Shown here piece by piece: positions 1-58,614 of a stretch of DNA of 58,614 bases. Both the position numbers and the translations under genes were made by a program. A model generated the notes under the pieces. It saw only the letters and a program-made list of their open reading frames with translations, was not told the origin of the DNA and made no database searches. The DNA is from Haloplasmatales bacterium 4B (GTDB lineage: Bacteria; Bacillota_I; Bacilli_A; Haloplasmatales; Haloplasmataceae): NCBI GenBank assembly GCA_003586005.1, contig NSKI01000077.1, forward strand, positions 1 to 58,614. Reading direction: 5' to 3'. Each line of letters starts with the position of its first letter. Position 1 is the stretch's first letter.

Positions 1-3
1 ACC

Positions 4-9
4 TATAAT
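4..9 (+). promoter_or_regulatory. Probable -10 box of the glycyl-tRNA synthetase promoter
   Basis: A perfect TATAAT lies at the very start of the window, about 30 bases before the T-box leader begins. The matching -35 box would fall outside the window, so only half of the promoter can be seen. Confidence 0.45.
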
Positions 10-34
10 ATATTTTGAATAAATATAGATATAT

Positions 35-231
35 GATGATAGAGAAAAGTACTTTATTATATATTTTAAAGCGATTCTAGGTCGGTGGAAGCTAGATAAA
101 ATTATAGTAAACGAAGGACCTTTGGAGTATATATTTAAAAAAGTGACCTAATATGGTAAATAGGGTGGAACCGCGGGTTAATTCTCGTCCCTATACTTAA
201 ATTTTTAAGTGTAGGTAAGAGAATTTTTTTG
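35..231 (+). promoter_or_regulatory. Glycine T-box leader with terminator/antiterminator
   Basis: T-box riboswitches sense uncharged tRNA and let transcription continue when the amino acid is scarce. The hallmark T-box sequence GGGTGGAACCGCGG is at 163-176. It is followed by a long hairpin (arms about 179-196 and 205-224) and a T run ending at 231, which is the terminator that the antiterminator competes with. A stem I apical motif (GGTCGGTGGAAGC) lies at 80-92. A GGA triplet at 116-118, on the 3' side of stem I in the context CGAAGGACC, is the likely glycine specifier. The downstream gene is GlyRS, which fits a glycine sensor. Stem I pairing was judged by eye only. Confidence 0.9.
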
Positions 232-261
232 TCTTTATTACTAATTAATTGGAGGTAAATA

Positions 262-1644
262 ATGGATAAAAGCAAATTAAACATGGAAAAAATTGTAAAT
301 TACGCAAAAACATTTGGTTTTGTATACCAAGGTTCAGAAATTTATGGTGGACTTTCAAATACTTGGGATTATGGACCACTTGGTGTAGAATTAAAAAATA
401 ATATTAAAAAGGCTTGGTGGAAAAAATTTGTACAGGAATCTAAAACTAATGTAGGCCTAGATTCTGCCATTTTTATGAACCCTGAAACTTGGGTAGCTAC
501 TGGTCATATCGGTGGGTTTAGTGATCCTTTAATGGATTGTAAAGCTTGTAATACAAGACATCGTGCGGATAAATTAATTGAGGATTATTCTAACCAAAAT
601 GTTAATCCAGCTGGTTGGACTAATGATGAATTAGAACAATTTATTAAAGAAAAAGAAATTAAATGCCCAAATTGTGGGGAAATAAATTTTACAGAGATAA
701 GACAATTTGACCTGATGTTTAAAACGCATCAAGGTGTAGTTCAGGATGAATTATCCGCAGTTTATTTACGCCCTGAAACAGCTCAAGGGATATTTGTGAA
801 TTTTAAAAATATTGCTCGTACTACAAGAAAAAAGCTACCTTTTGGCGTTTGTCAAATTGGGAAAGCATTTAGAAATGAAATTACTCCAGGAAACTTCATT
901 TTCAGAACTCGTGAATTTGAACAAATGGAACTAGAATTTTTCTGTGAGCCAGGTACTGATTTAAAATGGTATCAATATTGGCGTGATTTCTGCTTTAATT
1001 TTGTTAAGTCTTTAGGAATTAAAAGTGAAAATTTACGTTTGCGTGAACATAGCAAAGAAGAATTAAGCTTTTATAGTATAGGTACTGCAGATATTGAATA
1101 TAAATTTCCTTTTGGTTGGGGAGAATTATGGGGAATAGCTGACCGAACAAATTACGACCTCTTAGCTCATTCAAATCATTCTAAAGAACGTTTAGAGTAT
1201 TTAGATCCTATTACAAATAAGAAGTATATACCATTTTGTATCGAACCTTCACTTGGTGTTGAGCGTTTATTTTTAACAGTATTTTCTGATAGCTATGATG
1301 AAGAGACATTAGAAAACGGCGAAACACGAGAAGTTCTTCATTTACATCCATTTTTAGCACCTTATAAAGTTGCAGTATTACCACTCGTAAAAAAATTAGA
1401 TGTAAAAGCTCAAACTGTTTATGATGCAATCGCTAAAGATTTTATGGTGGATTATGATCTGTCTGGAAATATCGGCAGAAGATATCGTAGACAAGATGCG
1501 ATTGGAACTCCGTATTGTGTTACCATTGATTTTGATACTTTAGAAAATGAAACTGTCACAGTACGCGAAAGAGATTCTATGAAACAGATAAGAATAAAAA
1601 TTAGTGAATTAAATGAATTCTTTAGTGGACGTTTAAAATTTTAA
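262..1644 (+). CDS. glyS: Glycyl-tRNA synthetase, single-chain alpha2 type
   Basis: It charges tRNA-Gly with glycine in the cytoplasm. The protein is a class II synthetase of 460 residues, a normal length for the homodimeric bacterial/eukaryal type. Visible signatures are the N-terminal [13 protein letters not shown] region, a zinc-ribbon-like insert (C93, C96, C135, C138), [11 protein letters not shown] at 168-178, motif 2 (FRNE...[13 protein letters not shown], about 203-227) and motif 3 around E328-R335 ([10 protein letters not shown]). ATG at 262 follows GGAGGT at 251-256. It is controlled by the glycine T-box just upstream. Bacillus subtilis has the unrelated two-subunit GlyQS at this chromosomal position, so the enzyme type differs while the location is kept. 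Confidence 0.97.
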
Positions 1645-1672
1645 TTCTATGATACAATAAAGGAGGGTGGAT

Positions 1673-3484
1673 ATGATAAAGATTCCTAAACATATTGTTG
1701 ATCAAGTAATTAAAGGAAATGATATTGTACAAGTAATAAATGAATTTGTAATGTTGGAAAAAAAAGGAAGAAATTATTTTGGCCTATGTCCCTTTCATAG
1801 CGAAAATACACCCTCGTTCTCTGTTTCGCCAGAAAAACAGATTTTTCATTGTTTTAGTTGTGGTGAAGGCGGTAATGTTATTCAATTTATAGCGAAAATT
1901 GACAATTTATCAACAACAGAAAGTATAAAAAAGTTAGCATCTAGAATTAATCTTCATATAGATGGAATTATTGACGATAATAAAAGTGTTGAAGAGTCTA
2001 GATACTTAGAAATCAATAAATTTGTTTCTGAATATTATCAATTCACTCTCCATAATACAATTGAGGGCAAAAAGGCTTTAGAGTATTTACATTCAAGAAA
2101 TTTAGATGATGATATGATTAAAAGGTTTCAAATAGGTTTAGCACCTAATAGTACTAATTCACTGTATTTAGCCTTAAAATCTAAAAATTATTCAGAACTG
2201 ACGATGTTAGACCTAGGACATGTAACAAAATATAATAATAAATATTACGATAAATTTAAAAATCGCATAATGTTTCCAATAAGTGATGAATATGGAAATA
2301 AAATTGGTTTTAGTGGTAGAATATTCTTAGATGAGTATAAAAATGAGCCGAAGTACATTAATACTCAAGAAACGCCCATTTTCAAAAAAGGCAACGTTAT
2401 TTATCACTTAAATGAATCAAAAATAAAGATAAAGCAAAATAATCGGGTATTCTTATTTGAAGGATTTTTAGACGTAATCGCTTCAGTTCGATGTGGTCTA
2501 GAAGAATCTGTTGCTACAATGGGAACAGCATTAACTGAAAATCATGTGGTAACTCTAAAGAAATATACAAAAAACGTTGTTATAAGCTATGATGGTGATA
2601 GTGCTGGTATAGAAGCTACAAAAAAAGCTATTGAAATATTAATCAAGCATAAGTTAAATGTTTTTATTATAAATCTACCTGATGGTTTAGACCCAGATGA
2701 TTATGTAAATAAATATGGTGAAAAACAATATCTTGAGTACATAATAAATAACCAGAAAAGTTACAAAGAATACATGTACGAGTTATATTTTTCAAGTGTT
2801 AATTTTAATAATATTGCATCGCTTGATGAATTCAAGAAAAAAATTTTTCAACTTATTGCTACTTCAACACCTACTGAACGTGAATTATATCTAAGTAAAT
2901 TAAGTAATGATATTCATGTATCCGTTTCTACTCTACAGTTTGATTATAAACAATATACACAATACGTTCATAGAAGTTTATTACCAAGCAACCATGATGT
3001 AGAAATCCATAATAGAATAATTAAAAGTATTGAAAAAAATCGTCCCTCAAAAAAGAAACTGCTTGAAACACAAAAAATAATGCTCTTTTTTTGCTTATAT
3101 AATCGGAGGTTTGTTAATATAATTAACAAGGATACAAGAATTAGCTTCTATGATCAAAATTACCGAAGATTATATTTAGAATTATCTCTTTACTACAGTA
3201 CATATGATAATTTTCAAATTGATAATTTTTTGGAAAAATATGTCAAAGAGGATAAAAGTCATATAAAATTTGTTAAAGATATTTATTCCCAATATAAGAA
3301 ATACACCGGTTCCTATGAAGATTTTCACTTAGAACAATGCTTCGCTGTTATAATTAATGAGTTAATTGCTAATATTGTCGTAAATTTAAAAGAGCAACTA
3401 AAATTATCAAATAGCGATGACGAAAAGATGGAAATATCACAAAAAATTGTTGATCAATATAAAATTATCAAGGTTAAAAAATAA
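1673..3484 (+). CDS. dnaG: DNA primase DnaG
   Basis: It synthesises the RNA primers for DNA replication and works with the replicative helicase. The 603-residue protein has the usual bacterial layout: an N-terminal CHC2 zinc finger (CPFH near residue 39, CFSC near 60) and a TOPRIM catalytic domain with the EGFLD motif near 263 and DGD near 307. A C-terminal helicase-interacting region follows. I start it at ATG 1673, five bases after the strong AGGAGGG (1661-1667). The upstream GTG at 1667 overlaps that ribosome site and is unlikely. It leads the primase-sigma factor pair, 28 bases after glyS and 14 before rpoD, the macromolecular synthesis operon arrangement. Confidence 0.97.
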
Positions 3485-3498
3485 AACGAGGTGGTAAA

Positions 3499-4761
3499 AT
3501 GGTCCATGCTGATTATCAAAAAATTATAACTAAATTATTGGACAAAGGAAAAAAAGATGGGTATCTATATAATGAGGATATTCAAGACCAATTAAGTCCA
3601 TTTGATATTGATGTTGAAGGTTTTGAAAAGATTTTTGAAATGTTTAAGTTAGAGAAAATAAATGTAATTGAAGAAACAGAAGATGATGATGAACTGGATG
3701 AGTATATTAATGATGACAATGATGTTGATATTGAAAAAGAAGAAGATTTAGAAAATAAAATTGAAGACTTAGAGGACCCGTATTTAGAAATAGATATTGA
3801 CTTAGAATCACATTATTCGACAGATGATATAACTTTACCTACAAATATAAAAATAAATGATCCAGTAAGAATGTATTTAAAAGAAATAGGAAAAGTTGAA
3901 CTGTTATCTGGTGATGAAGAAATTGATTACGCTAAAATTATTGAATACGGAAAATTTGCCGCGGAACAGTTAGAAATTCATGATAATTTATCAGAGACAG
4001 AAATCGATGATTTTGAACAAGCTATTCATCGTGGAGAATTAGCTAAACAAAGGCTTGTTGAGGCTAACCTGCGTTTAGTAGTATCAATTGCTAAGCGGCA
4101 TGTAGGTCGAGGAATGTTGTTTTTAGATTTAATCCAAGAAGGAAATATGGGATTAATGAAAGCTGTAGACAAATTTGATTATTCTAAAGGGTTTAAATTT
4201 TCAACTTATGCTACATGGTGGATAAGACAAGCGATTACTCGTGCAATTGCTGATCAAGCTCGTACAATTAGAATTCCAGTACATATGGTAGAAACTATTA
4301 ATAAGCTTGTTAGATTTCAACGACAATTAACACAAGAATTGGGTCGAGAACCATCTCCTGATGAAATAGCTGTAATGATGGATACAACACCTGATAAAGT
4401 TAGAGAAATTCTAAAGATATCTCAAGAACCGATTTCTTTAGAATCACCAGTAGGTGAAGAAGATGACTCAAATTTAGGCGATTTTATCGCCGACATTGAT
4501 GCAATTAGTCCTGATGAATTTGCTTCAAATGAATTATTAAAAGAAGAATTAAATGATGTTTTAGAAACGTTAACAGACCGAGAGGAAAGAGTATTACGTT
4601 TACGTTTTGGTTTAGATGACGGAAGAACTCGTACTTTAGAAGAGGTAGGAAAAGAGTTTGGTGTTACAAGAGAACGAATCCGACAAATAGAAGCAAAAGC
4701 ATTAAGGAAATTAAGACATCCTTCAAGAAGCAAAAAATTACGTGATTTCATGGAAGATTAA
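3499..4761 (+). CDS. rpoD: Primary sigma factor RpoD (SigA)
   Basis: It is the housekeeping sigma subunit that directs RNA polymerase to -10/-35 promoters. The protein has 420 residues. The N-terminal third is strongly acidic, as in region 1.1. It is followed by region 1.2 ([11 protein letters not shown]), region 2 with the -10 recognition helix ([17 protein letters not shown]), region 3 ([16 protein letters not shown]) and region 4.2 with the -35 helix-turn-helix ([15 protein letters not shown]). The start ATG follows GAGGTGG. Promoters seen in this window (TTGnnn, 16-17 bases, TATAAT) fit a standard SigA. It follows dnaG directly and touches trmK downstream. Confidence 0.98.
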
Positions 4762-4762
4762 A

Positions 4763-5437
4763 ATGGACTTATCTATCAGGTTAGAATCCATAGCCTCATA
4801 TTCTAAGCCGTATCGTTATATTGTTGATGTTGGTACAGATCATTGCTTAGTACCAATATTTTTAGCATTAAACGATTTCATAGACAAAGCTATTGCCACT
4901 GATCTCAATATTGGTCCAGTTAATGAAGCAAAAAAGAATGTCGGAAATTATAATTTAAATAAAATTATCGATGTAAGATCGGGCTATGGCTTAACAACAA
5001 TCACTAAAGATGATTTTTGTGATGTAATTATTATCGCTGGTATGGGGGGGAAATTAATAATTGATATTTTAAATTCCGGCGAGGATATTTTGCCTTTAAA
5101 TAAAAGACTAGTTCTTCAGCCAAATGTAGGAGAAGGACAATTAAGAAAATGGTTATGTAAGAACCATTATGAAATTATTGATGAATTATTAATTAAGGAA
5201 GAGGGTATTATTTACGAAATAATTGTAAGTAATCGCATCACTCATAATATAAATTATTCAAAAGAAGAATTAAAATTTGGACCAATTTTGCTTAAACAAA
5301 AAAATGCCTTGTTTATTGAAAAATGGAAAGCTATTTTGCAACACAATAAAGCAACTTTTAACAAAATACCTAGCTCTCATGCAAATAAAACTGTTTTTAA
5401 AAATGAAATTGAATTGATTGAAAAAATAATAAAATAA
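4763..5437 (+). CDS. trmK: tRNA (adenine22-N1)-methyltransferase TrmK
   Basis: It uses S-adenosylmethionine to methylate A22 in the tRNA D-loop. The 224-residue Rossmann methyltransferase has the SAM-binding start DVGTDHCLVP and the family motifs GMGGKLI and LQPNVGEGQLRKWL. I place the start at ATG 4763, two bases after the rpoD stop (4759-4761). A longer reading from 4742 would begin inside rpoD. Only a weak GGAAGA precedes it, so translation is probably coupled to rpoD. In Bacillus the orthologue (yqfN) also follows sigA closely, but its usual neighbour yqfO (NIF3 family) is absent here. Confidence 0.93.
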   Translation: MDLSIRLESIASYSKPYRYIVDVGTDHCLVPIFLALNDFIDKAIATDLNIGPVNEAKKNVGNYNLNKIIDVRSGYGLTTITKDDFCDVIIIAGMGGKLIIDILNSGEDILPLNKRLVLQPNVGEGQLRKWLCKNHYEIIDELLIKEEGIIYEIIVSNRITHNINYSKEELKFGPILLKQKNALFIEKWKAILQHNKATFNKIPSSHANKTVFKNEIELIEKIIK

Positions 5438-5502
5438 TATATCACTTTATACGCCTTTATCTGTTATATAATTATAGAACTCAATATAATTTTCACTACA
5501 AA

Positions 5503-5527
5503 AAAAGGAATCAAATTGATTCCTTTT
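5503..5527. terminator. Intrinsic terminator between trmK and ispH
   Basis: The inverted repeat AAAAGGAATC / GATTCCTTTT has a 5-base loop. Read on the minus strand it ends in a long T run, so it terminates ispH, whose stop codon overlaps the hairpin. On the plus strand the tail TTTTAGTTG is weaker, but it may also stop trmK transcripts. Confidence 0.8.
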
Positions 5528-6488
5528 AGTTGTTATTTGAGTTTTGATTAGGTATTATTTGTAATATATTTAAATAATTAAGTTTAGATATCATATGATG
5601 AGTTGACTCATCTTTTTCATCAAAACTTTCAAGAAAATCGATAACTTCATTTGTAATTGCAGTTGGGGTAGAAGCACCACTAGTTACAGCAACAGTATTA
5701 TTGCCAATCAACCAATCAGGATTAATGTCTTCAACATTTTCAATGAGATAAGATTTCGTATTTGCCATCTTCTCTGAAATAAAAGCTAATTTATTTGTAT
5801 TATTACTTAAAGGGTCACCAACAACTATTGTAACATCAGCATTCTTTGCTTTATTTAAGACCCCAACTTGTCTTACTTGTGTTGCATTACATATTTCATT
5901 TAAAAACTCACTAGTTGGATAGATATTTTGAATTTCTTTAGCAAGTTTCTCTACATCCCAAAAACTCATTGTTGTTTGGTTAGTTATAGCGATTTTTGAA
6001 TTTGTAAGGTTTAATTTTTTTATATCTTCAATATTTTCAATGAGGTGTACTTTTTCGGGATCAATACCAACTGCACCTTCTGGTTCGGGATGACGTTTTT
6101 TACCAATGTAAATAACATCAAAACCTTGTTTGATTTTATCTATAATATAGTCATTTGTTTTATTAACAAATTTGCATGTAGCGTTTATTATGTATAATCC
6201 TTTTTGTTGAGCTTTGTTAATAACAGCTGTTGATACTCCGTGTGCCGTAAAGATTACAGTTCCACTGTCTACTAAATCAAGAAGTTCTAAGCGTGTTTTT
6301 GATTTGTCATCAATTGTTATTAAACCTATTTTTTTTAATGCCTCTGATATAAAATGATTATGGACAATATTACCTAATATATAAATTGGTCTAGGTATTG
6401 ATGGGTTATAAGCAGCATCAACTGCTATTTTTAATGCGCTTACTACTCCAAAGCAAAAACCTCTTGGGGTAATTTTTATTACTTTCAT
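5526..6488 (-). CDS. ispH: 4-hydroxy-3-methylbut-2-enyl diphosphate reductase IspH
   Basis: It is the last enzyme of the MEP pathway and reduces HMBPP to isopentenyl and dimethylallyl diphosphate with a [4Fe-4S] cluster. The three cluster cysteines are visible: C12 in PRGFCFGV, C105 in NATCKFV and C200 in NEICNAT. Substrate-binding histidines lie in VHNHF (H43) and TAHGV (H83). The protein has 320 residues, with a slightly extended Asn-rich C-terminus. The start ATG (6488) follows AGGTGAT. It is the only leftward gene in this region, with its own promoter at 6505-6532 and terminator at 5503-5527. Bacillus has it (yqfP) at the same place. Confidence 0.97.
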   Translation of the reverse strand: MKVIKITPRGFCFGVVSALKIAVDAAYNPSIPRPIYILGNIVHNHFISEALKKIGLITIDDKSKTRLELLDLVDSGTVIFTAHGVSTAVINKAQQKGLYIINATCKFVNKTNDYIIDKIKQGFDVIYIGKKRHPEPEGAVGIDPEKVHLIENIEDIKKLNLTNSKIAITNQTTMSFWDVEKLAKEIQNIYPTSEFLNEICNATQVRQVGVLNKAKNADVTIVVGDPLSNNTNKLAFISEKMANTKSYLIENVEDINPDWLIGNNTVAVTSGASTPTAITNEVIDFLESFDEKDESTHHMISKLNYLNILQIIPNQNSNNN

Positions 6489-6504
6489 TTTATCACCTAG
6501 TATA

Positions 6505-6532
6505 ATTATACTAAAAATAACTTTTTTTTCAA
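6505..6532 (-). promoter_or_regulatory. Promoter of ispH
   Basis: On the minus strand TTGAAA (6527-6532) and TATAAT (6505-6510) are separated by 16 bases. The ispH ribosome site (AGGTGAT) and ATG follow within 20 bases of the -10 box. Confidence 0.65.
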
Positions 6533-6630
6533 CTTAAAACTTATTGTGGAAGATTTTCTAAATCTATTTATACTTTTGCTAACTTATATTATAATAATAA
6601 TGTTATAAAGAAATAAGAAGGAGACTACTC

Positions 6631-7890
6631 ATGAATTTTGATAATTTTAATTTCAAGTCATTTATATATAAAGCCTTACAAGAGATGGGTTTTAATGAAG
6701 TAAAACCAATTCAGGAAAAAATAATTCCCTTAATATTAGACAACAAAAATGTAATCGGTCAATCTGAAACCGGCTCTGGTAAAACTCATGCTTTTTTATT
6801 GCCAATATTTCAGAATATCGAACCAATTGGAAAAACACAAGCAGTAATTACTTCGCCAACAAGAGAGCTTGCAAAACAAATTTTTGATATGGCTTACAAA
6901 ATTGCAGAACATAGTGATAAACCATATAAAATCAAGTTATATGTTGGTGGAACTAATCGAGATAAGGAATTAACTTGGTTAGAAAATAACCAACCAGATC
7001 TTGTTATCGGTACGCCTGGCCGTATTTGGGACTATGCAATTAAAGAAAGAAAGTTATTAATACATCATTGTCAATATTTTGTTGTAGATGAAGCAGATAT
7101 GGCACTTGAAACTGGTTTTTTAGAGGAAATTGATAATATTTGTGGGATTATGCCAAGAAATTTACTGATGTGTGTGTTTTCTGCTACAATTCCTGATGGG
7201 TTAAAACCATTTTTAAATAAATACATGATAAAACCTGTCCATATAAATTTAACTAAAGGCAATATTACTCCTGTAAATTTAACTCATTATTTAATTAAAA
7301 CAAAAGGAAAAGATAAATTTAAATTACTTCTTAGTTTAATGTCTAAATTAAATCCATATTTGGCAATAATATTTGGAAACACCAAAAAAGAAGTTGCGGG
7401 AATTTACACTTTTTTAAGTGAAAACAACTACAAGGTAGGACAAATTCACGGGGATTTAAGTAGTAGAGAAAGAGCAAGAATGATGCGAGATATTAGGGAT
7501 TTGCGATATACTTATATTGTAGCAACAGATATTGCTGCTAGAGGTATTGATATTGAAGGTATTTCCCATATCATTAATTTCTCATTACCAAATGATGAAG
7601 AGTTTTATATTCATCGTTGTGGAAGGACATCAAGAAATAATTTGACTGGTTTAGTATATTCTTTTTATGATTTTGATGATGATTTTTATTTAAATAAATT
7701 AGAGAATAAGCAAATTAAATTTAATCATGTAGAAATAAAACAGGGAGAAATTGTTGAAGCTAAGGTACGGAATAGTCGGAGAAAATTTGTCGAAAAAGTT
7801 AGATCAAAAAAAGATGAATTAACAGTTAGAAAATCGAAAAAAATAAAACCAAATTATAAAAAGAAAATTAACTCTAGATCAAAGAAATAA
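6631..7890 (+). CDS. cshB: DEAD-box RNA helicase, CshB-like
   Basis: It is an ATP-dependent RNA helicase likely to act in RNA turnover, ribosome assembly or cold adaptation. The motifs come in canonical order: a Q-motif region (MGFNEVKPIQ), Walker A (SETGSGKT), PTRELAKQ, GTPGR, DEAD within VVDEADMAL, SAT in FSATIP, then the second RecA lobe with TDIAARGIDIEG and HRCGRTSR. A strongly basic 45-residue tail rich in Lys/Arg probably binds RNA. The length of 419 residues fits CshB. The position between ispH and nfo matches Bacillus yqfR, which supports CshB over CshA. ATG follows AGAAGGAGA, and a TATAAT at 6590-6595 is the likely -10 box. Confidence 0.92.
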   Translation: MNFDNFNFKSFIYKALQEMGFNEVKPIQEKIIPLILDNKNVIGQSETGSGKTHAFLLPIFQNIEPIGKTQAVITSPTRELAKQIFDMAYKIAEHSDKPYKIKLYVGGTNRDKELTWLENNQPDLVIGTPGRIWDYAIKERKLLIHHCQYFVVDEADMALETGFLEEIDNICGIMPRNLLMCVFSATIPDGLKPFLNKYMIKPVHINLTKGNITPVNLTHYLIKTKGKDKFKLLLSLMSKLNPYLAIIFGNTKKEVAGIYTFLSENNYKVGQIHGDLSSRERARMMRDIRDLRYTYIVATDIAARGIDIEGISHIINFSLPNDEEFYIHRCGRTSRNNLTGLVYSFYDFDDDFYLNKLENKQIKFNHVEIKQGEIVEAKVRNSRRKFVEKVRSKKDELTVRKSKKIKPNYKKKINSRSKK

Positions 7891-7904
7891 AATAAGGAAG
7901 TGAT

Positions 7905-8804
7905 ATGATGTTGAAAATTGGTTCTCATGTAAATATGAAGGGGAAAGAAATGCTTTTAGGAAGTGTGAATGAGGCCTTATCTTATGGAGCAAATGCACTT
8001 ATGATTTATACTGGTGCCCCACAAAACACAAGAAGAAAAGCAATTAGTGAAATGCTTGTATCAGAAGCTCATGAAAAAATGAACAAAAATAATATTGGAT
8101 TGGAAAATGTCGTTGTTCATGCCCCATATATAATGAATATGGCAAACCCAGACCCGAATAAATTTCAGTTTGCAGTAGATTTCTTAACAGAAGAGATTAA
8201 CAGAACTTATCAAATAGGTGCTAGGCAAATTGTATTACATCCTGGTGCACATGTCGGCATAGGTGAACAAGATGCGATTTGCAGAATTATAAAAGGGTTG
8301 AATGAAGTTATAACAAATACATTTGATAAAGAAGTTTTTATTGCATTAGAAACAATGGCAGGTAAAGGAACAGAAGTAGGTAAAACATTTGAAGAATTAG
8401 CAAAAATTATTAATGGGGTAACACATAATGAAAGATTATCTATTTGTTTTGACACATGTCATACTCACGACTATGGCTATGATGTTAAAAACAATTTTGA
8501 TGAGGTCATTACTCATTTTGACAAAATAATTGGTAAAGATAGAATTTCTGTATTCCATATTAATGACAGCAAAAATCCTAGTGGAGCTAGAAAAGATCGG
8601 CATGAAAATATTGGTTTTGGCCATATTGGTTTTAAACCATTAAATAACATTGTTCATTTAAAAGATTTTCAAGATATACCTAAAATTTTAGAAACCCCAT
8701 ATATTAAAATAGGAGATAAAAATTCAATCTCGCCTTATTTTGATGAAATCAAGAATTTTAAAAATAAATCTTTTAACAAAACTGGAGCCTTAATAAATTT
8801 ATAA
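7905..8804 (+). CDS. nfo: Endonuclease IV (AP endonuclease Nfo)
   Basis: It cleaves DNA 5' to abasic sites in base-excision repair. The 299-residue TIM-barrel protein carries the family metal-site motifs: [32 protein letters not shown] and [21 protein letters not shown]. Two ATGs stand in tandem at 7905 and 7908 after AAGGAAGTGA, and either may be used. It starts 14 bases after the helicase gene and is probably cotranscribed with it, then ends at a terminator. The order cshB-nfo matches Bacillus yqfR-yqfS. It is the last gene of the conserved block before the accessory island. Confidence 0.96.
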
Positions 8805-8808
8805 ATAT

Positions 8809-8849
8809 AATAACAATTTACTTAAAATGATGGTAAATTGTTATTTTTT
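8809..8849 (+). terminator. Intrinsic terminator after nfo
   Basis: The perfect 13-base inverted repeat AATAACAATTTAC / GTAAATTGTTATT is followed by a T run ending at 8849. Confidence 0.88.
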
Positions 8850-8905
8850 CTTATATAATAGTAATAAATACAATTTTAGTAGTTGATATAAGAATAGGTG
8901 ATTTT

Positions 8906-9820
8906 ATGAATAAAAAATTATTTTGGATTATAATTAGTGTATTTATTATAATTTTATCAATTGGATCAGCTTTAATTGTTAAATTTATAAATGATGATGA
9001 ACCATTTATAGTTCAATATTCAGTTGAAGAAAAAGCTTCTATATATCAAGATATTATTAATGGAAATGATTACGGTAAATACCTTAATGATGGTAAAAAA
9101 ATGAGCTTTGCTTTTGAAGACGGAACAACGACTCTTGAGTTATTAATTGAACAAGATGATTTTTTTAGTGCAGGCAAATTAGTAGAAAATGGTTTTGATT
9201 TGAATTTAGTAGATAACAATCATATTGATACTGTTACAAATGTTTTAGATTATAATGAAAACATTAATATGACATTTATCAATAATATAGCAATTAGTCT
9301 TTTAGAACAAATTAAAGATGAGATTGAAAATGAAGATTCAACTGGCTATTCTCTTCTAATTAATGCAATACAGTTAAATAACTATGATTTAGTTACAGAA
9401 ATATTAAAATTCACACAAAATATTGATAAAGTCTATCATAATGATACGGCCTTATCATATGCTTGTGGTTTAGGGAATATATTTATTGTTAAAGAACTAA
9501 TAAATAATAAAGCAAATGTAAATTATAAAGGAGATGATGGCTATAATTGCCTAATGAATGCAGTATCTAATCAACAAAATGATTTATTGGAATATTTACT
9601 CACTCTTGATGATATTAACATTAATGAACAAAATGATTTTGGCCAAACTATTTTACACGTATGTGTTGAATACGCTAATGTTGGAGCTGTAGACATAATT
9701 CTCGAAAATTCTAATATAAATAAAACTATAAAAGATAATGAAAATAGAACCGCCAAAGATTATGCTTTAAAGTTAGCTAATGACGATGAAGAAATAATGC
9801 TAATTTTCAATAAATTATAA
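8906..9820 (+). CDS. Membrane-anchored ankyrin-repeat protein
   Basis: Its function is unknown. The 304-residue protein begins with a single hydrophobic segment (about residues 4-26), with lysines in front and an acidic stretch after it, so the rest probably faces outward. The second half carries ankyrin repeats: TALSYACGLGNIFIVKELI, then DGYNCLMNAV...LLEYLL, GQTILHVCVEYANVGAVDIIL and NRTAKDYAL. Weaker repeats seem to precede them from about residue 90. Such repeats are protein-protein scaffolds. ATG follows AGGTGA. A TATAAT at 8854-8859 may be its -10 box. It opens the accessory island and stands 33 bases before the giant MORN protein, so the two may be cotranscribed. Confidence 0.8.
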   Translation: MNKKLFWIIISVFIIILSIGSALIVKFINDDEPFIVQYSVEEKASIYQDIINGNDYGKYLNDGKKMSFAFEDGTTTLELLIEQDDFFSAGKLVENGFDLNLVDNNHIDTVTNVLDYNENINMTFINNIAISLLEQIKDEIENEDSTGYSLLINAIQLNNYDLVTEILKFTQNIDKVYHNDTALSYACGLGNIFIVKELINNKANVNYKGDDGYNCLMNAVSNQQNDLLEYLLTLDDININEQNDFGQTILHVCVEYANVGAVDIILENSNINKTIKDNENRTAKDYALKLANDDEEIMLIFNKL

Positions 9821-9853
9821 AACCTTTATGTAAATTGAAAGGGTGGTGAGTAT

Positions 9854-12800
9854 ATGCGAAAATATACAAAAGTTTTATTTTTTAGTTTAGCTGGAATAAT
9901 ATTTTTGAGTATTTTAATATTTTCTAAACCGAGACTAGTAAACGCTGAAGATTTAACACAATTAAGTATAGATGATTTCACTACATATCTAACACAAATA
10001 AATAACATTGAGGAGTATTATTCTGACATTAATCAAATGATTATTACTAAATTTCCTGATTTTAATGTCGTAGAAAATTTAATTAATGGTGAAAGCCAAT
10101 ACAAAATATTGGAAATAACACCAAGAACATATTTAGGTGATCAATCTAGTGTAAGTGATTTAGATTACAATATTGAAAAAATAACTAATATTTATAAAAC
10201 AGCTTTGGCAAATAATAGTGCTTTGACAGGGAATTTCTTAATATCAAATACTACGAATTTTTCAGTTGATGTAATGACAATAAAGCAATTAGTTAATAAC
10301 TATGAAGAAATAGATGGCTTGTATGATGCTATTGTTTTTGCTAGTGGAGATTATTCAACAGAGCAGGTATTAAGTTGTGATTTTAATTATAATGAAGAAA
10401 ATTTAGAGTATGAAAGCAAATATGTACACAATAAGTTAAGGTATAAGGGCAATTTACTAAATTCTTTATACCATGGATATGGAAAAGAATATAATGAAGA
10501 TGGTAAACTAATATATGAAGGAACATTTAAAGAAGGTTTATATCATGGGTTTGGAACTCTCTACAATAGTAGTCAAAAGCCAAGTTATATAGGTGGGTTT
10601 ATAGATGGTAAAAAGAGTTGTTACGGAGTTAGTTATTCAACATCTAATTTTGTAAACTACGAGGGACAGTGGGTAGCAGATGTGCGAGAAGGGTATGGAA
10701 CTTCTTTTACAGATACTGGTGATTTAGAATATACTGGATATTTTGATAATGACAAACCAAGTCCGTACACACAACCAACTGAGGTTTTAAATGATATTAC
10801 AGATATTAAAGCAACCGAAATTATCGACGGTTATATTAAAAAAGGCTTGCCTGTTTTCATGAGTGATGACATATTAATTGATAATAGTAGTAATTTATAC
10901 AACTATTTTAATCCTTTAGTAAATGAATATGAAAACATTTTTATGTTAGACTATGATTATCTTAATCCTAACAATAATATTGAATTTTATAGTACACTTT
11001 CAATTTTGAAGATTACTGAATTACTATCTTACAAACCAGTTATTGAATTTATTGAAAAACCTATTGATTATCATGATAGTATTTCAAAAACTTATAGTCT
11101 CAATGAAACGGTGAATTTTAATCTTAATTTAACAAATAAAGAAGAAAGCAATTTAAGCTTTTATTTAGATGTTAACCAAAATGAAAATTTTGATCTAGAT
11201 GAATTAGTTTATGAATTTCCAATTCAAACTGGAAATAACTCATTTTCTTTCCAAATACCAAATGTTTACAGTGGTTTGTTAAAATATAAAATAGTTGTTG
11301 ATAATTTTAACCAACAATCACTATATACAGGTACTTTAAGGGTTAGAACTGAAGCCAGACAAGACATTAGAGTTTTAAATATTGTTTCTGAAATGGTTTA
11401 TAATAAAAACGGTTTATTTGTTGAAGAATTATTTAATAATTATTTTACAAACAATGAAGACTACAATATTAGTGTTACTAGTTGTAAAATAAAGGATTTT
11501 TCTAAAAACGGTAGTTATAATGAGTGCGGACATAAAAGGGTTATGGACTTTTATGATGTAATTTTATTAGGGCAAGATATTTTTAATAAAAACGTACCAA
11601 CTTCTGTATATCACTCAATAAAGGATCAATTAGATGAGGGTAAACCATTTATTTTTACTAGCTCAATTACTAAGGGGAATAAAAAATGGATGGAATATTT
11701 CGCTGATGAATTATCTTTATCAGATTATAGAACAGATTTATATAGGCTAAATAACAACATCAATAAACTACAAATAATAAATGATAGTAATTTTATTTTA
11801 TACCCATTTAACTTATTTAATGAGGAATTAACTGTTCCAGAAGGTTTAAATTATGTATTTAATGAAGAATACCAGATGGATTTGACGAATCCTAATTTAG
11901 TTCCTTTATTGAATATGTATAATTCAAATAATCTGAATTTTGATAGATTTGATTCTTACAATAATTATTACTATACGAAAAATGAAAATGTAGTATATCT
12001 AAATGTAGGGAGTAGCATGTTTAAACCATATAAGGATATTGAACATAAATTATTAGTTGATTCAATTGTTAATCTATATATTCAAGATAAAGCTAAAGAT
12101 ACTAAAGTAAGTGATATGTTCACAATCAATGCTTCAAATAACTATGAGAATGGCTTAATTGATGTAAAAGACCCTGTTTCTTTTGGTTTTACTGTTTATA
12201 GTAATAAAAATGAAAATTTCAATTATAAATTATTTATAAATAGTACTGAAGTAACTAATCATATTATATCTAATAATGAATATATCAATGTTGAATTAAA
12301 CGACTTTATATTTGTAACAAATGATAGTTTTAAAGAAGTAAGAATATGTGCTGAAATTGAAAATGAAAATGGAGAAAAACAAACGTATACTTTCTATGTA
12401 TATGTAGGTAATCAAAAAACTTATAATATAACTTATTATAATCCTATTGTAAATTCTATTAATAATTATATTGAAACCCATGTTGAAGGCAAGTATTTTA
12501 ATCAATATCGAATTAACTTTGATAATATTAGTGTCAATGATCTAAATTATTCTGTATTACCAGAAACAATATATTTAAGAAATATATTGTTTAGACAAAA
12601 GATTCCTGAGAATATTACTTATGATTCACAAGGATTTGTGGTTGAAGATAATACTTTGACAAAAGATTTGGGTAATATAATTTATACACTTTCAAGTGAT
12701 GGGTATTATGTACCTAATATAAAATCGAAGAGTTTCACCCTCCCATTTACTGCTAATGCAGAAGGTGATTACACATTTGAGCCTTCAACAATCACATTTA

Positions 12801-14017
12801 ATGGAATTGGTAACGATATTGATACTATCGCAAATTCTGGTGTTAGTTTTAAAGCTGCAGATGGTCTTAGCCCAACAATGGTTGAACCGACATTCGAGAA
12901 TTATATATTCATCCCATATGGAAGTTGTATAGAAGATTTAGCTACTAAATTTAATTTTACTAATGAAGGTATTATTAAATCTATTAAATTTGAAGAAACT
13001 GACTCTTACCTATCATTAATTGAAATAAATGGTAAATATAAATTAGTTTCCGATAATATTGGAGAACAAAATGTTAAAATTATTGTTGAAGATATCTTTG
13101 GTAATAAGTATAATAATATATTCTTAGTTAAAACGTATGAACCGATTGATATGCTAGAATTAAATGGTTTAGTATTATATCTAAACGAAGAAATGCCACT
13201 TCCTTTAACTATACTTCCAAACGATATCGATGTTAGAAATCTATTCTATGAGATAACTGGTGGTAATGGTGAAGTAGAAATTATTCGGAGTGGTGAACAA
13301 TTTATTGTTATAGCTAAAGCTATTGGCCATATAGATATTGTTGTTTATGGTTATAATGAATATGGTGATGTAATATCTCAAAAAAATACAATTTGTGTAA
13401 ATGAAGATGTTCCATTCCAATTTAATAATTTATATTTACAATTATTAATTGGTGACATATATACAGTAGATGAATTGCGTAATAATTTGATCATTAATAG
13501 TGCTGATATCACTTTTGAAGATATTACTTTTGAATCTCTAGATGAGGGAATTATCACAATTGATAGTAATAATAACTTAGTAGTAACTGGTACAGGAACA
13601 GTAGTAATAAAAGCGATAAACAATAATTTTTACTCGCAAATGATAATTAAAGTATCAGAACCGTTGTCAGAAGAAAATTCTGGTTTTGATGAAGAATTGT
13701 TATCAAGGCTAAAATTGTACCAAGGTTATAAACAATATCTAGAAAAATTTATTAACTTAAGTCCTGAAGGTCTTACAGTTGATGATGTTGAAATTACTTT
13801 TGAAATTATTAATGATGAAAATGGATTAATTGAAGATTTTGACCAAGTTGCTAATACAATGACAACTTATAGTGATAAAGCAGGTTTTATCACAATTGGA
13901 GTAACAATTACACAACAAAATAAATTAGGAGAAATAATTGAAGTTACAGATCAATATACATTCGAAATCCTAGTTGGTATTGATACTGATGAAGATTCAT
14001 TAAATAATAAACACTAA
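9854..14017 (+). CDS. Large secreted protein with MORN repeats, Rossmann-like and Ig-like domains
   Basis: Its function is unknown. The 1387-residue protein starts with a signal peptide (hydrophobic 7-23, likely cleaved after VNA31). Residues about 83-168 (YKILEITPRT to YDAIVFASGDYS) look like the first half of an alpha/beta fold. Four or five MORN repeats follow at about 197-300 (YHGYGKEYNEDGKLIYEG, YHGFGTLY, REGYGTSF). The alpha/beta fold then seems to resume with IDGYIKKGLPVFMSDD. A second similar unit (RVLNIVSEM to GKPFIFTSSI) lies around 500-620 and resembles DUF5057-type domains from memory. The C-terminal half is beta-rich, with two BIG2-like Ig domains near 1090-1270. No LPXTG or C-terminal membrane anchor is present. 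ATG follows GGGTGGTGAG. It ends at a terminator split by the IS element and faces the minor-pilin genes. Confidence 0.75.
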   Translation: MRKYTKVLFFSLAGIIFLSILIFSKPRLVNAEDLTQLSIDDFTTYLTQINNIEEYYSDINQMIITKFPDFNVVENLINGESQYKILEITPRTYLGDQSSVSDLDYNIEKITNIYKTALANNSALTGNFLISNTTNFSVDVMTIKQLVNNYEEIDGLYDAIVFASGDYSTEQVLSCDFNYNEENLEYESKYVHNKLRYKGNLLNSLYHGYGKEYNEDGKLIYEGTFKEGLYHGFGTLYNSSQKPSYIGGFIDGKKSCYGVSYSTSNFVNYEGQWVADVREGYGTSFTDTGDLEYTGYFDNDKPSPYTQPTEVLNDITDIKATEIIDGYIKKGLPVFMSDDILIDNSSNLYNYFNPLVNEYENIFMLDYDYLNPNNNIEFYSTLSILKITELLSYKPVIEFIEKPIDYHDSISKTYSLNETVNFNLNLTNKEESNLSFYLDVNQNENFDLDELVYEFPIQTGNNSFSFQIPNVYSGLLKYKIVVDNFNQQSLYTGTLRVRTEARQDIRVLNIVSEMVYNKNGLFVEELFNNYFTNNEDYNISVTSCKIKDFSKNGSYNECGHKRVMDFYDVILLGQDIFNKNVPTSVYHSIKDQLDEGKPFIFTSSITKGNKKWMEYFADELSLSDYRTDLYRLNNNINKLQIINDSNFILYPFNLFNEELTVPEGLNYVFNEEYQMDLTNPNLVPLLNMYNSNNLNFDRFDSYNNYYYTKNENVVYLNVGSSMFKPYKDIEHKLLVDSIVNLYIQDKAKDTKVSDMFTINASNNYENGLIDVKDPVSFGFTVYSNKNENFNYKLFINSTEVTNHIISNNEYINVELNDFIFVTNDSFKEVRICAEIENENGEKQTYTFYVYVGNQKTYNITYYNPIVNSINNYIETHVEGKYFNQYRINFDNISVNDLNYSVLPETIYLRNILFRQKIPENITYDSQGFVVEDNTLTKDLGNIIYTLSSDGYYVPNIKSKSFTLPFTANAEGDYTFEPSTITFNGIGNDIDTIANSGVSFKAADGLSPTMVEPTFENYIFIPYGSCIEDLATKFNFTNEGIIKSIKFEETDSYLSLIEINGKYKLVSDNIGEQNVKIIVEDIFGNKYNNIFLVKTYEPIDMLELNGLVLYLNEEMPLPLTILPNDIDVRNLFYEITGGNGEVEIIRSGEQFIVIAKAIGHIDIVVYGYNEYGDVISQKNTICVNEDVPFQFNNLYLQLLIGDIYTVDELRNNLIINSADITFEDITFESLDEGIITIDSNNNLVVTGTGTVVIKAINNNFYSQMIIKVSEPLSEENSGFDEELLSRLKLYQGYKQYLEKFINLSPEGLTVDDVEITFEIINDENGLIEDFDQVANTMTTYSDKAGFITIGVTITQQNKLGEIIEVTDQYTFEILVGIDTDEDSLNNKH

Positions 14018-14042
14018 ATACAATTAAAAAAGGCCCAAGAAT

Positions 14043-14046
14043 TTGA
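14043..14046. repeat. Target-site duplication, left copy
   Basis: TTGA sits directly outside the left IS end and is repeated at 15526-15529 outside the right end. A 4-base duplication falls within the 3-5 base range usual for IS3-family elements. Confidence 0.75.
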
Positions 14047-14071
14047 TGAACTTACACCTGTCAAGTAGATA
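14047..14071 (+). repeat. Left terminal inverted repeat of the IS element
   Basis: It begins TGAACTTACACCTG and shares ACCT and AGTAGA blocks with the other end. It matches the reverse complement of 15501-15525 at 18 of 25 positions. Confidence 0.7.
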
Positions 14072-14098
14072 GAAACAAAAAAGTTAAAAAATTTAATT

Positions 14099-15424
14099 TT
14101 ATGCTGCTAATAGATGACTTCTGTATTGTGCAGGAGCCATCTTTTTTAATGTCCATTGATAACGCGCATTATTATAATAATGCATGTAATTTTTTAAAAT
14201 GATTTTTAAAGATTTGATATCTTTAGCTTTATAATATTCGCATTCGTCTTTGAAATGGCCAAAGAAAGTCTCCATTTTTGCGTTATCTATACAATTTCCG
14301 CGACGTGACATGGACTGTATTATATTTAACTCTTTCAACTTATTAACGTACACTGGATTTGTATAGTGCATACCTTGATCAGAGTGAATTAAAGTGTTTT
14401 TCAGCTTGTCCTTCCCATATCTTTCAACTAATTGGTCAATAACATCTATTGATAGGTTTAAACCTAGTCCTTGTGATATTTTCCAAGCTACTATTTCACG
14501 AGTACAAAGGTCTTTTACTACTGATAAATAATAACGTTGTCCGTTAAAGATTAAGTAGGTTATATCAGTTGCGAATACTGTACATGGTTCATTTACATCA
14601 AACTTTCTATCAAGTAAGTTCTCAAAGGTATGATGTTCTTTATAAGCGTCATATAAGTGCCTATACGGGTTCTTTTTCCTAACAATAGACTGTATATTAA
14701 ACTTTTTCATTAACCGGTAAACCTTCTTAGGATTCATCACAATTCCAAAATCATTTCTTAAACACATCGTTATTCTTAGATAACCATATTCTTTTTGTTT
14801 ATCCCATATATCTTTAATTAAATTAAAATCTAATTTATCTTGATGTTCTCTTTTCTCTCTATTTTCAGTTGATTTAATCCATTTATAATAACCTGATCTA
14901 GATACCTTGAAATATTCACATAATGTTCTTAAAGGTACATTTATTTTACCTTTTAATTCATCAATAAACTGAAATATTAAATGTGTAGGCACATAATTAT
15001 TTTCGTTTATTTTCACCTTCCTTCCTTGACTTAATTGCTTTTTTAATGCATCATTCTCCTTCATTAAAGCTTCAATCATCTTTTCTTGAATCAAGACCTT
15101 CTCTTCAGCTGTTATTTCTTTTTTCTCAGGTCTTCCAGATTTACCATTAACATTACGTCCTCTAGTTTCTTCAAAGAAGGATTCCTTTCCTAGTGAGTCA
15201 TACTGCTTTTCCCATATTCTGATGTATTCTCTACTTTTAAATTGTTTAAAAGGTAAATCACATGAATAAAATATTTCTCTAGCTGTGAAACCTTGCTTTT
15301 TCATTTCTACAGCTTTAACTTTAAATACTGGTGAATATTGAATAGTTTTTCCAACTGATTTCACATATTCATTATTCTCTAATTCTGTTTTATGTTCTTT
15401 AATATATTCCTTTAATTTTAACAC
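14099..15424 (-). CDS. IS3-family transposase, single reading frame
   Basis: It cuts and joins the ends of its own IS element. The 441-residue protein has an N-terminal helix-turn-helix part (about 28-90), a basic/coiled linker with a leucine-zipper-like helix (about 103-135), an HTH_21 region (EYGYLRITMCL near 212) and an rve catalytic core. The triad is D287 (ATDITYL), D349 (IHSDQGMHY) and E385 (NAKMETFFGHF), the canonical D-D(35)E spacing. IS3 elements usually use two frames joined by a programmed frameshift, but here both parts are in one frame. The start is GTG at 15424 behind GGGAGGG (15434-15440). No stop or frameshift is seen. Confidence 0.93.
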   Translation of the reverse strand: MLKLKEYIKEHKTELENNEYVKSVGKTIQYSPVFKVKAVEMKKQGFTAREIFYSCDLPFKQFKSREYIRIWEKQYDSLGKESFFEETRGRNVNGKSGRPEKKEITAEEKVLIQEKMIEALMKENDALKKQLSQGRKVKINENNYVPTHLIFQFIDELKGKINVPLRTLCEYFKVSRSGYYKWIKSTENREKREHQDKLDFNLIKDIWDKQKEYGYLRITMCLRNDFGIVMNPKKVYRLMKKFNIQSIVRKKNPYRHLYDAYKEHHTFENLLDRKFDVNEPCTVFATDITYLIFNGQRYYLSVVKDLCTREIVAWKISQGLGLNLSIDVIDQLVERYGKDKLKNTLIHSDQGMHYTNPVYVNKLKELNIIQSMSRRGNCIDNAKMETFFGHFKDECEYYKAKDIKSLKIILKNYMHYYNNARYQWTLKKMAPAQYRSHLLAA

Positions 15425-15464
15425 CTGTAATTTCCCTCCCGAAACTAATTACTTTTATTATAAT

Positions 15465-15517
15465 AAAAAATACCTATAGAGCAACACCTTTTTTATTATG
15501 TGTCTACTCTATAGGTA
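15465..15517 (-). terminator. Terminator-like hairpin at the IS right end, reading toward the transposase
   Basis: The perfect 11-base inverted repeat TACCTATAGAG (15471-15481) / CTCTATAGGTA (15507-15517) is followed on the minus strand by a six-T run (15470-15465). It lies between the outside of the IS and the transposase start. It would block transcripts entering from flanking DNA, a known way for IS elements to limit chance activation. Confidence 0.65.
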
Positions 15518-15525
15518 TAATATCA
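15501..15525 (-). repeat. Right terminal inverted repeat of the IS element
   Basis: Its outward-facing strand reads TGATATTATACCTATAG and matches the left end at 18 of 25 positions. The inner part overlaps one arm of the 15471-15517 hairpin. Confidence 0.7.
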
Positions 15526-15529
15526 TTGA
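15526..15529. repeat. Target-site duplication, right copy
   Basis: This is the second TTGA copy, directly after the right IS end (TATCA). The interrupted terminator's right arm begins two bases later. Confidence 0.75.
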
Positions 15530-15612
15530 TTTCTTGGGTCTTTTTTTTATAATAGGGTACCCCTATTGAAACCTGTTTGGCCAGTGTTTGACAATTTGAT
15601 TAATATCACAAA

Positions 15613-17319
15613 CTAATTTATTATTATATCTTCAAAAAAATAATTTGCTTTTTCGCTAATTGGTAAGCCTTTGGGTTGATTCAAGATAATATCTGGGCTA
15701 TATTTTATTACAAATCTTGATTCTAGATAGCTTTCTGGTGGTAAAAATATGAAATCACCGGCACTACGCCTTACTTCGCCTCGATAGCTATTAATTAATA
15801 ATCCGACACTATCAGTTCCGTCAATATATGTTGTATCTTCGCTATGATTATTTATATCATTACTGAAAATACCACCTTCTAGAGTTAAATAAGAATTACT
15901 AGTGTAGATTGAAACACTTCCTTCGGAGTAGAAAAATCCCCTTATATCAGGGTTGAATTCTCCAGTTAGTTCATCAAAACGTTTACTAAAGTCATTGTCA
16001 AATTCATTTATTGCTGAAAATTGCATGTTACCTTTAGTTAATAAAACTAATTGATTGTCTTTAAGAATAGTAGGATCAAAATGATCTGAGCTATTGATAC
16101 TAGCGCTATGAATTAACCCACTTCCCAAACTATACGTAGTGCTATTTATTTGAACATCTCCAGAGATACTTATATTACCAGTCACAATAAAATTAGCATC
16201 GATAAATATTGTATTAAATATATCACGTTTTTCAATTTTTAAATCGCCATCAATTATAACCCATTCATCTTTATTGAATGAAAAATTATGATCAATAACC
16301 GTCACTGGTTCTCTTACTATGATTGATTGAGTGGGATCGAGGTATTGATTAAGAGAATCTACTTCATTTAATAAATTTTCGCTTATAAAATCACCAAATT
16401 CAGTATTTAAATTATTTATGTCAATTGTGCGACTAGAATCTTTGATTGATTCACCTATATAATAAGTATATGATTTATCAAAGTTTATATCAACAAACTT
16501 TTCAGTAAAATATTTAATTTTAGGTGGGTTCTGACTAAATGTAGTAGGGATTTCAAAACTTTCTGTAATTTGAACAAATTTATTGGGGCTTTTTAAAAAT
16601 TTAGTTGGATCAGTTTCTATGTCATAACAAGGAATTATATTGTTTTTACACGAATAAAAAGGTTTATTAATTAAAGATTTCCCAAAATATATATTATTTG
16701 TCGTATCGACAGTTAAGAAAGTAGAGTTTTTTTGGTATAAGCTACTATCTAGAATATAATTTGTAGTATCAGCTAAATAAAGATTTCGATCAACATACAT
16801 ATCACCTAAAACATAGGCTCCACCATTAATTGTCATATCAGTTTTTGAACCTAACGCATAGTAAAGATAGGAGGGGATAGTAGATAAGAAAAATTTTCTT
16901 TGGGCAACTATATCTTCATTTACATAAATAATATCATAAGCATACGTTGAATCTGTATTTACATCATAACATGGGTTAAGATCATTTATTACTGGATATT
17001 CACAGGGCTCTACGGTTAAATCACGAATTATTACATCATAATTATTTTGAATTTCATTAAATTCTCTTTGTATATCAGCCTGTAATACAGATAAACTAAT
17101 AACATTTTCAAATAAATTTGTATCAAAATAATTTATTAGTTCACTGCTTGCTGCCTCTATTTGCATATTAGCTTTACTAATGTCTTTTATATTTTTTACA
17201 TTTTTATCAACCCATAATGTTCTCGACATCGTTAAATTCGTCAATGTCGCTGTTAATAAAATTAATAATGACAATATCCCAATTGCATAAACTAGGACAT
17301 ATCCACGTTTATTAAGCAC
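15613..17319 (-). CDS. PilX-like large minor pilin / pilus tip protein
   Basis: It is probably an exported subunit of the type IV pilus made by this island. The 568-residue protein starts with a class III-like signal: NKRGYVLVYAIGI followed by a hydrophobic helix. It has the Gly-aromatic junction but no Glu5, as in PilX/GspK-type minor subunits. The large exterior part is rich in beta-strand patterns with repeated short Gly/Asn turns (TINGGAYVLGDMYVDRN, TGNISISGDVQI), like a beta-helix. I choose GTG at 17319 because GGAGGTGAT (17323-17331) lies five bases before it; the longer reading from 17334 would start on that site. It is third in a leftward operon behind two prepilin genes. Confidence 0.72.
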   Translation of the reverse strand: MLNKRGYVLVYAIGILSLLILLTATLTNLTMSRTLWVDKNVKNIKDISKANMQIEAASSELINYFDTNLFENVISLSVLQADIQREFNEIQNNYDVIIRDLTVEPCEYPVINDLNPCYDVNTDSTYAYDIIYVNEDIVAQRKFFLSTIPSYLYYALGSKTDMTINGGAYVLGDMYVDRNLYLADTTNYILDSSLYQKNSTFLTVDTTNNIYFGKSLINKPFYSCKNNIIPCYDIETDPTKFLKSPNKFVQITESFEIPTTFSQNPPKIKYFTEKFVDINFDKSYTYYIGESIKDSSRTIDINNLNTEFGDFISENLLNEVDSLNQYLDPTQSIIVREPVTVIDHNFSFNKDEWVIIDGDLKIEKRDIFNTIFIDANFIVTGNISISGDVQINSTTYSLGSGLIHSASINSSDHFDPTILKDNQLVLLTKGNMQFSAINEFDNDFSKRFDELTGEFNPDIRGFFYSEGSVSIYTSNSYLTLEGGIFSNDINNHSEDTTYIDGTDSVGLLINSYRGEVRRSAGDFIFLPPESYLESRFVIKYSPDIILNQPKGLPISEKANYFFEDIIIN

Positions 17320-17333
17320 ACTAATCACCTCCA

Positions 17334-17936
17334 CTAAAATGAGAATCGGTTTTCGAAGGCGTAAATATTAGATGTTTTATCACCGTTTTTATTTATTTTG
17401 TAAATTGATAATCTAATTGATAAAGTAAAGTTTTGACAAATATCAATACTTCCGTCGTTACAATCATAACTTAGATTTGGTTTTTCAACATTATCACCAT
17501 TTATATTGACTATATTAAATCTTTCTACAGCATAACTTTTATTATTTAATTGCATATTTTTAATAAAAATATTATTATTTTCAATTCTAATTTTCACTAT
17601 TTTTTCACCAGATTCTGATGGCGGGATCTCCTCAATTATGCCTAAATAGGGATTTATTACCCTTATTCTATCTATAACCAATTCTATGCAATTTTCAATT
17701 TTTACATCATCTACTTTACAACTTCTAGCAAAATCTGGGTTAAAGGCATTAACTTGTGAAATTAAAGTGTTCATTATATAATTCGCTTCTATGTAAATTG
17801 CACCTTCACCATTTACTTTATCATAACTTTTTACAGCGTAAGTTAAAGTTGAAGTTAAAAGAACAACAACTATACTAACGATTGATAAGTAGGCTAATAA
17901 CTCCATTAGGGTAATCCCTTTTTTATTTTTAATCAT
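17334..17936 (-). CDS. Type IV prepilin-like protein
   Basis: It is a likely minor pilin. The 200-residue protein has a textbook leader and N-terminal helix: KNKKG then ITLMELLAYLSIV, with cleavage after Gly and Glu at position 5. The C-terminal domain contains a pair of cysteines within DCNDGSIDICQNF and another in the middle, which may form a disulphide. Its 3' end lies 15 bases before the chosen start of the PilX-like gene, and its start overlaps the preceding prepilin gene by 8 bases, so the three are translated as one unit. Confidence 0.85.
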   Translation of the reverse strand: MIKNKKGITLMELLAYLSIVSIVVVLLTSTLTYAVKSYDKVNGEGAIYIEANYIMNTLISQVNAFNPDFARSCKVDDVKIENCIELVIDRIRVINPYLGIIEEIPPSESGEKIVKIRIENNNIFIKNMQLNNKSYAVERFNIVNINGDNVEKPNLSYDCNDGSIDICQNFTLSIRLSIYKINKNGDKTSNIYAFENRFSF

Positions 17937-18516
17937 TAGTTATCACTCCTTCTAATAAAAAATCATACCTGTTATTAATAGATGAATTTACGACAACAAT
18001 TACACGAATTATGTTATTATTGGTGTTCGATGGTGTATAATTTGAGATGTCTAAATTTCCAAAATATTTTTCAAGGATTTCATCCTCAAAAAATAAAGAC
18101 TTCAATGATGAAAGCTTATCTGGATCATTGTAAGGTACAATATATATCCTTAAATTCGATTCATTAAAATGTTTATTATTAATTATTGGATTTAAGACCA
18201 AATTACATAACTCTTCATTAAAATCTTGATTTTCTTGTAATAGAGTGCTACATTTACTACTATCAATAATAGCGTGGTTTTCAATAGCATAGTCTTCATA
18301 GTAATTTTTAATAACAAAAAAGTCCAACCCTTTAATATAACTTAGTGCAGAATTTGCGACATTTGCATTTACGGATTTTTCCTGATTTACCTCATTTTGT
18401 CGAATATTGTTAGCTAAAATACGATAAATCATCAATAATGCGATTGAAGCTATAGTAATTGTGGCAATTATCTCAATTAAAGATGCTCCTTTATTATTTA
18501 ATTTAAACTTTTGCAA
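17929..18516 (-). CDS. Type IV prepilin-like protein
   Basis: It is a likely minor pilin and the first gene of the leftward operon. The leader NNKG is followed by ASLIEIIATITIASIALL with Glu5, a hydrophobic helix, and a roughly 160-residue soluble domain with paired cysteines near the middle. I start it at TTG 18516 because GGGTGAT (18521-18527) lies four bases before it. The alternative ATG at 18531 overlaps that ribosome site. The resulting length is 195 residues. Confidence 0.82.
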   Translation of the reverse strand: MQKFKLNNKGASLIEIIATITIASIALLMIYRILANNIRQNEVNQEKSVNANVANSALSYIKGLDFFVIKNYYEDYAIENHAIIDSSKCSTLLQENQDFNEELCNLVLNPIINNKHFNESNLRIYIVPYNDPDKLSSLKSLFFEDEILEKYFGNLDISNYTPSNTNNNIIRVIVVVNSSINNRYDFLLEGVITND

Positions 18517-18557
18517 AAGTATCACCCACATTTATAGAAATGATAAAAAAAATATAG

Positions 18558-18588
18558 TATAATTGTATTAATTAAAATAATTATATCA
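18558..18588. promoter_or_regulatory. Divergent promoter region of the pilus island
   Basis: Two -10 boxes stand back to back between the leftward minor-pilin operon and the rightward pilus operon. TATAAT at 18558-18563 is on the plus strand. TGATATAAT, an extended -10, is at 18580-18588 on the minus strand. No convincing -35 boxes are visible for either. Confidence 0.4.
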
Positions 18589-18618
18589 TATCTTATGTTA
18601 GAAATGTAGGTGTATGAA

Positions 18619-19878
18619 GTGACTAATAGTAAAAAAATTTTCAGTTTCATTTTAATAGTTTTTATTACTTTAGTATTTATTACAGGTGTTTTAATTTATA
18701 CATCATTTATTAATACTACTAGAATTACACCATATAGTATTGATACATATGTTGGTAATGTTTATATTGGCGGTTTAAATGAAAGAGATGCAATTAAGCA
18801 GTTAGAGCTTGAAACTAAAAGTTGGAAAGATAATGCCTCTATAAAGTTAGATTACCAGGGATATAGGATTGATATTGATCTTTCTAAGCTAACATTTGAA
18901 AGCGAAAAATCAATTCGTACGGTTAAAGATGGAAAGAAAAAAAATGAGAGTACTAAAGACAATATCATTATTGCTAATATAAATGATGAAGATTATTTAG
19001 CTAATTTGATTACTGAACATAAAACGATTATTAAAATTGACGATTTTAACCTTAATACACTTGAAAAAGAAATAATTCGCTACGCCTCTTATTTATATAG
19101 TGATATTATTATAGATTTAGGTGCATTTATTAATGATGAATTGTTGTTAGAAGCAGAAGTTAATCAAATTGAGTTTGAATTTGCTGATGCTGTATTTTTG
19201 GAAAACAAAATTAATTATATACTAGATGAACCTATTGAGATAAGAGGGAATACTCAATTTTCTTTAAATGATTGGATAATTAGCAATTATACAACTAGCA
19301 CCATTTTTTCTGAAGAAGAATTAAATTTATTAGCAACAGGTATATATCAATTATTTTTGGAATCGAATTTTCGAAATTTATCAAAACAGATTAGTAAAGA
19401 AAAACCTAACTATATTATAGATGCAGGCTATGAGGCAATAAGTAAAATTGAAATTAATCAAGTGTCAGTTGAAGGAGAATTGACATATGAGTATGTAAAT
19501 CTTATTGATTTATCATTTTATAATCCAAATGGCAACTCTTATTATATTAAAATAACAGATGGATTAAATGACGCAAATAAAAATGTATTGAAATTCACTT
19601 TATTTGGTGCTCCTTTTATTAATTCGCATGAATTAGAAATTGAATCAACTGATATGATTCAAGACGAAACAATTAGATATGAAACTACATGGAATGGTGT
19701 CCAAATTGATGACGATGTTAAAATTCCCATTTCTTCTGGAAGACCAGGAATTGAGGGGATTATGTATAGGATTACAACAACTTATGATGGTAAAACCATA
19801 AAAGAATTTATATCACAAGACATCTATATGCCAGTAAATGCTATTTTTATTATGAAACCTCAAAATTATATTGGATAG
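18619..19878 (+). CDS. VanW/YoaR-like membrane-anchored protein
   Basis: The exact role is unknown. The 419-residue protein has one N-terminal transmembrane segment (about 6-30). It is followed by a PG-binding-4-like unit (VGNVYIGGLNERDAIKQLE), a possible second copy, and a C-terminal G5/VanW-tail-like strand region (PISSGRPGIEGIMYRI, then KEFISQDIYMPVNAI). The core VanW domain is not obvious. I choose GTG 18619, six bases after AGGTG; a GTG at 18610 is the longer option. It is 13 bases before pilB and heads the rightward pilus operon. It may link the pilus machinery to peptidoglycan, which is inference. Confidence 0.68.
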   Translation: MTNSKKIFSFILIVFITLVFITGVLIYTSFINTTRITPYSIDTYVGNVYIGGLNERDAIKQLELETKSWKDNASIKLDYQGYRIDIDLSKLTFESEKSIRTVKDGKKKNESTKDNIIIANINDEDYLANLITEHKTIIKIDDFNLNTLEKEIIRYASYLYSDIIIDLGAFINDELLLEAEVNQIEFEFADAVFLENKINYILDEPIEIRGNTQFSLNDWIISNYTTSTIFSEEELNLLATGIYQLFLESNFRNLSKQISKEKPNYIIDAGYEAISKIEINQVSVEGELTYEYVNLIDLSFYNPNGNSYYIKITDGLNDANKNVLKFTLFGAPFINSHELEIESTDMIQDETIRYETTWNGVQIDDDVKIPISSGRPGIEGIMYRITTTYDGKTIKEFISQDIYMPVNAIFIMKPQNYIG

Positions 19879-19891
19879 CAGGTGAAAATAA

Positions 19892-21544
19892 ATGAGAAGA
19901 ATTAAAAAAAGAATTGGGGATATTTTGATTGAATCTAGCTTAGTGACAAAAGAACAAGTTGAAAAAGCTTTTGAAGCAAAAGAACCGGATGAAAAGCTTG
20001 GAGATACCCTAATTAGAATTGGTTATGTTACTGAAAACCAAGTAATGGAAGCTTTAGAAGTACAACTTGGTGTTAAAAAAATAAATTTAAGTGATTATAA
20101 TTTAAATGAATCAATTTTAAGATTGATTTCTGAAGAATATGCAAAAGAAAATTTAGTGGTTCCAATTACATTTGAAGAAGGAAAATTAATTGCCGCAGTT
20201 GCTGACCCCCTTAATTATTATATCGTCGATGACTTGCGCTTAATAACTGGTTATAATATTAAATTAATGATGGCTTCACGTGGCGAAATTGAAACAGCTA
20301 TTTCTAGATATTATGGTATTAATCGTTCACTAGATCAGATTATTTTAAATTACAACGATAATAATAATGATGAAGTAGGAAATGAAAGTGATGATACGCC
20401 ATTAATTCGTTTAGTTAATCAGTTATTACTATCAGCCGTTAAACAGAACGCTTCTGATATTCATATTGACCCACAAGAAAACGAAGTTTTAGTTAGATTT
20501 CGTGTAGATGGTCTGTTAAATATTGAAAAAAGATTTCCGAAAGTTATGGAGAAACAATTAATCTCTCGGTTTAAGATAATTTCTGCACTCGACATTACTG
20601 AAAACAGGCGTCCTCAAGATGGTAGGATTAAAATGGTAATTGATAATACTCATCTTGATTTAAGGGTTTCAACACTACCAACTGTAAATGGTGAAAAAAT
20701 AGTTTTGCGTTTGTTAAATTTAAAAAACACATTAGGATCCTTAAATAAATTGGGGTTAAATACAAGAAACTACGATAAATTACAAAAATTAATTCGTAAT
20801 CCAAATGGGATAATTTTAGTATCAGGTCCTACAGGAAGTGGAAAATCTTCAACTCTTTATGCAAGTTTAAATGAGTTAAACCAAGATGAAGTTAATATTA
20901 TTACAGTTGAAGATCCTGTTGAATTACAGTTAAAAGGTATAAATCAAGTACAAGTAAATCCTGATATTGGTCTTAATTTTGCACATGGTTTACGTTCTAT
21001 ATTACGTCAAGATCCAAATATTATCATGATAGGTGAAATTCGAGATATTGAAACTGCACAAATCGCAGTAAGAGCATCACTAACAGGGCATTTAGTGTTA
21101 AGTACTATACATACAAACGATTCTATTGGCAGTGTTACTAGATTAGTTGACATGGGAATAGATCCATTCTTAGTTGCATCGTCTTTAATCGGGGTTGTAG
21201 CTCAACGTTTAGTTAGAAAGACATGTCGAGAATGTGGTGAGTGGAAAGAAGCAACAGAACGTGAAAAGAAATTGTTTAAAGAAGTTGGTATGAATATTGA
21301 AAAAGTATTTGTGCCAAAAGGGTGTCCATCATGTAATCATAAAGGTTATACGGGCCGGATTGCGATATTTGAAATATTAGAGATAAACGAAGAAATTAAA
21401 GCGATAATAAATAACGAAGGTTCTGAATTAGATATCAAAAAAGCAGCTTTCCAAAATAATACTCGTTTTTTAATTCAAGATGGTTTTGAAAAAGTTATTC
21501 AAGGAATTACAACAACTGAAGAAATACTACGTGTAACTGGATAA
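19892..21544 (+). CDS. pilB: Type IV pilus assembly ATPase PilB
   Basis: It is the cytoplasmic ATPase that drives pilin polymerisation. The 550-residue protein has the N-terminal MshEN/GspE-N domain (about 1-150) and the ATPase core with Walker A GPTGSGKS (312-319), the Asp box VEDPVE (about 339-344), Walker B IIMIGEIRD (377-385) and the His box STIHTND. A four-cysteine zinc motif (C445, C448, C478, C481) is typical of PilB and absent from ComGA. ATG follows CAGGTGAAA. Full length and complete motifs indicate a working assembly motor. No PilT retraction ATPase is seen in the window. Confidence 0.95.
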   Translation: MRRIKKRIGDILIESSLVTKEQVEKAFEAKEPDEKLGDTLIRIGYVTENQVMEALEVQLGVKKINLSDYNLNESILRLISEEYAKENLVVPITFEEGKLIAAVADPLNYYIVDDLRLITGYNIKLMMASRGEIETAISRYYGINRSLDQIILNYNDNNNDEVGNESDDTPLIRLVNQLLLSAVKQNASDIHIDPQENEVLVRFRVDGLLNIEKRFPKVMEKQLISRFKIISALDITENRRPQDGRIKMVIDNTHLDLRVSTLPTVNGEKIVLRLLNLKNTLGSLNKLGLNTRNYDKLQKLIRNPNGIILVSGPTGSGKSSTLYASLNELNQDEVNIITVEDPVELQLKGINQVQVNPDIGLNFAHGLRSILRQDPNIIMIGEIRDIETAQIAVRASLTGHLVLSTIHTNDSIGSVTRLVDMGIDPFLVASSLIGVVAQRLVRKTCRECGEWKEATEREKKLFKEVGMNIEKVFVPKGCPSCNHKGYTGRIAIFEILEINEEIKAIINNEGSELDIKKAAFQNNTRFLIQDGFEKVIQGITTTEEILRVTG

Positions 21545-21561
21545 AAAGGGGGCTTTAGGAC

Positions 21562-22779
21562 ATGCCTTTTTATAAATACAAGGCGAAAAATCGCGATAAA
21601 TATGTTGTATCAGATATAATCGAAGCTGTAGATAAAGGCGACGCTGTAAGAAAATTAAAGAGAAATGATATGGTTCCTATAGATGTAGTAGAAATTAGAA
21701 TTACCAAGTTGATGCAAGGTAAGGAAATTATTATAACATCAGGGGTATCAAAACAAGATTTAGTTTTCTTCCTTTCTCAACTTTATAATCTCTTAAACTC
21801 TGGTTTAATTCTTTTAGATTGTTTTAAAATAATTATAGATCAAACATCTAATAAATATTTACAAAAATATTTAATCAAAATTTTACAAGATTTACGAAAT
21901 GGAAGCACCCTTTATCGAGCCATGGCAAGACAAAAAAGAGCTTTTCCCAAATTGATGGTGGAAATGATACGGGTTGGGGAAGTGATTGGTAAGTTAAAAG
22001 AAGTTGTGAAAGATTTGCACATATATTATGAAAAACAAAATACAACAACTAGTGAAATCAAATCTGCTCTTATGTATCCAATTTTCTTATTAATTGCGAC
22101 ATTTGCTGTTACAACATTTTTAATGATTACTGTAGTCCCTCAATTTCAGGAAACTTTTGCCGACATGGGAAAAGATTTACCAGCTATTACTAGATTTGTC
22201 TTAGCGTTTAGTGGTTTTTTTGAAAAAAATATGCTTATGCTTTTATTTACCACTTTATTATTTACTATTATCGGAGTACTGTATAACCGCAACAAAAAAG
22301 GTAAAATGTTCTACAGTAAATTTACCTTGCGAGTACCTGTGTTTGGAGAAATTAATCGTAAGGGTAATTTAATTAAAGTTGCTAGAACATACGCAACTTT
22401 GCTTAATAATTCAGTTAATGCGATTGAAGGTTTAGAAATTACGAAAAATATAATTACTAATCAAGTATATATTGAAATTATTGATAAAGCACTTTTGAAC
22501 GTTCAAAATGGTGTCGCTATTAGTAGGGCATTTAGTAAACACTGGGCTGTAGACCCCGTATTTTCATCGATGATGGCAATTGGTGAGGAGACAGCGACAT
22601 TAGGAGAAATGCTTAATAGTATCGCAAATTATTATGATAATGAAATGGATATTTCGATTGAAAAATTGAAGAAATTAATGGAGCCATTAATGATTTTAAT
22701 TTTAGCAACAATAGTAGGAACAATCGTTCTTGCGATAATGATTCCACTCTTAAGTATGATGGATGGTGGAATAAGCTAA
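21562..22779 (+). CDS. pilC: Type IV pilus inner-membrane platform protein PilC
   Basis: It forms the membrane platform that couples PilB to the growing pilus. The 405-residue length is normal for the PilC/GspF family. It has two cytoplasmic T2SSF repeats, each starting with the VxFLxQLxxLLxxG-type pattern (DLVFFLSQLYNLLNSG and the related VARTYATLLNNSVN), and three hydrophobic segments (about 170-195, 220-240, 370-395). It starts 17 bases after pilB behind a G-rich AAAAGGGGG ribosome site. Confidence 0.94.
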   Translation: MPFYKYKAKNRDKYVVSDIIEAVDKGDAVRKLKRNDMVPIDVVEIRITKLMQGKEIIITSGVSKQDLVFFLSQLYNLLNSGLILLDCFKIIIDQTSNKYLQKYLIKILQDLRNGSTLYRAMARQKRAFPKLMVEMIRVGEVIGKLKEVVKDLHIYYEKQNTTTSEIKSALMYPIFLLIATFAVTTFLMITVVPQFQETFADMGKDLPAITRFVLAFSGFFEKNMLMLLFTTLLFTIIGVLYNRNKKGKMFYSKFTLRVPVFGEINRKGNLIKVARTYATLLNNSVNAIEGLEITKNIITNQVYIEIIDKALLNVQNGVAISRAFSKHWAVDPVFSSMMAIGEETATLGEMLNSIANYYDNEMDISIEKLKKLMEPLMILILATIVGTIVLAIMIPLLSMMDGGIS

Positions 22780-22796
22780 AAAATTTAAGTTTATTG

Positions 22797-22825
22797 TTGT
22801 TAATGAAATAATTAAGTGATATAAT
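22797..22825 (+). promoter_or_regulatory. Promoter of the major pilin gene
   Basis: TTGTTA (22797-22802) and TATAAT (22820-22825) are separated by exactly 17 bases. The start codon lies 42 bases downstream. A dedicated promoter plus a terminator after the gene would allow the pilin to be made in large excess over the assembly proteins. Confidence 0.7.
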
Positions 22826-22866
22826 AAATTTACCTTAAAATAAAAATTTAAATAGGAGGAGAATGT

Positions 22867-23373
22867 ATGAATACTTTAACAAAAAGAGGGATGACATTAT
22901 TTGAATTACTAGCAGTTATCGTTATTTTAGGAATTGTTGCTGCCATTGCCTTCCCAACGGTTAACTCATTAATTAATAACACTAAAAAAGATGCTATCGC
23001 GGCTAATGCTAATACTTTTATACAAACTGCTATAACTAATGTTCGAACTGATTATAATTCTATGCAGTATGGAGATTTAGCAGATGATTCCAAAACTTAT
23101 ATTGTTTATGTTGATGCATCATTAGACACAAGCTATCCTACAACAGTAACTGTTACCGATACTGATTTTCAAATAGATTTGAGTGATGATTTTCTTAAAT
23201 TAGATAAAGCTTATTTGACAATTACTATCAGTGATGATGGAACAAATATTGTATTATCAACGTTTGTTTATATCGAAGGAGATTATGGGGTAGATGAGGG
23301 TACAGTAGCAGATGAAGATACTCCAATAACTAGAAAGCATGTAATTGATAGTACAGATGTAACGATTGCATAA
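22867..23373 (+). CDS. Major type IV pilin
   Basis: It is the likely main subunit of the pilus. The 168-residue prepilin has a short leader (NTLTKRG), cleavage after Gly, then MTLFELLAVIVILGIVAAIAF with Glu5. The soluble part starts with an Asn/Ala-rich helix and continues in acidic beta-rich sequence without cysteines. The start ATG follows AGGAGGAG, the strongest ribosome site in the cluster. It has its own promoter (22797-22825) and terminator (23378-23404), which supports a high-abundance structural role. Confidence 0.88.
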   Translation: MNTLTKRGMTLFELLAVIVILGIVAAIAFPTVNSLINNTKKDAIAANANTFIQTAITNVRTDYNSMQYGDLADDSKTYIVYVDASLDTSYPTTVTVTDTDFQIDLSDDFLKLDKAYLTITISDDGTNIVLSTFVYIEGDYGVDEGTVADEDTPITRKHVIDSTDVTIA

Positions 23374-23377
23374 TTTA

Positions 23378-23404
23378 AAACCAAGACTTTGGTCTTGGTT
23401 TTTT
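23378..23404 (+). terminator. Intrinsic terminator after the pilin gene
   Basis: AAACCAAGAC / GTCTTGGTTT with a TTTG loop is followed by more T residues. It separates the pilin transcript from the prepilin peptidase gene. Confidence 0.88.
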
Positions 23405-23426
23405 AATACCTAATGGTGGTGAATTA

Positions 23427-24221
23427 ATGGAATTATTAATATATATCTACTTATTTATTTTTGGAGCTTGCTTTGGATCTTTTTATAATGTTGTTGGTCT
23501 TAGAATAAGTGATGGAAAAAGTATAAGTAAGCCCAGAAGTTCGTGTCCTAAATGTGGTCATGTGCTTTGTTGGTGGGAATTAATACCAATTTTAAGTTAT
23601 TTTCTTCTTGTCGGGAAATGTCGAGAGTGTAAATCGCATATATCGACAAAATATTTATTATTTGAAATTGTGACTAGTTTACTATTTATGTATTGTTATT
23701 TCATGTTTGGATTTAGTGGCGAATTTATAATTAGTCTTATGTTTGTTAGCTTGATTATAATTATTAGTGTTTCTGACTTGGAATATATGATAATTGAAGA
23801 TAAAGTACTTATTTTCTTTTTTGGCCTTTTAGTTTTACTACGTGTTTTTATAAAATTGCCTACTGAATTTTTGACATTTAATATTAATCATTATCTTGAA
23901 AGCTTAATTGGCGGTCTTTTTGGCTTTATTTTATTGTATTTAATCGCATTTATTGGGCAAATAGTATATAAACAAGAAGTAATGGGTGGCGGAGACATTA
24001 AATTGTATGGTATAATTGGAATAGTATTAGGTTTAAAAATGACTTTATTATCATTGTTTTTTGCTTCAACTGTCGGTACTGTAATTAGTTTATTATTAAG
24101 TAGTTTAAAAATGATAAATAAAGAGAAACCAATTCCATTTGGACCATTCATCGGGATAGGTTGTTTACTTACTTACTTTTATGGAATTGAGATATTAAAG
24201 TGGTATTTTAACTTATTTTAA
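23427..24221 (+). CDS. Prepilin peptidase / N-methyltransferase
   Basis: It cleaves prepilin leaders after Gly and methylates the new N-terminus in the membrane. The 264-residue protein has the N-terminal GACFGSFYNVVGLRI motif, a cytoplasmic four-cysteine zinc site (CPKCG and CRECK) and several transmembrane helices. The two catalytic aspartates lie in SVSDLEYMIIED and in MGGGDIKLYG (the GxGD motif). No second peptidase is visible near the comG operon, so this enzyme probably processes both systems. It stands between the pilin and pilM genes; ATG follows GGTGGTGA. Confidence 0.94.
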   Translation: MELLIYIYLFIFGACFGSFYNVVGLRISDGKSISKPRSSCPKCGHVLCWWELIPILSYFLLVGKCRECKSHISTKYLLFEIVTSLLFMYCYFMFGFSGEFIISLMFVSLIIIISVSDLEYMIIEDKVLIFFFGLLVLLRVFIKLPTEFLTFNINHYLESLIGGLFGFILLYLIAFIGQIVYKQEVMGGGDIKLYGIIGIVLGLKMTLLSLFFASTVGTVISLLLSSLKMINKEKPIPFGPFIGIGCLLTYFYGIEILKWYFNLF

Positions 24222-24238
24222 AATTTGTAGGTGATGAT

Positions 24239-25159
24239 ATGGGTTTATTTAGAAAAAACGTGATAAATTTAATGTTCACAGATAATTATATTAAATTTGC
24301 TTTAGTAGATGAAAAGCATTTAACTGTTCGAAAAATAGGTGAAGTTAAATTAAAAAACGGTATTATTATATCTGGAAAAATCATGGATGAGAGCCTCGTT
24401 ATTAAAATATTGGGTACTATTATTAGAAAATACCACTTAAGATCCCCTTTTGTAAAATTGATGGTTCCAGATCAAAATTTAATTATTAAAAAAGTAAAAG
24501 TGCCTAAGTATCTAAAAGGCGAAGACCTTAAAAAATATTTAAGATTAGAATTAGAAGAATCTTTACAATCCTTACCATTTAAAGATCCGATAATCGATAT
24601 TATAGACTATCAAATTTTAAGTGATGAAGATGATAAGGAAGTTATTATGTTTACAACTTCCAAAGAAATTATGTTATCGTATTTAAGAGTAATTCAAAAA
24701 CATCGTAAAAACGTAATTGATTCTTTTCCTTCACCATTATTAACTAGGAAGTTATATTTATTTTCAAAGAAACTTAGGAATAATGATCAACGCTTTACAA
24801 TGTTTACTCAAATTAGGGAAAATACTCATATTTTAACTGTTTTTGATAATGAAATACCTATTTTATCACTAAGAGATACTTTTGAGATTGAAGATTATGA
24901 TGAAGATTTTTATGTGGATCAAATTCTTGATGTATTAGAAAGAATCTGTCACTTTTTTCAATATCAATTTACTAAAAATCAAGATAAAGTTCAAAAAATA
25001 GTTATTTATACTGATATTGAATTTAATTACAATTTACAAGAACTGATTAATGAAAAAATTGATGTTGAAGTTGAATTTATAGACAACATAAAATTTAAAT
25101 CTACATTTCCAAAAGATAGGGTAATAAAATATTATTTACCAATATCAATGAGTTTATAG
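24239..25159 (+). CDS. pilM: PilM-like pilus assembly protein
   Basis: PilM is an actin-like cytoplasmic protein that binds the N-terminus of PilN at the inner membrane. The 306-residue protein shows the family-like start (INLMFTDNYIKFALVDEK), a central LMVPDQNLIIKKVKVP strand-helix region and a GEDLKKYLRLELEESL segment as in PilM. It is shorter than the usual 350 or so residues, and the ATP-binding motifs are weak by eye, so the assignment rests partly on its place before PilN and PilO. It starts 17 bases after the peptidase gene. Confidence 0.78.
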   Translation: MGLFRKNVINLMFTDNYIKFALVDEKHLTVRKIGEVKLKNGIIISGKIMDESLVIKILGTIIRKYHLRSPFVKLMVPDQNLIIKKVKVPKYLKGEDLKKYLRLELEESLQSLPFKDPIIDIIDYQILSDEDDKEVIMFTTSKEIMLSYLRVIQKHRKNVIDSFPSPLLTRKLYLFSKKLRNNDQRFTMFTQIRENTHILTVFDNEIPILSLRDTFEIEDYDEDFYVDQILDVLERICHFFQYQFTKNQDKVQKIVIYTDIEFNYNLQELINEKIDVEVEFIDNIKFKSTFPKDRVIKYYLPISMSL

Positions 25160-25171
25160 GTTGGTGAGAAG

Positions 25172-25849
25172 ATGAAAAAATCAAAACCAAGAGCTATTAA
25201 TGAAGTTAAAGTAAAGTTATTACCTGAAAAGGCTAAACGTGATTATGTATTGCGATTTGTGTCTTATATCATTATTTTAGTTTTTGTAATCTTAAATTTT
25301 CTGATGGTTTATATTCCTAGAAATAATTTAACAAGTGATATAAACAAAGTCAAAAGAAGAATTGCAAACATTGAGCTAAAAATTGAAAATGCTGCTTACA
25401 TAATAAGAACTAGTGGTTATACTGCTATTTTTAGAAATAATAACGATACTGTAAACGATATTGAAAATAGCACATTAGATTTAAATAAAATATTTTTGTT
25501 GCTAGATAATAATGCTACCTTTAATGATGTTCAAAACTTATCAGAATTAGAACAAGCCAATCCAGAAAATTTTTTGAGAATAAAGCCAGAACACAGTTTT
25601 GTTGAATATGTAAGTTTTAAAGAATCAGACTCTAGTATTACAGTAACCATTCAATTTGACCAAATATCTGATTTATTTATTTATCAAGGCAATTTATTAA
25701 AAGTTAATTATGTATCTGATGTTAAAGCACCTAATTACACACTTGTACCAATGCCAAATGGAGATAGTAGGGTAAGAACTACTATGTTAATTTCTCTTGA
25801 CATCGAAAAGGCACCAATGGTACCTAAAGTGGGTGAAAGTAATGAGTAA
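25172..25849 (+). CDS. pilN: PilN-like pilus assembly membrane protein
   Basis: It is a bitopic inner-membrane protein of the pilus alignment subcomplex. The 225-residue protein begins with a cytoplasmic stretch containing NEVKVKLLPEKAKRDY, which resembles the PilN INLLP motif that binds PilM. One transmembrane helix (about 28-50), a short coiled coil (about 55-75) and a beta-rich outer domain follow. It starts 12 bases after pilM behind GGTTGGTGAG and overlaps pilO by 8 bases. Confidence 0.75.
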   Translation: MKKSKPRAINEVKVKLLPEKAKRDYVLRFVSYIIILVFVILNFLMVYIPRNNLTSDINKVKRRIANIELKIENAAYIIRTSGYTAIFRNNNDTVNDIENSTLDLNKIFLLLDNNATFNDVQNLSELEQANPENFLRIKPEHSFVEYVSFKESDSSITVTIQFDQISDLFIYQGNLLKVNYVSDVKAPNYTLVPMPNGDSRVRTTMLISLDIEKAPMVPKVGESNE

Positions 25850-26423
25850 AAAATATGTTATTAGACTATTGATCTGGTTTTTATTAGTTGTTATCTTAAG
25901 CATTTTCACCTATTATAACAAAGTGTTATTTATTAACCCTTTAAATCAATCAATTACAGACTTAGAACAGAAAGAAAAAATCCAACTCAGTACTTTAGAG
26001 GATATTAATAATAAAATTTTTGAATACAACCTTAAACTTTATGATGATAATACAATAAAACAAATGATACCAGATGAATATGATGAAAATGAAACATTGC
26101 AATTTTTTGTTTATCGACCTATAAATTTAGCTGAAGCAAAACTTTTAGGCATTAATACAGAAGATGTGATGCCAGAAAACATCAATTGGTCAAACTCTAA
26201 GAGTGATGACGGAGTAATGGCTAAAAAGATTATGATTACTTTTGAAATACAAGATATGTCTAATTTATCAACATTTATTGATGAATTAGCTGAAAGTGTT
26301 AGATGTGTATATTTTGGGAACATAAACTTTACCCTACCAGGTGAAAAAGGACTAATTTCTACTGAAACTAAGATTAAAATTACAATGGATTATTATCTGT
26401 TTTACATGAAACCTACAAGTTAA
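25842..26423 (+). CDS. pilO: PilO-like pilus assembly membrane protein
   Basis: It is the likely partner of PilN. The 193-residue protein has one N-terminal transmembrane segment (about 5-25), a coiled-coil-like helix (LNQSITDLEQKEKIQLSTLE) and a compact ferredoxin-like outer domain, the PilO layout. I start it at ATG 25842 (MSKKYV), five bases after GGGTGAA, overlapping the end of pilN; an upstream in-frame ATG at 25797 lies deep inside pilN. It is the last gene of the pilus operon and is followed by a terminator. Confidence 0.72.
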   Translation: MSKKYVIRLLIWFLLVVILSIFTYYNKVLFINPLNQSITDLEQKEKIQLSTLEDINNKIFEYNLKLYDDNTIKQMIPDEYDENETLQFFVYRPINLAEAKLLGINTEDVMPENINWSNSKSDDGVMAKKIMITFEIQDMSNLSTFIDELAESVRCVYFGNINFTLPGEKGLISTETKIKITMDYYLFYMKPTS

Positions 26424-26453
26424 TACTACTAATACAACATAATTATTAGGCAG

Positions 26454-26486
26454 AAAAAAAAAGAGTGTAACAGATAAATGCTACAC
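26454..26486 (-). terminator. Intrinsic terminator of ispG
   Basis: On the minus strand GTGTAGC / GTTACAC (seven pairs, one G-U) is followed by TC and a run of nine T residues (26462-26454). Confidence 0.7.
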
Positions 26487-26504
26487 CTAAAACTATACTA
26501 TTAT

Positions 26505-26530
26505 AAGAGAACTAATTGTTCTCTTTTTTT
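26505..26530 (+). terminator. Intrinsic terminator of the pilus operon
   Basis: AAGAGAAC / GTTCTCTT with a TAATT loop runs into a long T tract on the plus strand. It overlaps the last codons of the convergent ispG gene. Confidence 0.8.
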
Positions 26531-27588
26531 TCTTTAGTCCAATTAATGATTTCTGTTTTTAAAACATCTACCATGTCTTCTTGTTTAACACGTTTAATAA
26601 TTTCCCCTTTTTTAATTAACACTCCCATATCTTTTCCACCGGCGATTGCGATATCAGCTTCTCTTGCTTCACCTGGACCATTTACAGCACACCCCATTAC
26701 TGCTACTTTTATATTTGAGTGAATATTTTGTAGAAATTCTTCGATTTCCTTAGCAATAGGAATTAAATCAAATTGAATTCTCCCGCAGGTTGGGCATGAA
26801 ATTAGGGTAGGTACATTTTCAATTAAATTGAAGTTCTTTAATATTTCTTTACAAACTTTTATTTCTTCAACAGGATCATCTGATAAGGATACGCGAATTG
26901 TATCACCAATACCGCTATGTAACATAATACCTAATCCGATTGAACTTTTAATAGTACCAGTAAATGTTGTTCCTGCTTCTGTAATTCCTAAATGAAGTGG
27001 ATATTTAAATGTTTCTGAGGCTAATTGATAAGCCTTAATAGCCATTTGTGTATCTGAAGATTTTAGTGAAATAATGATATCATAAAAAGCAAATTTTTCT
27101 AGTAAATCAACATGAAATTTAGCACTTTCAACCATCGCTTCTGGCGTTGGATGTCCATATTTATCAAGAATGTGTTTTTCAATTGAACCACTATTTACAC
27201 CTATACGAATAGGAATTTTTGCCAATTTGCATGCATTTACTACTTCTTTTATTCTTTCTTCATTACCAATATTACCAGGATTAATTCGTACTTTATCAAT
27301 CCCGTTTGCAATAGCTAAAAGGGCATATTTATAATTAAAATGAATATCAGCAACAAGAGGTACATTTGTCTTATCTTTAATTATTTTTATTGCTTTAGCG
27401 TCCTCTTCATCAAATACGGCAAGTCTAACAATTTGACAACCTGCTTTTTCAAGAGAGTTAATTTGATAAATTGTACTTTCAACATCTTTAGTTTTAGTAT
27501 TAGTCATACTTTGTATAACAACGTGATTTTGTCCACCAATTGTTATATTTCCAACTTTTACCTGTCTTGTTTCAGTCCTTTTAAACAT
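26512..27588 (-). CDS. ispG: 4-hydroxy-3-methylbut-2-en-1-yl diphosphate synthase IspG
   Basis: It converts MEcPP to HMBPP in the MEP isoprenoid pathway, one step before IspH. The 358-residue protein has the family start [16 protein letters not shown], a TIM-barrel N-terminal domain and the [4Fe-4S] cysteines in SCPTCGRIQ and [12 protein letters not shown]. The start is ATG 27588 behind AAGGGAG; an upstream ATG at 27609 has no ribosome site. It is leftward, with a strong promoter at 27678-27706. Bacillus ispG (yqfY) occupies the corresponding place, so this marks the return to the conserved order after the island. Confidence 0.97.
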
Positions 27589-27677
27589 AATATTTGTTAC
27601 TCCCTTCATTTATACAAAAATAAATGCATATAATAAATAATGTAAGTTTTTTAGTCTAATTTGTTTACATCAATTTA

Positions 27678-27706
27678 ATTATATCCTATTAAAATTTAGT
27701 AAGCAA
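27678..27706 (-). promoter_or_regulatory. Promoter of ispG, overlapping the sodA promoter region
   Basis: On the minus strand TTGCTT (27701-27706) and TATAAT (27678-27683) are 17 bases apart. A weaker rightward pair, TTTACA (27664-27669) and TATTAA (27687-27692), also 17 bases apart, overlaps it and could serve sodA. If both are used, polymerases compete for the same DNA. Confidence 0.6.
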
Positions 27707-27733
27707 TATATTTAAAATGTGGAGGGATATTTT

Positions 27734-28354
27734 ATGTCTATTTATAACTTGAAAGAGCTGCCATATTCATATGATTCTCTAGAACCAATTATTGATTCTA
27801 GTACAGTAGAAATTCATTATGATAAACATCATAGAACTTATTTGAATAATTTAAATAATGCACTTGTAGGTAATGAATTTTTAGTAGCAGGAAAAACAAT
27901 TGATGAAGTATTAACTAATGTTTTTGAACTCCCTGATGAAATTCGCCAAAAAGTAATAAACTTTGGAGGCGGTTTTGCTAATCATAATTTATATTGGCAA
28001 ATATTATCACCAAATGGTGGTGGAATTCCATCTGGAAAAATAAAAAAGGCAATTAACGAACAATTCGGTGATTTTAGTAAATTTAAAGAAGCATTTAGTT
28101 CTGCCGGAAAAACTTTATTTGGGTCTGGTTGGGCTTGGTTAGTAGTTGATAATGATAGCAAAAAATTAGAAATCATTAAAACAGCTAATCAAGATTCACC
28201 ATTATCCATCGGTAAAACACCAATTTTAACGCTAGATGTTTGGGAACATGCTTATTATTTAAAATACCAAAATCGTCGAGTAGAATATGTTAATGCAATT
28301 TGGAATTTGATTAATTGGGATGAGGTCAATAATTTATTTGAAAAAGCGATGTAA
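27734..28354 (+). CDS. sodA: Superoxide dismutase, Mn/Fe family
   Basis: It converts superoxide to oxygen and hydrogen peroxide in the cytoplasm. The 206-residue protein has all metal ligands: H28 (EIHYDKHH), H84 (ANHNLYW), D168 and H172 (LDVWEHAYY). GGG before the second His and ANQDSPL near 151-157 (the Gln typical of manganese enzymes) suggest Mn use, which is an inference. I start it at ATG 27734 after GGAGGGA; the GTG at 27719 precedes that site. Dps at 57840 is the other oxidative-stress protein in the window. Confidence 0.96.
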
Positions 28355-28418
28355 TAAAATGATTTTAAACTGCATTAAATTTAGTTAACAGAATTTTTTT
28401 AAGTAAGTGTAAAAATAC

Positions 28419-28446
28419 TTGAAAATAACACAGAAAATGTTATAAT
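28419..28446 (+). promoter_or_regulatory. Promoter of rpmG
   Basis: TTGAAA (28419-28424) and TATAAT (28441-28446) are 16 bases apart, about 55 bases before the rpmG start codon. Confidence 0.7.
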
Positions 28447-28475
28447 ATAGTAGTTGCAACAAAAAATGTTAATTT

Positions 28476-28487
28476 TTCGTATACGAA
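28476..28487. promoter_or_regulatory. 12-base perfect palindrome before rpmG
   Basis: TTCGTATACGAA is a perfect palindrome one base before the rpmG ribosome site (GGAGGG, 28489-28494) and downstream of the promoter. It could be an operator. The outer TCGTA...TACGA halves recall a Zur site with the centre missing. No function is established. Confidence 0.35.
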
Positions 28488-28500
28488 TGGAGGGTTACAA

Positions 28501-28650
28501 ATGCGTGTAAACTTGACTTTAGTATGTACTGAGTGTAAAGAACACAACTATATTTCAAAAAAGAATAAACGTAATAACGCTGAACGTTTAGAATTAAAAA
28601 AATATTGTTCAAGATGTAATAAATCAACATTACATAGAGAGAAAAAATAA
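28501..28650 (+). CDS. rpmG: Ribosomal protein bL33
   Basis: It is a small protein of the 50S subunit. The 49 residues begin [12 protein letters not shown] and carry both CxxC pairs (C9/C12 and C36/C39), so this is the zinc-binding form. In Bacillus, zinc-containing and zinc-free L33 paralogues are exchanged under zinc stress. It has its own promoter and terminator, so it is a single-gene transcript. ATG follows GGAGGG. The location between sodA and glcK matches Bacillus rpmGA. Confidence 0.95.
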
Positions 28651-28656
28651 TAAAAG

Positions 28657-28678
28657 CTGACATATTTGTCAGTTTTTT
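28657..28678 (+). terminator. Intrinsic terminator after rpmG
   Basis: CTGACA / TGTCAG with a TATT loop is followed by six T residues. Confidence 0.85.
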
Positions 28679-28700
28679 ATTTAACTACATATAAAACATG

Positions 28701-28709
28701 TGTTATAAT
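28701..28709 (+). promoter_or_regulatory. Extended -10 promoter of glcK
   Basis: TGTTATAAT is a perfect extended -10 (TGnTATAAT) 30 bases before the glcK ATG. Only a weak -35 (TTAACT, 28681-28686) is 17 bases upstream. Confidence 0.55.
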
Positions 28710-28739
28710 ATTTTTGGTTAACAAAGTAAGGAGAAATAT

Positions 28740-29678
28740 ATGAAAAAATACATTTATGGAGTAGATTTAGGTGGGACAACCATAAAAATCGGATTTTTTC
28801 CCATTGACGGTGAACTAATAGAAAAATTTGAGATAAAAACAAACACAGAAAATGGTGGAATAAATATACTAGGTGACATAGTTAAAGCCATAAATTCACA
28901 TATGTTAGCTAATAAGTTATCAAAAGACGATGTAAAAGGTTTAGGAATTGGTGTTCCTGGTCCAGTTAGTAACGGAATTGTTCAAAGTTGTGTTAATTTA
29001 GGCTGGGGATCTGTTGAGGTTAAGAGTGATTTAGAAAGATTAATAAATTTACCTGTTTCAGTTTCAAATGATGCTAACGTTGCTGGTTTTGGCGAATTGT
29101 GGAAGGGTGGAGGAACTGGTTATAATAATTTAGTTTTTATCACACTAGGAACCGGTGTTGGCGGTGCAGTTGTTTGCGACAATAAAATTGTAGATGGCCA
29201 TGTTGGTTGTGGTGGTGAGATTGGCCACGCACCATCTTTAGACAATGAATTTAAATGTAATTGTGGTAAAATCGGTTGTTTAGAAACCGTAGCTTCCGCT
29301 ACTGGTATTGTAAGGATTGCTAATAAATTTTTGAAAACCAGTTCAAATAAATCAATTTTAAGAGGTAAAGAAAATATTAGCTCAAAAGATGTTTTTGATG
29401 CTGCTAAAAAAAATGATGATATTGCCTTAAAAACAATAGATTATTTTGGTAAGAATTTGGGGTTTGTTTGTGCTACATTAGCTGTAACCACAAATCCAGA
29501 GGCTATAGTTTTTGGTGGTGGCGTTTCAAAAGCTGGTGATATATTAATAGATGTTGTAAAAAAACATTTTAACGAATACGCATTTTCGGTTTTAAGAGAA
29601 ACAACAAAATTTAAATTAGCAACATTAGGTAATGATGCAGGAATTTATGGTGCTGCCTATTTAGCTAATCAGATGTAG
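28740..29678 (+). CDS. glcK: ROK-family glucokinase
   Basis: It phosphorylates glucose with ATP at the entry to glycolysis. The 312-residue ROK protein has the ATP-phosphate loop GVDLGGTTIKIG, GIGVPGPV, the sugar-binding SNDANVAGFGE, ITLGTGVGG, and the zinc motif EIGHAPS...CNCGKIGCLE that marks the ROK family. The position after rpmG and before a YqgX-like hydrolase matches Bacillus glcK. ATG follows AAGGAG. The two genes are 7 bases apart and share a terminator, so they form an operon. Confidence 0.94.
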   Translation: MKKYIYGVDLGGTTIKIGFFPIDGELIEKFEIKTNTENGGINILGDIVKAINSHMLANKLSKDDVKGLGIGVPGPVSNGIVQSCVNLGWGSVEVKSDLERLINLPVSVSNDANVAGFGELWKGGGTGYNNLVFITLGTGVGGAVVCDNKIVDGHVGCGGEIGHAPSLDNEFKCNCGKIGCLETVASATGIVRIANKFLKTSSNKSILRGKENISSKDVFDAAKKNDDIALKTIDYFGKNLGFVCATLAVTTNPEAIVFGGGVSKAGDILIDVVKKHFNEYAFSVLRETTKFKLATLGNDAGIYGAAYLANQM

Positions 29679-29685
29679 GTGAAAT

Positions 29686-30315
29686 ATGAAGATAGAAACA
29701 TTTTCAAATAATTTTTTACAAACAAATACTTATTTTCTAATACAAAATAATGATTGTTTAATAGTAGACCCAGGAAGTAATTCTAAGCAAATTATTAAAA
29801 TAGTCGAAAAAAATCAATTTGTAGTCAAAGGCGTTATCCTAACCCATGCTCACTTTGATCATTTTATTTCATGTAATGAAATAAATCTACTTTTTAATGT
29901 GCCATTATACATACACAAAAAAGGGATTGATTTATTATATGATCCCGAAAAAAATCTATCCTCTTATATGGTGCAAATTCCTCCTCTTTTTTTGAATAAA
30001 TCAATTAATGTTTTTGAAATTAATGAAGAGACAAACCAAATAGAAAATTTTCTAATTAAAATAATTCATACTCCTGGTCACAGTCCAGAGGGTATATGTT
30101 TATATTTTAAGGAAAATGGATTTTTAATTTCTGGAGACACATTATTTAAATCTGGGATTGGTAGAACTGATTTATATAATGGTAATGAAAAACAATTAAT
30201 CGTAAATATCAAAAGTAAATTATTTAAATTACCTGAAGATACTATTGTATACCCAGGACATGGAGATAAAACAACTATCGGTTATGAAAAAAAATATAAT
30301 CAATTTGTAAAATAG
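29686..30315 (+). CDS. Metallo-beta-lactamase-fold hydrolase, YqgX-like (glyoxalase II family)
   Basis: It is probably a thioester hydrolase of the glyoxalase II type; the substrate is not known. The 209-residue protein has the metal site THAHFDH, a further His in HTPGHSPEG, the bridging Asp in ISGDTLF and a C-terminal His in VYPGHGDKT. It lacks the extra C-terminal domain of classical glyoxalase II. It follows glcK by 7 bases, as yqgX lies near glcK in Bacillus, and ends in a strong terminator that overlaps its stop codon. Confidence 0.88.
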   Translation: MKIETFSNNFLQTNTYFLIQNNDCLIVDPGSNSKQIIKIVEKNQFVVKGVILTHAHFDHFISCNEINLLFNVPLYIHKKGIDLLYDPEKNLSSYMVQIPPLFLNKSINVFEINEETNQIENFLIKIIHTPGHSPEGICLYFKENGFLISGDTLFKSGIGRTDLYNGNEKQLIVNIKSKLFKLPEDTIVYPGHGDKTTIGYEKKYNQFVK

Positions 30316-30352
30316 TTTAGAATTTAAATCATTCTAAACTATTTTTATTTTT
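30311..30352 (+). terminator. Intrinsic terminator of glcK-yqgX
   Basis: The perfect 13-base repeat AATAGTTTAGAAT / ATTCTAAACTATT is followed by T-rich sequence. It includes the stop codon of the hydrolase gene. Confidence 0.9.
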
Positions 30353-30408
30353 TAGTAAAAAGTTTTTATATAGCGTATATAAATTTGAGGACTAGAAAGG
30401 AGGAATCT

Positions 30409-31383
30409 ATTGTTAATTTTAACAATTTCTTAGAAAAATTAATTTTAGAAGCAAAAAGTCAATATGCTACTGACATCCATTTTTTAGTTAACGCATCTTG
30501 CTGTTTAATAAAAATTCGTGTTAATGAAAAATTAATTGCTTTAACTGAAGTTGACTCAGTATATTATCAAAAATTGAGTATGTATATTAAATTTATAAGC
30601 CATATGAATTTAAATATTTCAAAAAGTCCTCAATCCAGTGCTTTTAATATCAATATAAACAAAATAAAAACGCGTATTCGTGTTTCAACTCTACCATCTT
30701 TTGAAAATGAAAGTATTGTCTTAAGAATTAACAATACTAATTTAAATGAAGAAATAAAAAAACTATTGCTTTTTGAGGAACAAGAGAAAGTGTTTACTAA
30801 CATCTTAAATCAATCTACTGGTTTAATATTAATTACAGGACCCACTTGTTCAGGTAAAACAACCTTAACATATAGTTTATTAAATTATTTAAAAGATAAA
30901 AGTCTAGCAATAGTAACAATTGAAGATCCAGTTGAACAATTTGAACAAGGTTTCGTCCAACTTCAAATTAATGAAAATGCTGGAGTAAATTATGAAAGTG
31001 GAGTAAAAGAAATTTTAAGACATGATCCCGATGTGATACTTATTGGTGAAATAAGAGATGCTAAGACAGCTAAAGCTGCAATCAGAGCGAGTTTAACAGG
31101 ACATCTCGTAATTAGCACAATGCATGCAACTGATGCCTTAAAAGCTTTATATCGCCTTTTAGAATTTGGTATGTCTATACAGGATTTAGAACAAACTTTA
31201 ATTTTGGTTACTAATCAACGTTTGACAATAAATGAGGAAACAAAAAAAATAATCCTAGAGTACTTAAATCAAATAAAAATCTTAGAAGCACTAACTTATA
31301 TGAAATATGGCGGTAAATTTGACTATAAAAAAATAAATGATTATTTAGTGAGCAACAAAGATTTTCTTGTAGTAAAAAAATAG
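30409..31383 (+). CDS. comGA: Competence pseudopilus ATPase ComGA
   Basis: It powers assembly of the competence pseudopilus for DNA uptake. The 325-residue protein has Walker A (GPTCSGKTT), an Asp box (IEDPVE), Walker B (VILIGEIRD) and a His box (STMHATDA). It lacks the N-terminal MshEN domain and the zinc motif of the pilB product, as expected for ComGA. The start is unusual. The only strong ribosome site, AAAGGAGG (about 30396-30403), is followed in frame by ATT at 30409. The only other upstream option is a TTG at 30385 with no ribosome site, and the first in-frame ATG lies about 60 codons in. It heads the comG operon. Confidence 0.9.
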   Translation: MVNFNNFLEKLILEAKSQYATDIHFLVNASCCLIKIRVNEKLIALTEVDSVYYQKLSMYIKFISHMNLNISKSPQSSAFNININKIKTRIRVSTLPSFENESIVLRINNTNLNEEIKKLLLFEEQEKVFTNILNQSTGLILITGPTCSGKTTLTYSLLNYLKDKSLAIVTIEDPVEQFEQGFVQLQINENAGVNYESGVKEILRHDPDVILIGEIRDAKTAKAAIRASLTGHLVISTMHATDALKALYRLLEFGMSIQDLEQTLILVTNQRLTINEETKKIILEYLNQIKILEALTYMKYGGKFDYKKINDYLVSNKDFLVVKK

Positions 31384-31391
31384 GTGAGTAT

Positions 31392-32321
31392 ATGAATGTA
31401 AATGAACAGTATTTATTAATCAAAAGTTTTAATCGCTTGCTTCAAAAAGGCTATTCTTTGAATGAAGTCATTATTTTAATGGCGAATATCAAACCCAAAA
31501 TTATTAACAAATTAAAAAAACTGTTAAATGAAGGTTTTATGTTATCACAAATCTTTAAAAAAATGCGGTTTAAAAAATTTGTTTATGATTATTTATTAAT
31601 AGGTGAAAAATGTAATAAAGTCAATGAAGTTATTAGCTTAATTGAAAATGAATACGAAAATTATTTAAAGCTAAAAAAACAAATGAATAAAGTATTACTA
31701 TATCCAATCATTTTATATACTTTTGCTTTAATTTGTTTTGAACTAATTCGCATAAGTTTATATCCAATAATTCATTCATTATTAGGAGATTTTGGGATAA
31801 AACAAAATCAAACAATTATCTTTTTAGCCTTTAATATGTTGAAAATAATCGGAGTAGTATCAATAATAATTATTTTTTTAACTAATTATTTTAAGCAAAT
31901 TTCTAATGCTATCCCCTTTATCAAAAATAACCGTTGTCTCATCATCGTTAAAAATTTAATTATTTTATTAACTTGTGGTAATAGTTTAAATGATGCTATG
32001 GAGATTTTACAAGCTAATTTAAATCAAAAAATATTTCGAATTTATGAATTAAAACAAGCATTGTTTAATAATCATAGATTTACCATCTTTTCTCCATTTA
32101 CTTTAGCATTTAAAGAATATTTCAAACTTGGTTTAAAAAGTAATGAATTAGTACAAACATTAAAAGATTATCATGACATAACAAATGAACTCTTTCTAGA
32201 AAAGTTAACAAAACTTGCCTACGTTATTCAATTTTTCCTGTTTACTATTATTTCGATAAATATTTTCTTAATTTATTATTTAATCATGATGCCTTTATTA
32301 AATATTTCAGATAAATTATGA
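31392..32321 (+). CDS. comGB: Competence pseudopilus platform protein ComGB
   Basis: It is the membrane platform partner of ComGA. The 309-residue T2SSF-type protein is shorter than PilC of the island (405 residues) and more Lys/Asn rich. It has the first repeat start (KSFNRLLQKGYSLNEVIILM) and three hydrophobic segments (about 105-125, 150-170, 280-305). ATG follows AGGTGAG, 8 bases after comGA. Confidence 0.88.
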   Translation: MNVNEQYLLIKSFNRLLQKGYSLNEVIILMANIKPKIINKLKKLLNEGFMLSQIFKKMRFKKFVYDYLLIGEKCNKVNEVISLIENEYENYLKLKKQMNKVLLYPIILYTFALICFELIRISLYPIIHSLLGDFGIKQNQTIIFLAFNMLKIIGVVSIIIIFLTNYFKQISNAIPFIKNNRCLIIVKNLIILLTCGNSLNDAMEILQANLNQKIFRIYELKQALFNNHRFTIFSPFTLAFKEYFKLGLKSNELVQTLKDYHDITNELFLEKLTKLAYVIQFFLFTIISINIFLIYYLIMMPLLNISDKL

Positions 32322-32337
32322 AAGGTAGGGCAAAAGT

Positions 32338-32640
32338 ATGAATAAAAAGGGTTTTACCCTAACTGAGTTACTTATTGTTGTTATTATAATTTCGGGATTA
32401 ATGTATTTGATCGTTCCAAACATCACAAGTACAAAAAAAGCCCTCGATGATAAAACTTGTGATGCTTATATTGAATTAGTAAATTCGCAAATTCAAGCCT
32501 ATAAATTAGAATATGATGAAGTTCCTTTGACATTAACAGATTTAGTAAATAGTAATTATATTAAATCCGATAAATGCCCAAATGGTAATGTAATTAACTA
32601 TGTTGATGGGGTCGCGAGTAAATCATTAAATGAATCATAA
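32338..32640 (+). CDS. comGC: Competence pseudopilin ComGC
   Basis: It is the main pseudopilin of the DNA-uptake filament. The 100-residue prepilin has the leader MNKKG, then FTLTELLIVVIIISGLMYLI with Glu5. The soluble part has two cysteines (in DDKTCDAYIEL and SDKCPNG) in places similar to Bacillus ComGC, which forms a disulphide. It starts 16 bases after comGB. Confidence 0.92.
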   Translation: MNKKGFTLTELLIVVIIISGLMYLIVPNITSTKKALDDKTCDAYIELVNSQIQAYKLEYDEVPLTLTDLVNSNYIKSDKCPNGNVINYVDGVASKSLNES

Positions 32641-33052
32641 AGGCATGTATTTAACAGAAGCTGTATTTGTAGTAGTATTAATTTGTTTAATTCTATTATT
32701 AACCCCATTTATAAAAAACAACATTTGTGATATTAAAATTAAATATTTTATAAATTCTTTAAATAACGATATTAACTATGGGCTTGAATATTCAATAACT
32801 CATTATAATTTAGTAAAAATAAAATTTTATCCAAATAAACATATATATAAAATAACAGATGGAAATGCATTTATTTTAAAAGAAAAAAAATATGATAAGA
32901 GTCTTCTTATTGATTCTTACATTATTTATGATGTAATTGAAATAACTCATGGGCATGTAAATGAGTATAATTATTTTTATCTTAGTTGTGGCAAAATCAA
33001 ATATAAGGTTAATATCTATGAAAAGAGTGGGATAATTAATGTTTCAAAATAA
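32630..33052 (+). CDS. comGD: Competence minor pseudopilin, ComGD-like
   Basis: It is a likely minor pseudopilin. The 140-residue protein starts MNHKG then MYLTEAVFVVVLICLILLL, keeping Gly and Glu5. It overlaps comGC by 11 bases, which implies coupled translation. The assignment as ComGD rests on its order in the operon and its size more than on sequence. Confidence 0.78.
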   Translation: MNHKGMYLTEAVFVVVLICLILLLTPFIKNNICDIKIKYFINSLNNDINYGLEYSITHYNLVKIKFYPNKHIYKITDGNAFILKEKKYDKSLLIDSYIIYDVIEITHGHVNEYNYFYLSCGKIKYKVNIYEKSGIINVSK

Positions 33053-33338
33053 AAAAGGGATAATTTATTATGAATTACTACTTTGTTTATTAATAATTAC
33101 GTCTTTAATCAGCTTTTTATTAGTTATGCAAAATAAAATTTTATGGTCTACTAAAAATAATAAGTTAACATATGAAATGAAACAAGTATTAAGTTTAAAC
33201 GTTATGTTACTTGAAAATAATGAAACATTAACAATTAGTGATAAATATATTTTAAGCCAATTCGAAACTGAATTATGTATAGAATGGACTGATTTAAATG
33301 GTGAAAAAAAGGTTATGTGCCAAAAATACTGGAATTAG
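33039..33338 (+). CDS. comGE: Competence minor pseudopilin, ComGE-like
   Basis: This is a 99-residue prepilin-like protein: leader QNKKG followed by IIYYELLLCLLIITSLISFLL with Glu in place. It overlaps comGD by 14 bases and comGF by 41 bases. The order in the operon suggests ComGE. Confidence 0.72.
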   Translation: MFQNKKGIIYYELLLCLLIITSLISFLLVMQNKILWSTKNNKLTYEMKQVLSLNVMLLENNETLTISDKYILSQFETELCIEWTDLNGEKKVMCQKYWN

Positions 33339-33732
33339 TTACTTGGAAGTAATTTATTCACTATTTTTAATTATAAATTTGTTTGTTTTATTTCATCAAA
33401 TATTTTATAATGTAAATATTGAAACTCATATTAGTAAGCAAAAACAAATATTAGTTTATGAAACAGCTTTTTCAAGAATTGAACAAAACCTAAAGGAAGC
33501 CAAATATATTGAAGTAAGTGGAGATGAAATTAAATATGTATATCAATTTCAAAATTATAAATATAATATTTTTGCTAATAAACTTACTTTACATATTGGC
33601 TATCACGATATGATCTATTATTTAGAAAATATTAAATCATGGCAGTTAATATTAAGTGATCACCTTCTAATAATACTGATAACTGATTTAGAAAATATTA
33701 AGTATGTTAGCCAGGTAATAATTTATGATTAA
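33298..33732 (+). CDS. comGF: Competence minor pseudopilin, ComGF-like
   Basis: This 144-residue prepilin-like protein has NTG then ISYLEVIYSLFLIINLFVLF with Glu5. It starts inside comGE, at ATG 33298 or the adjacent GTG 33301, without a clear ribosome site, so it likely depends on coupling. ComGF is assigned by order and length. Confidence 0.72.
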   Translation: MVKKRLCAKNTGISYLEVIYSLFLIINLFVLFHQIFYNVNIETHISKQKQILVYETAFSRIEQNLKEAKYIEVSGDEIKYVYQFQNYKYNIFANKLTLHIGYHDMIYYLENIKSWQLILSDHLLIILITDLENIKYVSQVIIYD

Positions 33733-34105
33733 ATCAAAAGTTGGATTCTTTCTACCTTATACTATGTTTATTTTTATATTGGTATTAAATATATTCATTT
33801 TTATTATTTTGTGTAGTTTAAACACAAATAGATACTATGAAGACAAAGATAATTATTATCAAATATTTATTTTAGAAGAACGGGCAAAACGCCACATCAC
33901 TTATAAAATCACAAATAATTTAGTTAGTAATTTTTACCAAGAGCAAGTTTTTTATGATGAAGATTTTCTATTTTTAACTTATGAATTTAACGAAAGTGAG
34001 AAACTTTGGACAATTACAATTCGTATTTATCATAAGTTTATTAATGAATTTGCGCAAGCTTATTATGACATTGAAACAAAAGAATTAACTTATATAGTTC
34101 GTTAA
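33725..34105 (+). CDS. comGG: Competence protein, ComGG-like
   Basis: This is the last gene of the comG operon. The 126-residue protein has one N-terminal hydrophobic segment preceded by KSKVGFFLPY, a degenerate prepilin start without Glu5, as is usual for ComGG. It overlaps comGF by 8 bases. Sequence alone would not identify it. Confidence 0.68.
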   Translation: MIKSKVGFFLPYTMFIFILVLNIFIFIILCSLNTNRYYEDKDNYYQIFILEERAKRHITYKITNNLVSNFYQEQVFYDEDFLFLTYEFNESEKLWTITIRIYHKFINEFAQAYYDIETKELTYIVR

Positions 34106-34115
34106 GGAGAAGAAG

Positions 34116-34616
34116 ATGCTAATATTTCTAATAGGAATGATGGGTTCAGGAAAAACAATAGTAGGGAAACATCTTAGTGATAGTCTCGGATATAAATTTA
34201 TCGATACTGATGATCAAATTGAATTAAATAAAGGTATGAGTATCACTGAAATCATTCATGAATTTGGTATTGAAAAGTTTAGAGAATATGAAATTGTTAC
34301 TCTAAAGAAAACAAAATTACCATTTAATACTGTTATTTCTACAGGTGGTGGAATAATTCTAAATTCTGAAAATAGGCAGTTCATGAAAAAAAATGGAGTA
34401 GTAGTTTATTTAAAAACAAGTGTTAAAGTTATCGAAAACAGACTTACTAAAGCGGATTTATTAAATAGACCTTTATTAAAAACAAATAAATTATTTGATA
34501 TTTATCAAGAACGTAAAACTTATTATGAGGTAGCAGCAAACTTTACCATTTTATGTGATGATCTAAGTGTAGAGGATATTTGTTTAAATATTATTAAAAA
34601 ACTCAATTTGAAATAG
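34116..34616 (+). CDS. aroK: Shikimate kinase
   Basis: It phosphorylates shikimate with ATP in aromatic amino-acid synthesis. The 166-residue P-loop kinase has Walker A GMMGSGKTIVG, the shikimate-binding DTDDQIE and FREYE motifs, and the STGGG loop. The lid arginine region DLLNRPLL is present. It follows the comG operon by 10 bases behind AAGGAGAAG and may be cotranscribed with it. AroQ, another step of the same pathway, is 0.9 kb downstream. Confidence 0.94.
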   Translation: MLIFLIGMMGSGKTIVGKHLSDSLGYKFIDTDDQIELNKGMSITEIIHEFGIEKFREYEIVTLKKTKLPFNTVISTGGGIILNSENRQFMKKNGVVVYLKTSVKVIENRLTKADLLNRPLLKTNKLFDIYQERKTYYEVAANFTILCDDLSVEDICLNIIKKLNLK

Positions 34617-34652
34617 AAAGGTGGTTCTGTGTAATACACGAACCACCTTTTA
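34617..34652. terminator. Intrinsic terminator between aroK and the leftward pair
   Basis: AAAGGTGGTTC / GAACCACCTTT is a perfect 11-base repeat. It stands between convergent genes and could act in both directions. Confidence 0.85.
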
Positions 34653-34668
34653 AGTTTAATTTAATTAA

Positions 34669-35034
34669 TTATTTCTTATACATAATAATTTCAGATTCAA
34701 AAAATTTTTCTTGAAATTCAACTAATGCACTGATTTGTTCTTTATTGTATTTATTAGTTTGTTTTGCAACCACCAATTTATCTTCAATATCATTAAAGCG
34801 GTGTATAATAGCTACTACTATTCCTTCATATTTCTCTAAAGGTAGAAATTCTCCAATAATATAAGCATCTATTTCTTTGCCATCACCTGAAATTGTATTC
34901 GGTATATAACCATAATTTATGGGGTAAAAAATATTATGCTCAGGATGTCTAGAAGTAAGAGGTCGGTCTATAATAACCAAAACATTCTTGCCTAGAAAAT
35001 TTTTAATTTTATTTACTTTAATGGTCCATCCCAA
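34669..35034 (-). CDS. Small inorganic-pyrophosphatase-like protein
   Basis: Its function is uncertain. The 121-residue protein resembles the core of family I inorganic pyrophosphatases: RHPEHNIFYPINYGYIPN, then SGDGKEIDAYIIGE where the metal-binding DGDPLD-type signature stands in true enzymes, and VVAIIHRFNDIEDKLVVA. Some acidic residues of the signature are not kept, and it is much shorter than the usual 170 or more residues, so it may have a different substrate. It overlaps the upstream rhodanese gene by 22 bases. The start ATG 35034 has no clear ribosome site and a slightly later start is possible. Confidence 0.72.
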   Translation of the reverse strand: MGWTIKVNKIKNFLGKNVLVIIDRPLTSRHPEHNIFYPINYGYIPNTISGDGKEIDAYIIGEFLPLEKYEGIVVAIIHRFNDIEDKLVVAKQTNKYNKEQISALVEFQEKFFESEIIMYKK

Positions 35035-35390
35035 GCTTTTAAACCGAATTTCAATTCATATACTTCATTATATCCTTTAGAACGTAATAAAATTGCTACT
35101 CGACTACTTCTTTTACCAGTAGCACAATACAAAAAAATTGGTTGATCTTTTCTTAATTTATGGTATTCTCTTGAAATAAGTTTTGAATTTATATTTCTTG
35201 CACCATTAATATGCCCAGAATCAAATTCTTTTTTGGTACGCACATCAATTAGTTGGCCTTTGCGCATAATTTGTTTAAATGCTTCTGTTTCTAATTTAAT
35301 GCTTGCTTTTTTTACTTGATAATAAGATATAACCATTATAATTAAAAAAAATAATGCTAAACCTATTAAAGTATATGTTAACCATTGCAT
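35013..35390 (-). CDS. Membrane-anchored rhodanese-domain protein, YqhL-like
   Basis: It is probably a single-domain sulfurtransferase tethered to the membrane. The 125-residue protein has one N-terminal transmembrane segment (about 5-25) and a rhodanese domain with LIDVRTKKEFDSGHI, the active-site loop YCATGKRSS with its cysteine, and a C-terminal GYNEVYELKFGLKAW. ATG 35390 follows GGAGGCGAT; the ATG at 35405 precedes that site. Bacillus yqhL is at a similar place. It is cotranscribed with the pyrophosphatase-like gene. Confidence 0.88.
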   Translation of the reverse strand: MQWLTYTLIGLALFFLIIMVISYYQVKKASIKLETEAFKQIMRKGQLIDVRTKKEFDSGHINGARNINSKLISREYHKLRKDQPIFLYCATGKRSSRVAILLRSKGYNEVYELKFGLKAWDGPLK

Positions 35391-35504
35391 AGATATCGCC
35401 TCCATTAAAAATTATATCATATTTATCAAAAAATTAAAATATCATCAAAAATAAGTTTTACTAAACTTATAAATTGATATAAAATAAAATAGATGGAGGT
35501 ATAT

Positions 35505-35942
35505 ATGAAAATAAAAGTTATCAATGGACCTAATTTAAATATGTTAGGCAACAGAAAAGTTAATGTTTACGGTGAGAATAGTTATTCAGATTTAGAAAAA
35601 CTAATATATAGTTTTTGTTCTGAAGGGAATATTGAATGTGAAGTGATTCAAAGTAATTATGAAGGCAAAATAATTGATGCCATCCACAGTGCTTATTATG
35701 ATGATGTTGATTTCTTGATTATTAATCCTGGTGCTTTTACTCACTATTCATACGCAATAAGAGATGCATTAGAGATTTTAAAATGTATTATAATTGAAGT
35801 ACATATTTCTGATATATATAATAGAGAAGATTTTCGTAAAGTGAATTTGATGAGTGATGTTGTATCGCATAGTATAATTGGAAAAGGTTTGAAAGGCTAT
35901 CTTGAGGCGATAAATTATGGCTTGGAAAATTATAAAAGATAG
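35505..35942 (+). CDS. aroQ: 3-dehydroquinate dehydratase, type II
   Basis: It dehydrates 3-dehydroquinate in the shikimate pathway. The 145-residue protein has the family motifs NGPNLNMLGNR...VYG (with the catalytic Tyr), NPGAFTHYSYAIRDAL (substrate Asn and His nearby) and EVHISDIYNREDFR (catalytic His and Arg). I start it at ATG 35505 after GGAGGT; the earlier ATG at 35493 overlaps that site. Bacillus yqhS lies just before efp, as here. Confidence 0.95.
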   Translation: MKIKVINGPNLNMLGNRKVNVYGENSYSDLEKLIYSFCSEGNIECEVIQSNYEGKIIDAIHSAYYDDVDFLIINPGAFTHYSYAIRDALEILKCIIIEVHISDIYNREDFRKVNLMSDVVSHSIIGKGLKGYLEAINYGLENYKR

Positions 35943-35968
35943 ACAAACGTCGATTTTTTTTATATAAT
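35940..35968 (+). promoter_or_regulatory. Promoter of efp
   Basis: TAGACA (35940-35945) and TATAAT (35963-35968) are 17 bases apart. The -35 box overlaps the aroQ stop codon. Confidence 0.6.
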
Positions 35969-36000
35969 ATGAATGTTAATTAGTAAATGGAGGTTAATTT

Positions 36001-36561
36001 ATGATATCATGTAGTGATTTAAGAACAGGAATGACAATCGAGCATGAAAATAATATATTTTCAGTATTAGAATATCAACATGTTAAATCAGCTCGAAGTG
36101 CTGCTTTTGTACGCCTAAAATTAAGAAATATCCGGTCAGGAAGTGTAGTAGACTTAACTGTTAATTCATCAGAAAAATTCAAGCCTGCTCATATAGACAA
36201 GCATTCTATGCAATATTTATATAATAGTGGTGATTTTTATGTTTTCATGAATAATGAAACTTATGAGCAAATTGAAATCGCTACACCATCTTTAGAACAT
36301 GAAATAAAATTTTTATATGAGGGTCTAGAAGTAAAGGTTGTAATGTTTGAGAGTGAAGTTCTTGGGATAGAATTACCTGATAAGGTAGCACTAACAATTA
36401 TTGAATGTGAACCAGGAATAAAAGGTGATACAGCACAAAATGCGACAAAAACTGCAACAGTTCAAACAGGACATTTAATCCAAGTCCCGCTATTTATTGA
36501 AAACGGAGAGCAAGTTTTAGTTTCAACAAATGATGGAAAATATGTATCTCGCGCAAAATAA
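36001..36561 (+). CDS. efp: Elongation factor P
   Basis: It relieves ribosomes stalled at polyproline stretches. The 186-residue protein has the three-barrel EF-P layout. The tip loop of domain I reads QHVKSARSAAFVRLKLRN, where most EF-Ps have a modified Lys or Arg at the tip; here Arg (in SARSA) is likely at that place. Domain III ends with GDTAQNATKTATVQTG and VPLFIENGEQVLVSTNDG. ATG follows GGAGGT. A terminator follows immediately. Confidence 0.96.
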   Translation: MISCSDLRTGMTIEHENNIFSVLEYQHVKSARSAAFVRLKLRNIRSGSVVDLTVNSSEKFKPAHIDKHSMQYLYNSGDFYVFMNNETYEQIEIATPSLEHEIKFLYEGLEVKVVMFESEVLGIELPDKVALTIIECEPGIKGDTAQNATKTATVQTGHLIQVPLFIENGEQVLVSTNDGKYVSRAK

Positions 36562-36567
36562 TTTGTT

Positions 36568-36590
36568 AAAAACCTATTCATTAGGTTTTT
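36568..36590 (+). terminator. Intrinsic terminator after efp
   Basis: AAAAACCTA / TAGGTTTTT with a TTCAT loop and a T tail. Confidence 0.82.
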
Positions 36591-36835
36591 TTTATCTTGA
36601 TTCATAAATTTTATGAAAATTTATTGAAATTTAGTTATTTTTTTACTTTTTGTTTCATTATATTAGTAATAGCCTTATAAAATTATACTAATATTCATTT
36701 TTGGTTTTAATATAACACACATTAAAATTTTTTAGCAAAATTTAATAAAATTTTGAATAAAGTGTAAATATTAGTATTATTTTTAAATTGAAATCATATT
36801 TTTTAATAGAGATAATTTGAGGAGGTTATTATTAT
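36591..36835. other. AT-rich intergenic region before spoIIIAH
   Basis: There is no gene or clear SigA promoter in these 245 bases. CATATTTT at 36795-36802 resembles the -10 box of mother-cell sigma-E promoters, but I see no matching -35 box at the right distance. In Bacillus this is where spoIIIAA to spoIIIAG would stand; nothing of them remains. Confidence 0.5.
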
Positions 36836-37327
36836 ATGAAACCGCAAGGTAAAGTTACTATATTTATGGTTGTGATGATAGTGATGCTATCAATTTATTA
36901 TTTCTTTATTCCTGATAAAGAGGTTGATAAGGGTACAACTACTCAACCAATAAGTCAAAATGTAAACCGCTCAGAAGAATATGAACTATTAAGAGCTGAG
37001 TTAGAAGAAGCAAGACAAACAATGATTACAACATTAAATGGTGTTTTGGCATCTACTGAGGTAGGTGTAGAAGAAAAAAATAGCGCTATCGAAACTATTC
37101 AAAAAATACAAACAATTGCCCAAAATGAAGGATTATTAGAAATACAAATAATGAACATTGGCTATGATGATGTATTTGTTCAAAAGGATGAAGACACTGT
37201 CAATGTTTCTGTATATGTAGATAATTTAACAATGGAAGAAGTAAATGATATAGTTCTTATGGCGAAATCACAATTTGGTTCTGATTTAAATGTAATAGTT
37301 AAATTTTCAATTGTTGATACAAATTAA
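36836..37327 (+). CDS. spoIIIAH: Stage III sporulation protein AH-like (SpoIIIAH)
   Basis: In spore formers SpoIIIAH sits in the mother-cell membrane and pairs with SpoIIQ of the forespore to form a channel. The 163-residue protein has one N-terminal transmembrane segment (about 8-25), an acidic helical linker (about 46-90) and a C-terminal domain with the EscJ/PilN-like ring fold pattern (VNVSVYVDNLTMEEVNDIV...VIVKF). It is shorter than Bacillus SpoIIIAH, mainly in the linker. ATG follows GAGGAGG. It lies directly after efp, so spoIIIAA-AG are missing from this locus. Confidence 0.88.
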   Translation: MKPQGKVTIFMVVMIVMLSIYYFFIPDKEVDKGTTTQPISQNVNRSEEYELLRAELEEARQTMITTLNGVLASTEVGVEEKNSAIETIQKIQTIAQNEGLLEIQIMNIGYDDVFVQKDEDTVNVSVYVDNLTMEEVNDIVLMAKSQFGSDLNVIVKFSIVDTN

Positions 37328-37401
37328 ACAAATATCTTGTAGTTACTTGCATTAACTATACATTGTGATATATAATAATATTAATTGCAGGAGGGATACC
37401 T

Positions 37402-37767
37402 ATGGAAGTAAAATATATTCAATTAGATATGAATAATCAAAATAAATACGGTGACATTAATGTGAATTTGCAAGTACTTGAAGTAATTGCTAGTAATACT
37501 ACCCTTGAAATAGAAGGAGTAGCATCTATGCATGAAAAAATAACCAAAGTTGTTACCGATGCATTTAATAGAAATCATCGAAGCGGTGTTAATGCAGAAA
37601 TTATTAAAAACGGAATTGTGATTGATTTGTATGTAGATGTAAAATATGGTGAATCAATTCATAAAGTGGGTAAAAAAATTCAAGAAAATGTTAAGCAAGC
37701 TATCTATAACATGACTTATCTTGAAGTTTCCCGTGTTTATGTACATGTAGTAAATATTAATTTTTAA
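37402..37767 (+). CDS. Asp23/Gls24-family protein, YqhY-like
   Basis: It is a 121-residue protein of the Asp23 family, which in Bacillus (yqhY) lies before nusB and has been linked to cell-envelope and fatty-acid homeostasis. It shows the family pattern: LQVLEVIASNTTLEIEGVASM, then NGIVIDLYVDVKYGESI and VRVYVHVV-like end strands. ATG follows GGAGGG. In Bacillus accB and accC usually precede it; they are absent here. Confidence 0.9.
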   Translation: MEVKYIQLDMNNQNKYGDINVNLQVLEVIASNTTLEIEGVASMHEKITKVVTDAFNRNHRSGVNAEIIKNGIVIDLYVDVKYGESIHKVGKKIQENVKQAIYNMTYLEVSRVYVHVVNINF

Positions 37768-37792
37768 ACCACTAGCAATAGTGGTTTTTTAT
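37766..37792 (+). terminator. Intrinsic terminator after the Asp23 gene
   Basis: AAACCACT / AGTGGTTT with a 6-base loop is followed by T residues. It separates the Asp23 gene from the nusB operon. Confidence 0.85.
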
Positions 37793-37804
37793 TTTCTTAA
37801 ATTG

Positions 37805-37813
37805 TGTTATAAT
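37805..37813 (+). promoter_or_regulatory. Extended -10 promoter of the nusB operon
   Basis: TGTTATAAT matches the extended -10 consensus 34 bases before nusB. The -35 position falls in the T tail of the terminator and has no match. Confidence 0.5.
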
Positions 37814-37846
37814 ATTAATGATATTTTTAGAATATAGGTGAAATAA

Positions 37847-38266
37847 ATGAATCGAAAAAAAGAACGTGAAATCATCGTTTTATCTTTATATAGTTTGGAA
37901 CTATCGGGTAACGATATTTATGAAACTGTCCACTATGTCTTAGAACAGAATAAAATAAATGGAAAAGCTACTGATTATATTTATGAGAGTATTAATGGTG
38001 TAATAACTAACAGTGAAAAACTTGATCAAGTGATAAGTAACGAGTTAGAAAACTACCATATAGATAGACTATCGTATATGGATTTAGCTATTATTCGGTT
38101 TGCTACTTATGAATTATTATTTAAAAATGAAGAAATACATTTTGCAGTAATTATTAATGAAGCTATTGAATTAACTAGAAAATATAGTGATTTAGGTGAT
38201 AATAAAGCTGTAGCATTTAACAATAGCGTATTAGATAAGATTAAAAAAAATGTCATTAATATATGA
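37847..38266 (+). CDS. nusB: Transcription antitermination factor NusB
   Basis: With NusE (ribosomal protein S10) it promotes antitermination in rRNA operons. The 139-residue all-helical protein starts with NRKKEREIIVLSLYSLE and ends with the family pattern AIIRFATYELLF...VIINEAIELTRKYSD, VAFNNSVLDKI. It opens the nusB to recN operon, ending in TGA just before xseA. The Bacillus neighbour folD is missing between nusB and xseA. Confidence 0.95.
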   Translation: MNRKKEREIIVLSLYSLELSGNDIYETVHYVLEQNKINGKATDYIYESINGVITNSEKLDQVISNELENYHIDRLSYMDLAIIRFATYELLFKNEEIHFAVIINEAIELTRKYSDLGDNKAVAFNNSVLDKIKKNVINI

Positions 38267-38280
38267 AAGTGGTAGATAAC

Positions 38281-39558
38281 ATGAAACAACCCTTAACTGT
38301 ATCTGCTTTAAACAAGTATTTGAAATACTGTTATGATAATGATATTAATTTACAAAACATCTACTTAAAAGGTGAGATATCTAATTTCAAACACCATAAT
38401 AGAGGTCATTTTTATTTCACTTTAAAGGATGAAACATCACAAGTTAGTAGTGTAATGTTTTCTCAAAATGCAAATTTAGTTAAGTTTAATTTAGAAGACG
38501 GAATGAAAGTTATTGTTGAAGGTTATGTTACTTTATATGTACAAGGTGGTTCTTATCAAATTGTAGTAAAAAAAATAATTGTTGATGGATTAGGTGAATT
38601 ATATTTGCGTTTTGAACAGTTGAAAGAAAGATTAGAAAAAGTTGGTCTATTTTCTGTTGCTCATAAAAAACAGTTGCCAAAGTATCCTAAAAGAATAGCA
38701 GTTATTACTTCAAATACTGGTGCTGCCATAAGAGATATATTATCAACATTAGAAAGAAGATATCCATTATGTGAAGTTATCATTTTTCCAACTCTTGTAC
38801 AAGGGGAAAGTGCTAAAGATTCTATTGTTGATTCTATTACTAAAGCCAATTTGATTTCAGGAATTGATCTTATTATCTTAGGTCGTGGTGGTGGATCAAT
38901 TGAAGATTTATGGTGCTTTAACGAAGAAATTGTTGCTTACGCAATTTATAAATCGGAAATACCGATAATTTCAGCTGTTGGACATGAAACGGATTTCACA
39001 ATAAGTGATTTTGTAAGTGATTTTCGAGCTGCAACACCAACTGCGGCTGCTGAAATTTCTGTTCCTAATAAAGATGATTTACTTTATAATTTAAAACAGG
39101 TTAAAAATAATATCCAACTAAATCTTGTCAATAGTCTAAATTATTATCGTAGTGTTTTAAACAAAGTTAAAAACAGTTATGTTTTTATTAACCCAAGTAA
39201 ATTATATGAACAAAATTATTTTAAATTAGATAAATACTCGGCAATAATTGAAAAAAATAATCCAATTTCCCAATTAAAAAATTGTAATCAGAAGCTTAAT
39301 AGCTATAAAGAAAAACTAAATTTTTTATTTAATAAAATATACCAACAAAAAAACAGTCATTTTACTAATATTATAAATCAATTACACCTTGTAAACCCTT
39401 TAAATATTTTACAAAAAGGTTATTCAATAGTTAAAAAAGATGAAGATGTTATTAGTAGTATCGCAAATATTAACCTATGTGACTCACTAGTTATTTATTT
39501 GCAGGATGGTCTGTTAAATTGCGAAGTTAAAAATATAGAGGTGAAAAAATATGAATGA
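38281..39558 (+). CDS. xseA: Exodeoxyribonuclease VII large subunit
   Basis: With XseB it degrades single-stranded DNA to short oligonucleotides. The 425-residue protein has the N-terminal OB fold (LKGEISNFKHHNRGHFYF), a catalytic domain with ILGRGGGSIEDLWCFNEE and SAVGHETDFTISDFVSD, RAATPTAAAE, and a long coiled coil at the C-terminus. I start it at ATG 38281 after GTGGT; a reading from 38263 would overlap nusB. It overlaps xseB by 8 bases. Confidence 0.95.
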   Translation: MKQPLTVSALNKYLKYCYDNDINLQNIYLKGEISNFKHHNRGHFYFTLKDETSQVSSVMFSQNANLVKFNLEDGMKVIVEGYVTLYVQGGSYQIVVKKIIVDGLGELYLRFEQLKERLEKVGLFSVAHKKQLPKYPKRIAVITSNTGAAIRDILSTLERRYPLCEVIIFPTLVQGESAKDSIVDSITKANLISGIDLIILGRGGGSIEDLWCFNEEIVAYAIYKSEIPIISAVGHETDFTISDFVSDFRAATPTAAAEISVPNKDDLLYNLKQVKNNIQLNLVNSLNYYRSVLNKVKNSYVFINPSKLYEQNYFKLDKYSAIIEKNNPISQLKNCNQKLNSYKEKLNFLFNKIYQQKNSHFTNIINQLHLVNPLNILQKGYSIVKKDEDVISSIANINLCDSLVIYLQDGLLNCEVKNIEVKKYE

Positions 39559-39748
39559 TATTAGTTTTGAAGAAGCAATGCTAGAATTAGAAGAATTAGT
39601 AAAAAAATTAGAATCACAAACAGTAAATTTGGATGAAAGTATTACTTTATATCAAAGAGGTTTAGAATTATACGGATTTTGCTTTAAAAAGTTACAAGAT
39701 GCTGAGAAGTTAGTTGTAAAAATAAACGGTGAAAAAATAGGAGAATAG
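39551..39748 (+). CDS. xseB: Exodeoxyribonuclease VII small subunit
   Basis: It is a 65-residue helical protein with the family pattern SFEEAMLELEELVKKLE, then LDESITLYQRGLEL. Several copies bind the coiled coil of XseA. Its start overlaps the xseA end and the ispA start follows one base after its stop, so the three are translated together. Confidence 0.95.
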   Translation: MNDISFEEAMLELEELVKKLESQTVNLDESITLYQRGLELYGFCFKKLQDAEKLVVKINGEKIGE

Positions 39749-39749
39749 C

Positions 39750-40628
39750 ATGGATTTTAATTCGTTTAGTCAAAATTATCGAGAATTACTTGATAAAACA
39801 AGTATTCATTTTTTAAATTCACTTCAACTTGCAAATGCACTAAAAGAAGCTATTTTATATTCGTACACTGCTGGCGGTAAAAGAATCAGACCACTGCTAC
39901 TTTTGGCAACTATTTATGCTTTTAATGAAGATGTTGTAAAAGGAATTAATAGTGGCTGTGCTTTAGAATTTATTCATACCTCATCATTAATCCATGATGA
40001 TCTTCCTGCTATGGATGATGATGATTACAGACGAGGAAAATTAACTAATCATAAAGTTTTTGGGGAAGCTAGTGCTATACTTTCCGGAGATGCATTACTT
40101 GTTAATGCATTTCAATTAATAAGTGAAGATAAATATTTAACCCCAAATCAAAAAATCTCTTTAGTTAAAAACCTAGCAATTTGCAGTGGTGCAAATGGAA
40201 TGATAGGTGGTCAACAAATTGATGTTGAGAATGAAAACAAACAAATTGATTTAGATTTTCTGATGAAAATTAATGCTCACAAAACCGGTAAATTAATTGA
40301 ATTTTCTCTTGTTGCAGGAGCTATAATTGCCAATCAAAATGAGCAAGTAATTTCAGTCTTAAAGAAGGTGAGTTTTCATATCGGAATTGCATTTCAAATA
40401 AAGGATGATTTACTAGATGTAATTGGTAATAAAGAGATTATTGGGAAATTAACCAATAGTGATGAAAAAAATCATAAAATAACATATGTAAGTTTATTAG
40501 GTATAGATAAGTGCAATAAAAAACTAACTGAACATTATCAAAAATCTATGGACTTAATTAGAAGCTTAAATATAAATTCGAGTTTTATTGAAGAAATATT
40601 TAAATTAATTATCGAAAGAGACAATTAA
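39750..40628 (+). CDS. ispA: Geranyl/farnesyl diphosphate synthase IspA
   Basis: It condenses isopentenyl and dimethylallyl diphosphate into longer prenyl diphosphates. The 292-residue protein has the first Asp-rich motif HDDLPAMDDDDYRRG and the second in QIKDDLLDVIG, and the basic GGKRIRP site. The residues just before the first motif (EFIHTSSLI) lack the large aromatic pair of strict geranyl synthases, so farnesyl or longer product is likely, by inference. It precedes dxs, the first MEP-pathway enzyme. Confidence 0.94.
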   Translation: MDFNSFSQNYRELLDKTSIHFLNSLQLANALKEAILYSYTAGGKRIRPLLLLATIYAFNEDVVKGINSGCALEFIHTSSLIHDDLPAMDDDDYRRGKLTNHKVFGEASAILSGDALLVNAFQLISEDKYLTPNQKISLVKNLAICSGANGMIGGQQIDVENENKQIDLDFLMKINAHKTGKLIEFSLVAGAIIANQNEQVISVLKKVSFHIGIAFQIKDDLLDVIGNKEIIGKLTNSDEKNHKITYVSLLGIDKCNKKLTEHYQKSMDLIRSLNINSSFIEEIFKLIIERDN

Positions 40629-40665
40629 AATTTACTATTATTTTCTCATGGGAAGAAGTGATAAG

Positions 40666-42540
40666 ATGCAAAATTTATTTGATATAAATAATCCGGATTT
40701 TTTAAAATCAATGTCTGTTGAACAATTAGAAGAACTTTGTGGGTTGATTAGAACATACTTAATTGAAAGCCTATCCAAAACAGGTGGTCATTTAGGTCCA
40801 AATTTGGGAGTTGTTGAGCTGACTGTTGCTCTTCATAAAGTATTTAATAGCCCACAAGACAAGTTCATTTTTGACGTGGGACATCAAAGTTACACTCACA
40901 AAATCTTAACTGGAAGAGCAAATCAATTTTCTAGTTTAAGAAAATATAAAGGATTAAGCGGTTTCCCTAAAGTTAATGAGAGTATTCATGATATATGGGA
41001 AACAGGCCATAGTTCAACTAGTATATCAGCTGCGGCTGGTTTCGTTTATGCACGTGATTATTTAAATGAGAAAAATCATGTTATAGCAATAATAGGTGAT
41101 GGTTCGTTAAGTGGAGGTATGGCATTTGAGGCATTGAATCATCTTGGACAAGCTAATAAAAAGGTGATAGTTATTTTAAATGATAATGAAATGTCTATAT
41201 CGCAAAATGTTGGTGCTATGACTAATATGCTTAATCAATTAAGGTTAAGCCGTAAATATAATAAAGCTAAAAAATTATATTTAAATGTGCTTAATCACGA
41301 AAAACATATATTTAAATTAGCTAAGAGAATTCGTGATGGGATAAAATCATTTTTCTTACATAATAATATATTTGAAGAAATGGGTTTTGAATATTATGGT
41401 CCAATTGATGGTCACGATTTAAATAATTTAATTCACACCTTTAGTAATGTTAAATCGATAGATAAACCTGTTTTAATTCATGTAATTACTAAAAAAGGTA
41501 AAGGTTACAAATACGCAGAGGAAGATAAAGAAGGTATATGGCATGGTGTGGGACCTTTTGATATAAATACAGGGACTTTTCTAACGAATAAATTGGAAAA
41601 TGAAAAGAGTTGGAGTATATTATTTAGTGAGGCATTAACAAAATTAGCAGAAAACGATGACAGGATTATTGCTATTACTCCGGCGATGAAAAACGGGTCT
41701 GGACTTAGTGTTTTTGAAAAAAGCTTTCCTGATCGTTTAATTGATGTAGGAATAGCTGAAGAACACGCAATTACTTTTGCGGGTGGATTAGCAAAAAATA
41801 ATATGAAACCATTTGTCGCAATTTATTCAACATTTTTACAAAGAGCTTATGATCAAGTAAATCATGATCTCGCTAGACAGAACTTAAATGTTGTAATTGG
41901 TGTTGATAGAGCTGGTTTAGTAGCAGGAGATGGCGATACTCATCAAGGTATTTTTGATATATCCTTTATTCGTCATATACCAAATACTATTATAACCATG
42001 CCTAAGGATGCAAAAGAAGCATATGATTTACTTTATACAGCTTTCATGAGCAAAAAATTAGTGTTTATCCGTTACCCAAGAGGGAAAGTTAGCACAATTG
42101 GTTTAGAAAATCATGAATTTACAACACTTAAGATTGGCTCTTGGACTCAAATTAATGAAGGTAAAAATTTAATTTTTATTAGTTATGGTCCTAGTATAAC
42201 TTATTTGGAAGAAATAAATGCCAAAAATCAACTAGATGCATCAATTATTAATGCCCGTTTCATAAAACCTTTAGATAATGATATGCTAGACTATTTATTC
42301 TCGTTAGATTTACCGATTATAATTTTTGAAGAACATATTAAAGTTGGTGGCTTAAACAGCGCTGTATTAGAATATGCACAAAAAAAACATTATAATACAA
42401 AAGACATTTATAGTATAGCTATCGATGATACATTTGTTGACCAAGGGGAATCTTCATTACTATATAAAGATTTACAAATAGATGAAAAAAGTATCTTAAA
42501 TTTAGTCCACCAGATTAAAAGTAGGGATACACATGAATAA
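40666..42540 (+). CDS. dxs: 1-deoxy-D-xylulose-5-phosphate synthase
   Basis: It makes DXP from pyruvate and glyceraldehyde-3-phosphate with thiamine diphosphate, the first MEP step. The 624-residue transketolase-like protein shows the ThDP motif GDGSLSGGMAFEALN with its Asn, SGFPK, GHSSTSISAA, PIDGHDL, the AEEHAITFAGG glutamate and DRAGLVAGDGDTHQG. I start it at ATG 40666 after GGAAGAAGTGAT; the ATG at 40648 lies before that site. With ispH and ispG in this window it indicates a working MEP pathway. Confidence 0.96.
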   Translation: MQNLFDINNPDFLKSMSVEQLEELCGLIRTYLIESLSKTGGHLGPNLGVVELTVALHKVFNSPQDKFIFDVGHQSYTHKILTGRANQFSSLRKYKGLSGFPKVNESIHDIWETGHSSTSISAAAGFVYARDYLNEKNHVIAIIGDGSLSGGMAFEALNHLGQANKKVIVILNDNEMSISQNVGAMTNMLNQLRLSRKYNKAKKLYLNVLNHEKHIFKLAKRIRDGIKSFFLHNNIFEEMGFEYYGPIDGHDLNNLIHTFSNVKSIDKPVLIHVITKKGKGYKYAEEDKEGIWHGVGPFDINTGTFLTNKLENEKSWSILFSEALTKLAENDDRIIAITPAMKNGSGLSVFEKSFPDRLIDVGIAEEHAITFAGGLAKNNMKPFVAIYSTFLQRAYDQVNHDLARQNLNVVIGVDRAGLVAGDGDTHQGIFDISFIRHIPNTIITMPKDAKEAYDLLYTAFMSKKLVFIRYPRGKVSTIGLENHEFTTLKIGSWTQINEGKNLIFISYGPSITYLEEINAKNQLDASIINARFIKPLDNDMLDYLFSLDLPIIIFEEHIKVGGLNSAVLEYAQKKHYNTKDIYSIAIDDTFVDQGESSLLYKDLQIDEKSILNLVHQIKSRDTHE

Positions 42541-43330
42541 GAAAGCTAGAATTGATATCTTACTAGTTGAAAAAGGATTTTTTGAAACGCGTGAAAAAGC
42601 CAAAAGAAATATCATGGCCGGGCTTGTATTAGTTAATAATGAAAAAATTTACAAACCAGGAGAAATGGTCGATGTAAATAAAGAGATTACCATTAAAGGT
42701 AATCCTTGTCCTTATGTAAGTAGAGGTGGATATAAACTAGAAAAAGCCTTGAAGAGTTTTAATATTAATTTAAAAGACAAAATAATGGTTGATATTGGTG
42801 CTTCAACTGGAGGATTTACTGATTGTGCATTACAAAATGGCGCTATGCTCATATATGCGATTGATGTTGGATATAATCAATTAGATTGGAAAATTCGTTC
42901 ACATCCTCAAGTAATCTCAATTGAAAAATGTAATTTTAGATATGCTACTATTAACTTATTCACAAAAGGTTTACCTCAATTTGCATCAATTGATGTATCA
43001 TTTATCTCCTTGCGCTTAATTTTACCTACTCTAAAAACAATACTAGCTAAAAATGGTGAAGTAGTCGCATTAATAAAACCACAATTTGAAGCAGGTAGAG
43101 ATTCGGTTGGTAAAAAGGGGATTGTTAAAGATAAAACAGTTCATATTAGAGTTATTAAAGATATAATTGAATTTTGTGAAACAAATTCATATCAAGTTTT
43201 AAATTTAACTTATTCACCAATTAAGGGTACAGAGGGAAATATTGAATTTTTAATACACTTAAAAAATAATTTTAAAAATAAATCAAATCTTGAAATTGAA
43301 AATATAGTTACATTAGCACATGAATTATAA
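42533..43330 (+). CDS. tlyA: TlyA-family rRNA methyltransferase / hemolysin-like protein (YqxC)
   Basis: It is predicted to be an RNA 2'-O-methyltransferase. The 265-residue protein has an N-terminal S4 RNA-binding domain (RIDILLVEKGFFETREKAKR) and an FtsJ-type Rossmann domain with VDIGASTGGFTDCALQNGA, YAIDVGYNQLDW and ALIKPQFEAGRD. It overlaps dxs by 8 bases. In Bacillus the arginine repressor gene (ahrC) lies between this gene and recN; it is absent here. Confidence 0.92.
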   Translation: MNKKARIDILLVEKGFFETREKAKRNIMAGLVLVNNEKIYKPGEMVDVNKEITIKGNPCPYVSRGGYKLEKALKSFNINLKDKIMVDIGASTGGFTDCALQNGAMLIYAIDVGYNQLDWKIRSHPQVISIEKCNFRYATINLFTKGLPQFASIDVSFISLRLILPTLKTILAKNGEVVALIKPQFEAGRDSVGKKGIVKDKTVHIRVIKDIIEFCETNSYQVLNLTYSPIKGTEGNIEFLIHLKNNFKNKSNLEIENIVTLAHEL

Positions 43331-43345
43331 TAGTGGGTGATTGAT

Positions 43346-45034
43346 ATGTTATCGCAATTAAAAATTAAAGATTTTGCAATTATTGATGATTTAACAATTA
43401 ATTTTGAAAATCGTATGACAGTTTTAACTGGTGAAACAGGTTCTGGTAAATCTATAATTATTGATGCTATAAATTTATTGTTAGGCGAAAGAGCTTCTAA
43501 TGAACTTATTCGCTTTGATAAAGAAAAAGCATTTATTGAAGGTTTATTTTATTATGATAATCCGCAAGTTGATCAATTACTTGAAGAATATGGAATTATT
43601 AATGATGAAAAAATATTAATAGTTGTAAGAGAAATTAGTAAAAACGGGCGTAATATTTGTCGATTAAATGGTAATTTAATTTCTGTGAATCAATTAAAAA
43701 ATTTAGGTAGGTTACTAATTGATGTTCATGTTCAACATGATACAACAAGGCTAATTACAACTAATAATTATATTTATTTACTTGATTCTTTTTGTGATGA
43801 AGAATTTAAATTTCTTTTAAAAGAATATCAAGAAAGTTTAGCAACTTATTACAAAAATTTAAAAGATTATAAAAATTTAATTAAAGAACATCAGCTTAAC
43901 CAAGAAAAACTTGAAATTTATCAATTTCAATTAGAAGAGTTTCAGCAAGCAAAAATAAGTTTATCTGAATACCTTGAATTAGATAATAAACGTAATCAAT
44001 ATACTAATTTTGACAAAATATATGAAAATTTAAATTTTGCTTATAATAACATTAAAGAAAATAATATTTTAGAAAACATTTATAGTAGTAGTAGCCACTT
44101 AGCTAAGATAGCACATATTAATTCTAAATATAATGATATCAAAGATTTAATGCTGGCAAGTTATTATCAGCTAGAAGATCTAATAAATGAAATTTTTTCC
44201 GAAATTAACTTGCTTGATTATAACCCTAAAGAATTAGAACGAATTGATTCTCGGTTAAGTATTTATTCAAACTTAAAAAGAAAATATAAAATGGGTGTAG
44301 AAGATTTAATAAATTATTATGAAAATTTAACTGAGAAAATTGGTAACATTGAAAATTTTGATTCATTAATAGGTGATCTAGAAAAGAAAATCCAACAACA
44401 ATTTACTAAAGCTTTCGATTTGGCTAAAAGATTAAGATTAAAAAGAATCGAAATAGCTAAGGAGATTGAAACAAGTTTAGTAACACATTTGTATGAATTA
44501 AAATTGGCTAATACTACTTTTAAAATTATTTTCAATGATTATGATGATAAATTAATCGATTGTTTCAATAATCAGTTATTTAACGAGAAAGGTATCGATA
44601 CAATTGATTTTAATGTGTCTTTTAACTTAGGTGAGCCTTTAAAGCCATTGTCAAAAGTAGCATCAGGTGGAGAATTATCTCGTTTTATGTTAGGGTTGAA
44701 AACCATTTTATCTGAAAAACAACATTTATCAACGATCATTTTTGATGAAATAGATACAGGTGTGTCTGGTATTACAGCTAGTAGTATTGCACAAAAGATA
44801 AAATCAATTTCAAATACAACTCAGGTTTTTTGTATTACCCATTTGCCTCAAGTTGCTTCTGTTGCTGATAATCACTTATACATTTCAAAAATGGAAAAAA
44901 ATGAGAGAACAAATACAATTGTTACTGCGCTAAGTAAAAAGGAGCGTATTATCGAAATCGCAAAAATGATAGCAGGAAACGATATAAATGATGTTGTTAT
45001 CCAAAATGCAAAAAATTTGCTTAAAATTGAATAA
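43346..45034 (+). CDS. recN: DNA repair protein RecN
   Basis: It is an SMC-like ATPase that acts early in double-strand break repair. The 562-residue protein has Walker A GETGSGKSIII near the N-terminus, a long coiled-coil middle, the ABC signature ASGGELSRFML, Walker B IIFDEIDTGVSG and the His switch CITHLPQVASVAD. I start it at ATG 43346 after GTGGGTGAT (43333-43341). It closes the nusB operon. Confidence 0.96.
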   Translation: MLSQLKIKDFAIIDDLTINFENRMTVLTGETGSGKSIIIDAINLLLGERASNELIRFDKEKAFIEGLFYYDNPQVDQLLEEYGIINDEKILIVVREISKNGRNICRLNGNLISVNQLKNLGRLLIDVHVQHDTTRLITTNNYIYLLDSFCDEEFKFLLKEYQESLATYYKNLKDYKNLIKEHQLNQEKLEIYQFQLEEFQQAKISLSEYLELDNKRNQYTNFDKIYENLNFAYNNIKENNILENIYSSSSHLAKIAHINSKYNDIKDLMLASYYQLEDLINEIFSEINLLDYNPKELERIDSRLSIYSNLKRKYKMGVEDLINYYENLTEKIGNIENFDSLIGDLEKKIQQQFTKAFDLAKRLRLKRIEIAKEIETSLVTHLYELKLANTTFKIIFNDYDDKLIDCFNNQLFNEKGIDTIDFNVSFNLGEPLKPLSKVASGGELSRFMLGLKTILSEKQHLSTIIFDEIDTGVSGITASSIAQKIKSISNTTQVFCITHLPQVASVADNHLYISKMEKNERTNTIVTALSKKERIIEIAKMIAGNDINDVVIQNAKNLLKIE

Positions 45035-45062
45035 TTTTCCAAATAAAATGTTAAATAATCCC

Positions 45063-45121
45063 ATAGCAAATTTTAAAAATTATATATTTTTTTAGATGTT
45101 TTTTTTAAAAATTTGTGCTAT
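45063..45121. repeat. Imperfect inverted repeat between recN and spoIVB
   Basis: ATAGCAAATTTTAAAAA (45063-45079) pairs imperfectly with the arm at 45101-45121, which ends ATTTGTGCTAT. The loop is about 20 bases and T-rich. It may help end the recN transcript, but it has no proper T tail after the second arm. The rest of the 199-base gap shows no clear promoter. Confidence 0.35.
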
Positions 45122-45233
45122 TTGATAATATATTATATAATTATTAATAATTCCATTAATTATTGTTCTCAATACTAAATATAATTTTCGAAAAGACAAA
45201 CAATAAAATGTAGCTTGCAAGGAATTGAGGTGA

Positions 45234-46283
45234 ATGGATATTAATGGAAAGAAAAGTATAATTATCATCCTATTTACCATCATATTAAGTCTTTTTATTA
45301 ATATTGAGGCTTTAGGAAACACGTATTTAAAGGCAGAAAATATTTATCTATCTCCTGGTGGAGAAACTATTGGTATCGAAATAAAAACTAGTGTAGTTGT
45401 TGTCGATGTATATAATGTGAAAAATCAAAAAGGTACAGTTAATCCTGCAAAAGATGCTGGAATTATACCTGGAGATATCATTCTATATATTGATGGTAAG
45501 AAAATAAATCAAATTGAAGATATTAAAAGTAAATTGATTAAATATCGAGATGGATACAATAAACCTTTAAATTTTATAATTAAACGTGACAACAAATTAC
45601 TAAACAAAAAAATGTACCCGGCAATAACTAAAAATAATTCTATTAGTTTGGGTATTTATTTACGTGATAACATTATGGGAATAGGAACAATGACATTTAT
45701 TTATGATAATATTTACTTCGGAGCCCTAGGCCATCAAATTCAAGATAAAAGTATACCAAAAGCAAAAATGTATAAAACTGAAGGGGTAATTAAAAAAGCT
45801 GAAGTAACTAGCATAAATAAAAGCGTTAGAGGTAATCCAGGAGAGAAAAGAGCAACATTTAGTAAAGAAGGAATTGGGGACATAACTGAAAATTCAATTA
45901 CTGGTATTTATGGGAAAATTAATGAAGATGTTTTTAAAAATAAAAGTAAATTGAAAATAGCTACACAATCTGAAATAAAGTTAGGAAACGCAACAATATT
46001 AACAGTAATTAAAAATCAAAAAGTAGAAGAATTTGAAGTGAAAATTATCGATTTAATAAAACAAAATCAAAAAGATATAAAAGGAATTAAAATTCAGATT
46101 ACTGATAAACGTCTACTTGATCAAACAGGGGGAATTATTCAAGGAATGAGTGGTAGTCCTATAATTCAGAATAATAAAATTATCGGCGCAATTACTCATG
46201 TATTAGTTGATGATACAACAGTAGGATATGGTGTATATATCGAGTTCATGTTAGAAGATATGGGTATAAACATTACAAGTTAA
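45234..46283 (+). CDS. spoIVB: SpoIVB-like serine peptidase (S55 family)
   Basis: In spore formers SpoIVB is secreted from the forespore and signals sigma-K activation. The 349-residue protein has an N-terminal membrane segment (about 8-24), a PDZ domain (about 60-120, with AKDAGIIPGDIILYIDG), the catalytic His in GALGHQIQD (H167) and the catalytic Ser in IQGMSGSPI (S306). It is somewhat shorter than the Bacillus protein. The ATG is 10 bases after AAGGA (45219-45223). It stands between recN and spo0A as in Bacillus. Confidence 0.92.
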   Translation: MDINGKKSIIIILFTIILSLFINIEALGNTYLKAENIYLSPGGETIGIEIKTSVVVVDVYNVKNQKGTVNPAKDAGIIPGDIILYIDGKKINQIEDIKSKLIKYRDGYNKPLNFIIKRDNKLLNKKMYPAITKNNSISLGIYLRDNIMGIGTMTFIYDNIYFGALGHQIQDKSIPKAKMYKTEGVIKKAEVTSINKSVRGNPGEKRATFSKEGIGDITENSITGIYGKINEDVFKNKSKLKIATQSEIKLGNATILTVIKNQKVEEFEVKIIDLIKQNQKDIKGIKIQITDKRLLDQTGGIIQGMSGSPIIQNNKIIGAITHVLVDDTTVGYGVYIEFMLEDMGINITS

Positions 46284-46295
46284 CTAATATTAATA

Positions 46296-46304
46296 TTCGA
46301 CAAA
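46296..46304 (-). promoter_or_regulatory. Spo0A box upstream of spo0A (distal)
   Basis: The minus strand reads TTTGTCGAA, a full match to the Spo0A-binding consensus TTTGTCRAA. It lies about 175 bases before the spo0A start. Confidence 0.7.
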
Positions 46305-46348
46305 TCCGACCCGATAATATCAATTTAGTCATTATTATTCAATAGAAT

Positions 46349-46357
46349 ATTGTCGAA
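46349..46357 (+). promoter_or_regulatory. Spo0A box upstream of spo0A (proximal)
   Basis: ATTGTCGAA matches 8 of 9 positions of TTTGTCRAA, including the TGTCGAA core. It lies 24 bases before the sigma-H-like -35 box. Confidence 0.7.
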
Positions 46358-46380
46358 AAGGCAATTATATATATAATAAA

Positions 46381-46410
46381 ATCGGAAAATACTAATTTTT
46401 TATTGAACAT
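46381..46410 (+). promoter_or_regulatory. Sigma-H-like promoter of spo0A
   Basis: ATCGGAAAA (46381-46389) and ATTGAACAT (46402-46410) are 12 bases apart. Each matches 8 of 9 positions of the sigma-H consensus (RNAGGAWWW, 11-12 bases, RNNGAATWW). Bacillus spo0A is transcribed from a sigma-H promoter during the switch to sporulation. No experiment supports the site here. Confidence 0.5.
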
Positions 46411-46479
46411 GATGTAATTAGTACTTTATAATTAAATTGTAAGCTTTTTTGATATATTTTAGAGGGGGATTGTATAATT

Positions 46480-47268
46480 GTGTCAGAGATTAAAGTTTTT
46501 ATAACTGATGATAGTAGAGAACATGTTACAATGATGAGAGAGATAATTAATATGCAAGAAAACATGGAAGTCATCGATTGTACTTACGATGGAGTAAGTC
46601 TACTAGAAAAATTAAAAACTACAGATGTTGATATTCTATTATTAGACATTGTAATGCCAAATTTCGATGGGATTCAGGTATTACAAAAATTAGTTAGTGA
46701 TGATTTTTATAAAAAGCCAAAACATATTATTGTTTTCTCGGCTTTTAATCAAGAGTCATTACTCATTAAATCGTCAGAATTAGGTGCTGATTACTTTGTA
46801 ATGAAACCGTTTAATGTTAATCATATTATTGATTTGATTAATGATTTAGGTAAATCAAATAGTGAAGTAAAAAGCAAAAAAAATGTATTTGCTATCCAAA
46901 GCGATACACCAACTGATTTGAATACTGAAATTACAACAATACTTCATGAAATTGGTGTACCTGCACATATCAAAGGATATTTATATTTAAGAGAATCTAT
47001 TTCAATGGTTTATGCAAATATTGAAATATTAGGTTCAATTACTAAAGTTTTATATCCTGAAGTAGCTAAAAAATTTAGAACAACTTCTTCAAGAGTGGAA
47101 CGTGCTATCAGACATGCAATTGAGGTAGCTTGGAATCGTGGTAATATTGATGCTATTTCTTCTATATTTAGTTATACTGTAAGTTTAGCTAAATCTAAAC
47201 CTACAAATTCGGAATTTATCGCAATGATTGCAGATAGATTAAGACTAGAGCATCGAAAAGCATCTTAA
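46480..47268 (+). CDS. spo0A: Sporulation master regulator Spo0A
   Basis: It is a response regulator that, when phosphorylated, binds Spo0A boxes. The 262-residue protein has a receiver domain with acidic pocket D10-D11, phospho-acceptor D56 ([12 protein letters not shown]) and K109 (VMKPF). After a linker comes the Spo0A-specific DNA-binding domain ([19 protein letters not shown], then [18 protein letters not shown]). The start is GTG 46480, 11 bases after AGAGGGGG. Length and key residues are complete, so the protein should work. It ends at a bidirectional terminator. Confidence 0.97.
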
Positions 47269-47274
47269 TAAATA

Positions 47275-47317
47275 AAAAGAGGCTGTAACATTTAATGATG
47301 TTACAAGCCTTTTTTTA
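47275..47317. terminator. Bidirectional terminator after spo0A
   Basis: AGAGGCTGTAACAT / ATGTTACAAGCCT with A and T runs outside. It stands between convergent spo0A and the small membrane-protein gene. Confidence 0.85.
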
Positions 47318-47348
47318 ATTGGAAAGCTTAGAATTTTTTATTAATTAA

Positions 47349-47531
47349 TTATTCAATAAACATATAATAAATTAATTGAAATAAATAAACTGCAACGAAT
47401 GAAAATGCCATTAATAACAAAATAATTTTTGTGATTTTACTATGTAAAATGTTATTATCACGTTTTTTCATAGTTAACGCTGAATTTTTCTTGTTTGACC
47501 CACCAGGTTTTTTATTTGTTTTTTTTGCCAT
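47349..47531 (-). CDS. Small basic single-pass membrane protein
   Basis: Its function is unknown. The 60-residue protein has a Lys/Asn-rich N-terminal half (MAKKTNKKPGGSNKKN, MKKRDN) and one C-terminal transmembrane helix (about 33-55). The KKRDN...KITKI...LM pattern recalls small Firmicutes proteins such as the DUF4044 group, a tentative comparison. ATG 47531 follows GAGGTGAAAA; the ATG at 47540 precedes it. It is divergent from dinB and convergent with spo0A. Confidence 0.65.
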   Translation of the reverse strand: MAKKTNKKPGGSNKKNSALTMKKRDNNILHSKITKIILLLMAFSFVAVYLFQLIYYMFIE

Positions 47532-47619
47532 TGTTTTCACCTCAATATAAAAATGTTATAATATTTATAGACTAGTTCCATTATAATATAAATTCAGCTA
47601 GAATGAAAGAGGTGAAGGC

Positions 47620-48819
47620 ATGAAAAATAATCTAAATATGAAAAAAAAGGGGAGAATAATTTTTCATATTGATATGAATGCTTTCTTTATTTCATGTGAA
47701 TTAATATCTAAACCAAGTCTAATTAATAAAGCAATCGCGATTTCTGGTAATAATGCAAAATTCAATAAAGGAGTTATTGTTACTGCTAGTTATGAAGCAA
47801 GAGAGTATGGCGTTAAAGCAGCTATGCCTGTTTTTCAAGCGAGAAAATTATGCCCTCATTTATTAATTATTCCATCAAATATGAATTTATATCGTGAGTG
47901 TTCACAAAAGTTTAAAAATTTTTTAAAAGAATATACTTCTTTAATAGAAATTGCTTCAATTGACGAAGCTTATTTAGATGTAACAGAGTTATGTAAAAAT
48001 ATCCATCCATTAGCTTTAGCAAAAGAAATTCAACAAAAGCTATTAAACATTTATCAGTTACCAACAAGTATTGGTATTGCTGCGAATAAATTTTTAGCTA
48101 AAATGGCATCTGATATGAAGAAACCATTAGGAATTACGGTTTTAAGAAATAAAGAATTAAAAGAAAAACTCTGGCCTCTTAAAATTAATGAGATGTATGG
48201 AATTGGAAAAAAGACGGCTCCTAAATTGATTGATAATGATATACTTACAATTGGTGATATAGTAAAGAATCCAGAAAAAGCAAAAAAAATATTAGGCAAT
48301 CAATTTAATCATTTTTATTTGAATGCTTTGGGATATGGCAATAATATTGTTGATCCAAACAAAAATGATAGTTATCAAAGTATCGGGAATTCAACTACCT
48401 TTCAAGAACTAATTACTACAGAAACTGTAGCTTATAAAAAATTAAAGGAACTTACGCAAATTGTTGTTAGTCGATTAATTAAACATAGTTATTTAATAAA
48501 AACGATATCAATTCAAATTAAATATGCTGATTATAAGTCACACACTAAAAGTTATACATTAAATTATCATACACAAGATATATCGATAATATACAATAAT
48601 GTAATCGATTTATTTGATGAATTATGGAATAAAAATCTTATTCGTCTTTTAGGTGTAAATACAAGTAACATAATCGAAAAAAGAGATAATATTGAGCAAC
48701 TAAATCTATTCACATATGAAAATCAAGTTAATAATGAGAATATAATTAAGTTAATGAATGATATAAACCGAAAATTTGGTGAAAATACGATAAAAAGAGG
48801 CTATAAATTAAAGAAATGA
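47620..48819 (+). CDS. dinB: DNA polymerase IV (Y family)
   Basis: It is a translesion DNA polymerase. The 399-residue protein has the catalytic carboxylates in HIDMNAFFISCE and ASIDEAYLDVTE, the helix-hairpin-helix of the thumb (MYGIGKKTAPKL), and a C-terminal little-finger domain. A sliding-clamp motif QLNLF is present near the end (EQLNLFTYE). ATG follows GAGGTGA. An extended -10 (TGTTATAAT at 47554-47562) is a likely promoter. Bacillus has polY1 (yqjH) downstream of spo0A. Confidence 0.95.
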   Translation: MKNNLNMKKKGRIIFHIDMNAFFISCELISKPSLINKAIAISGNNAKFNKGVIVTASYEAREYGVKAAMPVFQARKLCPHLLIIPSNMNLYRECSQKFKNFLKEYTSLIEIASIDEAYLDVTELCKNIHPLALAKEIQQKLLNIYQLPTSIGIAANKFLAKMASDMKKPLGITVLRNKELKEKLWPLKINEMYGIGKKTAPKLIDNDILTIGDIVKNPEKAKKILGNQFNHFYLNALGYGNNIVDPNKNDSYQSIGNSTTFQELITTETVAYKKLKELTQIVVSRLIKHSYLIKTISIQIKYADYKSHTKSYTLNYHTQDISIIYNNVIDLFDELWNKNLIRLLGVNTSNIIEKRDNIEQLNLFTYENQVNNENIIKLMNDINRKFGENTIKRGYKLKK

Positions 48820-48828
48820 GGTAGTTTT

Positions 48829-49578
48829 ATGCTTTATACATTAATAACTGGAGCAACAAGTGGAATAGGTAAAGAACTCGCATATATATATGCAAAAAAG
48901 GGGCATAATTTAATTTTAATTGCTAGAAGAGATAAATTACTACAAAAATTAAAAAGTGATTTAGAGGCAAATTTCGATTGTTTAATAGAGTACTATGTTT
49001 GTGACTTAAATGACATCGAAAAAGTTACAGAAAAAATTAATAAATTAAATAATAAATATGAAATTAATTGTCTAATTAATAATGCAGGTATTGGAATATT
49101 TGAAACTATTAATGATCTTTCAATAAAAGCTATAAATGATCAAATAAATATTAATGTTATTTCACCAATAATAATAACAAGATTACTAATTGATAATATA
49201 AACAAAAATAATGGTGCAATCATAAATATTTGTTCGGTATTAAGCTATTTACCTAGTACAGGTGCAAGTATTTATGTTGCTACTAAGCATGCTTTACATG
49301 GATTTTCTAATACTATTAGGTTAGAATATCCTAATATTCATGTCTTAACTATTCATCCTGCTACTGTTAAAACAAACTTTTTTAAAGACGAAAATTATTT
49401 GCAAAGACAAAAACATGTTATAGACCCAACTTTTGTAGCTAAAAAAACATATCTAGCTTATCAAAAACGAAAAAGGAAATTAAATATTCCTAAATCATTT
49501 TGCTTGATAAATGGGTTATATTACATACTTCCTTCGCTTGTCGATAAAATAAATCGCAAATATTTTTCAAATAAATAG
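48829..49578 (+). CDS. Short-chain dehydrogenase/reductase, YqjQ-like
   Basis: It is a probable NAD(P)H-dependent oxidoreductase of unknown substrate. The 249-residue SDR has the cofactor motif TGATSGIGKE, NNAGIG, the catalytic Ser region (NICSVLSYLPS) and YVATKHAL with YxxxK. The ARR after the second strand suggests NADP(H) preference. It starts 9 bases after dinB and ends with a basic tail. Bacillus yqjQ lies in the same segment. Confidence 0.9.
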   Translation: MLYTLITGATSGIGKELAYIYAKKGHNLILIARRDKLLQKLKSDLEANFDCLIEYYVCDLNDIEKVTEKINKLNNKYEINCLINNAGIGIFETINDLSIKAINDQININVISPIIITRLLIDNINKNNGAIINICSVLSYLPSTGASIYVATKHALHGFSNTIRLEYPNIHVLTIHPATVKTNFFKDENYLQRQKHVIDPTFVAKKTYLAYQKRKRKLNIPKSFCLINGLYYILPSLVDKINRKYFSNK

Positions 49579-49648
49579 CTAAATGTTAATAATTCAATAT
49601 AATTTTAAATATAATTAATTAATTGAAATTATTATTGAGGTGATTGAC

Positions 49649-50281
49649 ATGGATTATCAACCCAACCAAATAATAACTAGTCGAAAAAAAGATCACCCTA
49701 ATTTAGCAATATTTGTCTTCATAATTACAATATTTATAGTAGGTTTTTTTTCTGGAAGCGCAGTTAGCTACGATTTAAGCGAAAAAAATTTATTATCTAT
49801 AATTAATAATGTAACAGCAACAGTCACTCAATTATCGGTTGAAAAATCATTTTCATTGATTTTTAAAAGTTTTTTTACCCATTTTGTCTATATTTTTATT
49901 ATTTGGTTTCTATCTTTGACAATAATTGGTATAATATTAGTTATATTCATTGTTTTTTTTAACGGTTTTATGTATGGATTTGTCATCAGTAGTTTTAGCT
50001 ATCAATTAGGTTTAAAAGGGTTTTTAATTGGTTTTTTCTATACGTTTCCGCAAAATATAATTATTGTTCCATTATTAATTTATTTTTCAGGACGTTCAAT
50101 TGTCTTGTCTCTACAAATATTTAAAAATTTTTTTCAAACTAGTAGCCGTAAATACCTAAAAGAACTAATAAATCATTATTATAATCAACTTTTTTTTGCG
50201 ATAGGAGTATTAATTATATATGCTTTAATAATGGGTATATTTGGTAAAACGTTTATTAATATTTTAAAATCATTAATCTAG
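49649..50281 (+). CDS. spoIIM: SpoIIM-like membrane protein
   Basis: In spore formers SpoIIM joins SpoIID and SpoIIP in the peptidoglycan-remodelling engulfment machine. The 210-residue protein has five hydrophobic segments and the family pattern FFSGSAVSYDLS, FFNGFMYGFVISSF and GFFYTFPQN. I start it at ATG 49649 after GAGGTGAT; the GTG at 49640 overlaps that site. It precedes fur, then xerD and deoB, as in Bacillus. SpoIID and SpoIIP are not in the window. Related SpoIIM-domain proteins also exist in non-spore formers. Confidence 0.85.
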   Translation: MDYQPNQIITSRKKDHPNLAIFVFIITIFIVGFFSGSAVSYDLSEKNLLSIINNVTATVTQLSVEKSFSLIFKSFFTHFVYIFIIWFLSLTIIGIILVIFIVFFNGFMYGFVISSFSYQLGLKGFLIGFFYTFPQNIIIVPLLIYFSGRSIVLSLQIFKNFFQTSSRKYLKELINHYYNQLFFAIGVLIIYALIMGIFGKTFINILKSLI

Positions 50282-50292
50282 GTGGTGGGAAA

Positions 50293-50751
50293 ATGGAATC
50301 TTCTCAAATTGAATTTACGCGGTATATTAATAAAGTTAAAGAAACACGTGCAAAAATAACTCCACAGAGAATGGAAATTCTAAATATTTTTTTAAATAAT
50401 AAAAATGAACACTTTACTGCAGAGGATATTATAAAACGTTTAAACACCAAAACCGGACAAGCTACAGTTTACAGAACATTAGAATTATTTTGCCAAGCAA
50501 GTATTTTAAAAAAAGTTAATTTTAAAAATGAAGAATTTTTACGGTATGATTTATTAGATCTTAAAAATAAACATTTTCATCATCATTTAGTGTGTAATAA
50601 ATGTGGTAAGGTTATGGAAATTAATGACGATTTTTTGGACCATATTGAATTCAAAGTGCTCCAAGACTATGATTTTATCACTTTAAACCACGAACTAATT
50701 TTAAATGGCATATGTAAAGATTGCCAAAAGGATACAGAAAATGAAAAATAA
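50293..50751 (+). CDS. fur: Fur-family metal-dependent repressor
   Basis: It represses genes in response to iron or another metal. The 152-residue protein has the winged-helix domain (RAKITPQRMEIL, TGQATVYRTLELF) and the metal/dimerisation part with KHFHHHLVCNKCGKVMEIND and a second CxxC (GICKDC). Both zinc cysteine pairs are present. The position before xerD matches Bacillus fur, but Fur, PerR and Zur cannot be told apart with certainty by sequence. It overlaps xerD by 11 bases. Confidence 0.92.
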   Translation: MESSQIEFTRYINKVKETRAKITPQRMEILNIFLNNKNEHFTAEDIIKRLNTKTGQATVYRTLELFCQASILKKVNFKNEEFLRYDLLDLKNKHFHHHLVCNKCGKVMEINDDFLDHIEFKVLQDYDFITLNHELILNGICKDCQKDTENEK

Positions 50752-51670
50752 TATAAATTTATATATTGATGAGTTTTTAAATTATTTATTAATTGAACGT
50801 GGTCTTAGCCAAAATACAATTCTGGCGTATAATAAAGATATTATTCAGTATAGTGATTTTTTATTTAAAAATCTTGCTATTACTAATATGAAAGAAGTGA
50901 AAAGAGAAAATATTATTGAATTTTTAAGTAATTTATATGATTTAAATATGCAATCTAAAACTATATCAAGAAAAATATCTGCGATAAAAATGTTTCATAA
51001 ATTTTTATTTTTAAATCATTACCTCAAAGAAAATGTATCAGTTTTCATTGAACAACCAAAAATAAAAAAGACCATACCAACTGTCTTATCTTTGCAAGAA
51101 ATAAATGATTTATTAGCTAGTTTTCCTGAAAATGACATCCTATCATTAAGAAACAAAACTATGGTGGAATTAATGTATTCTACTGGACTTCGAGTTAGTG
51201 AACTGGTAAAGTTAAATATAGAGGATATTCATTTTTCTATGGGATTCTTAAAATGTAATGGTAAAGGTAGCAAAGAGCGAATTGTTCCAATAGGAGAAAA
51301 AGCCTTAAAAATTTTGAAAAAATATTTAAACACTGCTAGAGAAAAATTAAATATTAATTACGATAATCAAATCTTGTTTCTAAATCGCGAAGGAATGCGT
51401 ATTTCAAGGCAGGGATTTTGGAAAGTTTTAAAAGAACATGCGGCTATGATAAATTTATCTAAAAATATATCGCCCCATAAACTCCGTCATTCATTTGCAA
51501 CTCATTTATTAGAAAAAAACGTTGACATTCGTTTTATACAAGAGTTATTAGGGCATAGTGATATATCTTCAACGCAAATTTATACACATGTAAATAGTAA
51601 AAAATTAAATGAAGTAGTGGAAAGATATCATCCACGCGGAAAAGTAGAAGGAGATAAAAATGAATTATAA
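50741..51670 (+). CDS. xerD: Site-specific tyrosine recombinase XerD
   Basis: With XerC it resolves chromosome dimers at dif. The 309-residue protein has the N-terminal SAM-like domain ([20 protein letters not shown]) and the catalytic set: Arg in TGLRVSEL, Lys in GKGSKER, HxxR in [12 protein letters not shown], His in LGHSDISS and Tyr in IYTHV. I start it at ATG 50741 after AAAGGA; an upstream in-frame ATG (50705) lies inside fur. It overlaps deoB by 11 bases, so fur-xerD-deoB are coupled. Confidence 0.94.
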
Positions 51671-52838
51671 GAGAACTTTTTTAATTGTATTAGATTCACT
51701 AGGTTGTGGAGCAATGAATGATGCAAAAGAATATGGTGATGAAGGAGCTAATACAATTAAACACATTTCAGAAAAATTTGCTTTAAAAATTCCTAATATG
51801 CAAAAATTAGGTTATGGAAACTTAACTGAAATAATTAACGTCAAGAAAACTGATACACCATTGGGTTATTACACAAAAATGGCTGAAATGTCAATAGGCA
51901 AAGATACGATGACAGGACATTGGGAAATGATGGGACTTCATGTGACAAATCCATTTCAAACTTTTACGGAAACAGGATTTCCTAAAGCTTTGATAGATGA
52001 ATTAGAACAAAAAACAGGACGAAAAGTAATTGGAAATAAAGCGGCATCTGGTACAGAAATCTTAGTTGAGCTTGGTGAAGAACATATGGAAACAGGCAAT
52101 TTAATTGTCTATACGTCAGCAGACTCTGTATTACAAATAGCTGCTCATGAAGATATAATTCCCATTGAAGAATTATATCGAATTTGTAAGCTTGCTCGTG
52201 AAATAACCTTAAAAGATGAATATAAAGTTGGCAGAGTAATTGCCAGACCATTTGTCGGTACAGATAAAGACAATTTTCAACGGACTCCAAACCGACATGA
52301 TTACGCATTGAAGCCATTTTCAAAAACTATATTGAACCACCTTAAAGAAGCGAATTATGATGTGATTTCAATTGGTAAAATAAATGATATATACGATAGT
52401 GAAGGTATAACTAAAGCTTATAAATCAAAATCTAATGCAGATGGTTTAGAAATTTTACTAAAACAAATGGAAACTGATTTTACAGGAGTTTGTTTTAGTA
52501 ATTTAGTTGATTTCGATGCACTATACGGTCATAGAAGAAATCCTATCGGTTATGGCGAAGCAATCAATGAATTTGATGTTTATCTTGGTAAAATAATGGA
52601 AAAATTAAATGATGATGATTTATTAATTTTAACAGCAGACCATGGTAATGATCCAGTTCACATAGGTACTGATCATACAAGAGAGTATACCCCACTTTTG
52701 GTTTTTAATAAAACTTTTAAAGAACCTAAAGCCTTAAAAGAGCGAAAAAGTTTCGCCGATATTGGTTCAACAATAGCCGAAAACTTTCAAGTCAAAAATG
52801 CTCAAATAGGTGAAAGTTTCCTATCATCATTAAAATAA
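51660..52838 (+). CDS. deoB: Phosphopentomutase DeoB
   Basis: It interconverts ribose/deoxyribose 1- and 5-phosphates in nucleoside salvage. The 392-residue alkaline-phosphatase-fold enzyme has [12 protein letters not shown] (metal Asp), [13 protein letters not shown] with the phospho-accepting Thr, and the metal site TADHGNDP and TDHTREY. Bacillus drm also follows xerD. It ends in a terminator at 52847-52884. The usual next gene, a purine nucleoside phosphorylase, is not present. Confidence 0.96.
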
Positions 52839-52846
52839 TCTCGATT

Positions 52847-52884
52847 AAAAACTCATCAAAATTGAATTTCCGGTGAGTTTTTTT
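52847..52884 (+). terminator. Intrinsic terminator after deoB
   Basis: AAAACTCATC / GGTGAGTTTT (one G-U pair) is followed by a T run. Confidence 0.82.
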
Positions 52885-52887
52885 ATA

Positions 52888-52916
52888 TTTACAATAAAAG
52901 TAAAATCATGTAAAAT
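52888..52916 (+). promoter_or_regulatory. Promoter of the SNF2 helicase gene
   Basis: TTTACA (52888-52893) and TAAAAT (52911-52916) are 17 bases apart, 34 bases before the start codon. Confidence 0.5.
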
Positions 52917-52950
52917 GGATAAGTAAAACTTTTTTATTGGTGGGATTATC

Positions 52951-55900
52951 ATGAATATTAAACAAATAAAATTAAAAGCAACAAACAACATTACTTTTGA
53001 ACGAGGTGTTGATTACTATGAAAATGGCCATGTTCAAAATTATAAATTACATTATTCAAATGATGTTGAATTAACAGCTGAAGTTATTGGTAGCTTAAAT
53101 AATATCTATCAAGTGCTGGCTTCTATTGATGAATTTGGAGAATTAGTAGATTGTACATGTCAATGCCAAGCTTTTAATACTTACAAAGGTAGTTGTAAGC
53201 ATATTATTGCTTTGTTATTAACATATTACTATGATAGTAGCCATAGACCAAAGTTAAAATCTCTTCAACTAACAAAAACCGATAAAGTAGCAACAAAAAT
53301 GATATCAAAATATACTAATAAAAGTATTAGTAACCTTTTGATTAAATCATCAAATAAAAATGTTAATTTAATTCCTAAACTCGAAATCGATTATAATAAA
53401 AAACTTAAAATGAGTTTTATGATAGGGTATGAAAGGCCATATGTTTTGCGAAGTATTCAAAAATTTTATTATGATATGAGAGATAATAAATTAGTTGAAT
53501 ATGGTAAGAATTTAACATTTTATCATCACATCAATCAATTTTCTAATGATTCAAAAGTATTAGTTAAATTCTTATTAAATAATTATTATGAATATCAATT
53601 TTATACTGAATTTAATTACCGTAATTCTAGTAAAATTGATTCACGATATTTACTGATTTCACCAAATGCGTTTGATAAGTTTTTTGATATTTATGTAAAC
53701 AATCAAATTATTTTTATTGATAATTATTTTGAAAAAAAAATTACTTTGCTTGATAAAAATCCGGATATTGTGTTAAATATTAAACCTCAAGGTGATGCAT
53801 ATAGTATATTTGTTAACTTTAACGAAGCATTGTTTTTAAAAGGAGAAAAATATGAATATATCTTTATTAATAATTTTTTATATCGATTAAATGAAGAATT
53901 TAGTGATAATGTAGGGATTCTTCTAAAATCTTTAATGGAAAAGGGATCTTCCTTAGTAATAAGCCAATCTGATATGAGCACTTTCTATGCTAATGTATTA
54001 TGTGAAATTCAAGATTATATATCTATCGAGGCAGAAGATGCTGATTTAACAATCTTTGAACCAACCCCATTAACTACTAAAGTTTTTATTGATATGGAAG
54101 CTTCAAATTTAGTAACAGCTAAATTAAAATTTATCTATGGAGATTATGAGTTCGATCCATATAATGATGTTAAAAGTGACACATACAGAAATGTTAAAGA
54201 AGAACTAATCGCTAAAAAAATGATGGATCAATATTTTGAATATTATAATAAAGAAATGAAGTGTTTTGTCATTAGTGATGATGATATGATATTTAATCTT
54301 TATGTTGAAGGAATTAATGTTTTAGCAAAATATATACAAGTTTATGTATCAGATCGTTTCAAAAACATTATCAGAAAATCACCAGATATTAATTTAGGTG
54401 TTAGATTAAGCAATAATTTATTAGATGTCACAATTGATACGCTTGAATTTCCAATTGATGAACTCATGGAAGTTTTATCATCTTATAAAAAGAACAAAAA
54501 ATATTACCGATTAAAAGATGGATCCTTTGTCAATTTAGAAGCTAATTCCTTAAAAGAATTATCGCAAATTACGGATGGATGTGATCTTTCAAATCAAGAT
54601 ATTGAAAATAAAGAAGTATCAATTCCAATATATAGAGCCCTGTATTTAGATAATATCTTAAAAAACAGCGAATTTATAAAATCTGAACGAGATAACTATT
54701 TTAAAGAACTCGTTAGAGATTTTAATAATGTGGATGATACAATATTCAATATTCCAGTTTCTTTAAAGCAAATATTAAGAAACTACCAAAAAACTGGATT
54801 TCGCTGGCTAAAGACGATGAGTCACTATGGATTTGGAGGTATATTAGCCGATGATATGGGGCTAGGAAAAACAATTCAGATGATTTCTTTATTTCAATCA
54901 TATCATGATGAAGTTGAAGACACGTTACCATGTTTGGTGGTCTGTCCTGCTTCACTAGTATTAAACTGGGAGATGGAGCTAGTTAACTTTGCCCAAGCAC
55001 TTAAAGTCATAACGATTATTGGAACTTTGAGTGAAAGAAAGGCAAAGATAAGTGAAATAAATAATTATGATGTTGTCATTACTTCTTACGATTATTTAAA
55101 ACGTGATATTGATCTTTATGCTGATAAAAAATTTATGTTTCATGTAATTGATGAAGCTCAATATATTAAAAATCATCTGACATTAAACGCAAAAAGTGTT
55201 AAGAAAATAAACAGTTATTGTCGCTTTGCAATGACTGGAACCCCAATTGAAAATAGTTTAGCTGAAATTTGGTCTATTTTTGATTTTATTATGCCTAATT
55301 ATTTATATCGTTATAAAAAATTTAATCAAGACTATGAGGTTCCTATTGTTAAGGATAAAAACCAAAATGTATTAGGTAGTTTAAAAAGACTTGTCACACC
55401 TTTTGTTTTAAGAAGGTTAAAAAAGGATGTTTTAAAAGAATTGCCAGATAAGACAGAAACTACAATGTTAGTAAATTTGGAAGATGAACAAAGAAAACTT
55501 TATCAAGCAAATGTTGCACTAATCAAAAAAGAATTAACAGAAAAAATAAGCGAAAATGGCATAAATCATAATAAAATAATGATTTTATCGATGTTGACTA
55601 GACTACGACAACTATGTTGCGATCCTTCTTTGTATTATGAGGATTATAATGGTAAAAGTGCAAAACTTGATATGTGTCTAGAACTAATCGAAGCTTCAAT
55701 TGAAGCAAACCATAAAATCTTATTATTTTCACAATTTACCTCGATGTTAGCAATAATAAAAGATAAGCTAAATGAAAGGGGTATTACTTTTTATTTACTA
55801 CAAGGTTCTACTAAAAAAGAGGAACGCAAAAAAATGGTCGATAAATTTAATGAGGATGACACTAGAGTCTTTTTAATTTCATTGAAGGCTGGTGGAACAG

Positions 55901-56166
55901 GACTAAACTTAACAAGCGCGGATGTTGTCATTCATTATGACCCTTGGTGGAATGTAAGTGCTCAAAATCAAGCAACAGACAGAACTCATCGAATAGGGCA
56001 AAAGAACAATGTAACAGTTTATAAATTAATCGCAAAAGAAACAATTGAAGAGAAAATTCTAAAGTTACAAGAAGAAAAGCTTAAATTAGCCGATTCGATA
56101 ATTGTTGAAGACAATGGTAGTATAACGAAGATGACTGAACAAGAAATATTAAATTTATTTGAATAA
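52951..56166 (+). CDS. SWIM/SNF2-family helicase
   Basis: It is a large ATP-dependent DNA translocase; its target is unknown. The 1071-residue protein begins with a SWIM zinc finger (C68, C70, C82, H84) and has a poorly conserved middle (about 110-600). The SNF2 motor follows: DDMGLGKT, VITSYDYLKRD, VIDEAQYIKNH (DEAQ box), MTGTPIENSL, and the C-terminal lobe LLFSQFTSM, SLKAGGTGLNL, TDRTHRIGQ. Such proteins are common in Bacilli with roles proposed in repair or transcription. It has its own promoter and ATG behind GGTGGGA. Confidence 0.93.
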   Translation: MNIKQIKLKATNNITFERGVDYYENGHVQNYKLHYSNDVELTAEVIGSLNNIYQVLASIDEFGELVDCTCQCQAFNTYKGSCKHIIALLLTYYYDSSHRPKLKSLQLTKTDKVATKMISKYTNKSISNLLIKSSNKNVNLIPKLEIDYNKKLKMSFMIGYERPYVLRSIQKFYYDMRDNKLVEYGKNLTFYHHINQFSNDSKVLVKFLLNNYYEYQFYTEFNYRNSSKIDSRYLLISPNAFDKFFDIYVNNQIIFIDNYFEKKITLLDKNPDIVLNIKPQGDAYSIFVNFNEALFLKGEKYEYIFINNFLYRLNEEFSDNVGILLKSLMEKGSSLVISQSDMSTFYANVLCEIQDYISIEAEDADLTIFEPTPLTTKVFIDMEASNLVTAKLKFIYGDYEFDPYNDVKSDTYRNVKEELIAKKMMDQYFEYYNKEMKCFVISDDDMIFNLYVEGINVLAKYIQVYVSDRFKNIIRKSPDINLGVRLSNNLLDVTIDTLEFPIDELMEVLSSYKKNKKYYRLKDGSFVNLEANSLKELSQITDGCDLSNQDIENKEVSIPIYRALYLDNILKNSEFIKSERDNYFKELVRDFNNVDDTIFNIPVSLKQILRNYQKTGFRWLKTMSHYGFGGILADDMGLGKTIQMISLFQSYHDEVEDTLPCLVVCPASLVLNWEMELVNFAQALKVITIIGTLSERKAKISEINNYDVVITSYDYLKRDIDLYADKKFMFHVIDEAQYIKNHLTLNAKSVKKINSYCRFAMTGTPIENSLAEIWSIFDFIMPNYLYRYKKFNQDYEVPIVKDKNQNVLGSLKRLVTPFVLRRLKKDVLKELPDKTETTMLVNLEDEQRKLYQANVALIKKELTEKISENGINHNKIMILSMLTRLRQLCCDPSLYYEDYNGKSAKLDMCLELIEASIEANHKILLFSQFTSMLAIIKDKLNERGITFYLLQGSTKKEERKKMVDKFNEDDTRVFLISLKAGGTGLNLTSADVVIHYDPWWNVSAQNQATDRTHRIGQKNNVTVYKLIAKETIEEKILKLQEEKLKLADSIIVEDNGSITKMTEQEILNLFE

Positions 56167-56186
56167 CGATTTTTATATGATATAAT
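56159..56186 (+). promoter_or_regulatory. Promoter of the MATE gene
   Basis: TTGAAT (56159-56164) and TATAAT (56181-56186) are 16 bases apart. A TG one base upstream of the -10 makes it an extended -10. The -35 box overlaps the stop codon region of the SNF2 gene. Confidence 0.62.
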
Positions 56187-56217
56187 ACTAGATGTTGTAG
56201 AAAAGTAGGTGGTATTT

Positions 56218-57591
56218 ATGCTTCAAACCTTAAATAAATATTCTTATTCAAACAATAAGTTGTTTTATCAAAATCTAAAAAAAATTGCGATTCCGATGGG
56301 AATTGCCTCTTTTTTTGGTTCCTTGCTAAATATGATCGATACCCTTATGATTAGCTCATTAGGCGATGTATCAATCGCAGCTGTTGGTAGCAGTAATAAA
56401 CTATTTTTTTTAATGATTGTAACTTTATTTGGCGTCTATAGTGGTTTTGGAGTATTTGTTTCCCAGTATTGGGGCAAGAAGGATATAAAAAGATTACAAA
56501 CTATTTATATGACAGCCATCATTACAGGAATATTTATATCTTCAATTGTTTCCTTAATTGCAATTATCTTACCTAAACAAGTATTGAATGTTTTTTCCGA
56601 TAATCATGAAGTCATAAAGGTTGGAGTTTCTTATTTAAGAATTGTGAGTTTGTCATTTATTCTTTCAAGTTTATTATTTAGTGTCGAAATGGTTTCAAGA
56701 AGTACTGAAAATGTGAAATTACCTATGTTTGTTGCGACAACAGGGGTCGTAATCAATACGGTTCTAAATTATCTCTTAATCTTTGGAAATTTTGGTTTTA
56801 AGGAAATGGGAGTTGAAGGAGCAGCTATCGCGACTGTAATTTCTAGAATCATTCAGTTAGTTATTTACATCATTTATATTTTAATTACCAAGAATCCAGT
56901 TCTCTTTTTAAAAATTTCTAATATTGTTTTTGATAAACAATTGTTCAAAAAAATCTTTATGAAATCCTTACCTGTTGTCGGTAACGAATTTTTTTGGTCA
57001 CTAGGAATTATTACGATATTTGCTGCCTATGGAAGAAAAGGTACAGAAGCACTTGCATCAATGCAGCTTTTTGATACTATGGTTGGTTTATTGACAGTTT
57101 TTACATGGGGGATCGCTAACTCTGCAGCAATTATGATTGGCAAAAAAATTGGTGAAAAAGATATTGAAGAAGCAAAATGGTATGTAAAGCTATTTATATT
57201 TAATTCGATTTTTTTTGGGATTATAACTGGTTTTATAATCCTATCTACTATCCCGTTTATTCCAGTCTTTTTTAAGTCACAAAGTCTTTTGGTAATTCAT
57301 AATATCCAGTACTTACTACTTGTTTTCGCCTTGTATATGCCTTTTAATTTACTAGCAGCAACATTTATAGTTGGGATATTACGGAGTGGTGGAGACACCG
57401 CATATGCGTTTTTGTTTGAAGTAACAACTTTATGGGGATATTCAGTACCTGCTGCCTGGTTTCTTGCATTGTTTACTTCCTTCACAATTCCACTTATCTA
57501 TTTTATAATAACATTTGAACTAGTTATTAAAGACCTCATGTGTTTTATGAGATATAAATCAGGAAAATATATTCATAATTTAGTTCATTAA
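56218..57591 (+). CDS. MATE-family efflux transporter
   Basis: It is a cation-driven exporter of drugs or metabolites; the substrate is unknown. The 457-residue protein has twelve hydrophobic segments in two MatE halves, with family patterns such as GSLLNMIDTLMISSLG, AAVGSSNKLFFL and GVEGAAIATVISR. ATG 56218 follows AGGTGGT; the reading from 56209 would start on that site. It is a single-gene transcript with promoter and terminator. Confidence 0.92.
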   Translation: MLQTLNKYSYSNNKLFYQNLKKIAIPMGIASFFGSLLNMIDTLMISSLGDVSIAAVGSSNKLFFLMIVTLFGVYSGFGVFVSQYWGKKDIKRLQTIYMTAIITGIFISSIVSLIAIILPKQVLNVFSDNHEVIKVGVSYLRIVSLSFILSSLLFSVEMVSRSTENVKLPMFVATTGVVINTVLNYLLIFGNFGFKEMGVEGAAIATVISRIIQLVIYIIYILITKNPVLFLKISNIVFDKQLFKKIFMKSLPVVGNEFFWSLGIITIFAAYGRKGTEALASMQLFDTMVGLLTVFTWGIANSAAIMIGKKIGEKDIEEAKWYVKLFIFNSIFFGIITGFIILSTIPFIPVFFKSQSLLVIHNIQYLLLVFALYMPFNLLAATFIVGILRSGGDTAYAFLFEVTTLWGYSVPAAWFLALFTSFTIPLIYFIITFELVIKDLMCFMRYKSGKYIHNLVH

Positions 57592-57596
57592 ATAGT

Positions 57597-57644
57597 CCAA
57601 TGAAATGTGTTGGTTTTATCGCATTTTTCATTGGTCTTTTTTTT
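57597..57644 (+). terminator. Intrinsic terminator after the MATE gene
   Basis: CCAATGAAA / TTTCATTGG flanks a roughly 20-base loop and is followed by TCTTTTTTTT. Confidence 0.82.
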
Positions 57645-57839
57645 ATTAATTCACAATATTTATTAAATATATTCAATATTGAAGAATGAGTATATAAAAG
57701 AGGGAAATATAAGTCGAATGATTCATTAACTAATTAATTTAATTCACACCCTACAAATAATTACGTTATTATAAAACAATACAATAATTATGTAAACTAT
57801 TATAGATTTATGTCATATATTGGATAAGGAGGGAAATTT

Positions 57840-58271
57840 ATGGAAGAAAAAAAACTAATTAAATATTTTTCAAATCTAAACACCTTAATTCATAATGTAT
57901 TAAATTTTCACTGGAATGTTACAGGTGGGTTATTTCTAACATTGCATCAGCTATATAACGAACAATATAATTTTATCTTTGAAAGTATAGACCAACTAGC
58001 AGAAATATTAAAGATGAAGGGAATATATCCGCCAACATGCATAAAAGAAATATATGAATTAGCAGATATAAAAACAATGGAATCAAAAGATTATTCAGCT
58101 AGAGAAACAATAGAATATGAGATAGAGCAATTTGAACAAATGAATAAATTAGCATATGAATTAGGAGAAATTGCAAATAAAGAGGATCAATTATCACTTG
58201 TAGACTTCTTTACAAATCAAACCAACTTTTTTAATAAACAATTATACTTCTTACGACAACTTTTGAAATAG
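57840..58271 (+). CDS. dps: Dps-family ferritin-like protein
   Basis: It stores iron and protects DNA by oxidising ferrous iron with peroxide inside a 12-subunit shell. The 143-residue four-helix protein has the inter-subunit ferroxidase motif NFHWNVTGGLFLTLHQ, then YNEQYNFIFESIDQLAE with its Asp and Glu, and IYPPT. ATG follows GGAGGG. Upstream is a 195-base AT-rich gap with no clear Fur or PerR box that I can defend. It may belong to the same stress set as sodA. Confidence 0.93.
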   Translation: MEEKKLIKYFSNLNTLIHNVLNFHWNVTGGLFLTLHQLYNEQYNFIFESIDQLAEILKMKGIYPPTCIKEIYELADIKTMESKDYSARETIEYEIEQFEQMNKLAYELGEIANKEDQLSLVDFFTNQTNFFNKQLYFLRQLLK

Positions 58272-58504
58272 TAAAAATAGTCAAAATATACTAGAAATAA
58301 TAATAATTAAATGACCATAATTACATAGATAATATTTTGTCGATATATCACATTATAAATAACTTGATATTACATAATTCGACTGCCCTAAATTCAATCA
58401 TCCAATAAAAATATTTTATTAACTGTTTACTTATACTAAGTTGCAGAAGTTTGTTATTACTATACAATTATAGGCAATATGAGAGTGGAGTAGTTAGAAT
58501 TTTC
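58272..58504. other. Non-coding AT-rich stretch at the window end
   Basis: There is no gene of convincing length here on either strand and no clear terminator for dps. A TTGCAG/TACAAT promoter candidate occupies its last part (listed separately). Confidence 0.5.
58441..58468 (+). promoter_or_regulatory. Candidate promoter near the window end
   Basis: TTGCAG (58441-58446) and TACAAT (58463-58468) are 16 bases apart. It would drive a transcript that crosses the edge hairpin or the partial reading frame. Confidence 0.4.
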
Positions 58505-58614
58505 ATGAAATCTATGTTTAAAATACATCATAAATTACGTTTGATGTATTTTATTTTAAATTGTAATGAAACTGAAAGAGTAAAAATTTTCTTATCAGAC
58601 TCTTATAAACATCT
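58505..58614 (+). CDS. Possible 5' part of an unidentified gene, cut by the window edge
   Basis: An ATG opens a frame of 36 codons without a stop up to the edge (MKSMFKIHHKLRLMYF, then ERVKIFLSD). A weak GTGGAG lies upstream. I do not recognise the protein. The hairpin at 58520-58552 lies inside the frame, which speaks against it being a plain coding region. Confidence 0.25.
   Translation, partial: MKSMFKIHHKLRLMYFILNCNETERVKIFLSDSYKH
58520..58552. repeat. Inverted repeat near the window end
   Basis: AAAATACATCA / TGATGTATTTT is a perfect 11-base inverted repeat with an 11-base loop and A/T-rich flanks. It could be a terminator in either direction, for example of a short RNA starting near 58475. 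Confidence 0.4.

Follow-up and report, generated by a model that had tools for sequence, protein, structure and literature searches.

MORN repeats nested in a secreted DUF5057-type protein encoded beside a type IV pilus locus of Haloplasmataceae

Does a secreted giant protein carry its MORN repeats inside an alpha/beta domain, and what might such a protein do at the cell surface? The question is raised by a stretch of 58,614 nucleotides from Haloplasmatales bacterium 4B (assembly GCA_003586005.1, contig NSKI01000077.1), which is called the window here. The initial annotation described MORN repeats within the first of two Rossmann-like copies, behind a signal peptide and together with Ig-like domains. 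The features of the giant and of its neighbours are listed in Table 1. The membership of the giant in a pilus locus, absent from that annotation, is more informative than the nesting.

Table 1. Coordinates of the giant protein, its domains, and the neighbouring genes in the window.
Feature	Position	Strand	Basis
Membrane-anchored ankyrin repeat protein	8906..9820	+	Pfam, synteny, N-terminal TM
Giant secreted DUF5057-type protein, 1387 aa	9854..14017	+	ORF, homologues, DUF5057 match
Signal peptide, residues 1-31, putative cleavage after VNA	9854..9946	+	Sequence and hydropathy scan
Unit 1 first half, residues 83-174, beta1-alpha-beta2-alpha-beta3 (YDAIVF)	10100..10375	+	AF2, alignment, hhalign
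Insert from Cys175, residues 175-310, with MORN repeats	10376..10783	+	Pfam, PDB matches, AF2, Foldseek
Unit 1 second half, residues 311-392: helix LNDITxxKAxxII, strand PVFM, helices	10784..11029	+	AF2, alignment
GEVED-like beta-domain between unit 1 and unit 2	11036..11353	+	Pfam sub-threshold, AF2 beta
Unit 2, residues 503-743, uninterrupted ThuA-like alpha/beta	11360..12082	+	hhalign, Foldseek
C-terminal region, Ig-like in orthologues	12083..14014	+	Big_2 in orthologues L003, L004
PilX-like large minor pilin, mature residue 5 Tyr	15613..17334	-	Prepilin leader, E5 test
Two more minor pilins (17334-17936 and 17929-18531), both Glu5	17334..18531	-	N_methyl Pfam, E5 test
Type IV pilus machinery: PilB, PilC, major pilin, PilD, PilM, PilN-like, PilO-like	18610..26423	+	Pfam, synteny
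TM protein, 422 aa, no Pfam match, precedes pilB	18610-19878	+	Pfam, synteny

The MORN block and its position in unit 1

Beyond the signal peptide, a hydropathy scan of the giant gave no other transmembrane stretch. Homologues were present in all seven other Haloplasmataceae genomes searched; a plain protein search of 52 genomes of the same class, all outside this family, found none, and no relatives were found on the viral contigs or plasmids searched. The MORN repeats were detected by Pfam (PF02493, E=3.4e-7) as two stretches of the window protein. They span residues 197-304 with a period of 24 residues; the sequence gives a register in which repeats begin at residues 197, 221, 245, and 269, and half a repeat follows at 293. 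The features of the MORN family, namely tandem repeats of ~23 residues, the YxGxW...GxG core, and an antiparallel sheet, are all found. A search of PDB sequences with the MORN segment identified solved MORN proteins, including FAP266 (E=1e-19), MORN1, and junctophilin. The AF2 model of residues 33-743 contains an antiparallel MORN sheet at 185-298 (pLDDT about 90), and MORN proteins of cilia and junctophilin were the top Foldseek matches of this model. These Pfam, sequence, and Foldseek matches place the MORN repeats far above chance.

The DUF5057 domain (PF16480) was identified in a six-frame search, with 42.2 bits against a cut-off of 27.9, over residues 313-602 and almost the full model; it was unlisted when the window protein as a whole was run through plain hmmscan. 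The identification also rests on a blastp match to the DUF5057 protein of family f11 (G028, E=4e-7) and on the alignment. The aligned DUF5057 proteins have in common the NDIT..KA helix, the GEVED-like domain, and the second alpha/beta unit. Pfam GEVED is sub-threshold in the window protein (E=0.007), and matches 5 of 10 homologues (best 6e-5). The DUF5057 model begins at the conserved NDIT..KA motif of the second half of unit 1, the helix after the variable loop, so that the PF16480 boundary (window 10790-11659) is apparently misplaced. As the model starts just past the insertion point, the membership of its first helix in an earlier-starting unit has been hidden.

DUF5057 has no described function, and no mention of it was found in the literature searched. 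In about 395 Bacilli genomes, the domain was confined to three families, Haloplasmataceae, f11, and f6, apart from one weak match of 52 positions in an incomplete genome. One f11 DUF5057 protein carries a vWA domain (PF00092, E=7e-12), which is weaker in a second f11 member (9e-4).

On the upstream side of the MORN sheet, the AF2 model has a strand at 83-88, a helix at 102-120, a strand at 136-141, a helix at 143-148, and a strand at 159-162; on the downstream side, a helix at 309-329 is followed by a strand at 334-337 (PVFM). The pLDDT of these flanks is only about 45-75, and the AF2 models are shallow, with four sequences. The insertion point lies between the third strand of unit 1 (159-162, DAIVF) and the next helix. 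Unit 2 shows the same order without interruption: a strand at 503-511, a helix, strands at 537-545 and 569-572, a helix, and a strand at 599-601. When the insert was removed, hhalign matched unit 1 to unit 2 with a score of 46.7 (probability 92%, 123 columns). The 60 column shuffles scored 20.8 at most, and other parts of the giant scored 10-11. By profile comparison, units 1 and 2 are paralogous.

Relatives of the giant provide insertion-free versions of unit 1. The genome G005 encodes two giant homologues, L007 and L009. In L007, YDAIIFTTGDYTPKNVEEC is joined to LNDLTVLKANQLI by 17 residues, where the window protein has 137, and unit 1 is uninterrupted. At this point, L009 has 77 residues that include a Gly/Asn-rich linker. 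The DUF5057 proteins of two f11 genomes and one f6 genome have the same strand and the NDIT..KA helix, with a short variable loop in place of the MORN repeats of Haloplasmataceae. The MORN block is thus nested inside unit 1 of the window protein, as L007, the profile match between the units, and the order of elements in the AF2 model confirm. A reading of the flanking segments as separate domains was rejected on the basis of L007 and the profile match. The initial annotation therefore held for the MORN repeats, the nesting, and the second copy of the same order, and the DUF5057 domain which it proposed to search for was found; the comparison of the two units and the search for uninterrupted homologues, both of which it had proposed, agree with it.

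When the MORN repeats were gained is a separate matter. The outgroup has no MORN, and the five MORN forms can be explained by one change on the tree. The branch which parts the MORN group from G005 has a support of 78/94. The tree fits a single gain within the MORN clade as well as a single gain followed by a loss in G005. The second scenario, which takes all Haloplasmataceae versions to descend from a MORN-bearing ancestor, draws on the fact that this support does not firmly put G005 outside the MORN clade; since MORN is likewise missing from the more distant f11 and f6 proteins with DUF5057, it is considered doubtful. It concerns timing only, as MORN would still be inserted with respect to the family at large.

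All seven full-length homologues (7/7) have a Cys in unit 1 a few residues past the third strand. The candidate partner is found within a MORN repeat with a CYG/CFG motif in the MORN forms, and near the far end of the insert in L007 and L009. In the window protein, Cys256 of MORN repeat 3 may pair with Cys175. Unit 2 has Cys544 and Cys558, which are conserved in the family. This pattern fits extracytoplasmic disulphides, which we infer from the Cys positions; one of them might staple the insert to its base.

The MORN block might also be passive filler, placed in a loop that tolerates anything and without a role of its own. The absence of MORN from L007, the low-complexity linker of L009, and the variable number of repeats (L005 is shorter) are in line with this. 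Such a reading is rather unlikely, given that MORN has been kept in five divergent orthologues with 39-47% overall identity, with the repeat motifs and the Cys in one repeat conserved.

The type IV pilus locus and the fold of the DUF5057 core

The giant is encoded beside minor pilins including PilX, which is the gene context typical of PilY1. In Haloplasmataceae, the giant follows the ankyrin gene and faces the trio of minor pilins, followed by pilB, pilC, the major pilin, pilD, and pilM; it is convergent to the minor pilins, outside their operon, and paired with the ankyrin gene. In two f11 genomes and one f6 genome, a single operon has the order pilM-N-O, minor pilin, PilX, minor pilin, DUF5057, pilT, and pilD, with two extra pilin genes between pilT and pilD in f6. 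The PilN-like and PilO-like proteins of the window locus were named by position only. The membrane protein which precedes pilB is kept in the Haloplasmataceae pilus loci with 30-36% identity, and was not found in the stretches examined from f11 and f6.

One of the minor pilins bears the signature of a capping pilin. PilX_N was found in the f11 and f6 proteins at the equivalent operon position. Glu5 of the mature pilin is absent from the PilX-like protein in all loci (9/9) and present in all other minor pilins (18/18). Absence of Glu5 is the mark of the tip-capping pilin (PMC12040237).

The presence of DUF5057 coincides with that of the pilus. Among 18 genomes examined, true PilM was found only in those with DUF5057, all of which have PilM, apart from the fragmented G007, in which a pilus locus is visible. 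The seven genomes without DUF5057 include the second genome of f6 and three that share a genus with the f11 genomes; all seven give at most an FtsA-type background match. Both this contrast and the pilus association cover three families, with kinship ignored.

PilT was not detected in the Haloplasmataceae genomes G000-G007, where only ATPases of the PilB and ComGA types match the f11 PilT. A retracting adhesive pilus is therefore not assured in this family. The Haloplasma group is known for contractile cells, and a type IV pilus without PilT is odd for such a group.

Several other genes of the locus were noted. The ankyrin gene adjoins the giant in every relative with a complete stretch (including L028, L030, L013, and L015), and its product probably faces outward. 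In G005, two giants with different inserts and two ankyrin genes form a tandem array. The type IV pilus genes are followed, 4 kb downstream, by a separate competence pilus operon (ComGA/ComGB/ComGC-like, 30385-32640). In four relatives from at least three genera, a stand-alone ORF of 167-183 aa with DUF772, a transposase N-terminal domain, is located between the giant and the PilX-like gene (L013:14212-14715, L030:16310-16831, L015:15901-16425, and L014:5311-5862, all on the - strand). These ORFs are intact and under purifying selection (dN 0.20-0.36 vs dS 1.1-1.9), so they may be domesticated transposase fragments. In the corresponding gap of the window (14018-15612), an IS3-type transposase (14099-15424) replaces the ORF.

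The fold of the core was approached through unit 2. Foldseek of the long model was swamped by MORN and beta-sandwich matches; unit 2 was therefore folded alone. From this weak model (pLDDT 54), Foldseek gave the ThuA-like proteins 4e5v and 4jqs (E ~4-8e-4, TM about 0.3); with 1t0b, the ThuA-like matches range from 4e-4 to 1e-2. However, the identity to these proteins is 11-13%, and Pfam ThuA has no match in the window protein. A search of PDB sequences with the DUF5057 core found nothing significant. The name of the fold is provisional because of the low confidence of the model. Neither unit has the catalytic Cys at the class I GATase nucleophile elbow (FIFTSSIT in unit 2, PVFMSDD in unit 1), and an enzymatic GATase role was rejected on this basis. 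The ThuA/GATase-like fold of the initial annotation is backed on its ThuA-like side by the structural similarity of this low-confidence model; neither Pfam ThuA nor the GATase Cys was found. Its Ig-like domains apply to orthologues, in which Pfam detects BIG2 (L003, E=7e-7); the window protein itself has no Pfam BIG2 match.

The ThuA-like family is linked to sugar use, and surface carbohydrate proteins commonly have Ig-like and GEVED-like domains. The giant, with a unit 2 that resembles ThuA-like proteins, might then be a surface enzyme or sugar-binding protein whose ThuA-like units act on or bind carbohydrate, with the pilus genes as mere neighbours. This is improbable in view of the pilus linkage, which holds across three families with differing gene orders. 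In addition, close relatives without the pilus also have no DUF5057, and unit 2 has no GATase nucleophile Cys.

A possible pilus-tip protein and its known counterparts

In our reading, with a probability of roughly 0.6, the neighbouring type IV pilus has the giant as its non-pilin tip component, which would work like PilY1. The giant would be exported by its signal peptide, and captured by a tip complex that the three minor pilins form, with the PilX-like pilin without Glu5 as the cap. It would then be displayed at the fibre end, where it might prime assembly, bind surfaces, or both. The DUF5057 core, with two ThuA-like units and a GEVED-like domain, would be the conserved carrier and dock on the minor pilins; as its exchangeable module, it would bear MORN, vWA, or nothing. 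The loop of unit 1 might be an old variable site, at which the Haloplasmataceae grafted MORN. The grafted MORN might bind a ligand or a second tip protein, or dimerise. The tip location, the capture by PilX, and the binding role of MORN are what we infer from the combined analysis.

In the best-studied cases, MORN1 repeats form dimers or oligomers rather than bind membranes (PMC7725318). For this reason, pairing of tip proteins or binding of a protein partner is likelier for the MORN block than binding of lipid. The partner might perhaps be the adjacent membrane-anchored ankyrin protein. In a wider sense, DUF5057 could be an unrecognised non-pilin tip protein of some monoderm Bacilli, a functional PilY1 with a double ThuA-like core and two grafting points; we regard the chances of this as even. 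The two proposed points are the N-terminus (vWA in f11) and the loop of unit 1 (MORN in Haloplasmataceae). If DUF5057 fills the role of PilC/PilY1, a family without a function would gain a testable one. The giant would also represent a clear extracellular use of MORN as a module spliced into another domain, and extend the view of pilus-tip evolution as the grafting of binding modules on a fixed carrier.

The MORN repeats of the giant can be compared with those of Fusobacterium, whose outer membrane vesicles contain 23 MORN2 proteins (PMC10434195). Both represent MORN repeats outside the cytoplasm. The MORN repeats do follow a signal peptide, as initially described, but extracytoplasmic MORN has this precedent. 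Nesting of MORN_2 in another domain is unreported in that study.

PilY1 is the closest functional counterpart. The PilY1 beta-propeller (PF05567) has no Pfam match in the giant at E<=10; the eight Haloplasmataceae genomes also gave no matches, but the control genomes were silent too. Judged by its sequence, the giant is not a member of the PilY1 family. Without a beta-propeller, the likeness is one of position and domain logic, not of homology. PilY1 is soluble and secreted, and has a variable N-terminus (vWA in some members) with a conserved carrier; in Myxococcus, PilX has been modelled as its contact (PMC7541494). Like the PilY1/PilC1 tip adhesins of diderms, the giant is soluble, secreted, and encoded beside minor pilins including PilX, and its f11 relatives combine a vWA module with the conserved carrier. 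The two giants of G005 with different inserts are comparable to the several PilY1 versions of Myxococcus. In contrast to PilY1, the giant has a double ThuA-like core as the carrier, and a monoderm host.

A review of monoderm type IV pili describes the late-acting diderm components, including PilC/PilY1, as missing from these pili (PMC6916266). Tip adhesion via a grafted module is known in monoderms from the modular pilins PilB and PilC of S. sanguinis (PMC8179133). The vWA module is shared by PilY1 and the PilB adhesin (PMC7541494, PMC8179133). The S. sanguinis carrier is a pilin, whereas the giant is a soluble non-pilin protein with a signal peptide.
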